DNA from: Apostichopus japonicus
Taxonomy: Eukaryota > Echinodermata > Holothuroidea > Aspidochirotida > Stichopodidae
Assembly: GCF_037975245.1 (NCBI RefSeq)
Contig: NC_092562.1
Span: forward strand, 12,910,001-12,974,000
DNA length: 64,000 bases
Reading direction: 5' to 3'
The notes below the pieces were generated by a model. It had not been told where the DNA came from. It searched no databases and was given only the letters and a program-made list of their open reading frames with translations. Within the stretch, counting starts at the first letter, position 1. Every line of letters starts with the position of its first letter. Both the position numbers and the translations under genes were made by a program. Positions 1 to 64,000 of the stretch are shown in pieces.

Positions 1-1165
1 CCTACTGTACTCTGCTCATACTTTTCTAAGAAGCTGTGACTTACCATGTCTCATGTAAAATGTACTGTACTGTCTGATATGCTCAAGATGAACAAAGCGT
101 TAAAAAGAAACAGTGTTTCAGCCAGAGAAGAAATAAAGAACACAATCTTCTACTTACTGTATTGTGCTTTTACTGTCTCGGTCACTTGTGCTACTTTTTT
201 GTGTGCAATGGTCACTCAGTTCCTAAAGCTTCCTATGCTGGTAGTCATACTGTAGAGTGTTAACGGTAAGTTGTTAACTTGGTTCCTTTAATAACTACTT
301 ACGATACAGTGTACTAACAGTAACAGTTAGTCATCGGACAATTTAACTTTCTGCTTTGGCAACTGGAAGCTTTCCCACAACTTCTATATTTGCTATATAG
401 GGAACTGAAAAAAGTTTTCATATAAATCGCTGGCTATTACAGAAATTTGTATAAGAACGTGACTGGCCACTCTCTGCACCAGCCTTGATTGATGAACATT
501 TTTTTGTTTTAGCATTATTCCAGTAACTATTTCATGCATGGACATGATCATTTCAACAACATATAGTACCATTATTAATAGTTAACACCTGATTTAAGAA
601 TTTTCATCAAGGTACTGTGACTATATATTAACTGTTATCAAATTTTTAAACCTTTTTTCACCAGCCATAGTATGAGGTGGTTAAGCCTGCTTTTTCGATG
701 ACAAGCAAAAGTCATCAGAGCCAAGACAAGGATCGATAAACTTCTGTGAGAGACAGCCGTCGTCCATTGAACAAAGAGATAAAGGTTACAGACCAGTGGC
801 AGCATATACAGTGAGATTATGAAGACTCACTTCCTATGATAACAGGTAGGTAACATCCATGGGCAGAATGTCCTTTGAAAACAAAAAATTAAAATAATTA
901 GTGCTTCAAATTCTGTCAGTTGTATTGTTCTTACTTTCTACTCAGCCCCTTGAAACTTTTCTTTATTTCTTCAGAATATGAGAATATGTAATTACAATTT
1001 TTTTTTTTCATAATTAGATTAAATTTTCATTTCTGTTGGCCTGATGGTTTCCCAGTAGATACATGTGCTGCTGACCAAATCCAGCCCCACAGGATATCAA
1101 TCTGGTCTGCATAAAATAAATATAATGGAGCATAATCATAGCTTTTATCAGGTATCTTTGACCCC

Positions 1166-1523
1166 TTAAAGGGTGTGAAGACTCGCGCAAAAAGAAACGT
1201 CAAATGCCGGTAATTTGGCCAAGTTTCGAAGGAGGTGTAACAAAAGTGTTAAACACCACCAGAAAATACACACACAGCTTGCTACCGTTGGTAATTATAC
1301 ACTAGTGTACAGTCATTACATATAGCTGCGGTCAATACCCACAGCACAGTATACAAACTATACAGCGATGGACATTTCAGGTCCAGCTAAAGATAAGAAG
1401 GTATCACGTTTCATTACTGTCTGCACTTTGTAGCGACACGAACAAAACGTCACTTGCAAGCAACAGCAAGTTAACTATTTCAGATGGCCGCACGCGGTTT
1501 GGGGCGAGTCTCAATGCCTTTAA
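1166..1523 (+). mobile_element. TTAA-flanked MITE, copy 1
   Basis: 358 bp bounded by TTAA on both sides (1166-1169, 1520-1523). Ends are inverted: AGGGTGTGAAGACTCG on the left and CGAGTCTCAATGCCT on the right. TTAA targets are typical of piggyBac-type elements. No transposase is present. A second copy is at 14041. Confidence 0.8.
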
Positions 1524-2184
1524 ATGCCTCAAGTCTAAGCACCATTATTGATTACTTCTGCTCATTGCACTGTCTTCTTCTACTGTATGTAGCCTACTGT
1601 GTATATATAGTAAAATGTTTTTGGGTAGCTCTATGCCGCAACCAATGTTTCTCTTTATGTATAAACCTTCATGCAAAATTAATGTGGTTTTTCAGCCACA
1701 CCCCAACTCTTGAACAAAGGGCGGGGTCATATCAGTCCCACTGTATCTGTTTCTGCAATTTAACTTGACAATCATAAAGTAGTTTGAGTTGATCACTATT
1801 GTATTTTCGTTAACAATTATTGTAGTTAGAGACCCTTTGAATCAAGTCAAGCTAACTACAGGTACATTGTAAGCAGCTTAACTTGTGTTTTCTAGAGCCC
1901 CCTTTTTTCCCACCCGTTTCGTTCTACGGAACTACACGAGTGGAACTTTGAAAGTTCTGCATAAATACTGTACAGTACAGTATGCCCATCACCCAGGGCA
2001 CATGTACGCAACTTCATCCGGGATTGTTGCATGCTTGTGAGCAATTTCACATGATCCCGTTTCTCTGATTCAGACATCTGTGAACGGTACAGATTTACAC
2101 ACATCATTAGGACCGATGTATGATAGCGCCCTCTGTATAAACGCTGGAATTCTGCCCCGATTGTGAAACACTGAGCACTACCAT

Positions 2185-2640
2185 CTATAATATATAATAG
2201 TAAATGAACTTATAAAGCGCTTAAATCTACGAAGTATTCAATAGCACTGTACAACCCTAATAGAACGCCAACTTGAAAATATGAGTCTTCAAGCAAGACT
2301 TGAACTGACTGAGAGTGGGAGAACTCCGCATAGATATGGGTAGACCATTCCAGAGCTTGGGCCCGGCTGATGGAAAGGCACTGTCGCCATAGGTTTTCAG
2401 TTTAGTTCTGGGAACAGTGAGAGTGAGTGTATTGCTAGAACGCAAGGTATTAACGAGTATTGACCTGGAAGGACAGATGGTCTGACAAATAGGCGGGTGC
2501 CATTCCATGAATGCACTTATGCACCAGGAGCAGTACTTTGAACTTAATTCTGAATTCAAAAGCAGTCTACAACAAGCCTGGCTGTGCTGTTCTGCAGACG
2601 TTGCAGTCTCTGAATCAGATACCCTGGAATACCATAGAGC
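2185..2640 (-). mobile_element. LINE 3' end (CR1/L2-like), minus strand
   Basis: The minus-strand frame 2559-2257 encodes the C-terminal end of a non-LTR reverse transcriptase ORF: TYGDSAFPSAGPKLWNGLP, then FKSCLKTHIF. This is a widespread CR1/L2/Rex-type ending. The 3' tail on the minus strand reaches an AT-rich repeat near 2190. Everything 5' is missing. Confidence 0.8.
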
Positions 2641-5001
2641 AAACTATTGCAATAATCCATAATAATAAAACTGATGAAAAACATAATAATTATTATGTTT
2701 TTATTAATAAAACAAAAATCATCATAATCTGAATTTAACAGTGGGTAATATCTGAATTGTGGGCGATGTTTGAGTGGAGATCAATCGTTACCCAGTACCA
2801 GATAATTTTTGTGGATTCTACTGTACATACATAATTACGGATGATTCCACTATGCACTGATTACGGCAAGAAGGTGACTGAAAGGCAAGTACATATCTAC
2901 AACCTGGTTCTGTAACTAGATCAATGTTCAAAATTATCCATGCATGCATGTACATGATAAGTATCAGGGTGAACCAAAGATGGCCTTTAAGACTACACAA
3001 ATATGGATGTATCAGTTTCTTGTTATTTCAACCAATTAAAAATTGACCATCTGTTCAACACTGTATCGATCTGTTTTACTTCACTGTGGTAGTTGTTCAT
3101 TACCAAAACTACAAAACACTGTACATGTTATATAGAGATCTGTATGTATACATGTCCAGTACACAGCCGATTCAGCAGGTTTCGAGTAGCAAATTTGGCA
3201 TTGCTATAGTAACTTGGCACAAATGTTTGCAATATTTTGAAGAAGAAAAAAAAATATTTGAGGAGAAAAATTAAGTTAATTAAGTTAACTACCTGCATAA
3301 TTTCTTTAGTTTAGGAAATAAGGACATCCTTCTGACAAATTAATACAAAATGGGCAACAGGGTTCATATGACCTGAGACCATGACTACACCAGTACCAAC
3401 TTACTAACATGTGCAGTAACACTTACCAGCTTCCTTAACATTAGGCCTTAGAATATGCACAAAATATGCTAATAAATGCACTGAATCACATGATCCCTTT
3501 CCCTCTGTATGATGACAATTGTGCTCCATTGGTAGAACCAGCCAAGAAGTTAGTTTTTCAAAAACTCAATAGAGAAAAGTTTAAAGGGTGACTTTAGGGA
3601 CATAAATTTAATTTTGAAAATGTTGAGAACCCTTAAATTTACTGATATCTGTCCAGGTTTGTATCTAGATACTGTCTCGTTTTGAGTTCCGGCTTTAAGA
3701 GTCACAAATGATTTCTAGATAAGAGTACTTAAAGCAAATATGTCACCAAAACAGAACTAGCAAATTGTTTGATATAGGTGACAAACGCCTACACTGGACT
3801 AACGACTTTCCTTACCTGTTTCGAATCTCTGGACATATACAGTAATCACTATCTGCCATCTCTCACACAGTTTTAGGACAGTTAAGCACTGGACATGATT
3901 GGTAACTTGTCATACCTACAGTACAGTATACACACCCATTCTTCTTGGAAAGGGGTGGGGGCGGAATGGTACACCACGTTAACTTGTCCCCTAGGAGACT
4001 TTCCATAGGGTATAGCCAAAAACCAGTGCACGCAGCTTTATTCACAATTTACCTTGCAGGTCCCCATATAAAGACCTGTGTAACCTATGGTATAAATTAT
4101 CCAAAAAGGCAAAATCAATCAATTCTTTCACTATATATACTGTAAATCCATAGTTAATCCTTTACAATGCACTGTCCTTTAAAACAGTTCATTTCTAATA
4201 ACGAGGCTGCCCCAATTCAATTCCTCCTCCCACCCCTTTCAGCAGTCCCCCACCATTACACTAATTGTAGAATTTATAGTGCAAGAAAAACCTACCCTGC
4301 AAATAAATTGAATTCTTTTAACCTTTGATTAAAATACCATCAGGGAGATCAAGGTCTGTACTTTTTTATGTATTTCCTGGAAAATTGATCAGCAGCAACT
4401 CTGACATTTGCTATGAAAGTAGACTCTGCTAATAAATTGTTCTCAGGAGTTACACAAAGTCTGAAACCATTGCCTTTTATCGAAAGTCTTCTCGGGTCTT
4501 TCGTTCAACGTTTTTTTCCCCTTTTATTTTACGTTTGCGGAGGAAGAATTGGCAACGATCCAACAAACAGAAAATTTGCAACACTTATCTCACAGTGTAA
4601 CGAATTATGATTCGGGCTTTTTAATTAGGTGGTGTTTCTCTCCCTCCTTTATAATGATTATTATTTTTTTAATTACTGCAACATTCTGAAGTCTAATTTT
4701 TTTTTTTTTTTCAACAACCTGGTCACACAGATTTTGAATGACATAGGAGTTACGTTAGTCATGGTTGTCTTAATCCAAGTGTGTATAAAGTTAATATAAA
4801 ATGAACCTATGACATTTCTAAAGGAGAGGCACTGGGCAAACACGGTACCATATGTGTCAATATGTGACAAGTTAGCATGTAACGATAACAAGCCGTCCTG
4901 GATGTGATCATATACTGTAGACAGGAATATTTCCTTATTTTCTGAACATCAATGGCTTTTATCTCATCTCGGTCTTGTCTTTAGCGTTGGTCGGAGACAG
5001 G

Positions 5002-5107
5002 ATGTCATGGCTGACGACGCTTCAGTGGTCTGTCTTAGTGTTCTGGTCGTGGACTGCATTGGGAGTCATCCGTGCAACTTCAGATGAGTTCGTTCTGGAT
5101 CAAAATT
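5002..5107 (+). CDS. Receptor exon 1: signal peptide
   Basis: Encodes residues 1-35. The ATG has A at -3. A hydrophobic stretch (LQWSVLVFWSWTALGVI) fits a secretory signal peptide, with cleavage probably near residues 23-27. The donor GTAAGT leaves phase 1. An open frame continues upstream only through the intron-like acceptor region, so this ATG is the likely start. Confidence 0.75.
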
Positions 5108-5689
5108 GTAAGTGCAATTATTTTTTACTGACAGTACAGTTTCAAATGTTTACATATGTGGTAGACAGCTCTGTGTTAAATGGAGTGATGTAAGTATATT
5201 CAAAATGTAGTTGTATAATCCTCCTGCTATGGATATTTACATGCAGTACAGATTCAAATGTTACATACGTATTAGACAACCCTGTGTGAAAGGCATGGTT
5301 AAGAGTGATGTAAGTATATTCGAAATGTACTTTGTTTAATCCTCCTGCTGTGGACATTTACATGCATACATAAATATGTGGATCATCTTTTCATAATTTG
5401 TAGCATTTTGTTAGGCCTCAACAAATTTTACTATACTCTGATCACTGGGAACTAAGGAATTTATGATCCAGACGGTACTGGAGAAAATAAGGAGACTTGA
5501 AACTAGAAGAAATACATTAGATTTCATACTCACACTTGGATTCATAATTAATTTGATTATGCTTTATTTTTTTGATATTTGAGGGAGTAGCACTTAGCTA
5601 TACCGAGTCTTTTTAACCCTCCTTAAAGATTGTTATCACAATATTAATAATAATAACAAGAAGAACGATGATGATGGTGATGATGATGG

Positions 5690-5744
<55 letters not shown>

Positions 5745-8700
5745 CATAATTATGATCATGATGATCGTGATCATGATGATCGTGATAATAAACAGTACTT
5801 CACAAGTGCAAACCAAATGAGTCTGCAACTTTTGAAGTTCTCTATAGATTTTTATATTATCTGTATGTTATATCAGAAATTGCTAAGTCAACAAAACCCA
5901 AAAGGAAAAAAAGAGAAGAAAAAAAAAAGACTTGTACTGGTACAAGATATGCTGTCGATGATACACAAATTATGAAGCATTACTGTTATGAACCAATAAG
6001 AATGCATGATGCACTGCCTGTGTTGGTGGTTTTACTAGTCTCAGTCGGCAAGTAAACATGCCTACACAGTACTTGAGTTCTTATAAAACACACTGCACAG
6101 TTCATACATCTATGCATATCTATATATGCGGGTATTATGCTTGCAGTACACTGGTACATATATATCACAGATCAACTTATAGAGACATATTTAGAAGTGT
6201 TGACGTAGTTTGGGTATTTTGTATTTTTGTGGTTCACAGTTTTGAGTTGTGAGTCACAGTTCACAGTTATGAGTCATAGTAATAAACTAATAATATCTAG
6301 ATATAATATACTTTAGTTTAAAATTGCAATTCAATGCACAATGCAATGAAGACTTACTAAAACCCATTGTTATGTTTTGGCTTAAATTGTATTCATTGTT
6401 CATTGTGCATAGATACCACGCAGAGCAATATTTTAGCTGTAGGTCTTTTCTGATCTTTATCATTGGTTTTCCGAAAAACATGTACTGTAGCAAGATAACG
6501 AAGAATTGTCAACATGTGCAGTAGACTGTAGGAGGGTTGTGCAGAGTAGGTGTGGTGAATAGAAATCCAGCTTTGGGTTAAAAGAATTGTCTCGTAGCCC
6601 TTAGAAGTTACCTTAAAAAATGATCAATAATTTTCCAAACATGTTTTCAAAATATGAGAATGCTAATGTTGCGTTTGACAGAGAAACGATTTTTTAATCG
6701 TGTAGGATGGATATTTCAAGTCTACTTTCAACAGTACAGAATGTGACGTCACCTTGGCAAATGCAGATTGCGACATAACCCACGCTCCGTACAGTAACTA
6801 CAGTAATCACAACAAAAACCATGTTTGAATACAGATTAACTTCTTCCTTAAATTTCGGTGAAATTTCTTATAAATTATATATGTTTTAAAAAAAAAATTG
6901 TTACGCTGTCACATACTGTTATAGTGTATCGGGGATGTGTACGTAATATATAATAGGCAATCACCTGTGCGTGTACACGCGAGAATGTATTTTGCAGAGG
7001 AAATGGTAGTGCTAACTTCAAGTCGCTCGTTTTGCCAATTTGCCAGCACTAAGTCAATCACCAAATTTATGGGTTCGAACAAACAAAGCTTTTGGTGAGA
7101 AACTGGTGAATTTGAAAACCAAATTGCTACAAGAAGAAAACGTTGAATGGGGACAATTTGCACATGGTTAGAAAGAGAAAACTAAGAACTATGAGGACAA
7201 TGTATCAAAATCTTCCACCAGATAATCCCTTTAATAGTAAAAACTCCACTTCAGATGGATCTTAGGCATAGATTACTAATTTTGTATCATTTTCAGTTTC
7301 TCCAAAGTGACCTGGATAATTACAAATTTGTCATTTTTGCCCATTTGGGTTTTTTTAATTACGAATTGCTATCCGTATTAGATGTTAGAAACAACTTAAG
7401 TCACCCGCAGGACGACCGCCATAGTTGATTTTGGTTGTCCGAAAAGAAAATTGGTCGTCTGGGGCGATTGGACTACCGTTAAACATTTGCCGTGCCACGA
7501 GTACAGTTACATGTGAAATATCGTGAGAGATCTATGCAACACAGTATATGTATGGGATGCAAAATGTGTTAATGTAGGAATTTCATATTATTTTCTTGTC
7601 TTTCATTTTAGATATAGTCAACAATAAATATCCCTCTGTACCGTCCATTTGTAATATTCATACCAGACGATTGCGAGTTATGGTATATATACAGTGAAAA
7701 TATCTCTCATCTGTTAGATTAAACTGAAAGTTTCATGTACAGTAGTTATAACAAATTAACAATAAGTCAGATTGTATGTAAGAGGTTTATACTGAGAAAT
7801 TAATTCCATACACAGCCAAAGAAAATTACTTTACCCTGCTGTAGGAATCCAGATGCTTTAACACTTCAGATGATGATAATTTCACCTAAAGAGTAAACTG
7901 TATTTTAATTCTCTCTTCCTCCTCTGTATAGCTGAAGCCTGCCGCAACTTAACAGTTCATGAATGGAAACAATTTACAGGTAATACTCAGTATGTTGCTG
8001 ATATATAAGGTTACAACAGAAATTAATCAGTGGGATAGAAATTATAATACATGTACTACTGTACTATAGATGTAATCTACATGTAGGTTGAATGTTTGGT
8101 TGGCATGGACAAACAAAAAGTTTGACAATATGTAGACTGTATCATGCATTCTGCATGCTGACAATAAAGGGAGGGGGAAGTGAGGGGAGAAGGTGGGGGA
8201 GGGGGAAATAATGTAATGTGTACTTTACATGAAGGTTAAATGTTTGGTTGGCATAGACAAATAAAAAGGTTGACAATATATATACTGTATCGTGCATACT
8301 GTACCAAGCAGTACAATACAACACAGTACAGTACAGAACAATAGAGTGCAATACAATGTTTCAAGGGCGTAGGAACCGGGGGGGCTGGGGGGGGCGCCAG
8401 CCCCCCCAGTGAAAAATGTGGAGGGGCGGAAGTATCATTCCGCCCCCCCCGCTTCGCAAGTCAGAAAACCCCTTTTTCATTTCCAAATGAGAAAAAAAAT
8501 CTCATTTGGAGCACCAAAATGCATCTAAGGCCTGGTGAAAATACAAAATTAAGTTTACAAAATGGAGTGGGTGTTGAAGTGTGCTATATTGTACCAAATT
8601 GCATCTGCGGCTACCTGGAAATGCAAAAAATTCCAAAGGGGAGGGGGACACCCCCTCCCCTTAGACCCCTCCCCCAGGCCGGCCATCAGTCTTCAGCCCC

Positions 8701-11700
8701 TCCACTCAAAAGTACCTTCCTACGCCACTGCAATGTTTGTTGTCTAATTCTATGAAATTATCCTATATTATCCTATGTCATTAACCTATGTCATTATCCT
8801 ATGTCATTAACATCAGATGTAGCATTAACACAAATATTTTAGCCTTCATGCATGACCTGGTATTTATAACGTTGGAGTCTAGGCAGTGCATACAAGAATA
8901 TAATGTAAATGCTTCATCATTCAGTCAAAGTAGGCTACAGTAAATCTTAGCTGTCTTAATTTTCCCTCAAATGTCCAGCGACAAGCAAGCCTGCATGGCC
9001 ATCAACATCATTTATAACAGTGGTCCGCATACTCATAGGTCCACAACCGAGAATTTTCCTTGAAGACCGATTAGTGACCTACTAGACCTAAATCATCCTA
9101 ATCGATGCTTGGGATGTATACGTAGCGTGGACAATGGACTTTGTGTTATGCAAAATAACTTACAGCGTTATCAATCTTGATTGGCAAGCGCTGAAAACTG
9201 TCAATAGGTGAAAATTTTTGACATCTGCAAACTCCTACGTAGCCTATATGTTTAATAATAGTGCTCTCAATCAGCCATACGTCCTTTGTGACCAGTGAAC
9301 ACTGTGAGAGGACTTTACCTGCCAACGCTCACAGTTTTATGTATCGTCTTATGCTGGGATAACCTTTTAAGTCGATCTACGTTTAGATTTACAGAGTCTG
9401 GATTAAAAATTTTATATTAATAAAGGATGCAAGTCTTGTGGAATTGTCGTTAAGAAGTGTGATGACAACTTTTGACTTGCAGTTACTGTTTTTTACTGAT
9501 TTTTATGTGACTCTGGAATATTTTGCAAAATCGTCACGTTTGGGTACCATTCTCCTGGGTGTCTTTGCTGTAATCTTCCAGGTTGACACCTTTGGGAGGT
9601 TGCCATGTCTGAAAGAGACTCTAAAGTCTTTAACAAGTTACCTTCTCACCCTTCACTTTACAAAGCTATCCATTTGGTTTTGCCTCAAGCTATATATTCA
9701 ACTTACTCGACTTAAAAATTCAGACTCGCTCACTCAGATCTAACAGAGCTATTCTATAAAAGCCACCAAAACTTCAAACAAAGATGAACGGTGAGCGTTC
9801 TTTTCAATTAACGCCCCCCCCCCCAAAACTCTGGAACACTCTCCCAACCCACATTAGGAATGCCCCTACCATAGACAATATTAAAAGCTTCTTAATAAAA
9901 AACTCACTTATTCACGTGCTACCCTCATTGGACCTTATAAATTTTTTGATCCTTTTGGTGTATCTTTACGGTTTTGTTCTACTTTGCTGTATTTTTGTTC
10001 TCATTTTGTTTCATGTAAAGCGCATTGAGACTGTCGGTATAATGGGCTATATAACTCAGTATTATTATTATGATTATTATTAGTATTATTATCATGTCTT
10101 TTAACCTACAGAGTGTGCAGCAAACACTTACAGTGTTGGAGACACTTTAAACCTGACATGTACCTACACAGTACCTACCAACTCTCAGACCATTCCAGAC
10201 GAGGACATTGTTTGGTTTAAAGATGGCCGCTCACTGAATGTGACAGGTTCACACTATAATTCCCAAAATCGCCTCCTGCTTGCAGACAGTGGGAATTATT
10301 CCTGCCGACATGAAGACCGAGAACTGGTTTCTCTGCCTGTTTTAGTTGGAGGTGGGTAGTCAGTTCTAATTTATTACTTTTTGTCCAGTGGAAGAGCCAT
10401 CGCCATCCGGCGTCACTTCGAACCAGTCCGTCTGTGCACCTTGAGAATACCTTCGGACGGTTTTTCGATGACCGTACCGTATAACCACGGCATGACGATT
10501 GAGTAGTCATATGCTCTTTTCAAAGATTAAGCCATGCACGTCCAAGTGCAATCCTGAACATACAAGAGAACCTGCAGATTGCTCATTGATGGTTTATCAG
10601 ACAAAGTCTTAAACCATGGATAACTGTGGTAACACTAGAGCTAATACATGCAACAAAGCAGTAATTCTAGAGCTAATACTTGCAACAAAGCAGTAATTCT
10701 AGAGCTAATACATGCAACAAAGCGGTAATTCTAGAGCTAAAACATGCAACAAAGCGGTAATTCTAGAGCTAATACTTGCTTCAAAGCGGTAATTCTATGA
10801 TACATGCAACAAAGCGGTAATTCTAGAGCTAATACATGCAACAAAGCAGTAATTGTAGAGCTAATGCATGCAACAAGGCGGTAATTCTAGAGCTAATACA
10901 TGCTACAAAGCTAACTCTAGAGCTAAAACATGCAACAAAGCGGTAATTCTAGAGCTAATACTTGCTTCAAAGCGGTAATTCTATGATACATGCAACAAAG
11001 TGGTAATTCTAGAGCTAACACATGCAACAAAGCAGTAATTGTAGAGCTAATGCATGCAACAAGGCGGTAATTCTAGAGCTAGTACATGCAACAAAGCTAA
11101 CTCTAGAGCTAAAACATGCAACAAAGCGGTAATTCTAGAGCTAATACTTGCTTCAAAGTGGCAATACTAGAGCTAATACATGCAACAAGCGGTAATTCCA
11201 GCGCTAATAAATGCAACAAAGCTGTAATTCTAGAGCTAATACATGCAACAAAGCGTTAATTCGAGAGCTAATACAAGCAACAAAGTGGTAATTCTAGAGG
11301 TAATACATTCAACAAAGTGGTAATTTGAGAGCTTGTACATGCAACGAAGCGGTAATTCTAGAGCTAATACATGCAACAAATCTAGAGCTAATACATGCAA
11401 CCAACCGTCGACCCTACTTTTTCTTCTTATTATAATAGGTAGCACTGGCTGGTAAACTGGTGTTAGATATGAACATCTTTATTGCCCATAACAGCTTATA
11501 TGTACAAAACACCTCCCAAATGATTTTAAAATGCATAGCTGCTGGCAACAACAACAAAAATCTTGTTTTTTGGCTCATACTAAAAGTATTTTAGTACACA
11601 AAGAATACTGTGGTTCCTGTTGAGTCAAAAGAGACATTAATTGAGAGAAATTTGCTGTCAAAGTTAGCAGATTCTCACATACCAGAGACTTGATGCGTAA

Positions 11701-14700
11701 AAGCTCATGAACGTACAGGTCAATGTGTGACAAACTCAAAACAATAACAATGGACTTTCCACTTCCTTCTCGTAAGAAAGTGAACCATTTATTAACTTCA
11801 TACTTCCAATAAACATGCAGCTACAAGAAAAAGCAATGGTTGCTAGAATTGTACACTCATTAGTTAGAGGGGTAGAAATTCTTTCAATTAAAAGTAACTT
11901 ATGGTTAAAAAAACTGCCTAAATGTCTGGTCATATTTCGTAAGATCTATTATAGGCCAGTTCACATACTGTGCCGTATGATATCAAGGTCTTCCTTGTGT
12001 TGGGGTTGTGGTTGGGGTTGTTGTTAGACAGTCGTAGGGACAGAGGTCCTGCTAGAGACTGGCAACATCATCAGTTCACCAAATACTCTCTCAAAACTTC
12101 ATATCGTTTCTTTGATACAAGAGCCATGATCTCATTGGTCCATGCAGTTTTACTTTTCAGCATGCTGTTGGTACTCAAAGTTTACCTCACAGAGAAAGAT
12201 AAGGTACCTTAACTTAATCGAAAGCAAGCTTTTCCAAGTTTAAATATATATATATATATTTTTGCATATCATATCAGAAAACAATTTTTGTGCCAGGCTG
12301 ACTCGTGTCCATCTGGGATTTTTAATCTGTATTTCCTTTTACTTGTACCCAGAGAAACCGAGTAATGTTCCCGTGGCAACCTGCAGATGTAGAAGTAGAA
12401 AGCGGTTTAACTGCAGTTGGCATGGAACTACTGATTATAGACTGCCTACCATTCACCAAATGAAGTTGACTTATAAACATGACAACCTGGAGTAAGTGGC
12501 TCATTTGTTTGGTTTTTTGTACAGGTAATATTGTAATGAAAATCTTTGGATTTTGTTGACATGATATCAAGGGAACTAAATATCTGCTGACACTTTGAAT
12601 TAATTTTGTTAGTCGTTTGCTTGAGCATGCTGCTTTCCATGTTGTTGATACTTGGTCTTTTACAGGAGCAGTACGTTTAGTATCTGTCATGTTTCTTTGT
12701 GTAGATATATGAGTTCTTGAAACAATCAAGTAGAACACCGTCGACGACGTTGATTATTAACATGTCATATTTGATTGCGTAACATAGTCATGCTGTACAG
12801 GACAGATATCAGACGACATGTCCGAGATTACGTGTTGACAGATGGAGAGACAGGGTGAAACAAGGACGAGCAGACGGCATGCCCTAACTTATATATCAAT
12901 ATGCAAATGCACAGCTCAATGACAACCAGGTGCAGATTCTACAATGTAGTGTATCATTTGCACATGGACAAACTTATGAATATTCAATAACATTACAGTA
13001 TCATTCCCCTTAATCTTCAGATCTCACACTGGCAGTTTAGATAGGGGCGGACAATTACTATTGAAAGCCAAATTTCACTTTAACAACTAATACCATCCTA
13101 TAGTGCCCTACAAAACTAGAAGACAAGATAAAAAAAGTTGAGAAACAATATTTATAACCATTGACTTTATATTTGATTCTATTCTCTTCTATTTTATTCT
13201 TTTCTTTTTACAGGTACCAAACTTGTACGTTTGAAACCAAGACCAGAACCCATGTGTTTGACATGGGGAGTCTGACCAAAGGTTACACAGGGGTCGTCAC
13301 AACCATCAACTGCCTGGGTCATAGCCATTCAAACTATTTCGACGCTGACCCCCATAAGCCACCATGTGAATGTAAATATTTCATGTTTTTTTTATTCTCA
13401 GTTTTGGCAGTTTGCTTCATTTCTGCGAAACCGGCTTGAGTTTAATACGTGTGTAACATAGTGAATTCAAGCCAGTTCTACAGAATGAAAGTTTCGTTAT
13501 TAAATTCACATGATTCATCTGACCCCCGTGCAGCCGTTTTGACATTTGTTGAAGATCTGATCTGAATCCGTTGCTGCAAGCTATACTCCTGGATGGGTGG
13601 GTGTAGTGTTAAATGTAACATGATACAGTGCACAAGTTTTGCCGTTTGTATCTAATCAAAACATTAGAATGTGAATTTTTAGGGGGATGGGGGGGGGGAG
13701 AATCATTGATTGAGATCAAAGTCCCTTTGTTCCAGATTTACACAGAAATGAATCCGATACAAACAGTGTTCCAAATCAAAATATTAAGACATGGACTAAA
13801 AGCACAACAAAGGTCAATATAACCTGCTCTCTCTTCACTTTTACAAACAGTTTTATGAGACTCAGATTTTACAGTATGAAATCTTAGCATGTTTTGTTTA
13901 GTTGTATGAAGCGTATGAAATATTTGCAGATTGTGCGTTTGCAGTTTCCTTTTATTTGAAAGCTTGCGCATTATTATCTAACAAAATGATGGCACCTTTT
14001 GCATCTCAGTTTGGTGTGTACCAAGCTTGTAAATTGTGACTTAATGGGTGTGAAGACTTGCGCAAAAAGAAATGTCTAATGCTGGTAATCTGACCTAGTT
14101 TCGAATGAGGTGTAACAGAAGTGTTAGACACCACCATGAATCCCTGAAAATATACACACAGCTTGCTACAGTCGGCAAATATGACTCTAGTGTACAGTCA
14201 GTCGATACAGCTGCAGTCAATACCCACAGCACAGTGTACAGACAATACAGCGATGGACATCTCAGGTCCAGCTATAGATAACAAGGTATCACGTTTCATT
14301 ACTGTCTGCATTTGTAGCGACAAGCAGAAAACTTCACTTGCAAGCAACGGAAAGTTAACTTTTTCAGAGCGTGGCATGCGGTTTGGGGCGAGTCTTCAAT
14401 GCCATTAAATTGGTCTAAGGCTCTGTCATTCTAATGTCCTTTCCTGTGATAGATTTTGTGCAAAAAGTTAAGGTATAGACTTAAAAGACCATTCTGCTCG
14501 AGAGAAAGCCCTCTCTTTGATGTTTTTTGTTTGTTTTTTTCTTCTATGACTTTGAGGTGTTCTAATGGATCTAACTTCAGATCTGATAGGTCTTATTTGT
14601 GCTACATTAGCACATTTAAATATGAGGTCAACTGCAATACACTACATAGTCGAAGAATCTGAATAAATGTAGTTTCTTATATCCATATTTCTTATCTTTT

Positions 14701-17700
14701 TATTTTGGCAGTGACAAGTCTTCCCCCCAGAAATGTCAAAGTAGCTGCACTTAATAGCAGCATATCACTTGTGAATGTTACCTTTGACCTACCAGAAGAG
14801 TGGACGGCACGTGAACTCATAAGTACAGATAAATTTATTTTCTGGTTCACCCAGTCCATGATCGCATCTGCAGACTGGGATGATCGGAACAGAAAGGTAA
14901 CGATATTCTCAAACTCTCACCGGCAGCTTTTCAAATCATGTTGTAATTTTCTTGTTTTGTAAACTAACTTTATGTTACCTGAAGAGAGCAAAGAAAGAAA
15001 TTTTTTTTTAGCTGTGGAGTGTTATTCGGTGACCTTACTGTCACAAGTCCTGCGCTTTACCAACCCAGCTATTCGGTAACTCTAATAATCAGTTCCAATA
15101 CCTCGACGATGGCCATTTCTTTGCTTACGGGGTTACCCCTGCAGAAGGCAGAGTAACTTATCATAACGTGTATCCAGGGAGCACACCACCATTTGATTCG
15201 TTTGATAAAACCCCGACAAAATGGCAGGGAATTACAGTCTTTGTGGCTTTGATCTTTTTCTATGTATAGAGACATAAGAGTAAATCAAGAACAGAAAACT
15301 GACTGGGGTTTTAAGAGCAGAGAAAAATTGTGTTGTTCTTTTCTAAATTGGTTTGTCATCGACCATTTTTGCTTGTTCTTTTTTATTTATGTATCTGATA
15401 TTATGTAATGTGATAAATAATGCCTCTCACATGAGATGTCTTGGAGTGATCTGTGGAAAATGAGGGCTGGGGAGGGGGAGGGGAGGGGGCCATCATCACT
15501 TTACAAATCTTTACGACAAAGCTCAAATGGTGTATCGATTTGGTGATGACTCCCTCAAGTTCATGCCTGCTCTTTGTATCGCAATGAAATATTAATATCG
15601 AAACGAAACGAAAAGTTGAGACAAGAAAACTCCAGAATCAATCGATTAATTTATCACTCAGTCATTTATTTTCGATCGGCTGAAACTAGCATGCAGTGAT
15701 TGCTTCATCAATTCGACAGTGTTTGATATGTGGACGATGCCCTCTTAGCTTTGTTAATATCGGGTGCCAAAAGATGTCGATTCCTCATCAGAGAGGAGAA
15801 AAATTCAAAAACGCAGAATTGCCTCATGTTGATAATGCAACCCAAGTCTGTTAGCTTAAAAAAGCAGAGGTAAAAAAGATGATATAGGCAGTCATGATGG
15901 TCACGTAATTTTTTTTTCCATAATTTTATATGAATGTAGACGAAATGTGTGACAAAACTTGAATATCTTTTATCGTCATTCCAGGTCGTGAAACAGCAGG
16001 AAGTGAGCAGGTCAAAGGTCAGTCTATTGATTTTTTTTTAATATCACTCACAGTCTGGTTCTTTCCTCTGATATAAACAACAGCATTTCTCCTAAGGAAA
16101 AAAAATCAAGCCAAATCTTACATATCTATTTGTTGACTAAACCAGCAACTTTTCAAAGCTTTAGTAATTTAGTAATTACTATCAGTGACGATACTTGGAA
16201 GTAATCATCATATCAATGTGTAGTTTATATGACAATGATTTATGTGTGCTCACAACCATGAAGAATAAATCACACTTGTAAGTTAATCCCCACCGATCTC
16301 CCCCTGTTAACCCACCCCACCAGGCCCCCTTTGCTTAAGTGTATCATTTAAATGTTGTATTTCATAATTATAAATGATACAGCAATTAAGTTAGGGATGC
16401 CTCCTTAGGAGAAAACTCCATACAATCCCATACCATCAGGCCCCCTTTGCTCAAGTGTATCATTTAAATGTTTTATTTCATAAATATATATGATACAGCA
16501 ATTAAGTAAGGGATTCCTCCTTAGGAGAAAACTCCATAAAATCCCATACCATCAGGCCCCCTTTGCTCAAGTGTATCATTAAATGTTGTATTTCATAAAT
16601 ATAAATGATACAGCAATTAAGTTAGGGATTCCTCCTTAGGAGAAAACTCCATAAAATCCCATACCATCAGGCCCCCTTTGCTCAAGTGTATCATTTAAAT
16701 GTTTTATTTCATAAATATAAATGATACAGCAATTAAGTTAGGGATTCCTCCTTAGGAGAAAACTCCATAAAATCCCATACCATCAGGCCCCCTTTGCTCA
16801 AGTGTATCATTTAAATGTTTTATTTCATAAATATAAATGATACAGCAATTAAGTTAGGGATTCCTCCTTAGGAGAAAACTCCATAAAATCCCATACCATC
16901 AGGCCCCCTTTGCTCAAGTGTATCATTTAAATGTTTTATTTCATAAATATAAATGATACAGCAATTAAGTTAGGGATTCCTCCTTAGGAGAAAACTCCAT
17001 AAAAATCCTATCACATCAGGCCCCCTTTGCTCAAGTGTATCATTTAATGGTGTATTTTATAAATATAAATGATACAGCAATTCAGTTAGGGAATGCATCT
17101 AGGAGAAAAAACCATATAATCATTGTTATAGATGTTGAATTATTGCCGTACCCAATGTAAATCAATTTTTTCCTTGTCTGCCTCCTCTGCTCTAAACACC
17201 ATGGAAGGCCCTGTGGGTTGTTGTGCACTGACATGGCTGTTAGAGATGTAAACAAAGTAATATGCATTCATAACTGAAAGTAGTTAATCGTGTCTCATAG
17301 CAAACTTGAACTCGATGCAACAGTCGACTGCAGTATTTACGAGCGTTTGCTATCGACGGTGGACGAGCGTTACGGCGAACGCTTCGCAGACACCCACTGC
17401 GCAGTTTTCAATTCGGCCAGGTACAACGAGAAAGCATGATTCTAGCGCAGATATTTCACCCTGATTTTGGTTTTTGAATTCATAAATGGAGACGATTTCT
17501 CTTCCTCAGGGAGGTAATGAAACTGGAATGTTTTATTCTTTAAGCGTCTCAGACGAAGCTTACTCCATGGTCTGTGTTCGAGTCGCTCTAAAAACTGTAG
17601 GAGAGTCAGAATTTTCAGAAGCCGGTTGTAGACGTACAAGGATGGCTAGTAAGTGTACATATTGGTTTTGTACTGGTCTAATGTATATGTGACATTTGGG

Positions 17701-20700
17701 GATATTTGGTGGAGTCGTGCATTAATTTTTTTCATTATTTCCCTCATTAATTGGTAATCCCACCTCTGCCACCACATTTGTCGCTACCAATGATAGGGCA
17801 AGCATTTGCTGGCTAGGACCTACCTTTAATTATCAACAGAAAAGACCACATCAGGATGGGCAAACACTAGGGCGTGACAGCCTAGGCGGCGGTCCCCAAA
17901 AATATGTCTGTTTCAGAAATATGTATTTATGTTAAAAATTGGGTTTGCAACTTTCCATTTTCAGGACCGTCATCTGGCCCTAAGAATTTCACATTTATTA
18001 ATTCTACACAAGACAGCCAAGATCCTCAGCGAAGAAATGTACTGCTCAGTTGGGACGTATGTATGAGCTGTTTGTTCTTGTTTGTTTTAACATTTGAATT
18101 TTGCGGGAGTGTAGGGGTGGGGTGGGGAAGGGGGCGGGGTAGTATGGGAGCGAGAGTACTGTCACGAGGAATGTCAGCGTTGTGGGATGGGAAGTTCTTT
18201 CTTTGGGACTACATGGTATTAAAGCATTGTTTCAAATTAATTAAAGAGAGTATGTGTATGGCAACAGCATTAGCATTTTTCTGTTGTGGCTCTCTGAAAC
18301 ATTTTCCCTGATGTACGATGGAGAGTGGGGTCACCCCCCTCTCCCCTCCCCTTCTCCCTGTACCTCCTCCATTTGTACAAGCTTTTCCAGATCTGGATAA
18401 CAGAGGCCAGACAAAATTGCGGCCTCAGATCAGTCAAGTCTGACTGTGTATGATTTATGCGCTGTATTGTTTTAACTTGTAACACATGTTTTTTTAATTT
18501 CTATCAATAATTTCAAAGGGTAAAATATTAGAGGTAGGTAGTCTGCTTTTGGGGCAAATTTCAGTCATTTTTAGAGATGCGATTAATTTTGTCGTCATGA
18601 CAGTCACACTCGTATCTGTACCTTGATATTATTTTTAAATTTTTGGTCTGGAGACTTCATAAATTGTTAATGAGCACTTGCATGGGATGAGGAGGCCTTG
18701 GTAGTGTTATGTTTAACCTCCCTATCAAGACCAACTGCGGTTAGTTCTCTGCCCAACTGAACTTATACAAAGACACAGAGGGGTAGAAGTTAAAAAAAAG
18801 GAATATTTAGAAGTCGAAAGCAAATATCAAGGTTAACGTTTGCGCAAGAATACAGTCTATGAACTTGTGGCAGGTAGCTATAATTAAATGTGGCGTAAAG
18901 CTCACGTATGGCATGTACGTTGTGTCAGCAGTACGGAGGGATAATGTCAAAAGATTCTTTTACCGACTTTTGCATGTATTTCACAGCCCCTGGCTCCAAA
19001 AGAAGCTAACGGTATCATCACTGGTTATAGATTGACCGTTTGGAGAACTTCTAATTCCACAAATCTATGGGAATATCACATTCCACCGAACGACACAACT
19101 ACATTAGTCAAAGGTACGTCGGTGGTGGGATTGCCTAATTATCAGCATGGAGAGTATTACAATAGATGGAGAACCTTTTGAGAAATCAGGAGCCTATTGA
19201 AGAAACAAACAGAAACACGTAGAAACTAAAGAATTTAAAATGCTGTACAGAAAGATTTTAGACACAGGAAACAGAGCCATCATGCAAAGTGTGACTATAT
19301 ATATATATATATATATATAAATATATTTATATATGTAACACATACAGAGGATTTGAAGATTACTTTGCAAAACACCAAGAATATTGTGAGAAAGATGCCC
19401 TAATATTTTTCAATATTTTGGGATTCATAGCAGTCTTCACATGGATTAATCATTTTTGAATAACATGAGAATTTGGGAAGAGTTGCTGGAAAATATGTGG
19501 GCACATCATAACAAAAAACATGAGAATGTTTTGGGAAAGTGGAATGCAGGATCAACTATAAGAGAAGGAATGCAAAGGATAGATAGGGTATACGTGTGTG
19601 TGATCGAGCGTTTAACTTTCCTCCGTTTTGGCCTGTTGTAAGACTTGCCATCATAAAATACATTGTAACATGAAATGTCATACTAACAGAAATGAAAAAC
19701 TTTGATCTGTGAAACTATGTTGGTGCAGATTGTGAAATCACAAGTGGACAATCAGGGAAAGCCGGTTATTTTCTTCTTAGCAGCTCAGGGAAAGGAAATA
19801 TTCTTGGACATTAAAAAGCTTGGGAAATCTGAAATCATCATGACTGTCTGGTCAGGCGTCATAAACCCGACCAAGTGGATTCTTTTGTCCTAATGGGGTG
19901 TAATTTTGTTGAGGTGTTTTTATTTTAGCACACAAGTGTAACAGCACACGGGGTATACATTGTCTGACAGATTGTGATATTGGGACACAAAAGATGAGAC
20001 GGTTTTAGAGGTATTAATGAAATCTACAGATGGAATATATTTGTATTGTGTGCATGTATGCTTTGGTACCTACCCAAATCTTTTCTTTCTCCATATGCTT
20101 TTTTTTTTTACCAAGTTCTCTCCTTTTCTTTTTGTCTTTCGTTCTTCTAGGTATCTTATCATACCAGGAATACAAAGCCCAACTTTTTGCGATCAATGCT
20201 TTCGGCGAATCCGATCCGAGTAACGTGACCATCACTAAAGTCGTCACACCTAATAAGGGTAAGATTAACTTCCTTTTTCCTTCTTTCCCAATTTTACACT
20301 CAACTTCTTTAGATCCTGCTCTCACTTCACTCACTCCCTACCTCCCCTGATAGCAGATTTCCAGAGACTTCCTTTCTTTTTCATTTTGTGTTTGTTGTAA
20401 TCACATTAATTCAGGGAGATGCGGACAGAACCATCAACATGATAATCTTAACTTTGATAGAGTTATGCATGTGATGACCAATACCCCCGAAACAGCCAAG
20501 AGAAACCTTCATTCTGTTTCCTGAGATATTTTGTTTATAAAAATGAATTTTTTTTTTTTTTTTTTTCACTCTTTTTTTTTCTCTCTTTTTTTCGAAGTCT
20601 GCAGCAAATTTTGTGCCACAATTGTAATGAAATTTGTAATATTACCAAAGCTATAATCAATGTCAGTATTAACAAAAATGCTGTAATTTGAAAAAAAAAA

Positions 20701-23700
20701 AAAAAAAATTGGGGGGTGGGGGTTCATGAAAACATGGAACAAAAGAAATATGGCAGAGTATGTAAGATATTTCACCTCCCTTGTGGCACAATGGCACATC
20801 CCTCATTGATAATATGACCATAATCCAATGATATGGCTTGTTAGAACTAGAACATCTCCCTTATAGAAGCTGTTGTGTAGAGAGAATTTTTAACCCCTCT
20901 CCCCCCAAAAAAAGAGGTATCTATCACTTAAAGGTAAAGAGCATGCATGATGGTTGGGTTTGCTTCTCCTTTCGACATTAAGGGATGTTTTTTTACGTAA
21001 TATTGATAGTTGTTAAACTCTCATCTGTGCTGTGTTGTTCAGACATTGGTGCAGCAATGTACTAGCAATTCTTCAATTATTTCCACTTTGCCTTGCAGCA
21101 CCTTTAATCATCATTTGCACATTAGTGGTACTCACGATCATCTGTTGCATCATGCTAACGATATGTTTGTACTCCAAGATTAAGAAAAGGGTACTCCCGA
21201 AAGTTCCCGAACCAGTGTACTACAACGATCCCTTCGTAAGTACCAATTGGGTGTGTTCTAGTCAGTTCTCACAAATCTAATCTGTGCCATTGTTTTTGTT
21301 TTTTTAAATGTGCTGTCGTACATTACCCCGCTGGAGACACGGGTGGCCCTCACAAATCTATCACAAAAACCTGTGATCATTTTGGTCACTTTAAAGAATG
21401 GAGAGTATTACACAAAATGGTAGCTAGAAAGAAAATAGTTTGAAAAAAATGGATTAAAATTTTCTAGTTTGAACAGCCATAAAGTCTTTCACAAGTTTAT
21501 TTCAGATAAGTGTGGTTAGTTTTATCACCTTCAGTTCTTTTTCTCTTGACAAAGAACACCACAAAATAGCTTGGGAGAGGAGGATTATAGTGGGAAATAC
21601 TGCTGAGGTGACCACCCCTCCCACCCCCCATACTCTCCAGCAATTGGAGGGGTGGATAAAGCAATAAACCAATAACAATCAATGCTACATTGCAATTGAC
21701 ACTTTTACACCATATGCCAATATCAATTCAAAAATATCTTCAAACTCCTCAAAGAAGAAAATGTCCCTGTCATAACAATACTCTCTCAGCTGCTCCCCCC
21801 CCCCCCAATCCATCAATCTCTAACCACTGTGCAGGATGACCTTAGAAGGCAGAGTTATAATGCTGATATTATACAATGCAATAAGACATGATATGTATAA
21901 TATGATACCTTACATACGGTCTCCAGGGATGTGCTCAGGAATATTTGAGTGCCGAGCAGATTGTGCGGTAGTGTGATCCACACCCTGGGAGAGGGATCTC
22001 ATGGGTGGGGTACCCCCTCCCCACTGGACAAATTTTGCACATGAAGTATGAAGTTAGTATAGATTGCCTGCTTTTTAAGATATTCATTTTTAATGTATGC
22101 TAAATGTCAGCTTTATCAAAAGATGACATTGACTGTATTGACCAGACATACTAGATGGATTATAGTAAGATACCATGAAGAAAAAAATGTTCTGTTTTCT
22201 TCATAACTAACATCCTCACCGGTGCGGTGCGATATCCAGCACGTTCTTTGGCTCAAGACAGATTTGTAACTCACTGCAAAATATGTTTAAATAATGTTTA
22301 TCTGAGGCCATAAAATGCCTCTTATTTTCCAAAGAAACCTCCTCTTTGATTGCTTTTGATGAGTTGATGAGTCTTAGAACAGGTACAATAGTTCAAGACC
22401 TTTTAGTTGGTGAAACTCAGATGGTTGAAAAAAGTGATTTTCAAAATATTTAAAGTGGTAGAGAAATACAACATGGATTTGGTACCAGTGTTTTCAATCA
22501 CAGTCTACAATGTGGCAAAATTAATAAGGTACCTACCATTCATCCTTGAGAAATATATGCATGATCGGTTTTTACAAAAGAGACTTTTACCAAGATGCTA
22601 AAATCTCTGGACTATGTACATTTTTTTCTTCTCAATTTCTTTCACATTTTCAGATGACACAGTTGCAGTGCACACATTCCATAGAACCCGAAGTCTTTGA
22701 TCCATTGAATTCTCCACCCGTCGAAACGTCCACCCAGATCGCAAACGGCGATGTGGTTACGTCGGAGCCTGCGGTTAGGGTCTGGAGCGAGGCGAACGGC
22801 ACCGGTTACTCATACAGACGATTCGAGAGCAGTAACGGCTCGTCGATACATCACGGCAGCCAAGAATTAACGGGTCTGCAGGCCGTGGGAACACACGACA
22901 TACAGCACAATACTTACACGTCTCTACCGTCCAGGTGTGATGACTTAACAGGAACGGCAACATATACCTCCAATACCGACGGCAATACCGTTAGAGTAAC
23001 TACACCACAACTGAGTACGAACGAAGAATACCAGTCCGATACAACAGAGGACTATGCCCGAGTCGCCTTGCTTGCGGATCACCCCGATGGTGCTTCTGCC
23101 AGCGGAGGTCAGGAATATGACATGTTCGCCGCCAGAAAACTGGAGGATTTTCCAAGTGGAGAGATGTATGACAAAGAACCAATAGATAGAGGGAGGTCTA
23201 GCAGGCAGAAAGCTGGTAATGGATTAGATGGAGGTGCTACTTCCGAGAGTTTCCCCACACCGGGTTTCGTTGATCCACCTGCGGCCCAATCTTCCCAGGC
23301 TCGTTGGAAGGCTGCTGGTGGTGCTAACGTCTCCAATGATTTAGGCATCGTTAGCCCAGATAGAACACATAGAGAACCTTATCTTCCTAACATAATAGAC
23401 ACCGATTGTGTCGAACCTTCAATGGTTACAGGCTTCCATGATCCATATATTTCCAATCAGAGATCGCTGGTGCAGGACTCTAAAGGTAACGTTTCTTCCT
23501 CCTCCGGAAGTGATCCATATTTGTTGAAGGTTGGTAGTACTCCCGGATCAGACTTCAACCGCACATGTGATCCCTACGTCTCGAATGGTAACGATGCTCC
23601 TGCACGGAAACAGAATCCGGAACGGCCAGGTGATGCAAATGTTTGTGACGGATCAAACTTGAGAGGAAGCAAGGATCTGATGACCATGGCTAGTAAACCA

Positions 23701-25281
23701 TATATATCTAAAGAAAAGTGCATTCCAGGATCAAAAGGAGAGAATGTGGATAGAACCTGCCATTCATACAATTCAAATGGTAGAGATTCGACCGGTTGGA
23801 AGCCAAGCCCTCGTTCACAGACTGATCCATGTGTTCCTGACCGGTCAGACTCGACCGGAGGCAGTCTTGATCCGTACCTTCCTCACATGTTAGCCTCTGA
23901 TACCGATCCCTTGATCCCTGATCCGAAGAAGGGGAAGAAGGACACAACTTTTGATCCATATATCTCCCATTCTGCCTCAGCTGCTGGTCAGAACAGTTCA
24001 CCGTCATTTAATGTATCAGAAGAGACGTTTATCTCTGATCCATATGTAACACAAGCTTCCCTTGAGTCGAAGATTAAAAATCTTGATGTGCCAAACGAGC
24101 TCCCATCGAATGAAGGGTGGCATGGAAGTACCACACGTGCACCAGCAATGCCAGCAAAACCTTCAATTTTTGAAGACATGACTGAAGCTCCTGTCGATCC
24201 ATATGTTGCTCACGCCAAAGCTGTTCGTGGATCTAACGACACGGCTACCACTGGGAGTAAACCTTCTACCAGTCATAGAACTGTTGACAAATCTGATGGA
24301 TCTACTGTTTTACAACAGGAAAATGATCCATACACATCTCATGTTTCTCTTATAGCTGGATCAGAGTTCGGAAACAAACCCGTATCTGTTCTGCACACGA
24401 GGGATGATCCTTACATTTCCCATGATGCTCTGTCAACTGGATCAGAGTTCAGAAACAAACCCGTATCTGTTCTGCACCCGAGGGATGATCCTTACATATC
24501 CCATGATGCTCTTTCAACTGGATCAGTGTTTAAAAATGAACCTAAAGCTCCTCTGGATCAAAACCATGATCCTTACATATCCCATGATGCTTTGTCAACT
24601 GGATCAGAGTTCGGAAACAAACCCGTACCTGTTCTGCACCCGAGGGATGATCCTTACATATCCCATGATGCTCTGTCAGCTGGGTTAAACAAACCTAGCA
24701 CTCCCTTGCAGCAGAGAAATGATCCATATGTATCCCATGATGCTCTTTTATCTGGATCAGTGATTAAAAATGAACCTAAAGCTCATCTGGATCAAAACCA
24801 TGATCCTTACATATCCCATGATGCTCTGTCAGCTGGACCAGAGATTGGAAACAAACCTAAGACTCTTCTCCACCAGAGGAATGATTCGACGGTATCCCAT
24901 GATGCTCTCTCAGCTGCATCAGACCTTGGACACGAACCAAAGGATCCGTTGCAGCAGCGAAACGATCCCTACGTATCATGTGATGTTCTTTCTGCTGGAT
25001 TAGAGTTTCAAAGCAAACTTAAACCTCCTCTGCATGAGAATGATGATCCGTATGTGTGCCATGATGTTCTTAAAGCTGGATCCGAATTTGAAAGCAAACC
25101 TGAATCTTGTCTGCAGCAGAAAGATGATCCCTATGTATCCCACGATGCTCTTTTAACTGGATCAGAGTTTGAAAACAAACGTAGAACTCCTTTACAGCCG
25201 GAACATGATCCTTACGTATCCCATGATGCCATTTCTGCTGGATCAGGTGGTCAGACCAAAAACCAAAAAACTCCTCTGTAG
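5002..25281 (+). CDS. gp130-like class I cytokine receptor (13 exons)
   Basis: Joined exons: 5002-5107, 7932-7979, 10112-10351, 12353-12491, 13214-13365, 14712-14896, 15985-16017, 17510-17648, 17965-18056, 18987-19113, 20151-20258, 21099-21235, 22654-25281. They give 4134 nt, about 1377 residues, with no internal stop. Order: signal peptide (1 to about 25), Ig domain (52-131), cytokine-binding FN3 pair (132-228 and 229-347), one FN3 (348-456), membrane helix (about 459-481), Box1 (484-495), tail (503-1377). Class I receptors bind a four-helix cytokine and signal through JAK kinases held at Box1. The intron phases across the binding module (1-2-1-0-1) match the pattern known for this class. 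The order Ig, binding module, FN3 resembles gp130 but has one membrane-proximal FN3 where gp130 has three. An acceptor just before the ATG (tag at 4982-4984) implies a 5' UTR exon upstream. AATAAA at 26789 or 27532 could end the transcript. Family call is strong; exact exon borders are inferred. Confidence 0.85.
5133..5370 (+). repeat. Two-copy tandem duplication in receptor intron 1
   Basis: Two units of about 120 bp share TTCAAATG...TACATA, GTGATGTAAGTATATTC and AATCCTCCTGCT. They start just after the exon 1 donor and look like an old local duplication. Confidence 0.65.
5660..5790 (+). repeat. (GAT)n microsatellite
   Basis: Long imperfect GAT/ATG repeat in receptor intron 1, with GATCAT variants at its 3' end. 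The open frame across it is a repeat artefact. Confidence 0.9.
7932..7979 (+). CDS. Receptor exon 2: short linker before the Ig domain
   Basis: A 48-nt phase 1-1 exon flanked by a pyrimidine-rich acceptor (TCCTCCTCTGTATAG) and donor GTAATA. It adds residues 36-51, including Cys39 and an N-glycosylation site (NLT, 41-43). Because it is symmetric it could be skipped without a frame change. It is supported by frame and splice signals only. Confidence 0.5.
8072..8305 (+). repeat. Direct repeat of about 90 bp
   Basis: Two copies (about 8072-8158 and 8218-8305) share GAATGTTTGGTTGGCAT-like sequence, then GACAATAT and ACTGTATC. They are separated by a purine-rich tract. Confidence 0.65.
8362..8730 (+). 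mobile_element. hAT-type MITE, family A, copy 1
   Basis: 369 bp flanked by an exact 8-bp duplication CAATGTTT (8354-8361 and 8731-8738). Ends are inverted: CAAGGGCGTAGGAA and TTCCTACGCCACTG. The interior has G- and C-rich foldback segments. It lies in receptor intron 2. A close copy is at 45424. Confidence 0.88.
9710..10090 (+). mobile_element. LINE 3' end ending next to the Ig exon
   Basis: Reverse transcriptase C-terminal remnant (PPKLWNTLPTHIRNAPTI, then FLIKNSLIH), followed by a GCGC...TATATAA-like tail and a TTATTA repeat. Same family as the copy at 58.6-59.1 kb. The tail repeat runs to within about 25 bp of the exon 3 acceptor. Confidence 0.8.
10112..10351 (+). CDS. Receptor exon 3: Ig-like domain
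   Basis: A 240-nt phase 1-1 exon for residues 52-131. Hallmarks of an Ig fold: GDTLNLTC with Cys68 on strand B, DIVWFKDG with Trp86 on strand C, and DSGNYSC with Cys116 on strand F. N-glycosylation sites include NLT, NVT and NYS. A single exon with phase 1 at both ends is typical of extracellular Ig modules. The LINE tail upstream ends only about 25 bp before this acceptor. Confidence 0.88.
10503..10640 (+). pseudogene. 18S rRNA 5'-end fragment (diverged)
   Basis: Reads in order through the start of 18S rRNA: GTAGTCATATGCT, CAAAGATTAAGCCATGCA, CTCATT, ATGGTTTAT, ATAACTGTGGTAA, then TAGAGCTAATACATGC. It has many substitutions and a missing segment, so it is not functional. It sits in receptor intron 3 and runs into the tandem array that follows. 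Confidence 0.85.
10640..11402 (+). repeat. Satellite built from an 18S rRNA segment
   Basis: About 24 units of about 32 bp with consensus TAATTCTAGAGCTAATACAT followed by GCAACAAAGCGG. The unit equals a conserved stretch near position 100 of 18S rRNA. A higher-order period of about 186 bp (six units) is visible, with blocks starting near 10742, 10928 and 11114. Confidence 0.9.
12353..12491 (+). CDS. Receptor exon 4: first half of cytokine-binding FN3 domain
   Basis: Phase 1 to 2, residues 132-178. It opens with a linker EKPSNVPVATC and holds the class I signature CRC...FNCSW (Cys142, Cys144, Cys152, Trp154). These cysteines form the disulphides of the N-terminal binding domain in this family. 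The donor GTAAGT is strong. Confidence 0.88.
13214..13365 (+). CDS. Receptor exon 5: second half of cytokine-binding FN3 domain
   Basis: Phase 2 to 1, residues 178-228. Contains the third conserved cysteine region (YQTCTF) and the closing strands VVTTINCLGHS, then the hinge FDADPHKPP. A second donor 6 nt downstream (GTAAAT at 13372) keeps the frame and would add Cys-Glu, so the end could be 13371. Confidence 0.8.
14041..14408 (+). mobile_element. TTAA-flanked MITE, copy 2
   Basis: 368 bp bounded by TTAA (14041-14044, 14405-14408). Ends are TGGGTGTGAAGACTTG and GAGTCTTCAATGCCA, inverted. Aligns over its whole length with the copy at 1166. It lies in receptor intron 5. Confidence 0.8.
14712..14896 (+). 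CDS. Receptor exon 6: first half of second binding FN3 domain
   Basis: Phase 1 to 0, residues 229-290. It begins LTSLPPRNVKV, a normal opening for the membrane-proximal domain of the cytokine-binding module, and runs through NVTFDLPEEW. The donor is AAG|GTAACG. The acceptor is weak in pyrimidines next to the AG (TATTTTGGCAG) but the frame is clear. Confidence 0.8.
15985..16017 (+). CDS. Receptor exon 7: candidate 33-nt microexon
   Basis: Eleven residues (VVKQQEVSRSK) between acceptor ATTCCAG and donor GTCAGT, phase 0-0. It bridges the two halves of the second binding FN3 domain. Skipping it keeps the frame, so it may be alternative. The evidence is splice signals and frame only, so confidence is moderate. 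Confidence 0.5.
16321..17118 (+). repeat. 116-bp intronic satellite, seven units
   Basis: Units begin with CAGGCCCCCTTTGCTCAAG at 16321, 16437, 16553, 16668, 16784, 16900 and 17017. Each holds a 10-bp inverted repeat GTATCATTTA / TAAATGATAC around an AT-rich loop. The first and last units are more diverged. It lies in receptor intron 7. Confidence 0.9.
17510..17648 (+). CDS. Receptor exon 8: second half of second binding FN3 domain
   Basis: Phase 0 to 1, residues 302-347. Encodes YSMVCVRVAL followed by GESEFSEAG. The position corresponds to the WSxWS box of class I receptors, but both tryptophans are absent (ESEFS, 333-337). The donor GTAAGT is strong. Confidence 0.8.
17965..18056 (+). CDS. 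Receptor exon 9: start of third FN3 domain
   Basis: Phase 1 to 0, residues 348-378. It begins RPSSGPKNF and ends NVLLSWD, the A and B strands of an FN3 domain. Acceptor TTCCATTTTCAG, donor GTATGT. Confidence 0.8.
18987..19113 (+). CDS. Receptor exon 10: middle of third FN3 domain
   Basis: Phase 0 to 1, residues 379-420. PLAPKEANGIITGYRLTV is a textbook FN3 B-C loop and C strand; EANG before the C strand also resembles the fourth gp130 domain. Donor GTACGT. Confidence 0.85.
19290..19335 (+). repeat. (TA)n microsatellite
   Basis: Short AT dinucleotide run in receptor intron 10. Little else is recognisable in that intron. Confidence 0.85.
20151..20258 (+). CDS. Receptor exon 11: end of third FN3 domain
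   Basis: Phase 1-1, residues 421-456. YKAQLFAINAFGESDPS is the F strand and F-G loop of an FN3 domain. Acceptor GTTCTTCTAG, donor GTAAGA. No further FN3 exon was found before the membrane exon. Confidence 0.85.
21099..21235 (+). CDS. Receptor exon 12: transmembrane helix and Box1
   Basis: Phase 1 to 0, residues 457-502. A run of about 23 hydrophobic residues (LIIICTLVVLTIICC and onward to 480) is the membrane helix. It is followed by a basic stop-transfer and IKKRVLPKVPEP (484-495). This fits the Box1 pattern of class I receptors, a hydrophobic residue then PxxPxP, where JAK kinases dock. Tyr497 and Tyr498 follow. Donor GTAAGT. Confidence 0.88.
22654..25281 (+). CDS. Receptor exon 13: cytoplasmic tail with DPY array
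   Basis: Last exon, phase 0 start, residues 503-1377. It has low predicted order: rich in Ser, Asp, Pro and Asn. It holds 18 DPY motifs, mostly DPY[IV]SH, first scattered and then tandem from 24322. One motif reads YVTQ (Tyr966), the YxxQ type that recruits STAT3 in vertebrates. Other isolated tyrosines lie in EEYQSD, EDYARV, EYDMF and EMYDKE. The exon begins exactly with ATG. The stop is TAG at 25279-25281; an in-frame 26-codon continuation holding another repeat unit follows it. Confidence 0.85.
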   Translation: MTQLQCTHSIEPEVFDPLNSPPVETSTQIANGDVVTSEPAVRVWSEANGTGYSYRRFESSNGSSIHHGSQELTGLQAVGTHDIQHNTYTSLPSRCDDLTGTATYTSNTDGNTVRVTTPQLSTNEEYQSDTTEDYARVALLADHPDGASASGGQEYDMFAARKLEDFPSGEMYDKEPIDRGRSSRQKAGNGLDGGATSESFPTPGFVDPPAAQSSQARWKAAGGANVSNDLGIVSPDRTHREPYLPNIIDTDCVEPSMVTGFHDPYISNQRSLVQDSKGNVSSSSGSDPYLLKVGSTPGSDFNRTCDPYVSNGNDAPARKQNPERPGDANVCDGSNLRGSKDLMTMASKPYISKEKCIPGSKGENVDRTCHSYNSNGRDSTGWKPSPRSQTDPCVPDRSDSTGGSLDPYLPHMLASDTDPLIPDPKKGKKDTTFDPYISHSASAAGQNSSPSFNVSEETFISDPYVTQASLESKIKNLDVPNELPSNEGWHGSTTRAPAMPAKPSIFEDMTEAPVDPYVAHAKAVRGSNDTATTGSKPSTSHRTVDKSDGSTVLQQENDPYTSHVSLIAGSEFGNKPVSVLHTRDDPYISHDALSTGSEFRNKPVSVLHPRDDPYISHDALSTGSVFKNEPKAPLDQNHDPYISHDALSTGSEFGNKPVPVLHPRDDPYISHDALSAGLNKPSTPLQQRNDPYVSHDALLSGSVIKNEPKAHLDQNHDPYISHDALSAGPEIGNKPKTLLHQRNDSTVSHDALSAASDLGHEPKDPLQQRNDPYVSCDVLSAGLEFQSKLKPPLHENDDPYVCHDVLKAGSEFESKPESCLQQKDDPYVSHDALLTGSEFENKRRTPLQPEHDPYVSHDAISAGSGGQTKNQKTPL

Positions 25282-25326
25282 CAGAAGAATGACCCCTACA
25301 GATCCCATGATGCTCTATCAGCTGGA
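24322..25326 (+). repeat. 81-bp coding tandem array in the receptor tail
   Basis: Twelve translated units of about 27 residues (81 bp, one about 72 bp), plus a thirteenth after the stop. The core is DPY[IV]SHDALS[TA]GSEF. One unit has lost its tyrosine (DSTVSH) and others vary at the His (YVSC, YVCH). Several units are close to identical at the DNA level, so the array probably expands and contracts. Since 81 divides by three, length changes keep the frame. Confidence 0.9.
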
Positions 25327-28300
25327 TCAAAGTTTTGGGTAAAAAAGTTTAAGAAAGCCTAGCACTTATTAGTGCCCATTTTAACCTCAAACCTGACCTT
25401 GAATTGCTCAGATACTTACCTAGTTTCACTGCTGGATAGTGTAACAGAAGAAGGCGTTTTGGTCCACAACCATTTAGGCCCACATACCAGGATATTTCAT
25501 GAGGACCTACCAGAACCCCCTCCTCCCCCCCCCCCCCACCAACCATTCAGATTCATAGCTCAGAATTCATGACAGGTGATTTGGATTGTGGACTCAATGT
25601 TACAAAAATATAGCTAAATCGATCTCCTTGGGCAGCTCCAAAAACTGTAGGTGTATTTGTTGTCGTCTGGAGTAAGACTTGCGACCGACCAAAGACCATT
25701 TGAAACCCACTTTGGGTCTCCCTCCCCTCCCCACCCTACCCCTCTGCTCCCATAGTTTGTGGACTACAAGACCAGAGAAAAACATACATTCATCCATCGG
25801 TAACCTCAGTATTAAATAAGGTAAATTCATCTTGCCATTCCACTGAAATTTTTCACATATTTTTATTTTTGACTTTTACAGACAATTTGGTGAAGAACTT
25901 TGACGTTCACGGTACATTTGCATATATAATTTATTACAGTTGATTTTAAAAGTTGTGTATTTTATGAATAGAAGTGATTTACTGCCACTAAAGCAAGGGT
26001 GCTAGAACGGGTCCAGCAGCTGAGACAGGTGCAGGGCCAATAGTTAATTAAGTTGGTCTTAGTTTTTTTTCAGTTTTTTTAAAGTTTCCTGCCATCGAAC
26101 ACCACACCCCCCATCCAAGGTTTTGCGAGGTTGTGCAAATAGCTAATTTCAATTTTATGATTGGGGTTAAATGGGGGTGTACATCTAACCCCCCCCCCCC
26201 CCATTCCCTGGACAGTAATGGATCATTTGGCTCTTTATACTGTACAGTACATCATAACCATTTCCATGTACTCCATTGTGTGCTGCTATCTCCATTAACC
26301 CTGTTTCCTTTCATAATCATATTTGTTAATATCTTCCTCAACGTTTGGCTAGGAGTATTATCTTACTCAGTAGCTAATTGATTTGTACATTGTCTCCATC
26401 GCAGTCATTATAGTTTATTCTGCCTTTTCTAAGACACATTTCATAACTGATAAAAAAGCGTCATCGACTACAGTTAAATCGTGTTTTTCATGATGACATA
26501 CGCTATTGTGATGTTCTCGTGAAATTGCGCTAACACTATGCGACAGTTGTTAAAAGCGATCACCATGCATGTTAACACTACGGACGTACCTGTGAGACAC
26601 AATGTCGTCCAACTGTAGTCTGTTATTCTGTTAATTATACAATATCACAGAAATCTATAAGGTCGAAAGACTCTTCCGTCCATAATGTTTTTGGCGGTGA
26701 AATTAAACGATTTCTGTCAGTACTTCGCACAACTTGTATAGTGAGCATTCTGCCTGGAAAGGTACGGTGGCCAAGAAGGGATTTTAGGAATAAAAACTTG
26801 GAATAGTTTGCTATAGCCCATACCTCACACTCTTTAAATGTTTCAGTTTTCGTTACCGTGTATTTTGATTTTGTACATCTTTTTTTCCCGCCCAAACACA
26901 AGAGGCTATGATAAATCCGTGTAGGCTACTATCAGATAGTTTGTACCATACAAACCATCATTGTCACTTTTTTTTCGGAGATGACCAATATTTATCGCAC
27001 CAAACGTTTTTCCTCCGGCCTTTTTTATCAAGTGCTTTCCCTTGTTCTTTTGTTTTATGATATATGTAGTTTATTATTTTTTTTTGGGGGGGGGGTCGGG
27101 TAATTAGTTTCATTTTCTACCATCATTATTTGATATAATTCCTTTTCATTTTTCCTTCTGTTAATATAACTAATGAATAGTCTGTACCATTTACATCTTT
27201 CATAAACTTTCCTTCCAGTTTTTGCTCAAAACTATCTTATTTTTACCTCTTTTTACGGTTGTTTCTTTCCTCCTCTCCCTATTTATCAGGAAAATTGTTT
27301 CTATTTTAAACTTCGTGCTAATTTCAATTTGTGAATAATGTTGTTCTGACCGAGTGGCAGTATACCTCTTATTTTGCATTCATGGTTAGAGGTCAGTATG
27401 TTGTCCTGTGATTTTGACTGCGATTGCGCAGAAGTAAGTCATTTGTGACGTACAAAGGCCTATAAATTTCCATTGTTATGATGTGTTGATTCATCTCTTT
27501 ATGTGTAAATCTATACACAATCTCAAGTGTCAATAAATAATTTGAAATTTCAGTGGTATCACAAAACAAAATGAATTGAAGTTAAATCACTCAATGAAAA
27601 CAAAACAAACATAAACAAAATCATATTTTAAAAAAAATCGTAATTCCTATAATACGGTCGACATGAGTAAGTAGCAAGTACCAAGTGACCTGGGTTGGAG
27701 GTATTGTGTGTGTTGAACAAGAATAACTGTTGAACGAATCTCTAAAAAATAGTTGATCATAATCTGCTCATCACATCGAGTATGATTTTCTTGATATTGT
27801 TTGCAAGGATTATTCATTATTATGACATTAAACTTGTACTAATTCGATGGTTAGCTGAATGATCCAGCAATGCTATATAACTGCATCAGTTTTTCCACTG
27901 GTTGGAAAAGTGCCGGGTGGCAGATACACACTTCTGCTCCTCTTTATTTGAATGTGGAGGATGCCTCCCCCTCACCCAACTCCACTGCCTTTGACCAAGA
28001 GCATGACCGTACCCTAAGACTTAATGAGCGTGCTATCAAACGTTCATTACTACGGTATATCGTGTGCACAACGACGACGCTCTATTATTAACCTTTGTTT
28101 AAAATCGTTCAGGAAGTTTATGTTTATTTTTCATCATTCATGCATGGTACTATTTTGGTGCATCAAAGTTTACAGATTGTGTTTTCATAAACTATATTAT
28201 TTCCTTGTCTTGGTTCCGCCTGTAGATTAACTCTTTAAAAAAGAACTCAATTGCCTATATATCAGCTCAATAAAGTATTAATTATACATGTATAACAGAC

Positions 28301-28640
28301 TGAATTATCCATGTTGCATTATTGCTTTGACAAACAGATGAAAACTGCCTATATATTACAATAAAATATAACTATAGTTTTTCTAACGAATTATAATTTA
28401 GTTTAATAATTAATAGTCTATATCATATTGTGTCTTTGTTTTCCTTTGAAATCTCACAATACATTATAAATATTATAATTGGATAGATTTGTAATAGTTG
28501 GTTGGACAATAGATAAAAGTGAAAACTTTATACAGTCAGTGTATTTGTATGTTGATTATTTTTGTATCGTGTTATTTTTGCCATCGGTCCAACAGTTCAC
28601 CTAACCTTCAAAAGAATGTTCATACAGTTATGAATACAAC

Positions 28641-29475
28641 CATGGGCGGCGATCCGTACTTCAGAGTGGGGGGATATGACCTTGTTGACTATCGAAGCGT
28701 AGCGCCACCATGAGTTGGCGCGAAGCGTACAAGAAAATTTTGGGATTTACAAACCCTCTATATGGCCGGAAACGGCACTTCCCGAGGTTTCCAAGCGGCA
28801 TATACCCAACTTTAAAATAGGGATATCATGTCCGAAATATCTTATAATCAGGATCCAAAATACTTTTTTTTTTTAATATCGGGTGTTATTTTGGGAAAAT
28901 TGCCCCTGTCAATCTTGTTTCAGGCACTACGTTAGAATGTTCGAGAGCTCTTTTCTATTATGCCATGAAGAAAATGGCCTCATGCAGGCTATTATAGGCC
29001 TATACACATACACAATTACACATAGTTACATTCCTAGGTACCGATTGCTAGGGCATCCAGGTGAAACGTGTATTAAGCATTACCCTGGTAACATGAGATT
29101 CTCAGCGGTTCGAGGGAACATACATGTACGTGTGTAGGCCTACTATAGGGCCTATATGAATACTATGAGGGTGCATATATGTACTATATACGGTGGGCGC
29201 AATAATACATTTTGTTGTTATAGGGCCAATGAAGCCTACAGTCAACTATTCTTGCTTTATAAAGACGGTTTATTTGAAAATATCGCACTGCGTTTATGGT
29301 AGGCGAGAAATGAAGCTAAAAAAGAGCCGTACATTCACGATGATGCATATAAAGGCATGAAAATATTCTTATCCCTGGCATTTGGTGGGGGGGGGGATAT
29401 GGTGTGTTACATCCCCTCCACCCATTTTCATGGGGGGATATATCCCCCCCTTCCCCCCCAGGATCGCCGCCCATG
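28641..29475 (+). mobile_element. Non-autonomous hAT-type element with perfect 15-bp ends
   Basis: 835 bp with perfect inverted ends CATGGGCGGCGATCC / GGATCGCCGCCCATG and an 8-bp target duplication AATACAAC (28633-28640, 29476-29483). It has G-rich and C-rich subterminal tracts. An internal module (AGCGCCACC to GTTGGCGCGAAGCGTACA) recurs at 54735 and 55065. No transposase frame. Confidence 0.88.
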
Positions 29476-29899
29476 AATACAACTGATGATAAATAAATAT
29501 ATCATTTATGCGTCACATACGCTAAATTATATTGGTTCAAGGAACATCCACTCATCCGTTCCGACTCACCCCCGACCCTCCCCATCTCATTTTGATTGCT
29601 TTAAAATTAGGCTACATCTGTTTTAACATTTGCGTGTAATTTCTTCTTCGTTTTCGTTTATCGAATGAAATTTGACATTTAAAATTGCATGATCAGATTT
29701 CTGTCATAGCATTAAAGCAAAGTTATACATTTTCGGATTTTGTTGTGTACGATCCAAATCTAAATGCAACCCCGGAACAATATCCGATTCCGTTTCATAG
29801 TCAGGTGGGCTATGTTTTGACAATGGTGTGGAACCATTATGATCCTCAGTTCAATTGGCGCGAACTGAATAGGGAGTTGACTTTAAAGATCTGCTTTAT

Positions 29900-30235
29900 T
29901 GGCTCCAATTACAGCACGCTATAGCTAGGAAAGTTTTGTGATTACATAGTCGACCTGCCACGGTCGTAAATCCACCTCAGGCTCTAAGATTAGCTTGCAT
30001 CAGCTTCTTAAAACCATTATATATCTTTGTGTAAACACTGTGTGGAAATATGTTCATGTTTACAGTGTAATTAATCATACAGCGTTCACACAAAGATCCT
30101 CATACAAGAAAAAAATATGTGGCAGGTAATTAGTAAAAAAGAAGTCATTTTACGACCAAGGCAGGTCGATGAAGTAATCTCAAGAAACTTTTCCAGGATA
30201 GCAAGTTATACTGAGTTGGGTTCTATACAGCAGAC
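29900..30235. repeat. Long imperfect palindrome (foldback)
   Basis: Arms pair about a centre near 30065. Best-matched parts: CGACCTGCCACGGTCGTAAA (29951) with the reverse complement of ACGACCAAGGCAGGTCG (30152), and TATCTTTGTGT with ACACAAAGAT. Weaker similarity extends outward on both sides. Confidence 0.65.
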
Positions 30236-33200
30236 TTTAAACTCTTCCAGTGACAGGCTCCAATATATAAGAACCGTATCCAGTTTATGAATGCGCATTT
30301 CCGCATGCTTGAAACAATAATTTTCAGAGAATGTGTTCGGTAGTTGACGTAAATCGTTATACAGTTGGCAGACGATAAAACGCTTGTCTATGAGGTCTAC
30401 AGACACCTAACCAATTTGCCCCATATTCAATACATTTGTTGTATGTGTGATTTAATCTCATTCAAAATCTGTGGACATTTTTCGAATAGCTCTTCTAGTT
30501 TCCAAAATATACATATCTGAATTTTTTTATAAATCTTGGGGAAGTCCTTAAATATGTGCAAACTATGACGTAGAGTGTTGCGCTCATCAATATTTCTTGT
30601 TTTAGCTCTTTATAAGTTTACCCTTAATTACAAGACCACATAAATCATTTGAATAATGTGATGTTCTCATTTCAAAATAGAAAATAAAATATTTCCAAAA
30701 GTCGCCCTATAGTAGGCCAAAACCTGTGTTCAGTGTCCTTCAAACGTAGGTTGTAAGAACTTAGGAATAACATAACAGATAATTAGGCAGTCAATCCCCT
30801 TACATCATCAATGTGCATAATTAGCTCATGTTTATTCATAAATAAACTAGAATTAAGAAAAGACTTGTAAAATGGTCAGTCTTTGATGGGAGTTGCAGCT
30901 ATTGTCATGATTTCTAATACCCTTTAGAATGATTAGGGCAATGTTGTTCCTGTAGACGTCCGTGGAACTTGAAAGAGAAAGGTTTCCAACACTGTTAGTC
31001 GAATACCACATTCTTGAATGTAACCTATTTTGATTGGCTCAACTCTCTATACTTACATGCAGTGAGTTGATCGGAATCAGCGGTCTGTACATGATACCTC
31101 ATTCACGTTGCTCAAAAGATGTACTATCTTGCCTCTTATAATCTTCTTGCCGAATTATTTTGCGAAATGTGACACCTTTGGAATGTTTGCTTAGCTGCCA
31201 AACGTTATCTGTATTTATAGAATTTTATCGAACTGAAAACTTTCTCCTAGAAACATCATTTTCCTCTGTGCATAATTGAGTTACATATTACATAGAAAAC
31301 TTAATCATTCTCACCTGAAGTTGCCGCCATGATGACATAATTTCTGCTGTTGCCAGATGTATACAAAACTTATCACCAAATCTGAAAAAAAATATGTCTT
31401 TGTTATACAAAACTACTATTTGGATATAGGGTTGACGTTAATAAAATTTAAAAAAATATGTAACTGCGCGCTTAATCACCAAATCACCAGGCTCTAAATT
31501 ACTACTAAGGCCAACAGGAAAACATTTAAATGTGCTGCATGCTTCTGGGAGCCATGAATGCATTCCCAGCCAATAGCAATGTACAGCTGTAATGATAAAG
31601 CAAGTTGCACCTTTTGATATTTTTCGAAACGTTGCTCAGCTATAGTTCACTGCAAGTCGGTCTCGAAATCGATCAACATATCCCTCTTGCAAAATGGTGA
31701 ACCGTCGACCCTGGTAGTATGACATTCAAAGTTTTGTCACAATTTTGAATTTCATGTAAAATGTAAAATATTAATAATTCAAATTTGGCGTTGGTTCACC
31801 GATGAAGCGTGTGAACAGAGAGGGCATAACCCCCTATACATTTGCCAATGATGTGCACTTCATTGTTCGTATGTTAGCACGTTCCTAAATGTTTGCTCCA
31901 ACTGTTTGCTCCCCTCCCCCCTGCCACTTAATTGACCCCACTTTGGAATTTCTGATGGGTTACAACCCCACCGATCCCCACAACCACCCAACCCTCTTCA
32001 TGATACGCGATCCTGTCTATTTCCCAGAGAACGCCGGGATTGGATTAATACCTTCCCAACGAAGGTAAAAACGTACAAGCGGCTCATTTCTGATCGGAAT
32101 CCAAATTTGAGGAGATAATTATTATACATGCTGAGCCGCTGTACTTTGTTAAGAGTTTTGTAGTTATCACACCATGGGCTATTGTCGGGTGATCTTGTCC
32201 ACAGTTCCGTGGTAGTAGTTCAACCATATTAAAACAACTCATCGGTATAACAGAGCCATATACAAAGCTTGGAAGTATTACCCCTCGGTTTCATACCGCC
32301 ACGTTCAAAACGAGCATGCCAACAACAACCGCATACAAAAACCGTAGTCGTGTCAACGCATAACACCATGCCTTCAAAATATTACTTTCCTACGTCATCT
32401 TAAATGTAGAAGCTCTCTGCAGTGTTCATGCCTTTTATTTAGCTTACATGTAAACATATTCTAAATTGAGAAACAATACGCACTTATCTCACATTTGATA
32501 TAACTGTAGAATATGATGGTACGCGTATTATATGTTGAAGACCACAGAAATGTGATACGTTATGTGCATGCATGCTGTAGACGTGATGTAGTAAATCATT
32601 TACTTATAAGCGCAAAGGACGGTATAATATTTGCGTACGGTTGTCTGTGTTTTCAGGTGAACAAACTTTTGCCTACGAAAAGTTTGTCAACCTTCAGTGA
32701 TCAAGCCCCCTGCTTCTCCTGCTGAATAAACCAATCACAGTCTAGTATTTTCATGACGACATTAATTACTACTGCTATAACACCATTCATACGTACGCTT
32801 TCTAAAAGATCCATGTCCACGTTACAATGTTGGTATGCATAGATTTGTAACTGTTGACTTTCCTCGCTCTATCTGTTATGGTCGTTGTGACCTAAATAGA
32901 GCCGGTATTTTCCTTCCAGCTTGAAAAGGAAATTGTCATTTGTGTTTAATAAGGTACAGACTGTTGAGTCATATTTAAACAAGTCGAGAAAAGGATTTCA
33001 TAATTGGATTCAAGTTCTCCACGAGGCTATGTTTACAAGTCGTTTGTGCAGTTTCCCTGCTGCTTCCCAATATACAGTGTGCATCATTCATAGGTACGTA
33101 TTACACATAGTGACGTAATTACGCATTTGTTTTGCCGCTGGTTTTGCCAATGGTAACTTTGACCAAAATCATAAAGGCCTAGGCCACTGTATCTTGTAGC

Positions 33201-34644
33201 TGGCGGAATAATATGATAAATCTTATCCTCTTTGTAACCGTAAATATCCCCATGGTAAAATTTCTTTTATTGTGTTAACGTAGGATAAAGAGACAAACGT
33301 TGGCCTAGGCTAGTACTAGTAGTACGTGGTCAAAATGGTTTGACTATTTTTTCCCGAATATTTTGTGAAAGCAATGTAACGTTCTAGGAAAGTTCAACAA
33401 AATGTATGTCTGAATCTACCTCGGCAGAAAAGACTACAGACTGCAGTACATGGTAAGTGCCTACTTCATTTTAATCGCCTGGAGGAACTTCAGTAAGTAA
33501 AAATTAGCTGACACATGGCAATGTAGTTTTCACGCGGATGCACAACGACAAAGTAGCAACTTAAATTTATCCAACTTGGCAATGGTCCAAAACATCCGTG
33601 TTCGTAGGCCTTGTGCTTTACAAGCCTAGGCTTGTGTTGTCTGAGAGCCAGTGCCAACTTTTGTTTTTTTTACATCGACGAACCACATCATCAAAAAGCA
33701 AAATTTGGCATAGGCCATAACTTTCTACGTACATCTCCTCATTGGCTACACTGCAGTAACTGATGAGGTGTTTGTTTTTTTATTTCTAATATAAGAGAAG
33801 ATAAAAATAAAACAGTGATCATCATCAATTATGCATTACCTAACATTAACAAAGGCTGACCTTCAGTGCAATAGGTATGTGGATCATACCCATGTTCATG
33901 ATTAAATCGTTACATTCAGGTGAGTTAACATTTTGGACCAATATTAAAAAATAGCATTGCAACTTGAATTTGAAACGGATCTATAGCAATTTATCATCAG
34001 AATTCTTCATGATGTGATGACACACCTGCAAGTTTCAGGGATGGGGAGGAGAGGAAGAATAGAGGTTTCTGAACAGAAATAAGGTAAATTATCACATAAA
34101 TCATGTGTGTCAAGGTACTGGCTTTTGTTAGCATAAATACCATCGATATTCATTTCACATTTAAATGAGTGACAAAATCCACAATTTGCAGAATAGGCTG
34201 CCCTTGAGTAATGAGCCATCCAGCCAGATAAAAATTAACCCAAATGACATCATACACTAAAATGTACTAAACAAATTAATACATTTATGATTTCCAAAAA
34301 TATTTTTTCCTAAGCTTTCTGATTCAGATAGATGCCGTCTACTGAAGACGCATACAGTTTCATTCTTCTGTTGGAGAAACTTCTGATCCCAAATTAGCAC
34401 CATGTTCCCTGCAGAAGTAAATACACAACATTTGAACCGTTTATCCCAGAAGCACCATGTAAAACATGTACATACTGTATATATTTATATCCTTGAAACT
34501 GTGTGCACAAAATTTCATGTATCTGTACAACAGCACCGAAGTACCCCCCCTCCCCCACCCCATTGTCTAAACTGCATTGATAATTTCAGACATCCATTCA
34601 TGTTTTTACGTGTAAATTAATGTGTTACAACCATTAACACTGCT

Positions 34645-35292
34645 CATAGGCATAGGAGGCGGGGGGCTGGGGGGGGCTGCAGCCCCCCCAACAACTTTTT
34701 TGGGTGAAAATTCGGGCAATATGCTGAGAATTTTTCGGGCACCTACTGGAAGAAGAAGAATTTGCAGTGTGTTTTTCTTTTCTTTTTAAGTGAAAATTCG
34801 GCAATATGCTGAGAATTTTTCGGGCATCTACTAAAAGAATAAGAATTTGCAATGTGTTTTTCAATTTTTTGGTGAAAATTCGGGCAATATGCTGGGAATT
34901 TGTTCGAGCACCTACTGAAAGAAGAATAATTTGCAATGTGTTTTTCAAATTTTGTGGTGAAAATTCGGGCAATATGCTGAGAATTTTTCGGGCACCTACT
35001 GGAAGAAGAAGAATTTGCAAAGTGTTTTTGTTTTTGGTGAAAATTCGGCAATATGCTGAGAATTTTTCGGGCATCTACTAAAAATATAATAATTTGCAAT
35101 GTGTTTTTCAATTTTTTGGTGAAAATTCGGGCAATATGCTGGGAACTTTATCGGGCACCTACTGAAAGAATAATAATTTGCAGCGTGTTTTTTCAATTTT
35201 TTTGGTGAAAATTTGGGCAATATGCTGAGAATTTTGCGCCACCTACAAGTCGTTACAGCCCCCCCAAATCAAATGAGGCTCCTACGCCTATG
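34645..35292 (+). mobile_element. hAT-type MITE carrying an internal tandem array
   Basis: 648 bp flanked by an exact 8-bp duplication ACACTGCT (34637-34644, 35293-35300). Ends CATAGGCATAGGAG and CTCCTACGCCTATG are inverted. Inside are about seven copies of an 80-85-bp unit containing GTGAAAATTCGGGCAATATG. Open frames here on either strand are products of the repeat. Confidence 0.88.
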
Positions 35293-35335
35293 ACACTGCT
35301 GCATTATGGGGTTCCCATACAGTGTAGATCCCAGG

Positions 35336-35368
35336 ATAATAATAATAATAATAATAATAGCAATAATA
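35336..35368 (+). repeat. (AAT)n microsatellite
   Basis: Short AAT run just after the 34645 element. Confidence 0.85.
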
Positions 35369-37089
35369 TTCCACTTCTAGAGCTTTATACCAGCAATAGG
35401 TCTCAAAGTGCTAAGTGTTTACAATTTACAGTAATATACAGCATGGCATGCATGCCTTTCAAGGCCTACTACCGTTTGTTGTGTACAGTAGTCGTGACTG
35501 CCATTTTGTTTAATATTTGGTTACAAATGACATGTAGAACGAATTTGCTTTTAGCATTTTGCAATCTATAGTACTTGGAAACTTTTCTTCCAGAGGTTTA
35601 CATTCAGGTTTCCTATTCCTGGAGTGGGATAATGGACCATATCTCTATGGTACTGTAACTATGAAATGATACTCTCCACTGAATCCTCCAATAATTTGAG
35701 ATACATGACATGTTATAATTGTTCAGCAGTGTGATCTGTGATATATATCATTGTGTCTATTCTCAAGTGGATATACAGTGCAGAGCTAACACGATATCAA
35801 ACCTACAGCACAAAACCTGACACACACTGTAAAACTACCTGCATTTTCTGCCACTTGAAGTCTCCATACATACACACCATTACACAGTATGTCACTTACC
35901 TCTATGTTCTCATCGTTGTAAAGTTTACAATTAATAATAGGTTGCAGAAAATGGCAGTGAACTTGCACAAGGCATAAAAGTGTCTGATTTTCCTATTCTT
36001 ATTCTTTTTCCTCTCTTTTTCTCCGCCCTTTTGAAAGGTAACACTTTGGGTGCGATTGACGATTAAAGTAAGGTGACCACATTTTTCCAGGAAGTTTGGG
36101 ACGTGATATTAATGTTGACTTCCTCCCCCCCCCCCCCCCACACAATGTTGATGTACAAGCATAGTACGGTACCTCAACAGTAACTTCTAAAGAGAGGCAT
36201 TGTTAGGGTCTCAAACATTGCCCAAGGCTTATACACCTTATCCAGAAAAGTATGTTGTGCAAGATTAAAATTCAATGCCACAAACCTAGAAGGTCACTGG
36301 AATCCAAAATAGTAATCACTTTCAGTAACACTGAAACCTGATGCGTGCATGTAACTACAGGAGCTACAGTATATGACATGATTCAATGATCTGTGAGAAA
36401 ATGACTCAATTTACATTTGTAGCCTTAAAGTTGTAAATAATCACCACCTTATAGCCCAGGTTCAAGCTGTCTCTACCAAGGGGAGGCCAAACAGTTGAAA
36501 TTGAAATTATTCAAGGCCTTCAGGACTACAAATTTCGGGGATATTTCAGAAACATTTGTGGGGACAGCACTTGAAATATGGTTACAACATTGAATTCAGA
36601 TTTGGCAAAAATGTGACCTTTTAGTTACTAACTAGTATCTGCAATCGTTAACATCAAACACTTGTTTGCTTTTAGTGCAGTGTTGCTACAAAACTTGGTA
36701 AACTGGAACAGGCGACCATAGAGTGATATAAGTTTATACAGAACTTCAAAGACCGTAGTTACTGTATGCTTTAGTGTTAGTAAAACTTTCACCAGGAAGC
36801 AGTATGCCTGTTATACACGTCAGTCAAAACTACAACTTGTCGGTTGATATACCTCTGAAGTTCTGTACTTACTGTTGAAGGACAGTAAGGAAAGAAATTT
36901 TTTTTTTTATTAATATATTGTTGTAGATGATTATAAACCACTGCTACTGAAGCAGTGCAGGTTGTATATATATCCTGTTCCACTTTTTGGTTTGAGGAAT
37001 TAACTTTTACACATCTGAGGCATATTAGTTAAAGTGGCCGGACCATTTGGTCACATCCTCAGATTCGCCACAAAACCCAATGGGTAAAC

Positions 37090-37300
37090 TAGAAATTGCA
37101 TTTGCCTGCAAATACGCAGTATTGTAGTGCGTGTGAAGTGCTTGCATTATTAGGAAGAACTTTGGGTTGTTCATGGTGTTATTTTGTGGACGGACAACAC
37201 ACCAGGTAGTATAGTGACGATAGTCATGTGTGAAGGCTCTTGTGAGCGCCGTGACAGGCTCAGAATAAGTTAGCTACGCAGCTAGGCTGCTAGCCTCTGA
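37090..37300 (-). repeat. Dispersed repeat, uninterrupted copy
   Basis: On the minus strand this matches 59432-59477 joined directly to 61463-61640, for example AACACCATGAACAA, AAAGTTCTTCCTAATA and TTGCAGGCAAATGCA. It therefore shows the sequence as it was before the 59478 element inserted. Family identity unknown; no tRNA head or inverted ends seen. Confidence 0.7.
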
Positions 37301-39454
37301 CACTACAAATGTACAGAGACTATATGAAACTTTAAGTTTCAACGTCCAGTCATGTAGGTACAGTACTATTGTTCACTTGGTCAGTAATGCCAAGTTACAA
37401 AAACTAAAGACTTTTATAGCCTCAAATGAAACAGGTGTACAGGAGAGATGGTCTCGAATGTCTTAAAAGGATGATCTGTTGTTCAAATGAAGTTTAAAGA
37501 AACTGAGATGAATGAGTTATAAGAATTTAATAGACAATATCAACCTGTAAATATTAATGTAATTGAGGGCCTCCACTGAGGAGTAGAGTCCCCATTTTGG
37601 AAGCCTTAAATGAGCATCCAGAGGTTTAGCATATATATTAGAGGCGAATATCTTGTAATTATAACTGCAATAGTTATAGAAACATTATTTGGTAGCTCAA
37701 TAAAACTTTTTTTATTGCTTGTACAGTAGACTGTAGCTCTTTATATCAAGGCTTAAAATCATGCCTCAGTGTAAGTCGCCTATCAAGATGTTGATGGGAT
37801 CTCTTAATACTGAACATTTTCAAACTGTGCAAACTCATTACTGTACTACAGTAGTTACTCTGTACATATTAGTATATTTCATATGAAAGAGACAGTGCCA
37901 AATTTCTGACCTGTTTTATTGCTTACATATTTGGCCAGCTGCTGAGATAAAGGGAAAGCATCAAACAGTCCTTCCTCAACTGTACATAATACTGTAGTAT
38001 TGAACTTGCACAAACTTGATATATACCTCAAGGCAGACAACTCTATAAAGGAAGTCATTGGCCGGCAGGGATCAGGTCGTTAGAAGATGCTATTAACTAC
38101 TGTGTAGAGTCTGTAGACACTGGGCAATTTAGCTACTCGTTGATTTAAATACTAACCTATACTGCACATCTGTTACAGCAGCTGCAATCATTTTACTCTT
38201 TGAGCATTCGGTGATAATGGGTCATTGTCAAACCTGACCCCCATAGACTTGTTCCCTAACTTGTCAAGTTCCAATGTCACTTTATTCTTACTGTGCAATA
38301 AAAGTTTTCAACTGGTACTGTGCATGTCCCTACATACCATAACTGAGGGCTTGGACTAGTTATCATGGCAGAACTTTGACATTTGTAGCCACCATCACAG
38401 TTTAGATTTTCAGCTAGAAGTTTTGCATACAGTACACTTCCTTACCCTTTGTGGCAGCTCTCCTTGCATATTATTCTTGCCATTTCACAGACATTTATCA
38501 GGTCTTCTAAAATGTCTTTAAAGTACTTTCAACCCTCCTGCCATACCAGCTATACCATCACCTCTTTCCTCATAATCTTCAACAGTCAAAACCCAGGATG
38601 AAAAAGATTTCTAATTCTCTACCCTCCATTCTCCTGCACCTACCCCCCCCCAAATGCTTCTTCAGTACTGTAGGTCTATTTACACACAGGGTCCTCACCC
38701 CCCCCCACCCCCCATCATTTCAACTGGAATTAATGGAAAAAATTTTAAGCCAATGATTAAATCCAATTAGGTTATGGTGGCACAGTACCAATATCATACA
38801 GTACTCACAGACTTTGTTATCATGCATCAATGGTAAATCACATCGTGATGAGAGAAACTCAATTATTTGTTCATTAGTTGGACACCAGTGTGCCATCTGC
38901 TACACAATTGCTGGTGGTGGCACTGTAAATTTAACATTAACTCTGTACTGTACATGTACAGTGTGGTAGATCTAGCCCGGCAGATGTCTCATGCTGTTTG
39001 GTTTGTAACCCTACTATACTGGTGTACAGGTCAAACTGATGTTTGCTCTAAAGCTGCTTCTTAGATTGTGCCTCATGTGACTGGGAAGGATGGTTTAAAA
39101 TGGCCTGTGCTGTACAGGACACAGTGCGGCTTCCATGTTTCTATTCGTTACCCATGCAATCGTGATTCTGTCACTTTCGTTTTGCCTTACGTTCCAACTT
39201 ACATGCATACTGTAGGGCAGGAACATAAATAGTGTGGTACCCACTGTATGTATTATGTAAGGATCCAAAACTTCAGATTCAGAACAGTTGGATGATGTCA
39301 TATAAACTGTACACTGAATTATTATAGACTTGTGCAAGGCTTTGTTTGTGAACGTTAAAATAGTCATGATATCTGCCAAATGGAATGACTGGAGTTATGT
39401 AAATTAGCTGTTTTGGGATTGTTCCTCATCTCTGACATACTGTACATTGAGAGA

Positions 39455-39704
39455 GTGGTGGCCAATTGGCTAAGGCGTCGGACTCGTGATCCAAGGATTG
39501 CTGGTTCGATTCCTGCCTAGTTCATTACGTTGTGTCCTTTGGGCAAGGTGCTTTATCTCACTTGCCTCTCTCCACCCAGGGGTTAAATGGGTACCTGTGT
39601 CTGGGACAGGTTATCATTGACTAGGTGTAATATAACGTCTGTAAAGCCCTTTGACACCTATCGCTGGTATAAAGCGATAGATAAAAAAAAAAAGCAAAAA
39701 AAAA
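39455..39704 (+). mobile_element. tRNA-derived SINE
   Basis: The tRNA-like head GTGGTGGCCAATTGGCTAAG carries A-box and B-box (GGTTCGATTCC) sequences, with an anticodon-like loop CTCGTGA. A body follows (TTTGGGCAAGGTGCTTTATC, CCACCCAGGGGTTAAATGGG) of the kind found in many marine SINEs, and an A-rich tail. Confidence 0.85.
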
Positions 39705-39982
39705 GGCAAATGTATACTGTACAGTGTACAGACTTACCTCAATCATGTTCATGCCATAATCATTGTATCATGTTAATGATGATTTTTATTTCCCCTTAAA
39801 TTTAAATTCATTATTTTTTATGAAACTTCATTTCATTGAGAGCACTTGGCTTTCTTATGACATCTTTGCAGTTGGGTGGGTGTACAGTACTGTTTGCCCC
39901 CTATTCTGTGGCTAATATCACAGTGCATGTCATAGGTTAAGTACTGTATAATAGATGGTTGTCTTTCCATGTTCTTCTAGAT

Positions 39983-40351
39983 CAGGGGTGGGCAACCTTT
40001 TTGAAAGAATGGGCCAGATATAAGGGGTGAAAAATTGACTGGGCCGCAACTAACCAATGACCTGCTGTTGATTTCAAACCTTTGATTCCGAGAACTTTCA
40101 AGCAATAGGTGTGTGTACTTTAAAATCTGTATTCACAAAACATAATGTCAATACAGTAGTTGATAATTAATGGGGATAATAGGCCTACCTGACAGCATCA
40201 TTAGTGCCGACAAATTCTAAGCAGCTAGCTCTTTTTTTGTGATTATGTAAAATAGATTGATTTTTTTCTTTTTCTTGAGACATCTCACTGGCCGCAAAAA
40301 AATCACTGGCGGGTCGCATGTGGCCCGCCGGCCGTAGGTTGCCCACCCCTG
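39983..40351 (+). mobile_element. hAT-type MITE (CAGGGGTGGGC ends)
   Basis: 369 bp with 16-bp inverted ends CAGGGGTGGGCAACCT / AGGTTGCCCACCCCTG. Near-identical 8-bp flanks TTCTAGAT (39975) and TTCTAGTT (40352). The end sequence is a common hAT type. No transposase. Confidence 0.87.
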
Positions 40352-40883
40352 TTCTAGTTACTGCTCTCCCCAGATTCCATCAAGTTGCTCCAGCAATGCA
40401 TTCTGCAAAGTCTTAAAATTCTCCTGAGCACCCAAAAAGTAGCAATGAGCTGACTACATAGTGCATACAGTATATACTTAGCAAGAACAATTAAATATAA
40501 CTAAGTTCAGACCTAATTCTAAAAATACCTCTGATTCTCTCTATAGTTAATTGCATACTAAGGCTACTTACAGTACTGTACTGTAAATCTGCTGGTACAT
40601 GCCTTGGTTGAGTATTGACATTTGTCATGTGCAGCCCAACAGACTGTAATCTCTGATATCCTTAACATCTGTTACAGTATTTCATTTAATGCCCATCAAT
40701 GCAGTTTCAGCTCAAACACATACTGTACAGTATATTATGAAGAGGGGAAACCATGAGCTTAGCAGGCTTAAACACCTGTCATTGATATTAATGCTCAGAT
40801 TCCTTTCAGATGGTTAAAATTTGTGATTTACAGTATCCATTGCTTTGATCCCTTTTATTCTCTCTCTTTTTTTTTTTTGGCAG

Positions 40884-40948
40884 AACAGGGTAAAAAATTG
40901 AGAGGCATGATGAGAGAATAATCGCAGACTTCACAGAACAAATGCTTC
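40884..40948 (+). other. 5' UTR part of the GT31 coding exon
   Basis: Follows a strong pyrimidine tract and CAG acceptor. Contains the uORF ATG AGA GAA TAA and a second upstream ATG near 40941 that overlaps the main frame. No upstream UTR exon was identified with confidence. Confidence 0.55.
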
Positions 40949-42043
40949 ATGAAGTCTTCAAAGCACCACCGAAGCCATGCTGGGAAAATGAAAGTTATCT
41001 TCATCAAGTTGATCGGTGGACCTAAGGTCACTATCGTGTTCTTCCTGGCCTGCGGTCTGTTTCTGCTCCTGTCCTTGATCGAGAAGCCAGGGGACATAGA
41101 GCCGACGAGTCACGGTTACAGAAGCAGGTTAATACACCACCGTGCACCCTCCATCGGGAAATTAAAAGTTTGGTCGTTAGAGGATTACCCGTTGGAGAAA
41201 CGGGTTTGGAGACCCTCAGACTATGAAACAGATAAACCGTCACCATCTTGCCAACTGGATAAATTACTGATGGTCATTGTACCGTCCACCCCGGGTCAGT
41301 TAGACCATAGGACGGCTATAAGGAACACTTGGGGTACATTAAAGAAAGTCAAAGGACCTGTATACCACCAAACAGTATTTGTGATAGGGCTGCCCTCCGA
41401 TAGCCAAGAGAGAGCGAGCCTGCTGGAGGAGAGCAATAAGCACAAGGATGTAGTCTTTGTGAATGTAGCGGACCCTTACAATAACTTGTCATTAAATGTG
41501 CAGTACGGCCTCTACTGGGCCTGGACGGAGTGTAAACCTTCTTACTTGTTAAAAGTCCCCGACGATTCATTCGTCAATGTGAAGTTATTGACTAATTATC
41601 TCATGGCAAACGACAGGGTCTGCTCAAAGGACCTCTACGTCGGCCGGACTCAAAATTCGAAGGAGGCATCACGACATCCGGACAAGCATAAAATTGCACC
41701 CGAGAAGGCCACGCGAGGTGATTTTTATCCTCGTTATGCCTCGGGCGGGGGTTATCTCATATCTGGAGATGTTTTGGAAAAGATGGTGTCTATAGCCCCC
41801 TATGTGCCCCTGTTGCCAGTGGAAGATGCCTACGTCGGTATCCTAGCTCATCTGAGTGGGGTGAACGTAATCGACTCGGGGAGGTTTACATATTATAGCG
41901 ATAAATGGCAGATTTGTAACTATTTATATTTGATGGTTATTCAGGGAGTCAGTACGGACGTCCAATATCTGTGTCTACGGTACTCGGAAGAGTGCAGTGA
42001 TGTATGTGCGGAGCAAGTGTCCGGCCGATCTGGATGGGAGTAA
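40949..42043 (+). CDS. Beta-1,3-galactosyltransferase-like GT31 enzyme
   Basis: A single-exon coding region of 364 residues. GT31 enzymes are type II Golgi membrane proteins that add Gal or GlcNAc in beta-1,3 linkage from UDP-sugars. Seen: short cytosolic N-terminus, membrane anchor at about 27-44, stem, then family motifs RTAIRNTWG (121-129), KVPDDSFVN (202-210), YPRYASGGGY (260-269) and VEDAYVG (291-297). Length is normal for the family. The DxD motif is odd: the usual first Asp is Pro204. An N-glycosylation site is at Asn179. Met1 has a weak context (T at -3); Met14 at 40988 has A at -3 and may be the real start. An acceptor at 40881-40883 implies a spliced 5' UTR, which carries a tiny uORF (40910-40921). 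AATAAA at 44372 could end the mRNA. Donor and acceptor sugar cannot be told from sequence alone. Confidence 0.92.
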   Translation: MKSSKHHRSHAGKMKVIFIKLIGGPKVTIVFFLACGLFLLLSLIEKPGDIEPTSHGYRSRLIHHRAPSIGKLKVWSLEDYPLEKRVWRPSDYETDKPSPSCQLDKLLMVIVPSTPGQLDHRTAIRNTWGTLKKVKGPVYHQTVFVIGLPSDSQERASLLEESNKHKDVVFVNVADPYNNLSLNVQYGLYWAWTECKPSYLLKVPDDSFVNVKLLTNYLMANDRVCSKDLYVGRTQNSKEASRHPDKHKIAPEKATRGDFYPRYASGGGYLISGDVLEKMVSIAPYVPLLPVEDAYVGILAHLSGVNVIDSGRFTYYSDKWQICNYLYLMVIQGVSTDVQYLCLRYSEECSDVCAEQVSGRSGWE

Positions 42044-45000
42044 GCAGGGGAAAAAACAACATTGAAAGACGATTATGGGTACTTTTATACAAATGCACGC
42101 TCAACGAACTTGTGCTCATGTTAACAACATGGATCCATCCGGTGTAAGTTAGCGACGTGCTCCGTCGACCATCGAGCTACCGTACTGTAGGTCCTGTTTC
42201 TATTCCGAGCGGAGATTCACAGCAAAGATTTAAGAAGGTAAAACAGGAAACAGAATTCATACGAGATTCTGCTTGGTGTGGGAACTAGGATGCAATGCCA
42301 TACTCATCCTGCCAAAATGCTGCCACCAATTCATCACCGTGTGGTGCATCGGATCGTATGAGCAGATGTCTCTCTGAAAGTCTCCAATTTTTTTTCCTCC
42401 CGTGTTTTTTGGGAATTGTTGTACTGAAAGGGTATCACAGGGTAGGCTACTACCTTACATTTCGGTGACAGGGTCCACAGGAACAGGCGTATACAGTGTA
42501 GGCCTTTTCTGATCCAACCAGTGTGTGTGACCAAGTTCATTGTGTAATCGTGTTATGTGTGTCATTGGTAAGTAAGTGATGGACTAAACCTTGCACTTTT
42601 CATTAATTTTAACCTTAAACAGTATGTTTGACAGGAATGTTGTGATTCGGTCCTGTCAAGGGAAGATAGCCCATAGATACAGTAAATTATGCTTTTGCCA
42701 TTCTTTTTTTTTTCTTATTTCTTTTTTTTTTTGGGTGGTCATAGATATTGGTGGCAAAGTCTCTCTACTTTGAAGACTGGTCAGTAGTTAATTCTATCCT
42801 CATTAAACCTTGGATTGTTCCTGGTCACAACTCGCAACTTTACATGGAAAGTGTTTTTTAAGGGTTTTACAACATTTGGCAAAGAAATACCAGTGTTTTC
42901 AATGGAACATAATATTCTAATTTGGAAAGAGCCATTTTTTTCCCCAGAAAAGCAATCCTCGTTTTATTGTTTCCTTTCTAGGTCAGTAGACACAACTGTT
43001 TGTTTTCATGCTTGCCTTTCAAATTCAGATACATTGTCATCACAAAATTGGCACAATATAGGCTACAGTCTTAAATTGTATGGAAAATATCAGCATAGTT
43101 AGCATGCTTCCTCTTTTAAAGGTCAAAGGTACATTTAAAAGTCAAAGGTACATTACAGTAACTCTAACTGTCCTCTGGAGACTGCAGCTGTTTTTAAACA
43201 CATCAAATTGATTTTGTTGATATATTTTCCTTCCATCATTGCCTCATTTAGTTGCAGGCCTCTACAGGTTAGACTGATTGTCTTTACATACAGTATATGG
43301 ACTGGGTGTCACTGTAGACGTTGCTGGGGTGGTTGGGGGGGGGGGGTGCTGTAACAAAAACTTAATAATAATTTGACATTCCTACAGAAAGTTTGTCTTG
43401 CATTGTAATTTATTAACCAATGTTATCCCATGACTGTCAGGGCTCTGGATTTCTGTGTGCTCTACTTGAAAGTAGCTCACAGGGGACTGTTAGACTATCA
43501 AGCTGTGATTTCACAGGGGATTGGAAATTCACAGGGGATTGGGTCATCAACTTGCAAATTGGTTGACTGAACCATTCAACAACACACACCTGTTTGTAGC
43601 TTTTATTGATTTATCTCTACCATGCTTCAAGTGCATGTGCAAGTATGGAATTCAACCAATGGTAACAAAGGTAAATTTCCTGTCGGTGACCCCCTACCAC
43701 TTGTTGCTATGGGCTTAGATCATCCACTAATATTGGCAACAAGTTTGGTATAATGACATGACTACAGTATGTGGAATAGGACTCAAAAATTGTCCCAATT
43801 TAGAGCGGTGTTTGCTCCAGAAAACATCTAACAGGCAGTCGTATGTCTGCAATGTCAAATACTACCGTAGAGGTACGGTTTGATGTCCAATCTGATGAAA
43901 ACTGTATGTCTTCGCTTTTATCGAGTTTTACTCCTATGTCAAATCACGCAGGGAAAATGTTGAAAAATATGGAACTATTCTGTTTCATGCGATCCGTTAC
44001 CATTTGGTTTCCATCTCTGCTTCAAGCCTCAAAGTGATAGATGTTGGCAAAGTATGTTCGAAGCCAAGAAAAGTTTCACCGTCAATGTACAGCTATTCAT
44101 TAAATTAAGCATCATGTGCTAGCTAGGAAAACTGAAAAGCAGACACACAACATGAACCAAAGTCAAGGGTGGATTTTAAAACTTGCACCAACCAAATATA
44201 AATCTTCATTTTAAGAATTTATATGAATGGGGTAGTGTTGAAGTGTTGACGCAGTATCTGCTGTACATATATACATACACTCGAGCTGTAACATGTTTGG
44301 GAGACTTTAGCCGTGTTACTATATAAACTGTACTACATTACCCTTGAATTTTTAGTTCCAAGTCTATGTAAAATAAACAAATGTGTCTATAAATGCAGGG
44401 TGTGATGTGGTTGTGTGTACCAATGTCTGTATTGAGACAGTACAGTGTTGGGCCACTTGGGAAAACTTTCCTAGGTTTTAGAAGTAAAGTATTTAACTTG
44501 GTGATGCAAGAGGCTACAGTTTAAGGGAGAAACATCGTTTGACCAAAGGAGAACTTAAGTGTTTAGTCAACCTTCCCATTTCTGTTCAATTTTCTTTCTT
44601 TTTTTTGTTTTTTGGCTGTCTTAAGAAGGCTTGAACAGGTTTTATTTCTGTAAGTAAAACTGAAGATACTTCTGGAGAGAGCTGAGAGCAATTCTGTTTA
44701 CTTCATATCTTTTCTCTGTTTTTTTGATGGCCTTCACCAATAAGAATTGGATGATATCTATTTCTGTAACTTTTAATGGAAGTTGAATGTTGTGACTGCA
44801 GAGATCAAGTCTGTTTGTTTATTAATTTGTTTTCTCATGAGGGGACGGGGGGGGGGGGGGGGGCTGGGGGATACAAACCGTACTACTCGTGCAAATTTAC
44901 AACTGCCAATAACTACTCAATCGCACATTATATTGCAGGCTGCCATCTACAAGAGGCTTCTATTGTAGAAGTTTGATAGTTTAGATTTTTTATCAATTAA

Positions 45001-45199
45001 TTTTGATTCAAAGAAAGCAAAGCAAATGCCTATAGAAGGTATTCGTTTGCATTCACAATCACATTTTAGTTTGTTGAGTCATGATGAATTGCATTTATTT
45101 TTTTATGCAAAGTTAAGTGTTATCGTAGCTTACAGTGTTATTACAATTTACCATGCATCCATAGGAGACATATTCCTGTATTTTTTCGGTAATTAAAGA

Positions 45200-45297
45200 C
45201 CGTCGTATTGAGGTTGAGTAATACGTACTTTATAAAAGTTGAATAATTAGTGTTTTGTCATCAATGACGATACAAAAAGAGTGTTATACGACGGTCC
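45200..45297. repeat. Small inverted repeat element
   Basis: GACCGTCGTAT near 45200 and ATACGACGGTC near 45287 form 11-bp inverted ends around about 75 bp of AT-rich DNA. Possibly a very short MITE; no clear target duplication. Confidence 0.5.
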
Positions 45298-45423
45298 TAT
45301 CTGGACTGTTTGAGAATGTTAACATGTAATGTTAACATGAATGTAACATGTAATGTTAAATAGTGTTATCACGCCTAAGATTGGACATATTTTATCAAAT
45401 TTTCGGTATTCAAACGTTAACAG

Positions 45424-45790
45424 CAAGGGCGTAGGAACCGGGGGGGCTGGGGGCGCCAGCCCCCCCAGTGAAAAATATGGGGGGGGGGGGCGGAAGTATC
45501 ATTCCGCCCCCCCGCTCCGCAAGTCAGAAAACCCCTTTTTCATTTCCAAATGACAAAAAAATCTCATTTGGAGCACCAAATTGCATTTAAGGCCAGGTGA
45601 AAATGCAAAATTCTTTACAATAAGGAGTGGGAGTTGAAGTGTGCTATATTGCACCAAATTGCATCTGAGGCCACCTAGAAATGCAAAAAAATCCCAAAGG
45701 GGAGGGGGACACCCCTCCCCTTAGACCCCTCCCCCAGGCCGGCCATCAGTCTTCAGCCCCCCCACTCAAAAGTACCTTCCTACGCCACTG
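45424..45790 (+). mobile_element. hAT-type MITE, family A, copy 2
   Basis: 367 bp flanked by an exact 8-bp duplication GTTAACAG (45416-45423, 45791-45798). Same ends and interior as the copy at 8362, differing by scattered substitutions and tract lengths. Confidence 0.88.
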
Positions 45791-48700
45791 GTTAACAGTA
45801 ATATATTAAGGTAGCACGAAGAAAAATGGGTTTACAGGTGGTCCCATTATGTGCCTTTTCATTTTATCTTTCTTTCTGTCTTCCGATTTCCGTAGAGCTC
45901 ATCTCCCTCAACAAGTAACTTTTAATTTCTTTCTTTTGATGAACAGTTTTTACAGTGATAACCAATCAGCTTAGGACAGACAATTTGTTTACATAGATGT
46001 TTATTTTAAACTGCCATTATCATATCTCGTATATCTCGAAATGTACAGTAGTTGTTTCATATCCTGTAACAATCGGCAGATCGGCACTGATAAAATATTT
46101 AAAAGAAAGGAGAAAAAGAGATCAAAGTTTATAATCGTCCGATGTGTGAAAAAGTTTGTTCACCTCTATTAAAGTCGCTATAAAGATTACTCGATCAGTC
46201 GTGTAACACTGCAGAAGCGTACACTGTAATCATATATATACCTCCATGGTTTAACACACGATGCTGCATGGAGCCTTTACAGGCGGTTATGTAACAACTC
46301 AATGCTCGTGGTACCATCAAATAGATACGCGTCAGTATGTCAAGAGTGGCGGGAATGCAGAGGGTTTGGTTTCAACTAGTGTTCGCGGAACACAAGTAAG
46401 GTTGAAATTGTGTGGGAATTATGTATGTAGTAAAATATGCGAAGTTCCGTTACCATGATTGCATTCATGCTCGAAGGGATGGGCCGGGATTTCTGGGACA
46501 ATTAACTTTTAGGGAGCTATCTAATCAGTTTGTCAGTAAAATTGAGTTCGATAAAGCCTAGTATATTTTGATAACAACGGGATTTTCAATTGTGTTAAGT
46601 ATTACAAAACCAGTAAAAAAAAAAATCCGATTCAACAGTGTTTCGACCGTCATGAGCAAATTTAAATGATGCCTCGGTATATAGTATCGTGGAATTTTCC
46701 ACAGTTCAAGATAGACTTTCTTCCTGATATGCTAATCGCTTAGTTACATTTAAGCTTAGTTTAGTTTAGTAGAAAAAAAGGATCAGGAGGGACACTCAAG
46801 TCCCCATCAAGGTCCCAAGGAGCTTGTAAATACGAGTGCAACATCTTTTGTTTTGTACCTTACGTTGTAAAAGTCAATGGTTAGCATATTGTAGAGTGAA
46901 GGAACGTGTGATATAGCATAATATCAACAAATAACTGATTTATGGGGAAGCCCTTAATAACGTCGAAATCCTTTGTAACCTTAATCTGCGTGCGAACCTT
47001 TACAGTTATTTGTGGTGAGTGAATTCATGCATCAACAATCTCCATATGACAATCTTGTGAAAGTTGTCACCACAATAGTTACATCGTTGTTTTCTAGGGA
47101 AATTACCCAGGTTTCGATATGTTATCGAAGAACAAGAAAATGAAGTCACGAAAATGAAGTCATGAGTTTCTTCCTAAATATACTATTCAATTAAATTGTA
47201 GTGACGTGACCCAAGGATTGCAGGTGTGGTATGGATAATTTGGTGGGGGTGGGGAGTGGGGTGAGAATGGGATTAAAGGGGGTGTACCATCACTGGCAAT
47301 TTCCTAAATCTTTTCATTATTCATGGGTGGGGGAGGGGAGGGTGGGGAGAATGGGTACCGTTAGGAAAGTGTGTGGGATCAAGTTTTGGCGACTATGATG
47401 TCGTGTTTGAGATACTGACTAATGTACTTCCTTAATATTGACTCGTTTAAAGACGTATACAGACACGATACTTCAATGTAGGAACTCATGTTGAGGTGGC
47501 AACAGTTGAAAAATCTGAACTATAATTAGCTTCACTTGACCTCTTATGGGTGCGTTGTTGTTCATCGGTGCGTGTCTCACCTGGGGTATACCTGAATTCA
47601 CAGCTAGGACAATAGGCTATGACGATCAATAGAAGTGAAGACAAAGCAGTTGACTAAATAGTTCTCTCGACCGTGTCCGACTCCTGTCTATGTTTTGGTG
47701 TCTGGTAAAAGATGATAAAATGTAAAAAAAAAATATATAGAAAAATTTCGTAAACATTGTATATCTATCAAAGTCAAAGTTAAGCATTGATATATTGAAA
47801 ATAAACTTACGTTGTATTCATATTTTAGAGAGAAATTAAAGAAAGAGTAGAGGAGGGGCTGGGGATAGGCAGAGCACGTTATTTGTGAAATGTCAAGAGT
47901 CACAAGCCATGTGTCTGGTTTAGCTTTACTGCTGTGACAACTATGTATAGTAGGCCTATAGTATACCATGGAGGTAAAAACAGATACCTCCATGAGTATA
48001 CCAAGGTGTATATTGAAGCAAACTCCTCCGTACACGCTAGTAATTAACAGATAACTTAAGCCTTTCGTAAATTTCCAGAAGCGTTATATATAAACATCGA
48101 CAATCTGTTAATATTTTGAACATAAGTTTAAGAGTTATCATATAATTTTTTTTTCCCGTCGTATTATACAACGCTATCAAAAAAATTAAAAAGAGAATTG
48201 GCTTGCAAAAGGTTTGTCATGCAGATTTGTATGCTGTTTGTCTGTATACCTGTATGGCATTCTATACTGCACGGCGGTGGTGCTAATTATTGATAATTAA
48301 CATGTGTTAGCTTTATGTTAATAACAAGATGTGTACAGCTGTTCGTTCTGGTTCATGGGTCGATGCTCAGAAAGTTTGTCCCCGCGGAAGCCTCACTCCC
48401 GCGGGTCGTTTGGTTAAAACGTTTCCGGACCGTTAATATAAGCAATCAACTGTTGAATATGCATGCTGATATTGATTATGCATGATTGGAAGTCTGCTAT
48501 ACTTCAATCAGTATGCCTATACTTTTAATCTTTCTGATATATATCAGTGCCTGTCCTGAAATTATTGCCTTTAATTTTTGGCTTCTTTGGATGATGAAGA
48601 AAACGTTTTTTTTTTTTTTTACGAAGAATTTGGTGGAATATGTGTTTACAAGTATTATGTGTTGATTGATATGCCTAGTATATAGATACTGAAATCTGCC

Positions 48701-51700
48701 GTGTTTATTCCTTCTATGTAGATAGGGAGACATCGTATAATTCTTCATCAATTGCTAAAAAACAACAACTACAGGTACACAATATTCTCACCGTTATACG
48801 GCGATTCGACACATATATACATTGCAACAGTGTCACGCACTGAATATTTGGTTCCTCGTTTAGCACTTAGTCATCAATATGTCTTTGTTATGATGTTATC
48901 GTGCAGTTTTCTTTCTCTTTTCTTTTCTTTCTTTTTCTCTCTTTTTTTCTTTGTTCCTGAAATAACAATGGTTTAAGTTAACGGTCATATGACGATATTG
49001 TTTTATGACGCAAAACTTCTCATTGCGTTATTTGCTGCATATTTAGTAATCTACATGAGTTCCGAGTGTTGTATATTCGAAACGCATTGGTTATTGTGTG
49101 GTACTGAACTAAATGCATGGTAGGCCTATATATTAATGTTAGGACATTGAACGCGCATGGACTGTATTTTTCAAAGATGAAATAAGGTTAGCCAAGTGCT
49201 TACATGTGATATATGTCACGGTCCACGCAAAACGAACGTTTTTTAAGCCATCTGGTTGTATCCAGTCAAGCCGATGTTAATTGGTTTGTTAATTATATTT
49301 ATGACTCATAGAGGTAAAGAAGTGACTTATTTCCTACTGATGTTTAATTTTTTCGTTTTTTAATTAAGTCTAATCGTGGAGTGTGTAGCGCGCTGCAATG
49401 ATAATTGTCATGATAGATTGTACGGTAATTCGTAGTTCAAACCCGTTCTTATAGAACACATCAGTTACACAATTCAGTTACAATTTTTGTTTTCCTTCCA
49501 AAAAAAAACCGGGTATTAAAGAAAATCGTGGAACCAGTATAGCATATATATGCACGTTGAATTCTTTCTATATATAATGTTGGATATCATACCGTTACAT
49601 TGCTCTAAGTACACGGCCCTACTCTCGCAGATAAACTCTGAAAAGTGATTTTTTTACGAACAAACAAAATTGAGTTTAAGTGTGCAGGAATTAATTAAAC
49701 GTTCTCGTTGTCTCGAGAAAAGGGAACCGCTAATATAAACAGAAATCCAGGAACATGCAATGAGACATGCCTGATATTTACAATAACTATACACAGATGG
49801 ATTTTGGTGTAGAATTGTATAGGTAATATGGTACAACGTTATATTTAAAGGAGCTTCCATTGACCGCAATGAGCGTCAAACTCTGAACTTGGCAACTATC
49901 TCAGTTTTAAGATATATGAACGCTCGATTATGGAACGCCATTTGTTTCCCTATGGTCGCAAATATATCCTTAAAGAAGGAAAAGGAGTAAGAACTGTAAT
50001 TAACTGTAATTAATTGATACAAAGTCTAATTTTTTTGACACGAATGGCATTGTCCATGACCGCCGATGGGTTTCTAAGATTGGTATGTGACTGTTGATTT
50101 CATTCATGGCATGCTGATATTGAGTTGTAAAATGTTGGTATTATTTCTAAATATATCTTGATATTGAAACAGAACATGTTGATGTTAATATTGACATGCT
50201 GATGCTAACTTGTATAACATTATAGTATCTGACATACTGATATGTCTTTTATAACATATTGTGAACAGACGGCGTTCCTTACTCGGTGTTATCAATAACA
50301 CAATGTATTCATTTGCGTAGTATGTTTGTTGCCTGTGTTATCGGATCGTGTTAATTATGTGTGCAAACACGGGAAATTTATTGATGTTATTTTGATCTAG
50401 ATATGGGAAATATTATCTCTATAACGGTGATCTCGATGGTTCGTGTATATCAGAACCTGAGTAGGAGGTACAGAGTAGACTTCTCTTTGAAACGAGTACA
50501 GACAACTACCGGTATGCTATAGAATATGAGTACAATTTACAGACCGTCACGGCAAATCTGGTGTACGCTACGACTGAATTGAATGGTTACGTATATATAA
50601 ATGACTACTAACCAGCGTATGTTATTATGATCGTGTATATACCCTTACCTCCAACATTTACCGTGACAGCATTGTAATGTGTACACTACGCAATGTATAG
50701 GCATTAAGCATACCGAACTATATTATGTTAATGTGACGTTATAGTTGACGTAAAAGTCAAACAATCATTCATACATCAGTGGATCCACATAAGCAATGAC
50801 CTTTAACCTATGTGCGGTATACTTCTATATACGGGCTCTTTGTATTGTCGTTTTGTTTTAACTTGCCCCTACAACACGAGGAAGTTGCGTACACGGATAA
50901 CATTATTAGGGCTACTTGGTCTTTATAATGCTCTACCCAAGTTGTACAGAGGTTACAGAAAGGGTTAGGGGGGGGGGGGGGGGGCATGTAGAAAAGTGGA
51001 TAATAGTTACTTTATAGATGCTATGGCCAAGTATATTTGTTATATTAATATCATGTTCATGCATCAATTTCTTCCCCTCTAAACTTGAAAACCCCCAGAT
51101 AAAGATCATTTCGTTTCTAATTTGTTTGTTTGGGGGTTTTGTTCTTATGTTTTTGTTTTCTTCGTGTTTTTTTTCATTCCTTTATTTTCTGTTTTTGTTG
51201 TGGCATGCTGACGGTAGGTTAATCACATCACGTGATAACTGCTCTGTATTATGTTGAAGTAAAGAATTGTTGTAAGTTTATTTCACGTTCTTTATTCCAA
51301 GGTATAGATATTTTATGTTCAAAAATTGAATTGTCTAATTTTTTTTATTGTTTAGCTGATATTAAAGACAATGCTTTTTTTTTTTTTTTTTGCTATGTAG
51401 TAAGTCCGTGTTTCCATGGCTACATGACTGAAATTTTCCTGTACAGGTTTTAAAGAAAATAATATATATATATATGACCTTTTGTGGGTTTGTACTTTAT
51501 ACTGGTAACGTACGAAAGTGTCTTGCCAGGCAACAAAGTTATTCAAATAAAATGAAAATGAAAGTGAATCTGATTTTTGTATTGTTTTGGAGTCATGTGA
51601 CTATAAATATGAGGTTGGTTGAGCTGTTGCTTTCACATGGAAACAATAGACCATTGTCTGGTCGAATAGATCAACATTGCTTTCGTAAACTGTTACGGTA

Positions 51701-51822
51701 ACATTATCGGTAAATTTACATTAGATTAACATAGCAGTATAGCTAGGTCATGCATGTACCCTTATTCCCATTGCTTTGAATACTATTGCTGGGCGATGCC
51801 CCGCTAAGCAGGGAGGTAGGGC

Positions 51823-52184
51823 CAATGCCGGATTTAGACCCTTGGGGGAGGGGCGGGGCACTTCAGGCTCGGTGGGCCCCTCATACACCTAAATTGAAAT
51901 ACACGGCCAATGAAAAAAAAATACACATCAAAGTCACTTTATTGCTTGTAATTTGAACTGGCAAGTTTATACATACATAAAAATGTTAAATGAGTTATAT
52001 ACCTGAACTAAATAGGCCTACATGTAAATACATGCCAGCAATACTCCAAGTGATTTTTAGGTCTGACATTTCAATTAAAAATAAATAAATAAAAGAATAC
52101 CATTGTTTAATTATAATACTTTTGTAAAGAGGGTGCCTGGGGCAAGTTCGCGTCTCCCCCCCCCCCCCTATAAATCCGGCACTG
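51823..52184 (+). mobile_element. Probable hAT-type MITE (TGCCGGATTTA ends)
   Basis: Ends CAATGCCGGATTTA and TAAATCCGGCACTG are inverted over at least 11 bp, with G-rich and C-rich tracts just inside. No exact flanking duplication is seen, so it may be old. Confidence 0.65.
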
Positions 52185-52911
52185 AGTAGATTATGTTTAG
52201 ACCTATGATAATAGACTAGATTTATATATGCCTCAGAATGCAATATTTGACGTCCATAGGTCAATCAGACGGGTTATTAGTAGCCCCCCCCCCAACACCC
52301 CCACCTATACACACGCGCGCGTATCCTTGAAGTATATATGTGCGATGTGACATCAAAAGAGGAATTGCTTGGAGTGATGTTATGTGTAGCCTTATTCCTT
52401 CCAAAGGTAGCGTTCGCAACCCGTATCCAATATCTCCATTGTGTAAGACTATCACACAAGGAATAGGAATCCTGGGACGTTGTTACAAAATCCTTGCTAG
52501 ATGACACAGTGCATGCATTCAGTGCTATTCAGAGATGAAACAAGCTTGGTATTTATCACAGTCGATTCAACCAGTTACAGGCAGAGCTGCTGCTTCACAA
52601 TCTGGAAATCCTTGGCCCTGTGAATAGTTTACCAATCCTTGGCATTGGAGAGCAATACACGATTGAATTAGCAACAATCGGTATTACAATAGTGAGGGAG
52701 AGAGAGGTTAACAAAGCTGTATAGTGGAAGCGCAAACAATATGTCGATCGAACTATTTGAACAACAAATACAATACGTATACCCATCTCTGCACTAATCG
52801 ATACTCATCTCTCGACCCACGTCAAATGTCAAACAATCATAAAATGCAATGCATTCTCTCGCCTGTGCAGTAATGTAAATACACTGTTGTATATGTGTGG
52901 ATCGGAATAAA

Positions 52912-53043
52912 CAACCCGTCCACCGGGGTGGGCAAATGGGGCTAACAACCCGGTCACCGGGGGTGGGTAAATGGGGCTAACAACCCGTCCACCGGGGTGG
53001 GCAAATAGGGCTAACAACCCGTCCATCGGGGTGGGAAAATTGG
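52912..53043 (+). repeat. 33-bp minisatellite, four units
   Basis: Units read AACCCGTCCACCGGGGTGGG plus CAAATGGGGCTAAC. Each contains a short hairpin (CCACCGGGGTGG). The open frame across it on the minus strand is a repeat product. Confidence 0.88.
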
Positions 53044-53594
53044 CAGTGTCCCGGTGTATGGATAATGATACAAATATAAACTAAAATGGGATCCCCGGTT
53101 GGAGAACACTTGAACCATCCCAACCATACCATTAATAACATGTCCCTGCAGGGTATTGAACATTTAGGTAGCCGTCCTGACCTAATACGAATCAGCAGAG
53201 AGAGACTATGGATGCAACGCGTTCACACCATTCAACCTCATGGGCTCAACATTCAGGAAGGGCATGACTAACCTTTCTTCTCCTATCCCCCTACCATCTC
53301 CCCTCCCCCCCCCCCCCACTGTCACCCCTCTTCTAGCAGCTCTCTTCCACCCTTTTCAATTCTCCACACTTTTCTGTCTTTGTCCTTCTCCAGTTTACTC
53401 CCTATCCACTTCCCATCATCCTCCTTTTGTCCCTCTACAGTTTATCACATACCTCACCTCAACCCCCTGTTGGTTTCTTTCTTCTCTCCATCCCTTGTCT
53501 ACTAATCCTCTTACATCTTTCTCTTTGGTGTTCACCCTGCTCATTAACCTGTCTGTATTCTGTGTGTGTATTTGTCCCTTCTCTTACTATAACT

Positions 53595-53700
53595 TGCCAT
53601 TCAGCCTCTGAAGAAGATCCTGCTAGGATCGAAACGTCATGCCCTCTTACTTGTACACGTAACTGATACAAAACGGTAATAAAGCGTAAAAGCACATTCT
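53595..53700 (+). mobile_element. Retroelement-like 3' segment with conserved stem-loop
   Basis: CTGAAGAAGATCCTGCTAGG followed by ATCGAAACGTCA forms a 5-bp stem (GATCC/GGATC) flanked by CTGAAGA and GAAAC. This motif recurs in animal retroelements. Read in frame it gives LKKILLGSKRHALLLV. The family assignment (Penelope-like) is tentative. A pyrimidine-rich stretch precedes it (53.27-53.6 kb). Confidence 0.45.
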
Positions 53701-54563
53701 CATAAAGGTTATATAATTGGTGTTATGTCGTTATACCAACCAATAAATATACAATTAATTAACGTTATATACAATTCAAGTGCGTTCAACTGTTATTCTA
53801 CAACGAATTTACGGTATAACGGGTTTTTGTACGTTCATAACGTTCTGTAATTTTACAGAGCGGGCAATGAACGTTAACTAACGATGAATACACACGCCAA
53901 ATAACGGTTCCCGTTATTTTAGCCTTAAAAACTGATATATCGTACAAACGGCGTGCCACAATAATTTATTACTTTTTAATTTATTACGTCAGAAATTCTC
54001 CTTTAAATTAGTTTTCTTAACAGTGCATAAGAGCAAATTGCACTAAATTAAGTAGGCCTACAATGTCTTCACTAGTCTGTCCCCACTCCCACCCCCCGCC
54101 CGACGTCATCACCTTCTTCTACCCGGACACCACGCCTTTATTTATACTGTTTTTGAGGAAAGAGCTGTACCCTTGAAATTGATAAAAGGGACTCGAGATG
54201 AGGTTTAATGACAAGACCACTTTGATGTGTGATTCGTCCAGATAATATATGCAAACATATTCCAATGGATTAAGTATATACCATAATCTATATTCCCACC
54301 TAACTTATCAGTTGTAAACATTTTATGCTGTTGTGATTTACGTTTTCTCAGAAGTAAAGCTGCCCTTTTAAAAAAAAAAGAAGTTAGGCTCCTACGTTTA
54401 ACTTGTTCAAATTTGTGTTATAGACCGAAGGTCAGGTGGTGGGTTACTAGGCTTAAGTTGACGCTATTCAAGTCATTGACAGAATGCAAATATTTATTAT
54501 AAAGGTACACCTCCGTAGAATTGAGATCATTCAATAGAAAATAAAGTAAACTATCAAGAAGAT

Positions 54564-54670
<107 letters not shown>

Positions 54671-54682
54671 ATTAGCGTCCAT

Positions 54683-55758
54683 CAGGCGCGGCGGAACGGA
54701 AAAATTATTGGGGGGGCTAATGTGTGGAGACTATCTAAGCGGAGCGCCACCATCGGTTGGCGCGGAGCGTACAAGAAAATTTGGGGGTTTTTCAAACCCC
54801 CAGATGGCCGGAAACGGCACTTCCCGAGTGTTTTATGCTGCGAATACCTAGCCCTAAAGTATGGGTCTCAAGCCTGCAATTTCTGAGATTGCACGTAAAA
54901 GTCTGTAAAACATTGTAATTTGTATATTCGATGGTGTTTTAAGAGAGTAGCTATTACTCGTAGTGTACTCGCAAAGACGTTTTTGAGTGTAGTAAGGGCA
55001 GTGGCGGAGCTAGGGGTATTGGTCAGAGGGACAAGAATGGTCTGTAGGGGCGCTTTCGACACTATCTAAGCGGAGCGCCACCACAGGTTGGCGCGGAGCG
55101 TACAGAAAATTTTTGAGTAAAGACACTCCCTAGATTGCAGGAAATGATCCTTTCCGGGCCTTGCTAATTTGCAGATAAACGGAGAATAAATAGCTGTCGT
55201 CGCCATTTGGTCGTAAAATTACACCAACAGAATATGGCAAATGTCAAAAGGTAGATGAGAGCGCAATAAAATAGTCAATAATCGCGAATAAGTAAAAAGT
55301 AGTGAAAAGCTGAAAAGGGCGCCTGCAGTCCATTTGAGTCCGTCAGGGGGGCATCCGCCCCTGACTGTATGGACACTCCGCCACTGAGTAAGGGGATGTT
55401 GGAGAACTGGCTGAAATGATGCAAGTCATTGGCCTAAGACGAAGTTGTGTTGCGCTTACCGGTACTCACACTCATTGCTTCCACTTTTCACTGGGCGTGA
55501 AGACGCGGTTGGGGTGACAATGTGGTCTATAGCCAGGGGACGGGCCGAGGGTCCCCCAGCATTTACTAAAATTATTACACCTATATAGTATACGTGTGCA
55601 TCGGACAGATCGACAAGTATGCATTGAAAAATGGGCAGATGCACGTTTCGGAGCCTTGGTAAATATTGGGGGGGCTTATCATGCATTTGCCCCCTCAACT
55701 TTTTCATTGGGGGGCTGAGCCCCCCCAAGCCCCCCCCCCCCCGGTTCCGCCGCCACTG
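54683..55758 (+). mobile_element. hAT-type element, outer member of nested pair
   Basis: 1076 bp flanked by an exact 8-bp duplication GCGTCCAT (54675-54682, 55759-55766). Ends CAGGCGCGGCGGAACGG and CCGGTTCCGCCGCCACTG are imperfect inverted repeats. It carries the AGCGCCACC...GGCGCGGAGCGTACA module shared with 28641 and is interrupted by the element at 54999. Confidence 0.85.
54999..55386 (+). mobile_element. hAT-type MITE, inner member of nested pair
   Basis: 388 bp flanked by an exact 8-bp duplication AGTAAGGG (54991-54998, 55387-55394). Ends CAGTGGCGGAG / CTCCGCCACTG are perfect inverted repeats. It carries the same internal module as its host, so the two are related. Confidence 0.87.
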
Positions 55759-55840
55759 GCGTCCATGGCCTAGTGGTTAGGGTGTCCGCATATTAAGCGA
55801 GAGGCCCGGGTCCGAATCCCGGTGGGAGGCTGGGAGTTTT
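55759..55840 (+). mobile_element. tRNA-like SINE head
   Basis: GCGTCCATGGCCTAGTGGTT holds an A box, GGGTCCGAATCCC a B box, and a T7 tract follows. The acceptor strands do not pair well, so a SINE or pseudogene is more likely than a working tRNA. The outer hAT element inserted at its first bases. Confidence 0.6.
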
Positions 55841-56135
55841 TTTACTGTTCTTCATTTTCCAACTCACTACGATTATATATGGTCTGATAGCGTTGTTCAG
55901 CACACTCCGGCCACGCTTTCCATTGAGTTGACCTATGGGCCGGTCGTTACCCACAAATGGATCGCCAAACGGTCATACGATAGCTCGCGATAGGGACAGC
56001 GGTGACTCAAAAAACATATGTACATGTCACGCGAAACTTTGATATCAATTGTATGTGCTGTTTTTTGAACCAATATGCACTTAATTGCAAATCAAAATAG
56101 TCAACATACAGTTAAATCATTAATAGCGTGCAGGG

Positions 56136-56137
<2 letters not shown>

Positions 56138-56197
<60 letters not shown>
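56138..56197 (+). repeat. (AT)n microsatellite
   Basis: Pure AT run of about 58 bp. Confidence 0.9.
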
Positions 56198-56202
<5 letters not shown>

Positions 56203-58389
56203 TAGGTGATTTCGTAGCTTGTGGGTCGCTACCGATCGGGGAATAATGCAAGCGATGCACGAGGACGGAGCCCGAGTGCATCCAGCGATAGCTTTAACAC
56301 CCGGAGTGCATTAATCATGTGAGTAACGCACGCTAGACCGTTGATTAACCCCGTTCATTCATACACTACCATTTGTGTGGGGGAAAAATCATAAATCAAA
56401 ACATTTTTGGTTACATATAACCAAAGATTTATTAAAGTGATGCCCCGTAATTTTACCGTGCGTTACTCAAAGGATTAACCACGGTCAGCTGACCTGAATG
56501 GACCAATAGGATTTAGGAATCTTTATTAAGTATGAATGAAAGTAAGATTAAACATAGGATAAGTTTAACATTCATGAGTGCCCTTAGCGAACTTCTATAC
56601 GCACGGCTCTGTTTCTGCGATGTTCGTCCGCGACTAGCGCTTTGGATTTTCCAGACTTTGTCTAGCATGTCGCAGACATGTACAACTTTAGTAATATCTA
56701 AATTAAGCTATCTACTGAATTTATTGTTCAATAATCTCTGTCATATTCGCCTGGGTGAACATTCTGACGTAGCAGGGCCCTTTGTCAGGTTCGTTAAACC
56801 ATGGCGCTATTAACGTTAATAGCTCCATAGGTACACTTACCTTTGGATGGCCGCCGATGACGACAGCTCGCGTGTAGTAAACGAGGGCGGTATTCCTGAA
56901 CGAAAGGAACTATTAGAATAATTTTTAGACTTTCAAAGAAATTCTTTGTCAACATTACCTATGTTCCTCTATATTGTATACGGTACGGAGGTGACTCAAG
57001 ACCGTCTGGGAAGGACTTCAACGTAATAACATCAGAGAAATTAATATACATATATGGCTGCAATGAAATATAGATCCGTAGTTTTTTTAAATAATGAGCA
57101 TGAAGTTCCCCTTACGGATATGGCGCATTTATGACGTAAACGGTTACCATAGGCAACTTTCACCATCGCGTGCAACTGCGTGCAACAGGCAGAGCATTCG
57201 CATTTTGCAAACGCATTGATAAAATGTGTGAACGCAAATATCTAACATCCAGCGCGCCAACAGCAAACCAATTTGAAGTGTGCGTTTGAAATTAAACCGT
57301 TATAACAGCTTATTCAATGCGATTTAACGACCGTTTGTTTCATGGTTAGGCCTACCACATGCAGAGTTGAAAATCATTTCCCTTTAACGTGAACAGGTAA
57401 GCTATATCAATGTTTGTGTTGATCGATATGGTCCACCGGACACTTTTAACAAAGGGATGAACTTTATATTTGCTGCCCTGGCCTGCGTTATAACGCCAAA
57501 TAGTCCAATAGGCTGCCGCCCTGATATCTTAAAAGCTTGTAGAATGAAGTGTAGGCTAGATCGGTAATTTGGAAGTGACTACTCCCAGTATGAAGAAATA
57601 TGAATATTTATTCACCTGCGAGCCGAATTTTAAATTTAAATCTACGGTATACGCCTAGTTCGAATGGTTAACTGACCTCTGTTTTGGAAGGGGAATACAG
57701 GGGCTGTAGGGGCAGGGCGAATTTTATCTTAATTTACCTAATTTAAGAAGGGTATCTTTTAAGTCTTGGCTAAGCAGGGATGTTTACGAACCATCAAAAT
57801 AAGATAAAAAGGCAAAGGAATAATGCGTAATGAATTTCCTATTTTTGAACGTTTGCTAGTCCTTATAACTGCGGGTATACATTGCCTATACACCTAGCTA
57901 TCTGGTTAAAATACATGGGCTCACGTATTCATTGATACCATAGTTCATTAAGTCTATATTACATATCTAAAAGTTTTTTGTCAGCCGTGTTAAGGTTTAA
58001 AATGTGAAAGCGTGTGTGGGGGTGGGGACTGAAGAGTGATGGGGCGGGGGTGCGGTGGTCAAAGGAATAGGCAGGAATCCTTATCTCATTTCCCAACTTC
58101 TGTGAGCCAGAGTGCCGGTTTGACTACATGTGGTTTATCCCCACCTTCCACCCCCCCCCCCCCATTCGCTGACCACCTCCCAGTCAACATTTTATCATTT
58201 CCTGATGCAAAGATCTTCTGTGTGGTATTCTGTAACACGAGGATTTAATAACAAACTGGGGTGCACAGACCGGGGGTGACTGACACGTGAAATTACATAT
58301 AATGTTAGGCTTGATGGTTTACCTTCATTCACCCACATTCAATTCTTGTTTTGTAGCAGTTAATTCAATCTTCAGCAGATGTCGTTACT

Positions 58390-58481
58390 ATGGATACCGA
58401 TGATGACGAGAAACTAATATTAGAAATTTGTTTACGATTATCGGATGAAGACGTTAGCCAAGTGATGGGGTTCAAAGACAG
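58390..58481 (+). CDS. Unknown gene, exon 1
   Basis: Encodes MDTDDDEKLILEICLRLSDE and on to GFKD. A short overlapping uORF begins at 58379. Donor AG|GTGAGT, phase 2. Confidence 0.6.
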
Positions 58482-61400
58482 GTGAGTACATAATTTAATG
58501 AGATATATACGGCATCACGTCTACAACATAAGTGAGGGCGTTCTTTAACATTGCACGTTTCTGAAAATACGTTATTAAATATATCATTTGTTCCTTCTTT
58601 GAATTCAGCGCATTCAAGCATCGCTGCCAGATTAGTTACTCTCACAGATAACAGATCCCATATTAAACCTATTCTCCACCAACTCCACTGGCTTTCTGTT
58701 TCTGAAAGAATTAAATACAAACTTCTCATCCTCACCTACTAAGCAATCCATGGTTTTGCCCCAATCTATAATTCCAACTTTACTCACCCTTCAAATTCCA
58801 ACTGGCTCACTCAGATCTAACAGTGCTATTTTCTTAAAGCCACCAAAAATTAAAACTAAAACGTACGGTGAGCGTTCTCATCAATTTGCGTCTCCCAAAC
58901 TCTGGAACACTCTCCCCACCCACATTATGAATGCCCCTATATACCATAGAAAATTTTAAAGGCGTCTTAAAAACTCACTTATTCATGAGCTACCCTCATT
59001 GAACCGTTGTCATTTTCCCGATCCTTTCATGTATATCTTTAAGTTTTTGTTCCTTTATGCTGTCGTTTTTGTATACATTTTGTTTCTTGTAAAGCGCACT
59101 GAGACGGTATAATGCGCTATATAAAAATTGTAAAATTTTTATTATACATTAATCATGTACAACGTATGCACGTTGTTATTATTACACATTGTTTTAGTGA
59201 GTAATCTCTACACGTTTCCTCTTTTTTTCATCAATTCGGTACCCCCCCCCCCCCTCAATGCACACACACACTTTACCTGCCCCATCACCTCCAACTCCCA
59301 GATTTACCTTGTATATACACACAGCAAGAGAGCCACTTTGTACGTTATTGCAAAGGATTTATCTTACTTGTTTCATTATTGAAGTGCGCGTGCGCGCTAC
59401 AATATTGGCATTACTGGCTAGTGAACGATACCTTTCAGAGGCTAGCTGCGTAGCCAACTTATTATGAGCCTGTCACGCAGAGTTGTCAACAAGTCCCTAG
59501 CTAGCTGCAAGTCTCAAGTCAAGTCTCAAGTCTTTACCAGCAAGTCTCAAGTCAAGTCTCAAGTCACCTTGAAAATTTTGAGCGAGTCTCAAGTCAAGTC
59601 TCAAGTCTTTGGAGGTCGAGTCTCGAGTCAAGTCTCAAGTCCCTATGAGCAAGTCCCAAGTCAAGTCTCAAGTCTTTGAAGTTTGAATACAATGATGCAG
59701 GCTACGAATAATGTAACAGTGTTCCAGGAATTATGTGGTATAAATTAAACAGCCGAATAGCAAAACCGGGGCACACGCCACGGAACAAATTACCTCAAAA
59801 TTTGCTAGCCACTGTTTTATTGAAAAAGGCCAACTTTCAGCCAAACAGCAGCCCTGGATGGAATATTCAACCAAGCCGATGGTAGTTATGGTAACGCCTG
59901 TAGTCGTCGTTGGGCGCTCGTAATTCGAGCGTACACGCAGGGCCGTCTTAACGCATGGGCCCACTGGGCCCTGGCCCAGGGCCCCGCGATGTCAGGGGCC
60001 CCGCAATCACAGTAACCCCGTGTCTTAATCTGGGAGGAAAACTTATTGAATAGGCCATTATGCCTGATTGAATTCGATACTTGACAACTTGTGACGAGAG
60101 TTGGTGATACACTTGAGAGTTTGACATTAAATATTCAAATCTGAGTTGGCAACCCTGGAATATACAATGCCCGAAGGCTTACACAGAGAAACTGTTACTC
60201 CGTAACTATAAGAAAGAGGAAATTGCCTCAGCCACGAAAGGCATAAAATTTGAAAACCGTGGGCAATACCTCACTACCAAACCTAAACAAAAGTAACCAC
60301 CACTTGTGTTCAAGCTCACCTTTACACCCCATATCAAAACCACGCATTTGAAAAAAAAAACACTTTAGAAACATTGGCACTTAATCTCGCAACACGCAAC
60401 AATTATCCAAACTGTTTCCAAAAGAACCGATTCTAGCCTACAATAGGGCCCAAAATCTCAAAGATTTACTTGTTAACTCAAGGTTTCGTACTAACGAAGA
60501 ATCAGCTGACTCTCAAGGTTCACACGAAGCTCTTTTAGATGCTCTTATAGCTGCACCATGAGTCCATAAAAACTTGTACACAGAAAATAGATGCATTTTG
60601 AGAATGAGACGCCCAGGCCGAATATAAAATATTCAAAGGCTACTACTGATGAAGCTCCTCCTATGAAGTTTGAAAGCAGAAACCGGTCTAGTTGGTCATA
60701 AGAACCTACGCTAGTCTCTCCTACTATTAACAGTACACTCAATTCACCTAATAGGTGCAATTATGTTTCACCATGAGGAGCATGCTATAAGTTCATGTTC
60801 CTCGGGCCCTCCCTTAAAAATACTTCATGTTCTTGGCGACTACGTTGCGTTAGATAGTGTAAAACCGCCTACATCTCCCTCTCAGTTGAAAGACTCAACA
60901 CAAGGGTGTTACAATGGTAAGTCCAGTATTGTTAGGGAAGGGATGGAGGGCAACTGGAAGACTTCTCTTCTATAATGTATTTCATTTTTTAGATATATCA
61001 CGTATGTTATTCAGCTAAAGTTTTATGCTTTATGCGCGACATAGGGAGGGGTGGTAAATGCAGGCATGTCTATGCTTGAGCGATTGTCAAGGATGTCAAT
61101 TTTTCACGCAACTTTTTTCGAACTCACTTGATTGATGGGCCCCGCTCCATTGCGGGGCCCAGGGCCCGGTGATCACTTAAGACGGCCCTGCGTACACGAA
61201 ACCATAATTATTTATTATCGATATCAACTTATGAAGTTATTTAATGATTAGAAAATTGTGAAATACAAGTCTCTAGTAGAAAAACCGAGTCTTTTGAAGG
61301 CAAGTCTCAAGTCAAGTCCCAAGTCTTTGCTAACTTTTTGGGCAAGGCTCAAGTCAAGTCCCAAGTCTCTGACAGCCGAGTCTCGAGTCGAGTCTCAAGT

Positions 61401-62444
61401 CCTAAAATTTGCGACTCGAGTCGGACTCGAGTCCGAGTCCCTGACTCGAGTCCCCAACTCTGCTGTCACGGTGCTCACAAGCGCCCTCACTTTGTAGGTA
61501 CCTACATGACTATACTCCCTGGTGTGTTGTCTGCCCAAAAAAATAACACCATGAACAATCGAAAGTTCTTCCTAATACTGCAAGCTCTTCACGTGCACTA
61601 CAAATACTGCGTAGTTGCAGGCAAATGCAGTTCTAGCATGCTAGTGATATTGCTTGAATATTACATTGCGCCATCACTTTTACTCTCCACCTATCGCGTT
61701 TGCAGCCACGGTGCACCACCTACACACTACTCATGCAGGGGGCTTGTAACCGTGACTTTTATTGTTGTTGATTATTGGGGGGGGGGGTTGTTGTTGGCTG
61801 TTTCATAAAGCATAGAAAACTATGGAGTCCCTCTTACCGAATTTACATAATTGTGAGCGGCAACCGGATTGCAAAGTCGGCAATGGCTATATAACCCGGA
61901 TCGAATTGTCGGTATAACTGTATACTACTACCGTTAGATTCGTCCAACACGACAGCATACAGAAACGCAGTACTCACAGCCGTAGCCATAGTTCATCAAT
62001 ACCGCCCTCATTTTCTTTCAGGGAATATTTTATACTATTGTATTGATTAGATTAGAGAGGGAAGAGCCCAGTTGCTGCGTTTTAGAGTGCTACGTGAGGA
62101 TGTTTTTAAGAGACTGGGCGAGATAGAGTAAAACAAAGGCAAAACTGAATAGTTACTACAAATGTTTTGATTTCATTTACAGACGGCGCTCTTTTCTGTT
62201 CACTCATTGGATGTCTCCTCCCTTAATGAAGTCACGACCAGGTAAACGTCATCACCGACACGGCGGACGAGATGTGACGTCAACATATTTTCCCGAGGGA
62301 ATTAGTTACTTAGAGTTATTCGACGCACAAATGAAAGTCGGTAATTCACTGTTGGCTGAGGATAATGAAATCAGTTTTGCCGCTCATTGGGAAGAGCTGA
62401 TAACTCGTGAAGAGAGAACTCCTAAAATACCGAAGATGTGTTGA
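58390..62444 (+). CDS. Small two-exon gene of unknown function
   Basis: Joined exons 58390-58481 and 62183-62444 give 117 residues. Exon 1 ends at donor GTGAGT in phase 2; exon 2 starts after a clean acceptor (TTTCATTTACAG), and the frame runs straight to a TGA. The start ATG has A at -3 and G at +4. The N-terminus is acidic (MDTDDDEK), then an amphipathic stretch; the middle is very basic (RPGKRHHRHGGR); the C-terminus is acidic then basic. No membrane helix, signal peptide or domain was recognised. The frame is open upstream of the ATG as far as a possible acceptor (TTTTGTAG, ending 58356), so exon 1 might instead be internal to a longer gene. The 3.7-kb intron holds a LINE tail and a nested hAT pair. 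AATAAA at 63760 is a possible end. Real gene likely; function unknown. Confidence 0.6.
58600..59135 (+). mobile_element. LINE 3' end (CR1/L2-like)
   Basis: Frames encode PILHQLHWLSVSERIKYKLL, then TYGERSHQFASPKLWNTLP with frame breaks. It ends in GCGCTATATAAA. Same family as the copy at 9710. It sits in the intron of the small gene. Confidence 0.85.
59938..61190 (+). mobile_element. hAT-type element, inner member of nested pair
   Basis: 1253 bp flanked by an exact 8-bp duplication CGTACACG (59930-59937, 61191-61198). Perfect 14-bp ends CAGGGCCGTCTTAA / TTAAGACGGCCCTG. It contains a retroelement coding remnant at about 60400-60540. Confidence 0.87.
60400..60549 (+). pseudogene. Reverse transcriptase remnant (Penelope-like?)
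   Basis: An in-frame stretch reads LSKLFPKEPILAYNRAQNLK then DLLVNSRF. It fits the conserved block that follows the RT domain in Penelope-like and similar elements. It is short, ends at a TGA, and the preceding RT is not readable. Family call is from memory of the motif, so moderate. Confidence 0.5.
62183..62444 (+). CDS. Unknown gene, exon 2
   Basis: Phase 2 entry, 262 nt with the stop. Contains a Trp-rich start (FLFTHWMSPP), the basic His/Arg segment, and FAAHWEELITREERTPK near the end. Confidence 0.6.
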
Positions 62445-64000
62445 CATGGTAACCGTATGTTACGCCATGTTTTAGTTCTCTACACTAGAAACAAGGTTTA
62501 AAACTCTTTTTTAATGAGTTGCTAGTCTCGAATTTTGACAACAGCATCGCTCCCTGTCTAAACAGTGAAACAGACAAGGTTACTGAAATATTGCTTATAA
62601 GCATAGGCTTACCTGGTACAGTTTTGCGGTTGTTACTGCACCATATCGTAGATTTGTGATATATGTACTAGGACTGCAATGAAGTGTTGTATCCTATTCT
62701 CTAAGGTGGTTCTCAAGGGACAAACAGAAGTGTAGACTTAGCGTGTTATTATATAACGCGACATCTCGACAAATGTTGTTTTGCAACGCCATAACTCGAA
62801 AATTTGATATTGTTTCGACAAGTCGTCACATTATCAGAAATTGTCAACTCGTATTTATGACGTGTTTTCAAGTCACGTGCAAAAAAACAAAACAACACTT
62901 AGCAACTCGACACTGATAGTTTTCGACAAAATATCATTTTATCGTTACCTGTCAGTTCGATAAATATCATACTTTTCACGTGTTGTCATACTACAACTAC
63001 TACTATTAACACAGTAAGTACATATCTGTCACTTCGAGAACTCCGTATGATCAATAATTCTTACCTAAAATATGTTTTTGAAGTTTAAACGTCATCATGG
63101 AAGGGGCGGGGGGTTCTTTTATTGATGCACACTTTTTAGGTTAACTTACAAACGATGTGACTGAACAGTGTGCAAATAATGATATTTTACGGCCACGAAG
63201 CAGTCGTTTTTTTAATTGTTATTAATTTAAGTGTTGTAGAAATGCCAGCTATATTGTACGGTATTATATGCAGAGTTATTTATTCAAGTTTACATTTATC
63301 TTCTCATTTGTAAATGCGCACTCAGAACAGGCTATATATATATATATATATATATATATAGATATATAGATATATAAATATATTGAGAAGTGAGACCTGA
63401 GTTTTGCAATAATGCATCAATGATGGGGTCAGTGTAGTATACCGTATTAACTAACAGCCATAACTAACTGAAAACTGTTGGTTCAAAGTTATGCCTTTAT
63501 ATCATAAGCATGCCAATACATTTGTGAATCCACGGATTGGGGGTATTCCTTGTCTTTTGTTAATCCCTCCACCGCCCTCCAAAATTAAACGTACTTATTG
63601 GCACAACCTTCCTTGTAGACCTAGTCATAGACTTAGTTTATGAGCTTATATGTCCTCAGGACCGCAGCCCACCCCCCCCCCCCCTATCACCACTTTTAAA
63701 ATCTTGGATCCGCCCCTGTGAAGCATTAACTTTTATAAAATTTAATGTATACGGTTTACAATAAAGATAAGACAAAAATCTTAACTATTATCGTCTTCTC
63801 TCCCCCCCCCCCCACTCACTGTCCCTCTCTCTCTTTGTAATCTCTTTCTTTTTCACATGAACGGTTGGATGGATAGAGTTATGGAAATGTATTTTACAAA
63901 CCATATATTAAACAATAGCAATATGGTTTGAAGTTGTTCAAACTTTGAACAAAGGGGCATGTGACGTCATCTTCAACTTTACATTATGGAGCCGTCTCTA
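62445..64000. other. Downstream non-coding region
   Basis: No further gene is seen. Contains a (TA)n run at 63333-63375, poly-C tracts, and GGATCCGCCCCTG at 63704-63716, which resembles one end of a hAT-type MITE without a visible partner. AATAAA at 63760 may end the small gene's transcript. Confidence 0.6.

Follow-up and report, generated by a model that had tools for sequence, protein, structure and literature searches.

Cytokine receptors normally bear a handful of docking tyrosines. EpoR, IL2RB (whose STAT5-docking site we take to be DAYLSL) and other STAT5-docking receptors have few single sites, and we know of no tandem array among them. Many copies of one tyrosine motif are found in p130Cas, a cytosolic adaptor with YDxP/YxxP sites. 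gp130 (IL6ST), which has three FN3 domains and which we take to belong to receptor group 2, uses several tail tyrosines as docking sites. According to an excerpt of PMC8980962 it uses a few YxxQ sites for STAT3. An excerpt of PMC7444064 gives pYxxL as the STAT5 consensus in receptor group 1 and pYxxQ (STAT3) in group 2, and lists as shorter patterns Y[VLTFIC] for STAT5 (there called promiscuous), YxxQ for STAT3, YxxP for STAT1, YxxF for STAT6, Y[AFILVWY]x[AFILVWY] for SOCS2/3 and YxxPhi for internalisation. The receptor RTKB2 of the choanoflagellate Monosiga brevicollis has six RM2 repeats in its tail; in isolation these repeats lack a fixed fold, and once phosphorylated they bind an SH2 domain (PMC3584944, in excerpt). 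A 2026 survey (PMC13203501, in excerpt) groups the STATs of invertebrates with STAT5/6 and reports IL6R-like receptors in echinoderms, with Strongylocentrotus purpuratus as a named case.

The window analysed here, a stretch of 64,000 nucleotides from the sea cucumber Apostichopus japonicus (C2:12910001-12974000), holds the gene of a receptor (R1) for which no paper was found among the literature matches listed. In R1 a docking-type tyrosine motif, DPY, has undergone a real and lineage-specific amplification within a gp130-like receptor. R1 shares with gp130 the order Ig, CHR, FN3, TM and box 1, with a single FN3 domain in place of three; gp130 is also its best sequence match, and several tail tyrosines are predicted docking sites in R1 as well. 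It differs from gp130 in its 18 DPY motifs, most of them within a tandem array and with His, Asn, Lys, Gln or Cys at +3. Its DPY sites share their -2 Asp and hydrophobic +1 residue with EpoR (SEHAQDTYLVLDK; PMC3078918, in excerpt) and with DAYLSL, a string in the excerpt of PMC7444064 that we take to be the IL2RB site.

The initial annotation had likened the tail to the substrate domain of p130Cas. The layout is indeed similar, many copies of one tyrosine motif; the specific likeness is not supported, and p130Cas-type YxxP repeats were rejected, none of the 29 tail tyrosines having Pro at +3. RTKB2 resembles R1 in the repeated tyrosine unit of its tail and in the acidic residues before the tyrosine; unlike R1 it has tyrosine kinase activity of its own, a longer repeat unit of about 80 residues and a Src kinase as demonstrated partner. 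RTKB2 is the nearer precedent of the two.

Structure and kinship of the receptor gene

Ten exons with AG/GT borders join in one frame without an inner stop, giving the order Ig-CHR-FN3-TM-box 1-tail:

10112..10351, plus strand: exon, Ig domain (PF13895, E 4.4e-8; splice sites; joined frame)
12353..12491, plus strand: exon, first half of CHR D1, EKPSNVPVATCRC..NCSW (gp130 alignment; EpoR_lig-bind below cut-off; joined frame)
13214..13365, plus strand: exon, second half of CHR D1 (gp130 alignment; joined frame)
14712..14896, plus strand: exon, first half of CHR D2 (gp130 alignment; joined frame)
17510..17648, plus strand: exon, second half of CHR D2 (ESEFSE at the WSXWS position; gp130 alignment; joined frame)
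17965..18056, plus strand: exon, FN3 part 1 (joined frame; in the spliced protein, fn3 matching begins near the exon end)
18987..19113, plus strand: exon, FN3 part 2 (PF00041 in the spliced protein, E 1.8e-9; joined frame)
20151..20258, plus strand: exon, FN3 part 3 (PF00041 in the spliced protein, E 1.8e-9; joined frame)
21099..21235, plus strand: exon, TM helix and box 1, KKRVLPKVPEP (aligned to gp130 TM/box 1; joined frame)
22654..25281, plus strand: last exon, cytoplasmic tail (875 aa, single open frame ending in TAG; acceptor in phase)

A simple filter found no first exon or signal peptide exon upstream of 10112 in the window. When the spliced protein from ectodomain to box 1 was compared with PDB sequences, gp130 came first (whole-sequence E 4.4e-11), with aligned stretches from Ig to FN3 (Ig-D1-D2-FN3, E 5.8e-7) and from FN3 to box 1 (E 0.04); at box 1, KKRVLPKVPEP of R1 lies over KKHIWPNVPDP of gp130. 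The Pfam families above cut-off in the spliced protein are fn3 (1.8e-9) and Ig_2 (1.3e-6), with EpoR_lig-bind below it. The CHR of two FN3-like domains is present by the gp130 alignment, and D1 carries C-x9-CSW, the N-terminal Cys pair. The strict WSXWS is missing from D2, where the position reads ESEFSE; GHR, a class I cytokine receptor, has YGEFS there. A single TM helix is followed by box 1, whose VLPKVPEP fits the JAK2 box 1 pattern in the excerpt of PMC7444064; the exon encoding both has NDPF as its last residues. We place R1 among the gp130-like members of the class I cytokine receptors, with the reservation that it has no strict WSXWS; its binding of ligand and JAK is putative. That the tail belongs to a receptor, as the initial annotation had it, is borne out by the best match to gp130 and by box 1, which make it a receptor of cytokine type.

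Two introns contain tandem arrays of their own. The intron after the Ig exon has a 32-bp unit in 24 copies (window 10628-11380; unit GGTAATTCTAGAGCTAATACATGC, which may correspond to a conserved segment of 18S rRNA), and that inside D2 a 116-bp unit in 7 copies with 95% matches (window 16317-17121). Elsewhere in the window, 40922-42040 is a 373-codon frame of beta-1,3-galactosyltransferase type (PF01762, E 1.9e-33). Outside it, besides the mitochondrial contig C35, COX1 fragments were seen on the 31-kb contig C29 (14745-16086 and 30842-31219) and may have been copied into the nucleus or left over from assembly. The mitochondrial contig uses the echinoderm code and, judged by eye, has nad1 and nad2 on the cox1 strand and nad6 opposite, in agreement with the ground plan of sea urchins and sea cucumbers.

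DPY motifs and the tandem array

Frame 22528-25281 is the sole stop-to-stop frame of at least 150 codons overlapping window 18000-30000. Close to the start of the tail exon is a box 2-like EVFDPL. The tail gives no Pfam family at E 1 and is probably disordered; its 29 tyrosines comprise 18 in DPY and 11 others. The initial annotation had reported eighteen DPY motifs, most reading DPY[IV]SH. The count is confirmed (18 triplets in frame 22528-25281, the first at 23440 and the last at 25207); "most" overstates the second part, the exact DPY[IV]SH occurring in just nine, that is half. Residue shuffling of the 875-residue tail gave a mean of 0.24 DPY and a maximum of 3 in 2000 shuffles. Ahead of the array alone there are 7 against 0.13 in shuffles, a number reached by 0 of 20000. 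The features within and beyond the tail are:

23440..24324, plus strand: seven dispersed DPY, at 23440, 23512, 23569, 23869, 23953, 24037 and 24196
24325..25281, plus strand: tandem array of 12 in-frame units, core DPYxSHDALSxG; DPY in 11 of 12; the last unit is cut by the stop
24883..24963, plus strand: array unit without tyrosine, DSTVSHDALSAAS, with DST in place of DPY
25282..25362, plus strand: 13th unit, in frame past the TAG stop, with a 19th DPY and a second TAG at its end

The 81-bp tandem array described earlier is real: it is covered by TRF rows 24323-24683 and 24687-25329, and its 12 in-frame units from 24325 are spaced by 81 bp ten times and by 72 bp once. The unit motif, D-P-Y-[I/V]-x-x-D-x-L-x-x-G, was repeatedly duplicated, lengthening the R1 tail. 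Asp at +4, Leu at +6 and Gly at +9 are each present in 11 of the 12 units, and the Tyr is never Phe or Trp. The TAG stop at 25279-25281 sits where several sibling units carry a Gln codon, and an in-frame unit continues beyond it (window 25279-25362); a recent truncation of the array at its 3′ side, possibly polymorphic, may explain this. Upstream, all seven dispersed copies read DPY[ILV]. Only some of them have flanks that resemble the array unit, a partial likeness that would be expected of older, decayed units, and KPY, HSY, DPC and EPY in the same region look like decayed relatives of DPY.

Genome-wide, the DNA pattern GAYCCNTAYRTNTCNCAY (Met at +1 also allowed) gave 15 matches, nine in the R1 tail and six elsewhere, while its reversed control pattern gave 11. 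The six fall in frames no longer than 70 codons and looked like chance matches; two of them are a near-identical duplicated stretch, and that on C1 reads DPYMSH within a short repetitive frame. The array was found nowhere else in the genome by this pattern search. A genome search with the R1 tail (E 0.01) returned only itself; it did not return the paralogue R2 (see below), so distant relatives may be missed, and such searches with the R1 and R2 tails score first-look candidates only.

A disordered tail may also lengthen by slippage alone, and the array could be a coding minisatellite whose extra copies have little function. Among 25 tripeptide windows DPY, kept in 11 of 12 units, ranks first, with runners-up at 9 (the variable +1 column lowers the score of any window that spans it). 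All four Pro codons and both Tyr codons are used in the array. The last unit has one codon extra, and the portion that this shifts was left out of the dN/dS and neutral tests. dN/dS was 0.10 at the DPY codons, 0.71 in columns 4-12, 0.45 in columns 1-12 and 0.65 in the spacer (columns 13-27); columns 4-12 thus evolve no slower than the spacer, and clear constraint is seen at DPY alone. In a neutral star-tree model, where the divergence of every unit is set by its third positions, DPY survives in a mean of 2.99 of 12 units and none of 20000 runs reaches 11; a neutral NJ tree from which the DPY codons were omitted gives a mean of 2.90, with one run of 20000 reaching 11. With NJ branches shortened to x0.7 and x0.5, 59 and 336 of 20000 runs reach 11, which weakens this support. 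DPY itself is constrained, because it is kept in 11 of 12 units where about 3 would be neutral and because its dN/dS is low; the strength of the constraint depends on the tree.

The fast spacer, the equally fast columns 4-12, the unit without tyrosine, the unit past the stop codon and the other minisatellites in introns of this gene all suit a minisatellite, but DPY retention exceeds the neutral models, the Pro and Tyr codons vary silently, and the motif is kept in the dispersed copies and in one paralogue. We consider an array whose extra copies have little function rather improbable. The initial annotation had looked to orthologues for conservation of the tyrosines; within the one genome analysed, the motif is kept above neutral expectation in the array and is common to one of two paralogues.

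Paralogous receptors

A genome search with the R1 ectodomain found, beyond its own exons, weak matches including C2:12897175 (E 0.009) and C2:18871368-18872106 (E 0.28 and 0.98), the latter leading to a paralogue, R2. The part of R2 seen spans C2:18868307-18875943 on the minus strand, 5.9 Mb from R1. Like R1 it has FN3, TM and box 1 (KLFPDVPEP), 41% identical over this region (E 1.8e-31), followed by a box 2-like element and a tail, here of 498 residues, with a tyrosine repeat including DCYVTEDSLRLG. Unlike R1 its repeat is 237 bp long, in 2.8 copies, and has three kinds of tyrosine site; it contains FDCYVTEDSLRLG, CDAYTREADL and NGYVPNK. With filtering and composition correction switched off, the remaining R2 tail aligns weakly to R1 (E 2.8e-4). 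The R1 array profile, P and Y columns excluded, was used to score all 12-mers in the R2 tail, and the best three were DCYITEDSLMPG, DCYVTEDSLRLG and DSYVAEERLRLG, all of them tyrosine sites; being copies of a single R2 repeat, they amount to one shared site. Asp at +4, Leu at +6 and Gly at +9 of the array unit recur in R2. The best-matching sites read DCY and DSY, and one separate R2 site is DPYLVE. A genome search with the R2 tail (E 10) returned itself alone.

A wider search for paralogues, with R2 as query, gave 42 matches; most belong to an array of FN3 exons on C23 that was taken as unrelated. The stretch C23:15071571-15081459 has 20 similar-scoring FN3 matches about 510 bp apart and is probably a separate FN3-repeat gene.

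The paralogue nearest the window is R3, a third gp130-like receptor (C2:12885567-12897435, minus strand, about 12.6 kb upstream of the window). Its tyrosine-rich tail frame of 260 codons has no array, and its set of tyrosine sites is not above chance against the array profile (p 0.12). The TM/box 1 exon of R3 was not located by motif search; the box 2-like element is common to R1, R2 and R3 (EVFDPL, EIFDEL and EIFDDL).

Candidate partners of the DPY sites

The STAT5 pattern Y[VLTFIC] is loose; all 18 DPY fit it, against 4 of the 11 other tail tyrosines, and for the seven DPY ahead of the array against those 11 the Fisher p is 0.013. At +3 the DPY sites have His in 13 cases, Asn in two, and Lys, Gln and Cys in one each. 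None of the 18 has the +3 Leu of the pYxxL consensus, and none fits YxxP, YxxF or the SOCS2/3 pattern. STAT3-type YxxQ, as in gp130, was rejected with one fit in 18, and a SOCS reading was dropped with +3 never in AFILVWY. Also dropped was a YxxPhi or NPxY sorting array (YxxPhi in 0 of 18 DPY; NPxY absent from the tail).

One STAT, on C4, was reached by two genome searches, with STAT5B and STAT3 SH2 fragments; the searches went exon by exon, and a further STAT could escape them. Its SH2 exons have STAT5A as best PDB match (E 1.4e-27), above STAT6 and STAT3, and by this likeness we class the sole STAT found as STAT5-type. An exon beside them reads DEGYVPASIK, like the R2 sites NGYVPNK and HGYVPNK, and presumably holds the STAT activation tyrosine. 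A STAT_bind family search had no match in the genome, and none in control genomes either, so that it is uninformative. The SH2 fragments also gave weak matches on C9 (E 4.93) and on C6 (E 1.39), the latter in an SH2 frame that on visual inspection did not look like a STAT. The human JAK2 kinase domain as query gave 12 genome matches, the best 40% identical, and no firm JAK.

The most likely reading, to which we give about an even chance, is that the DPY array is an amplified STAT5-type docking array, with putative phosphorylation and binding. A JAK bound at box 1 would phosphorylate each DPY site, and the phosphorylated sites would dock the SH2 domain of a STAT5-type STAT; many equal sites could then give a higher local STAT loading per activated receptor, or faster re-loading. 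DPY phosphorylation, STAT binding and signal amplification are in this scheme predictions from motif and gene content. The reading draws on the gene anatomy and gp130 kinship, the box 1 of JAK2 form, the retention of DPY, the recurrence of the extended motif in R2, the lack of YxxPhi and the likeness of DEGYVPASIK to the R2 sites. It is also supported by the fit of all DPY to Y[VLTFIC] together with the STAT5-type STAT. For these last two reasons the unrecognised SH2 partner proposed in the initial annotation is not needed, though one may exist; its other suggestion, a PTB partner, is unlikely in the classical form, there being no NPxY in the tail.

Several points weaken the STAT5-type reading. 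Y[VLTFIC] is promiscuous, +3 is mostly His and never Leu, and the group to which we assign gp130 uses YxxQ. The shared motif counts for less because the R2 sites are one repeat and R3 shows no significant sharing. Phosphorylation by a JAK is made less secure by the distant best match of the JAK2 query. According to an excerpt of PMC3078918, JAK2 favours acidic residues before the tyrosine and hydrophobic ones after it, a general preference that speaks for the reading; its special preference for -1 Glu or Asp speaks against it, the DPY sites having Pro at -1 and their Asp at -2. A further point against the reading is an excerpt of PMC8980962, by which STAT5 activation through JAK contact is possible without receptor tyrosines.

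The residues shared with R2 reach +9, which weakens a STAT reading in general and suits another SH2 protein, whether adaptor, SHP2-type phosphatase or SOCS, docking at the DPY sites in place of STAT. The conservation of +4 Asp, +6 Leu and +9 Gly, in the array and again in R2, extends beyond the stated STAT5 needs, and several partners often share cytokine receptor tyrosines (PMC7444064, in excerpt). Such a partner is nevertheless unlikely in our estimate: no DPY fits the SOCS2/3 pattern, and Crk-type YxxP is absent.

Endocytic proteins carry DPF/DPW arrays, and DP followed by an aromatic residue resembles these, as does the NDPF at the end of the box 1 exon. An array of unphosphorylated trafficking signals is very improbable, however, given a Tyr that is never replaced by Phe or Trp in 12 units, the lack of YxxPhi and NPxY noted above, and best R2 sites that read DCY and DSY, although the separate R2 site does read DPYLVE.

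If the STAT5-type docking reading is followed, two gp130-like receptors may have independently amplified a shared DxY[VI]xxDxL, with the number of STAT docking sites as an evolving trait, a form of gain control by tail length; we put this forward as a possible but doubtful extension. To our knowledge, gain control by tail length through many-fold STAT5-type loading is known in no other cytokine receptor. Natural variants rarely allow one to ask whether the number of docking tyrosines sets the strength or speed of a signal, and R1 with eighteen sites, R2 with a different repeat and R3 without a repeat form a natural dose series. Signalling of the IL-6-receptor type would have, in this echinoderm, a tail architecture of its own and, if the reading is borne out, an unusual means of tuning an immune-type signal.
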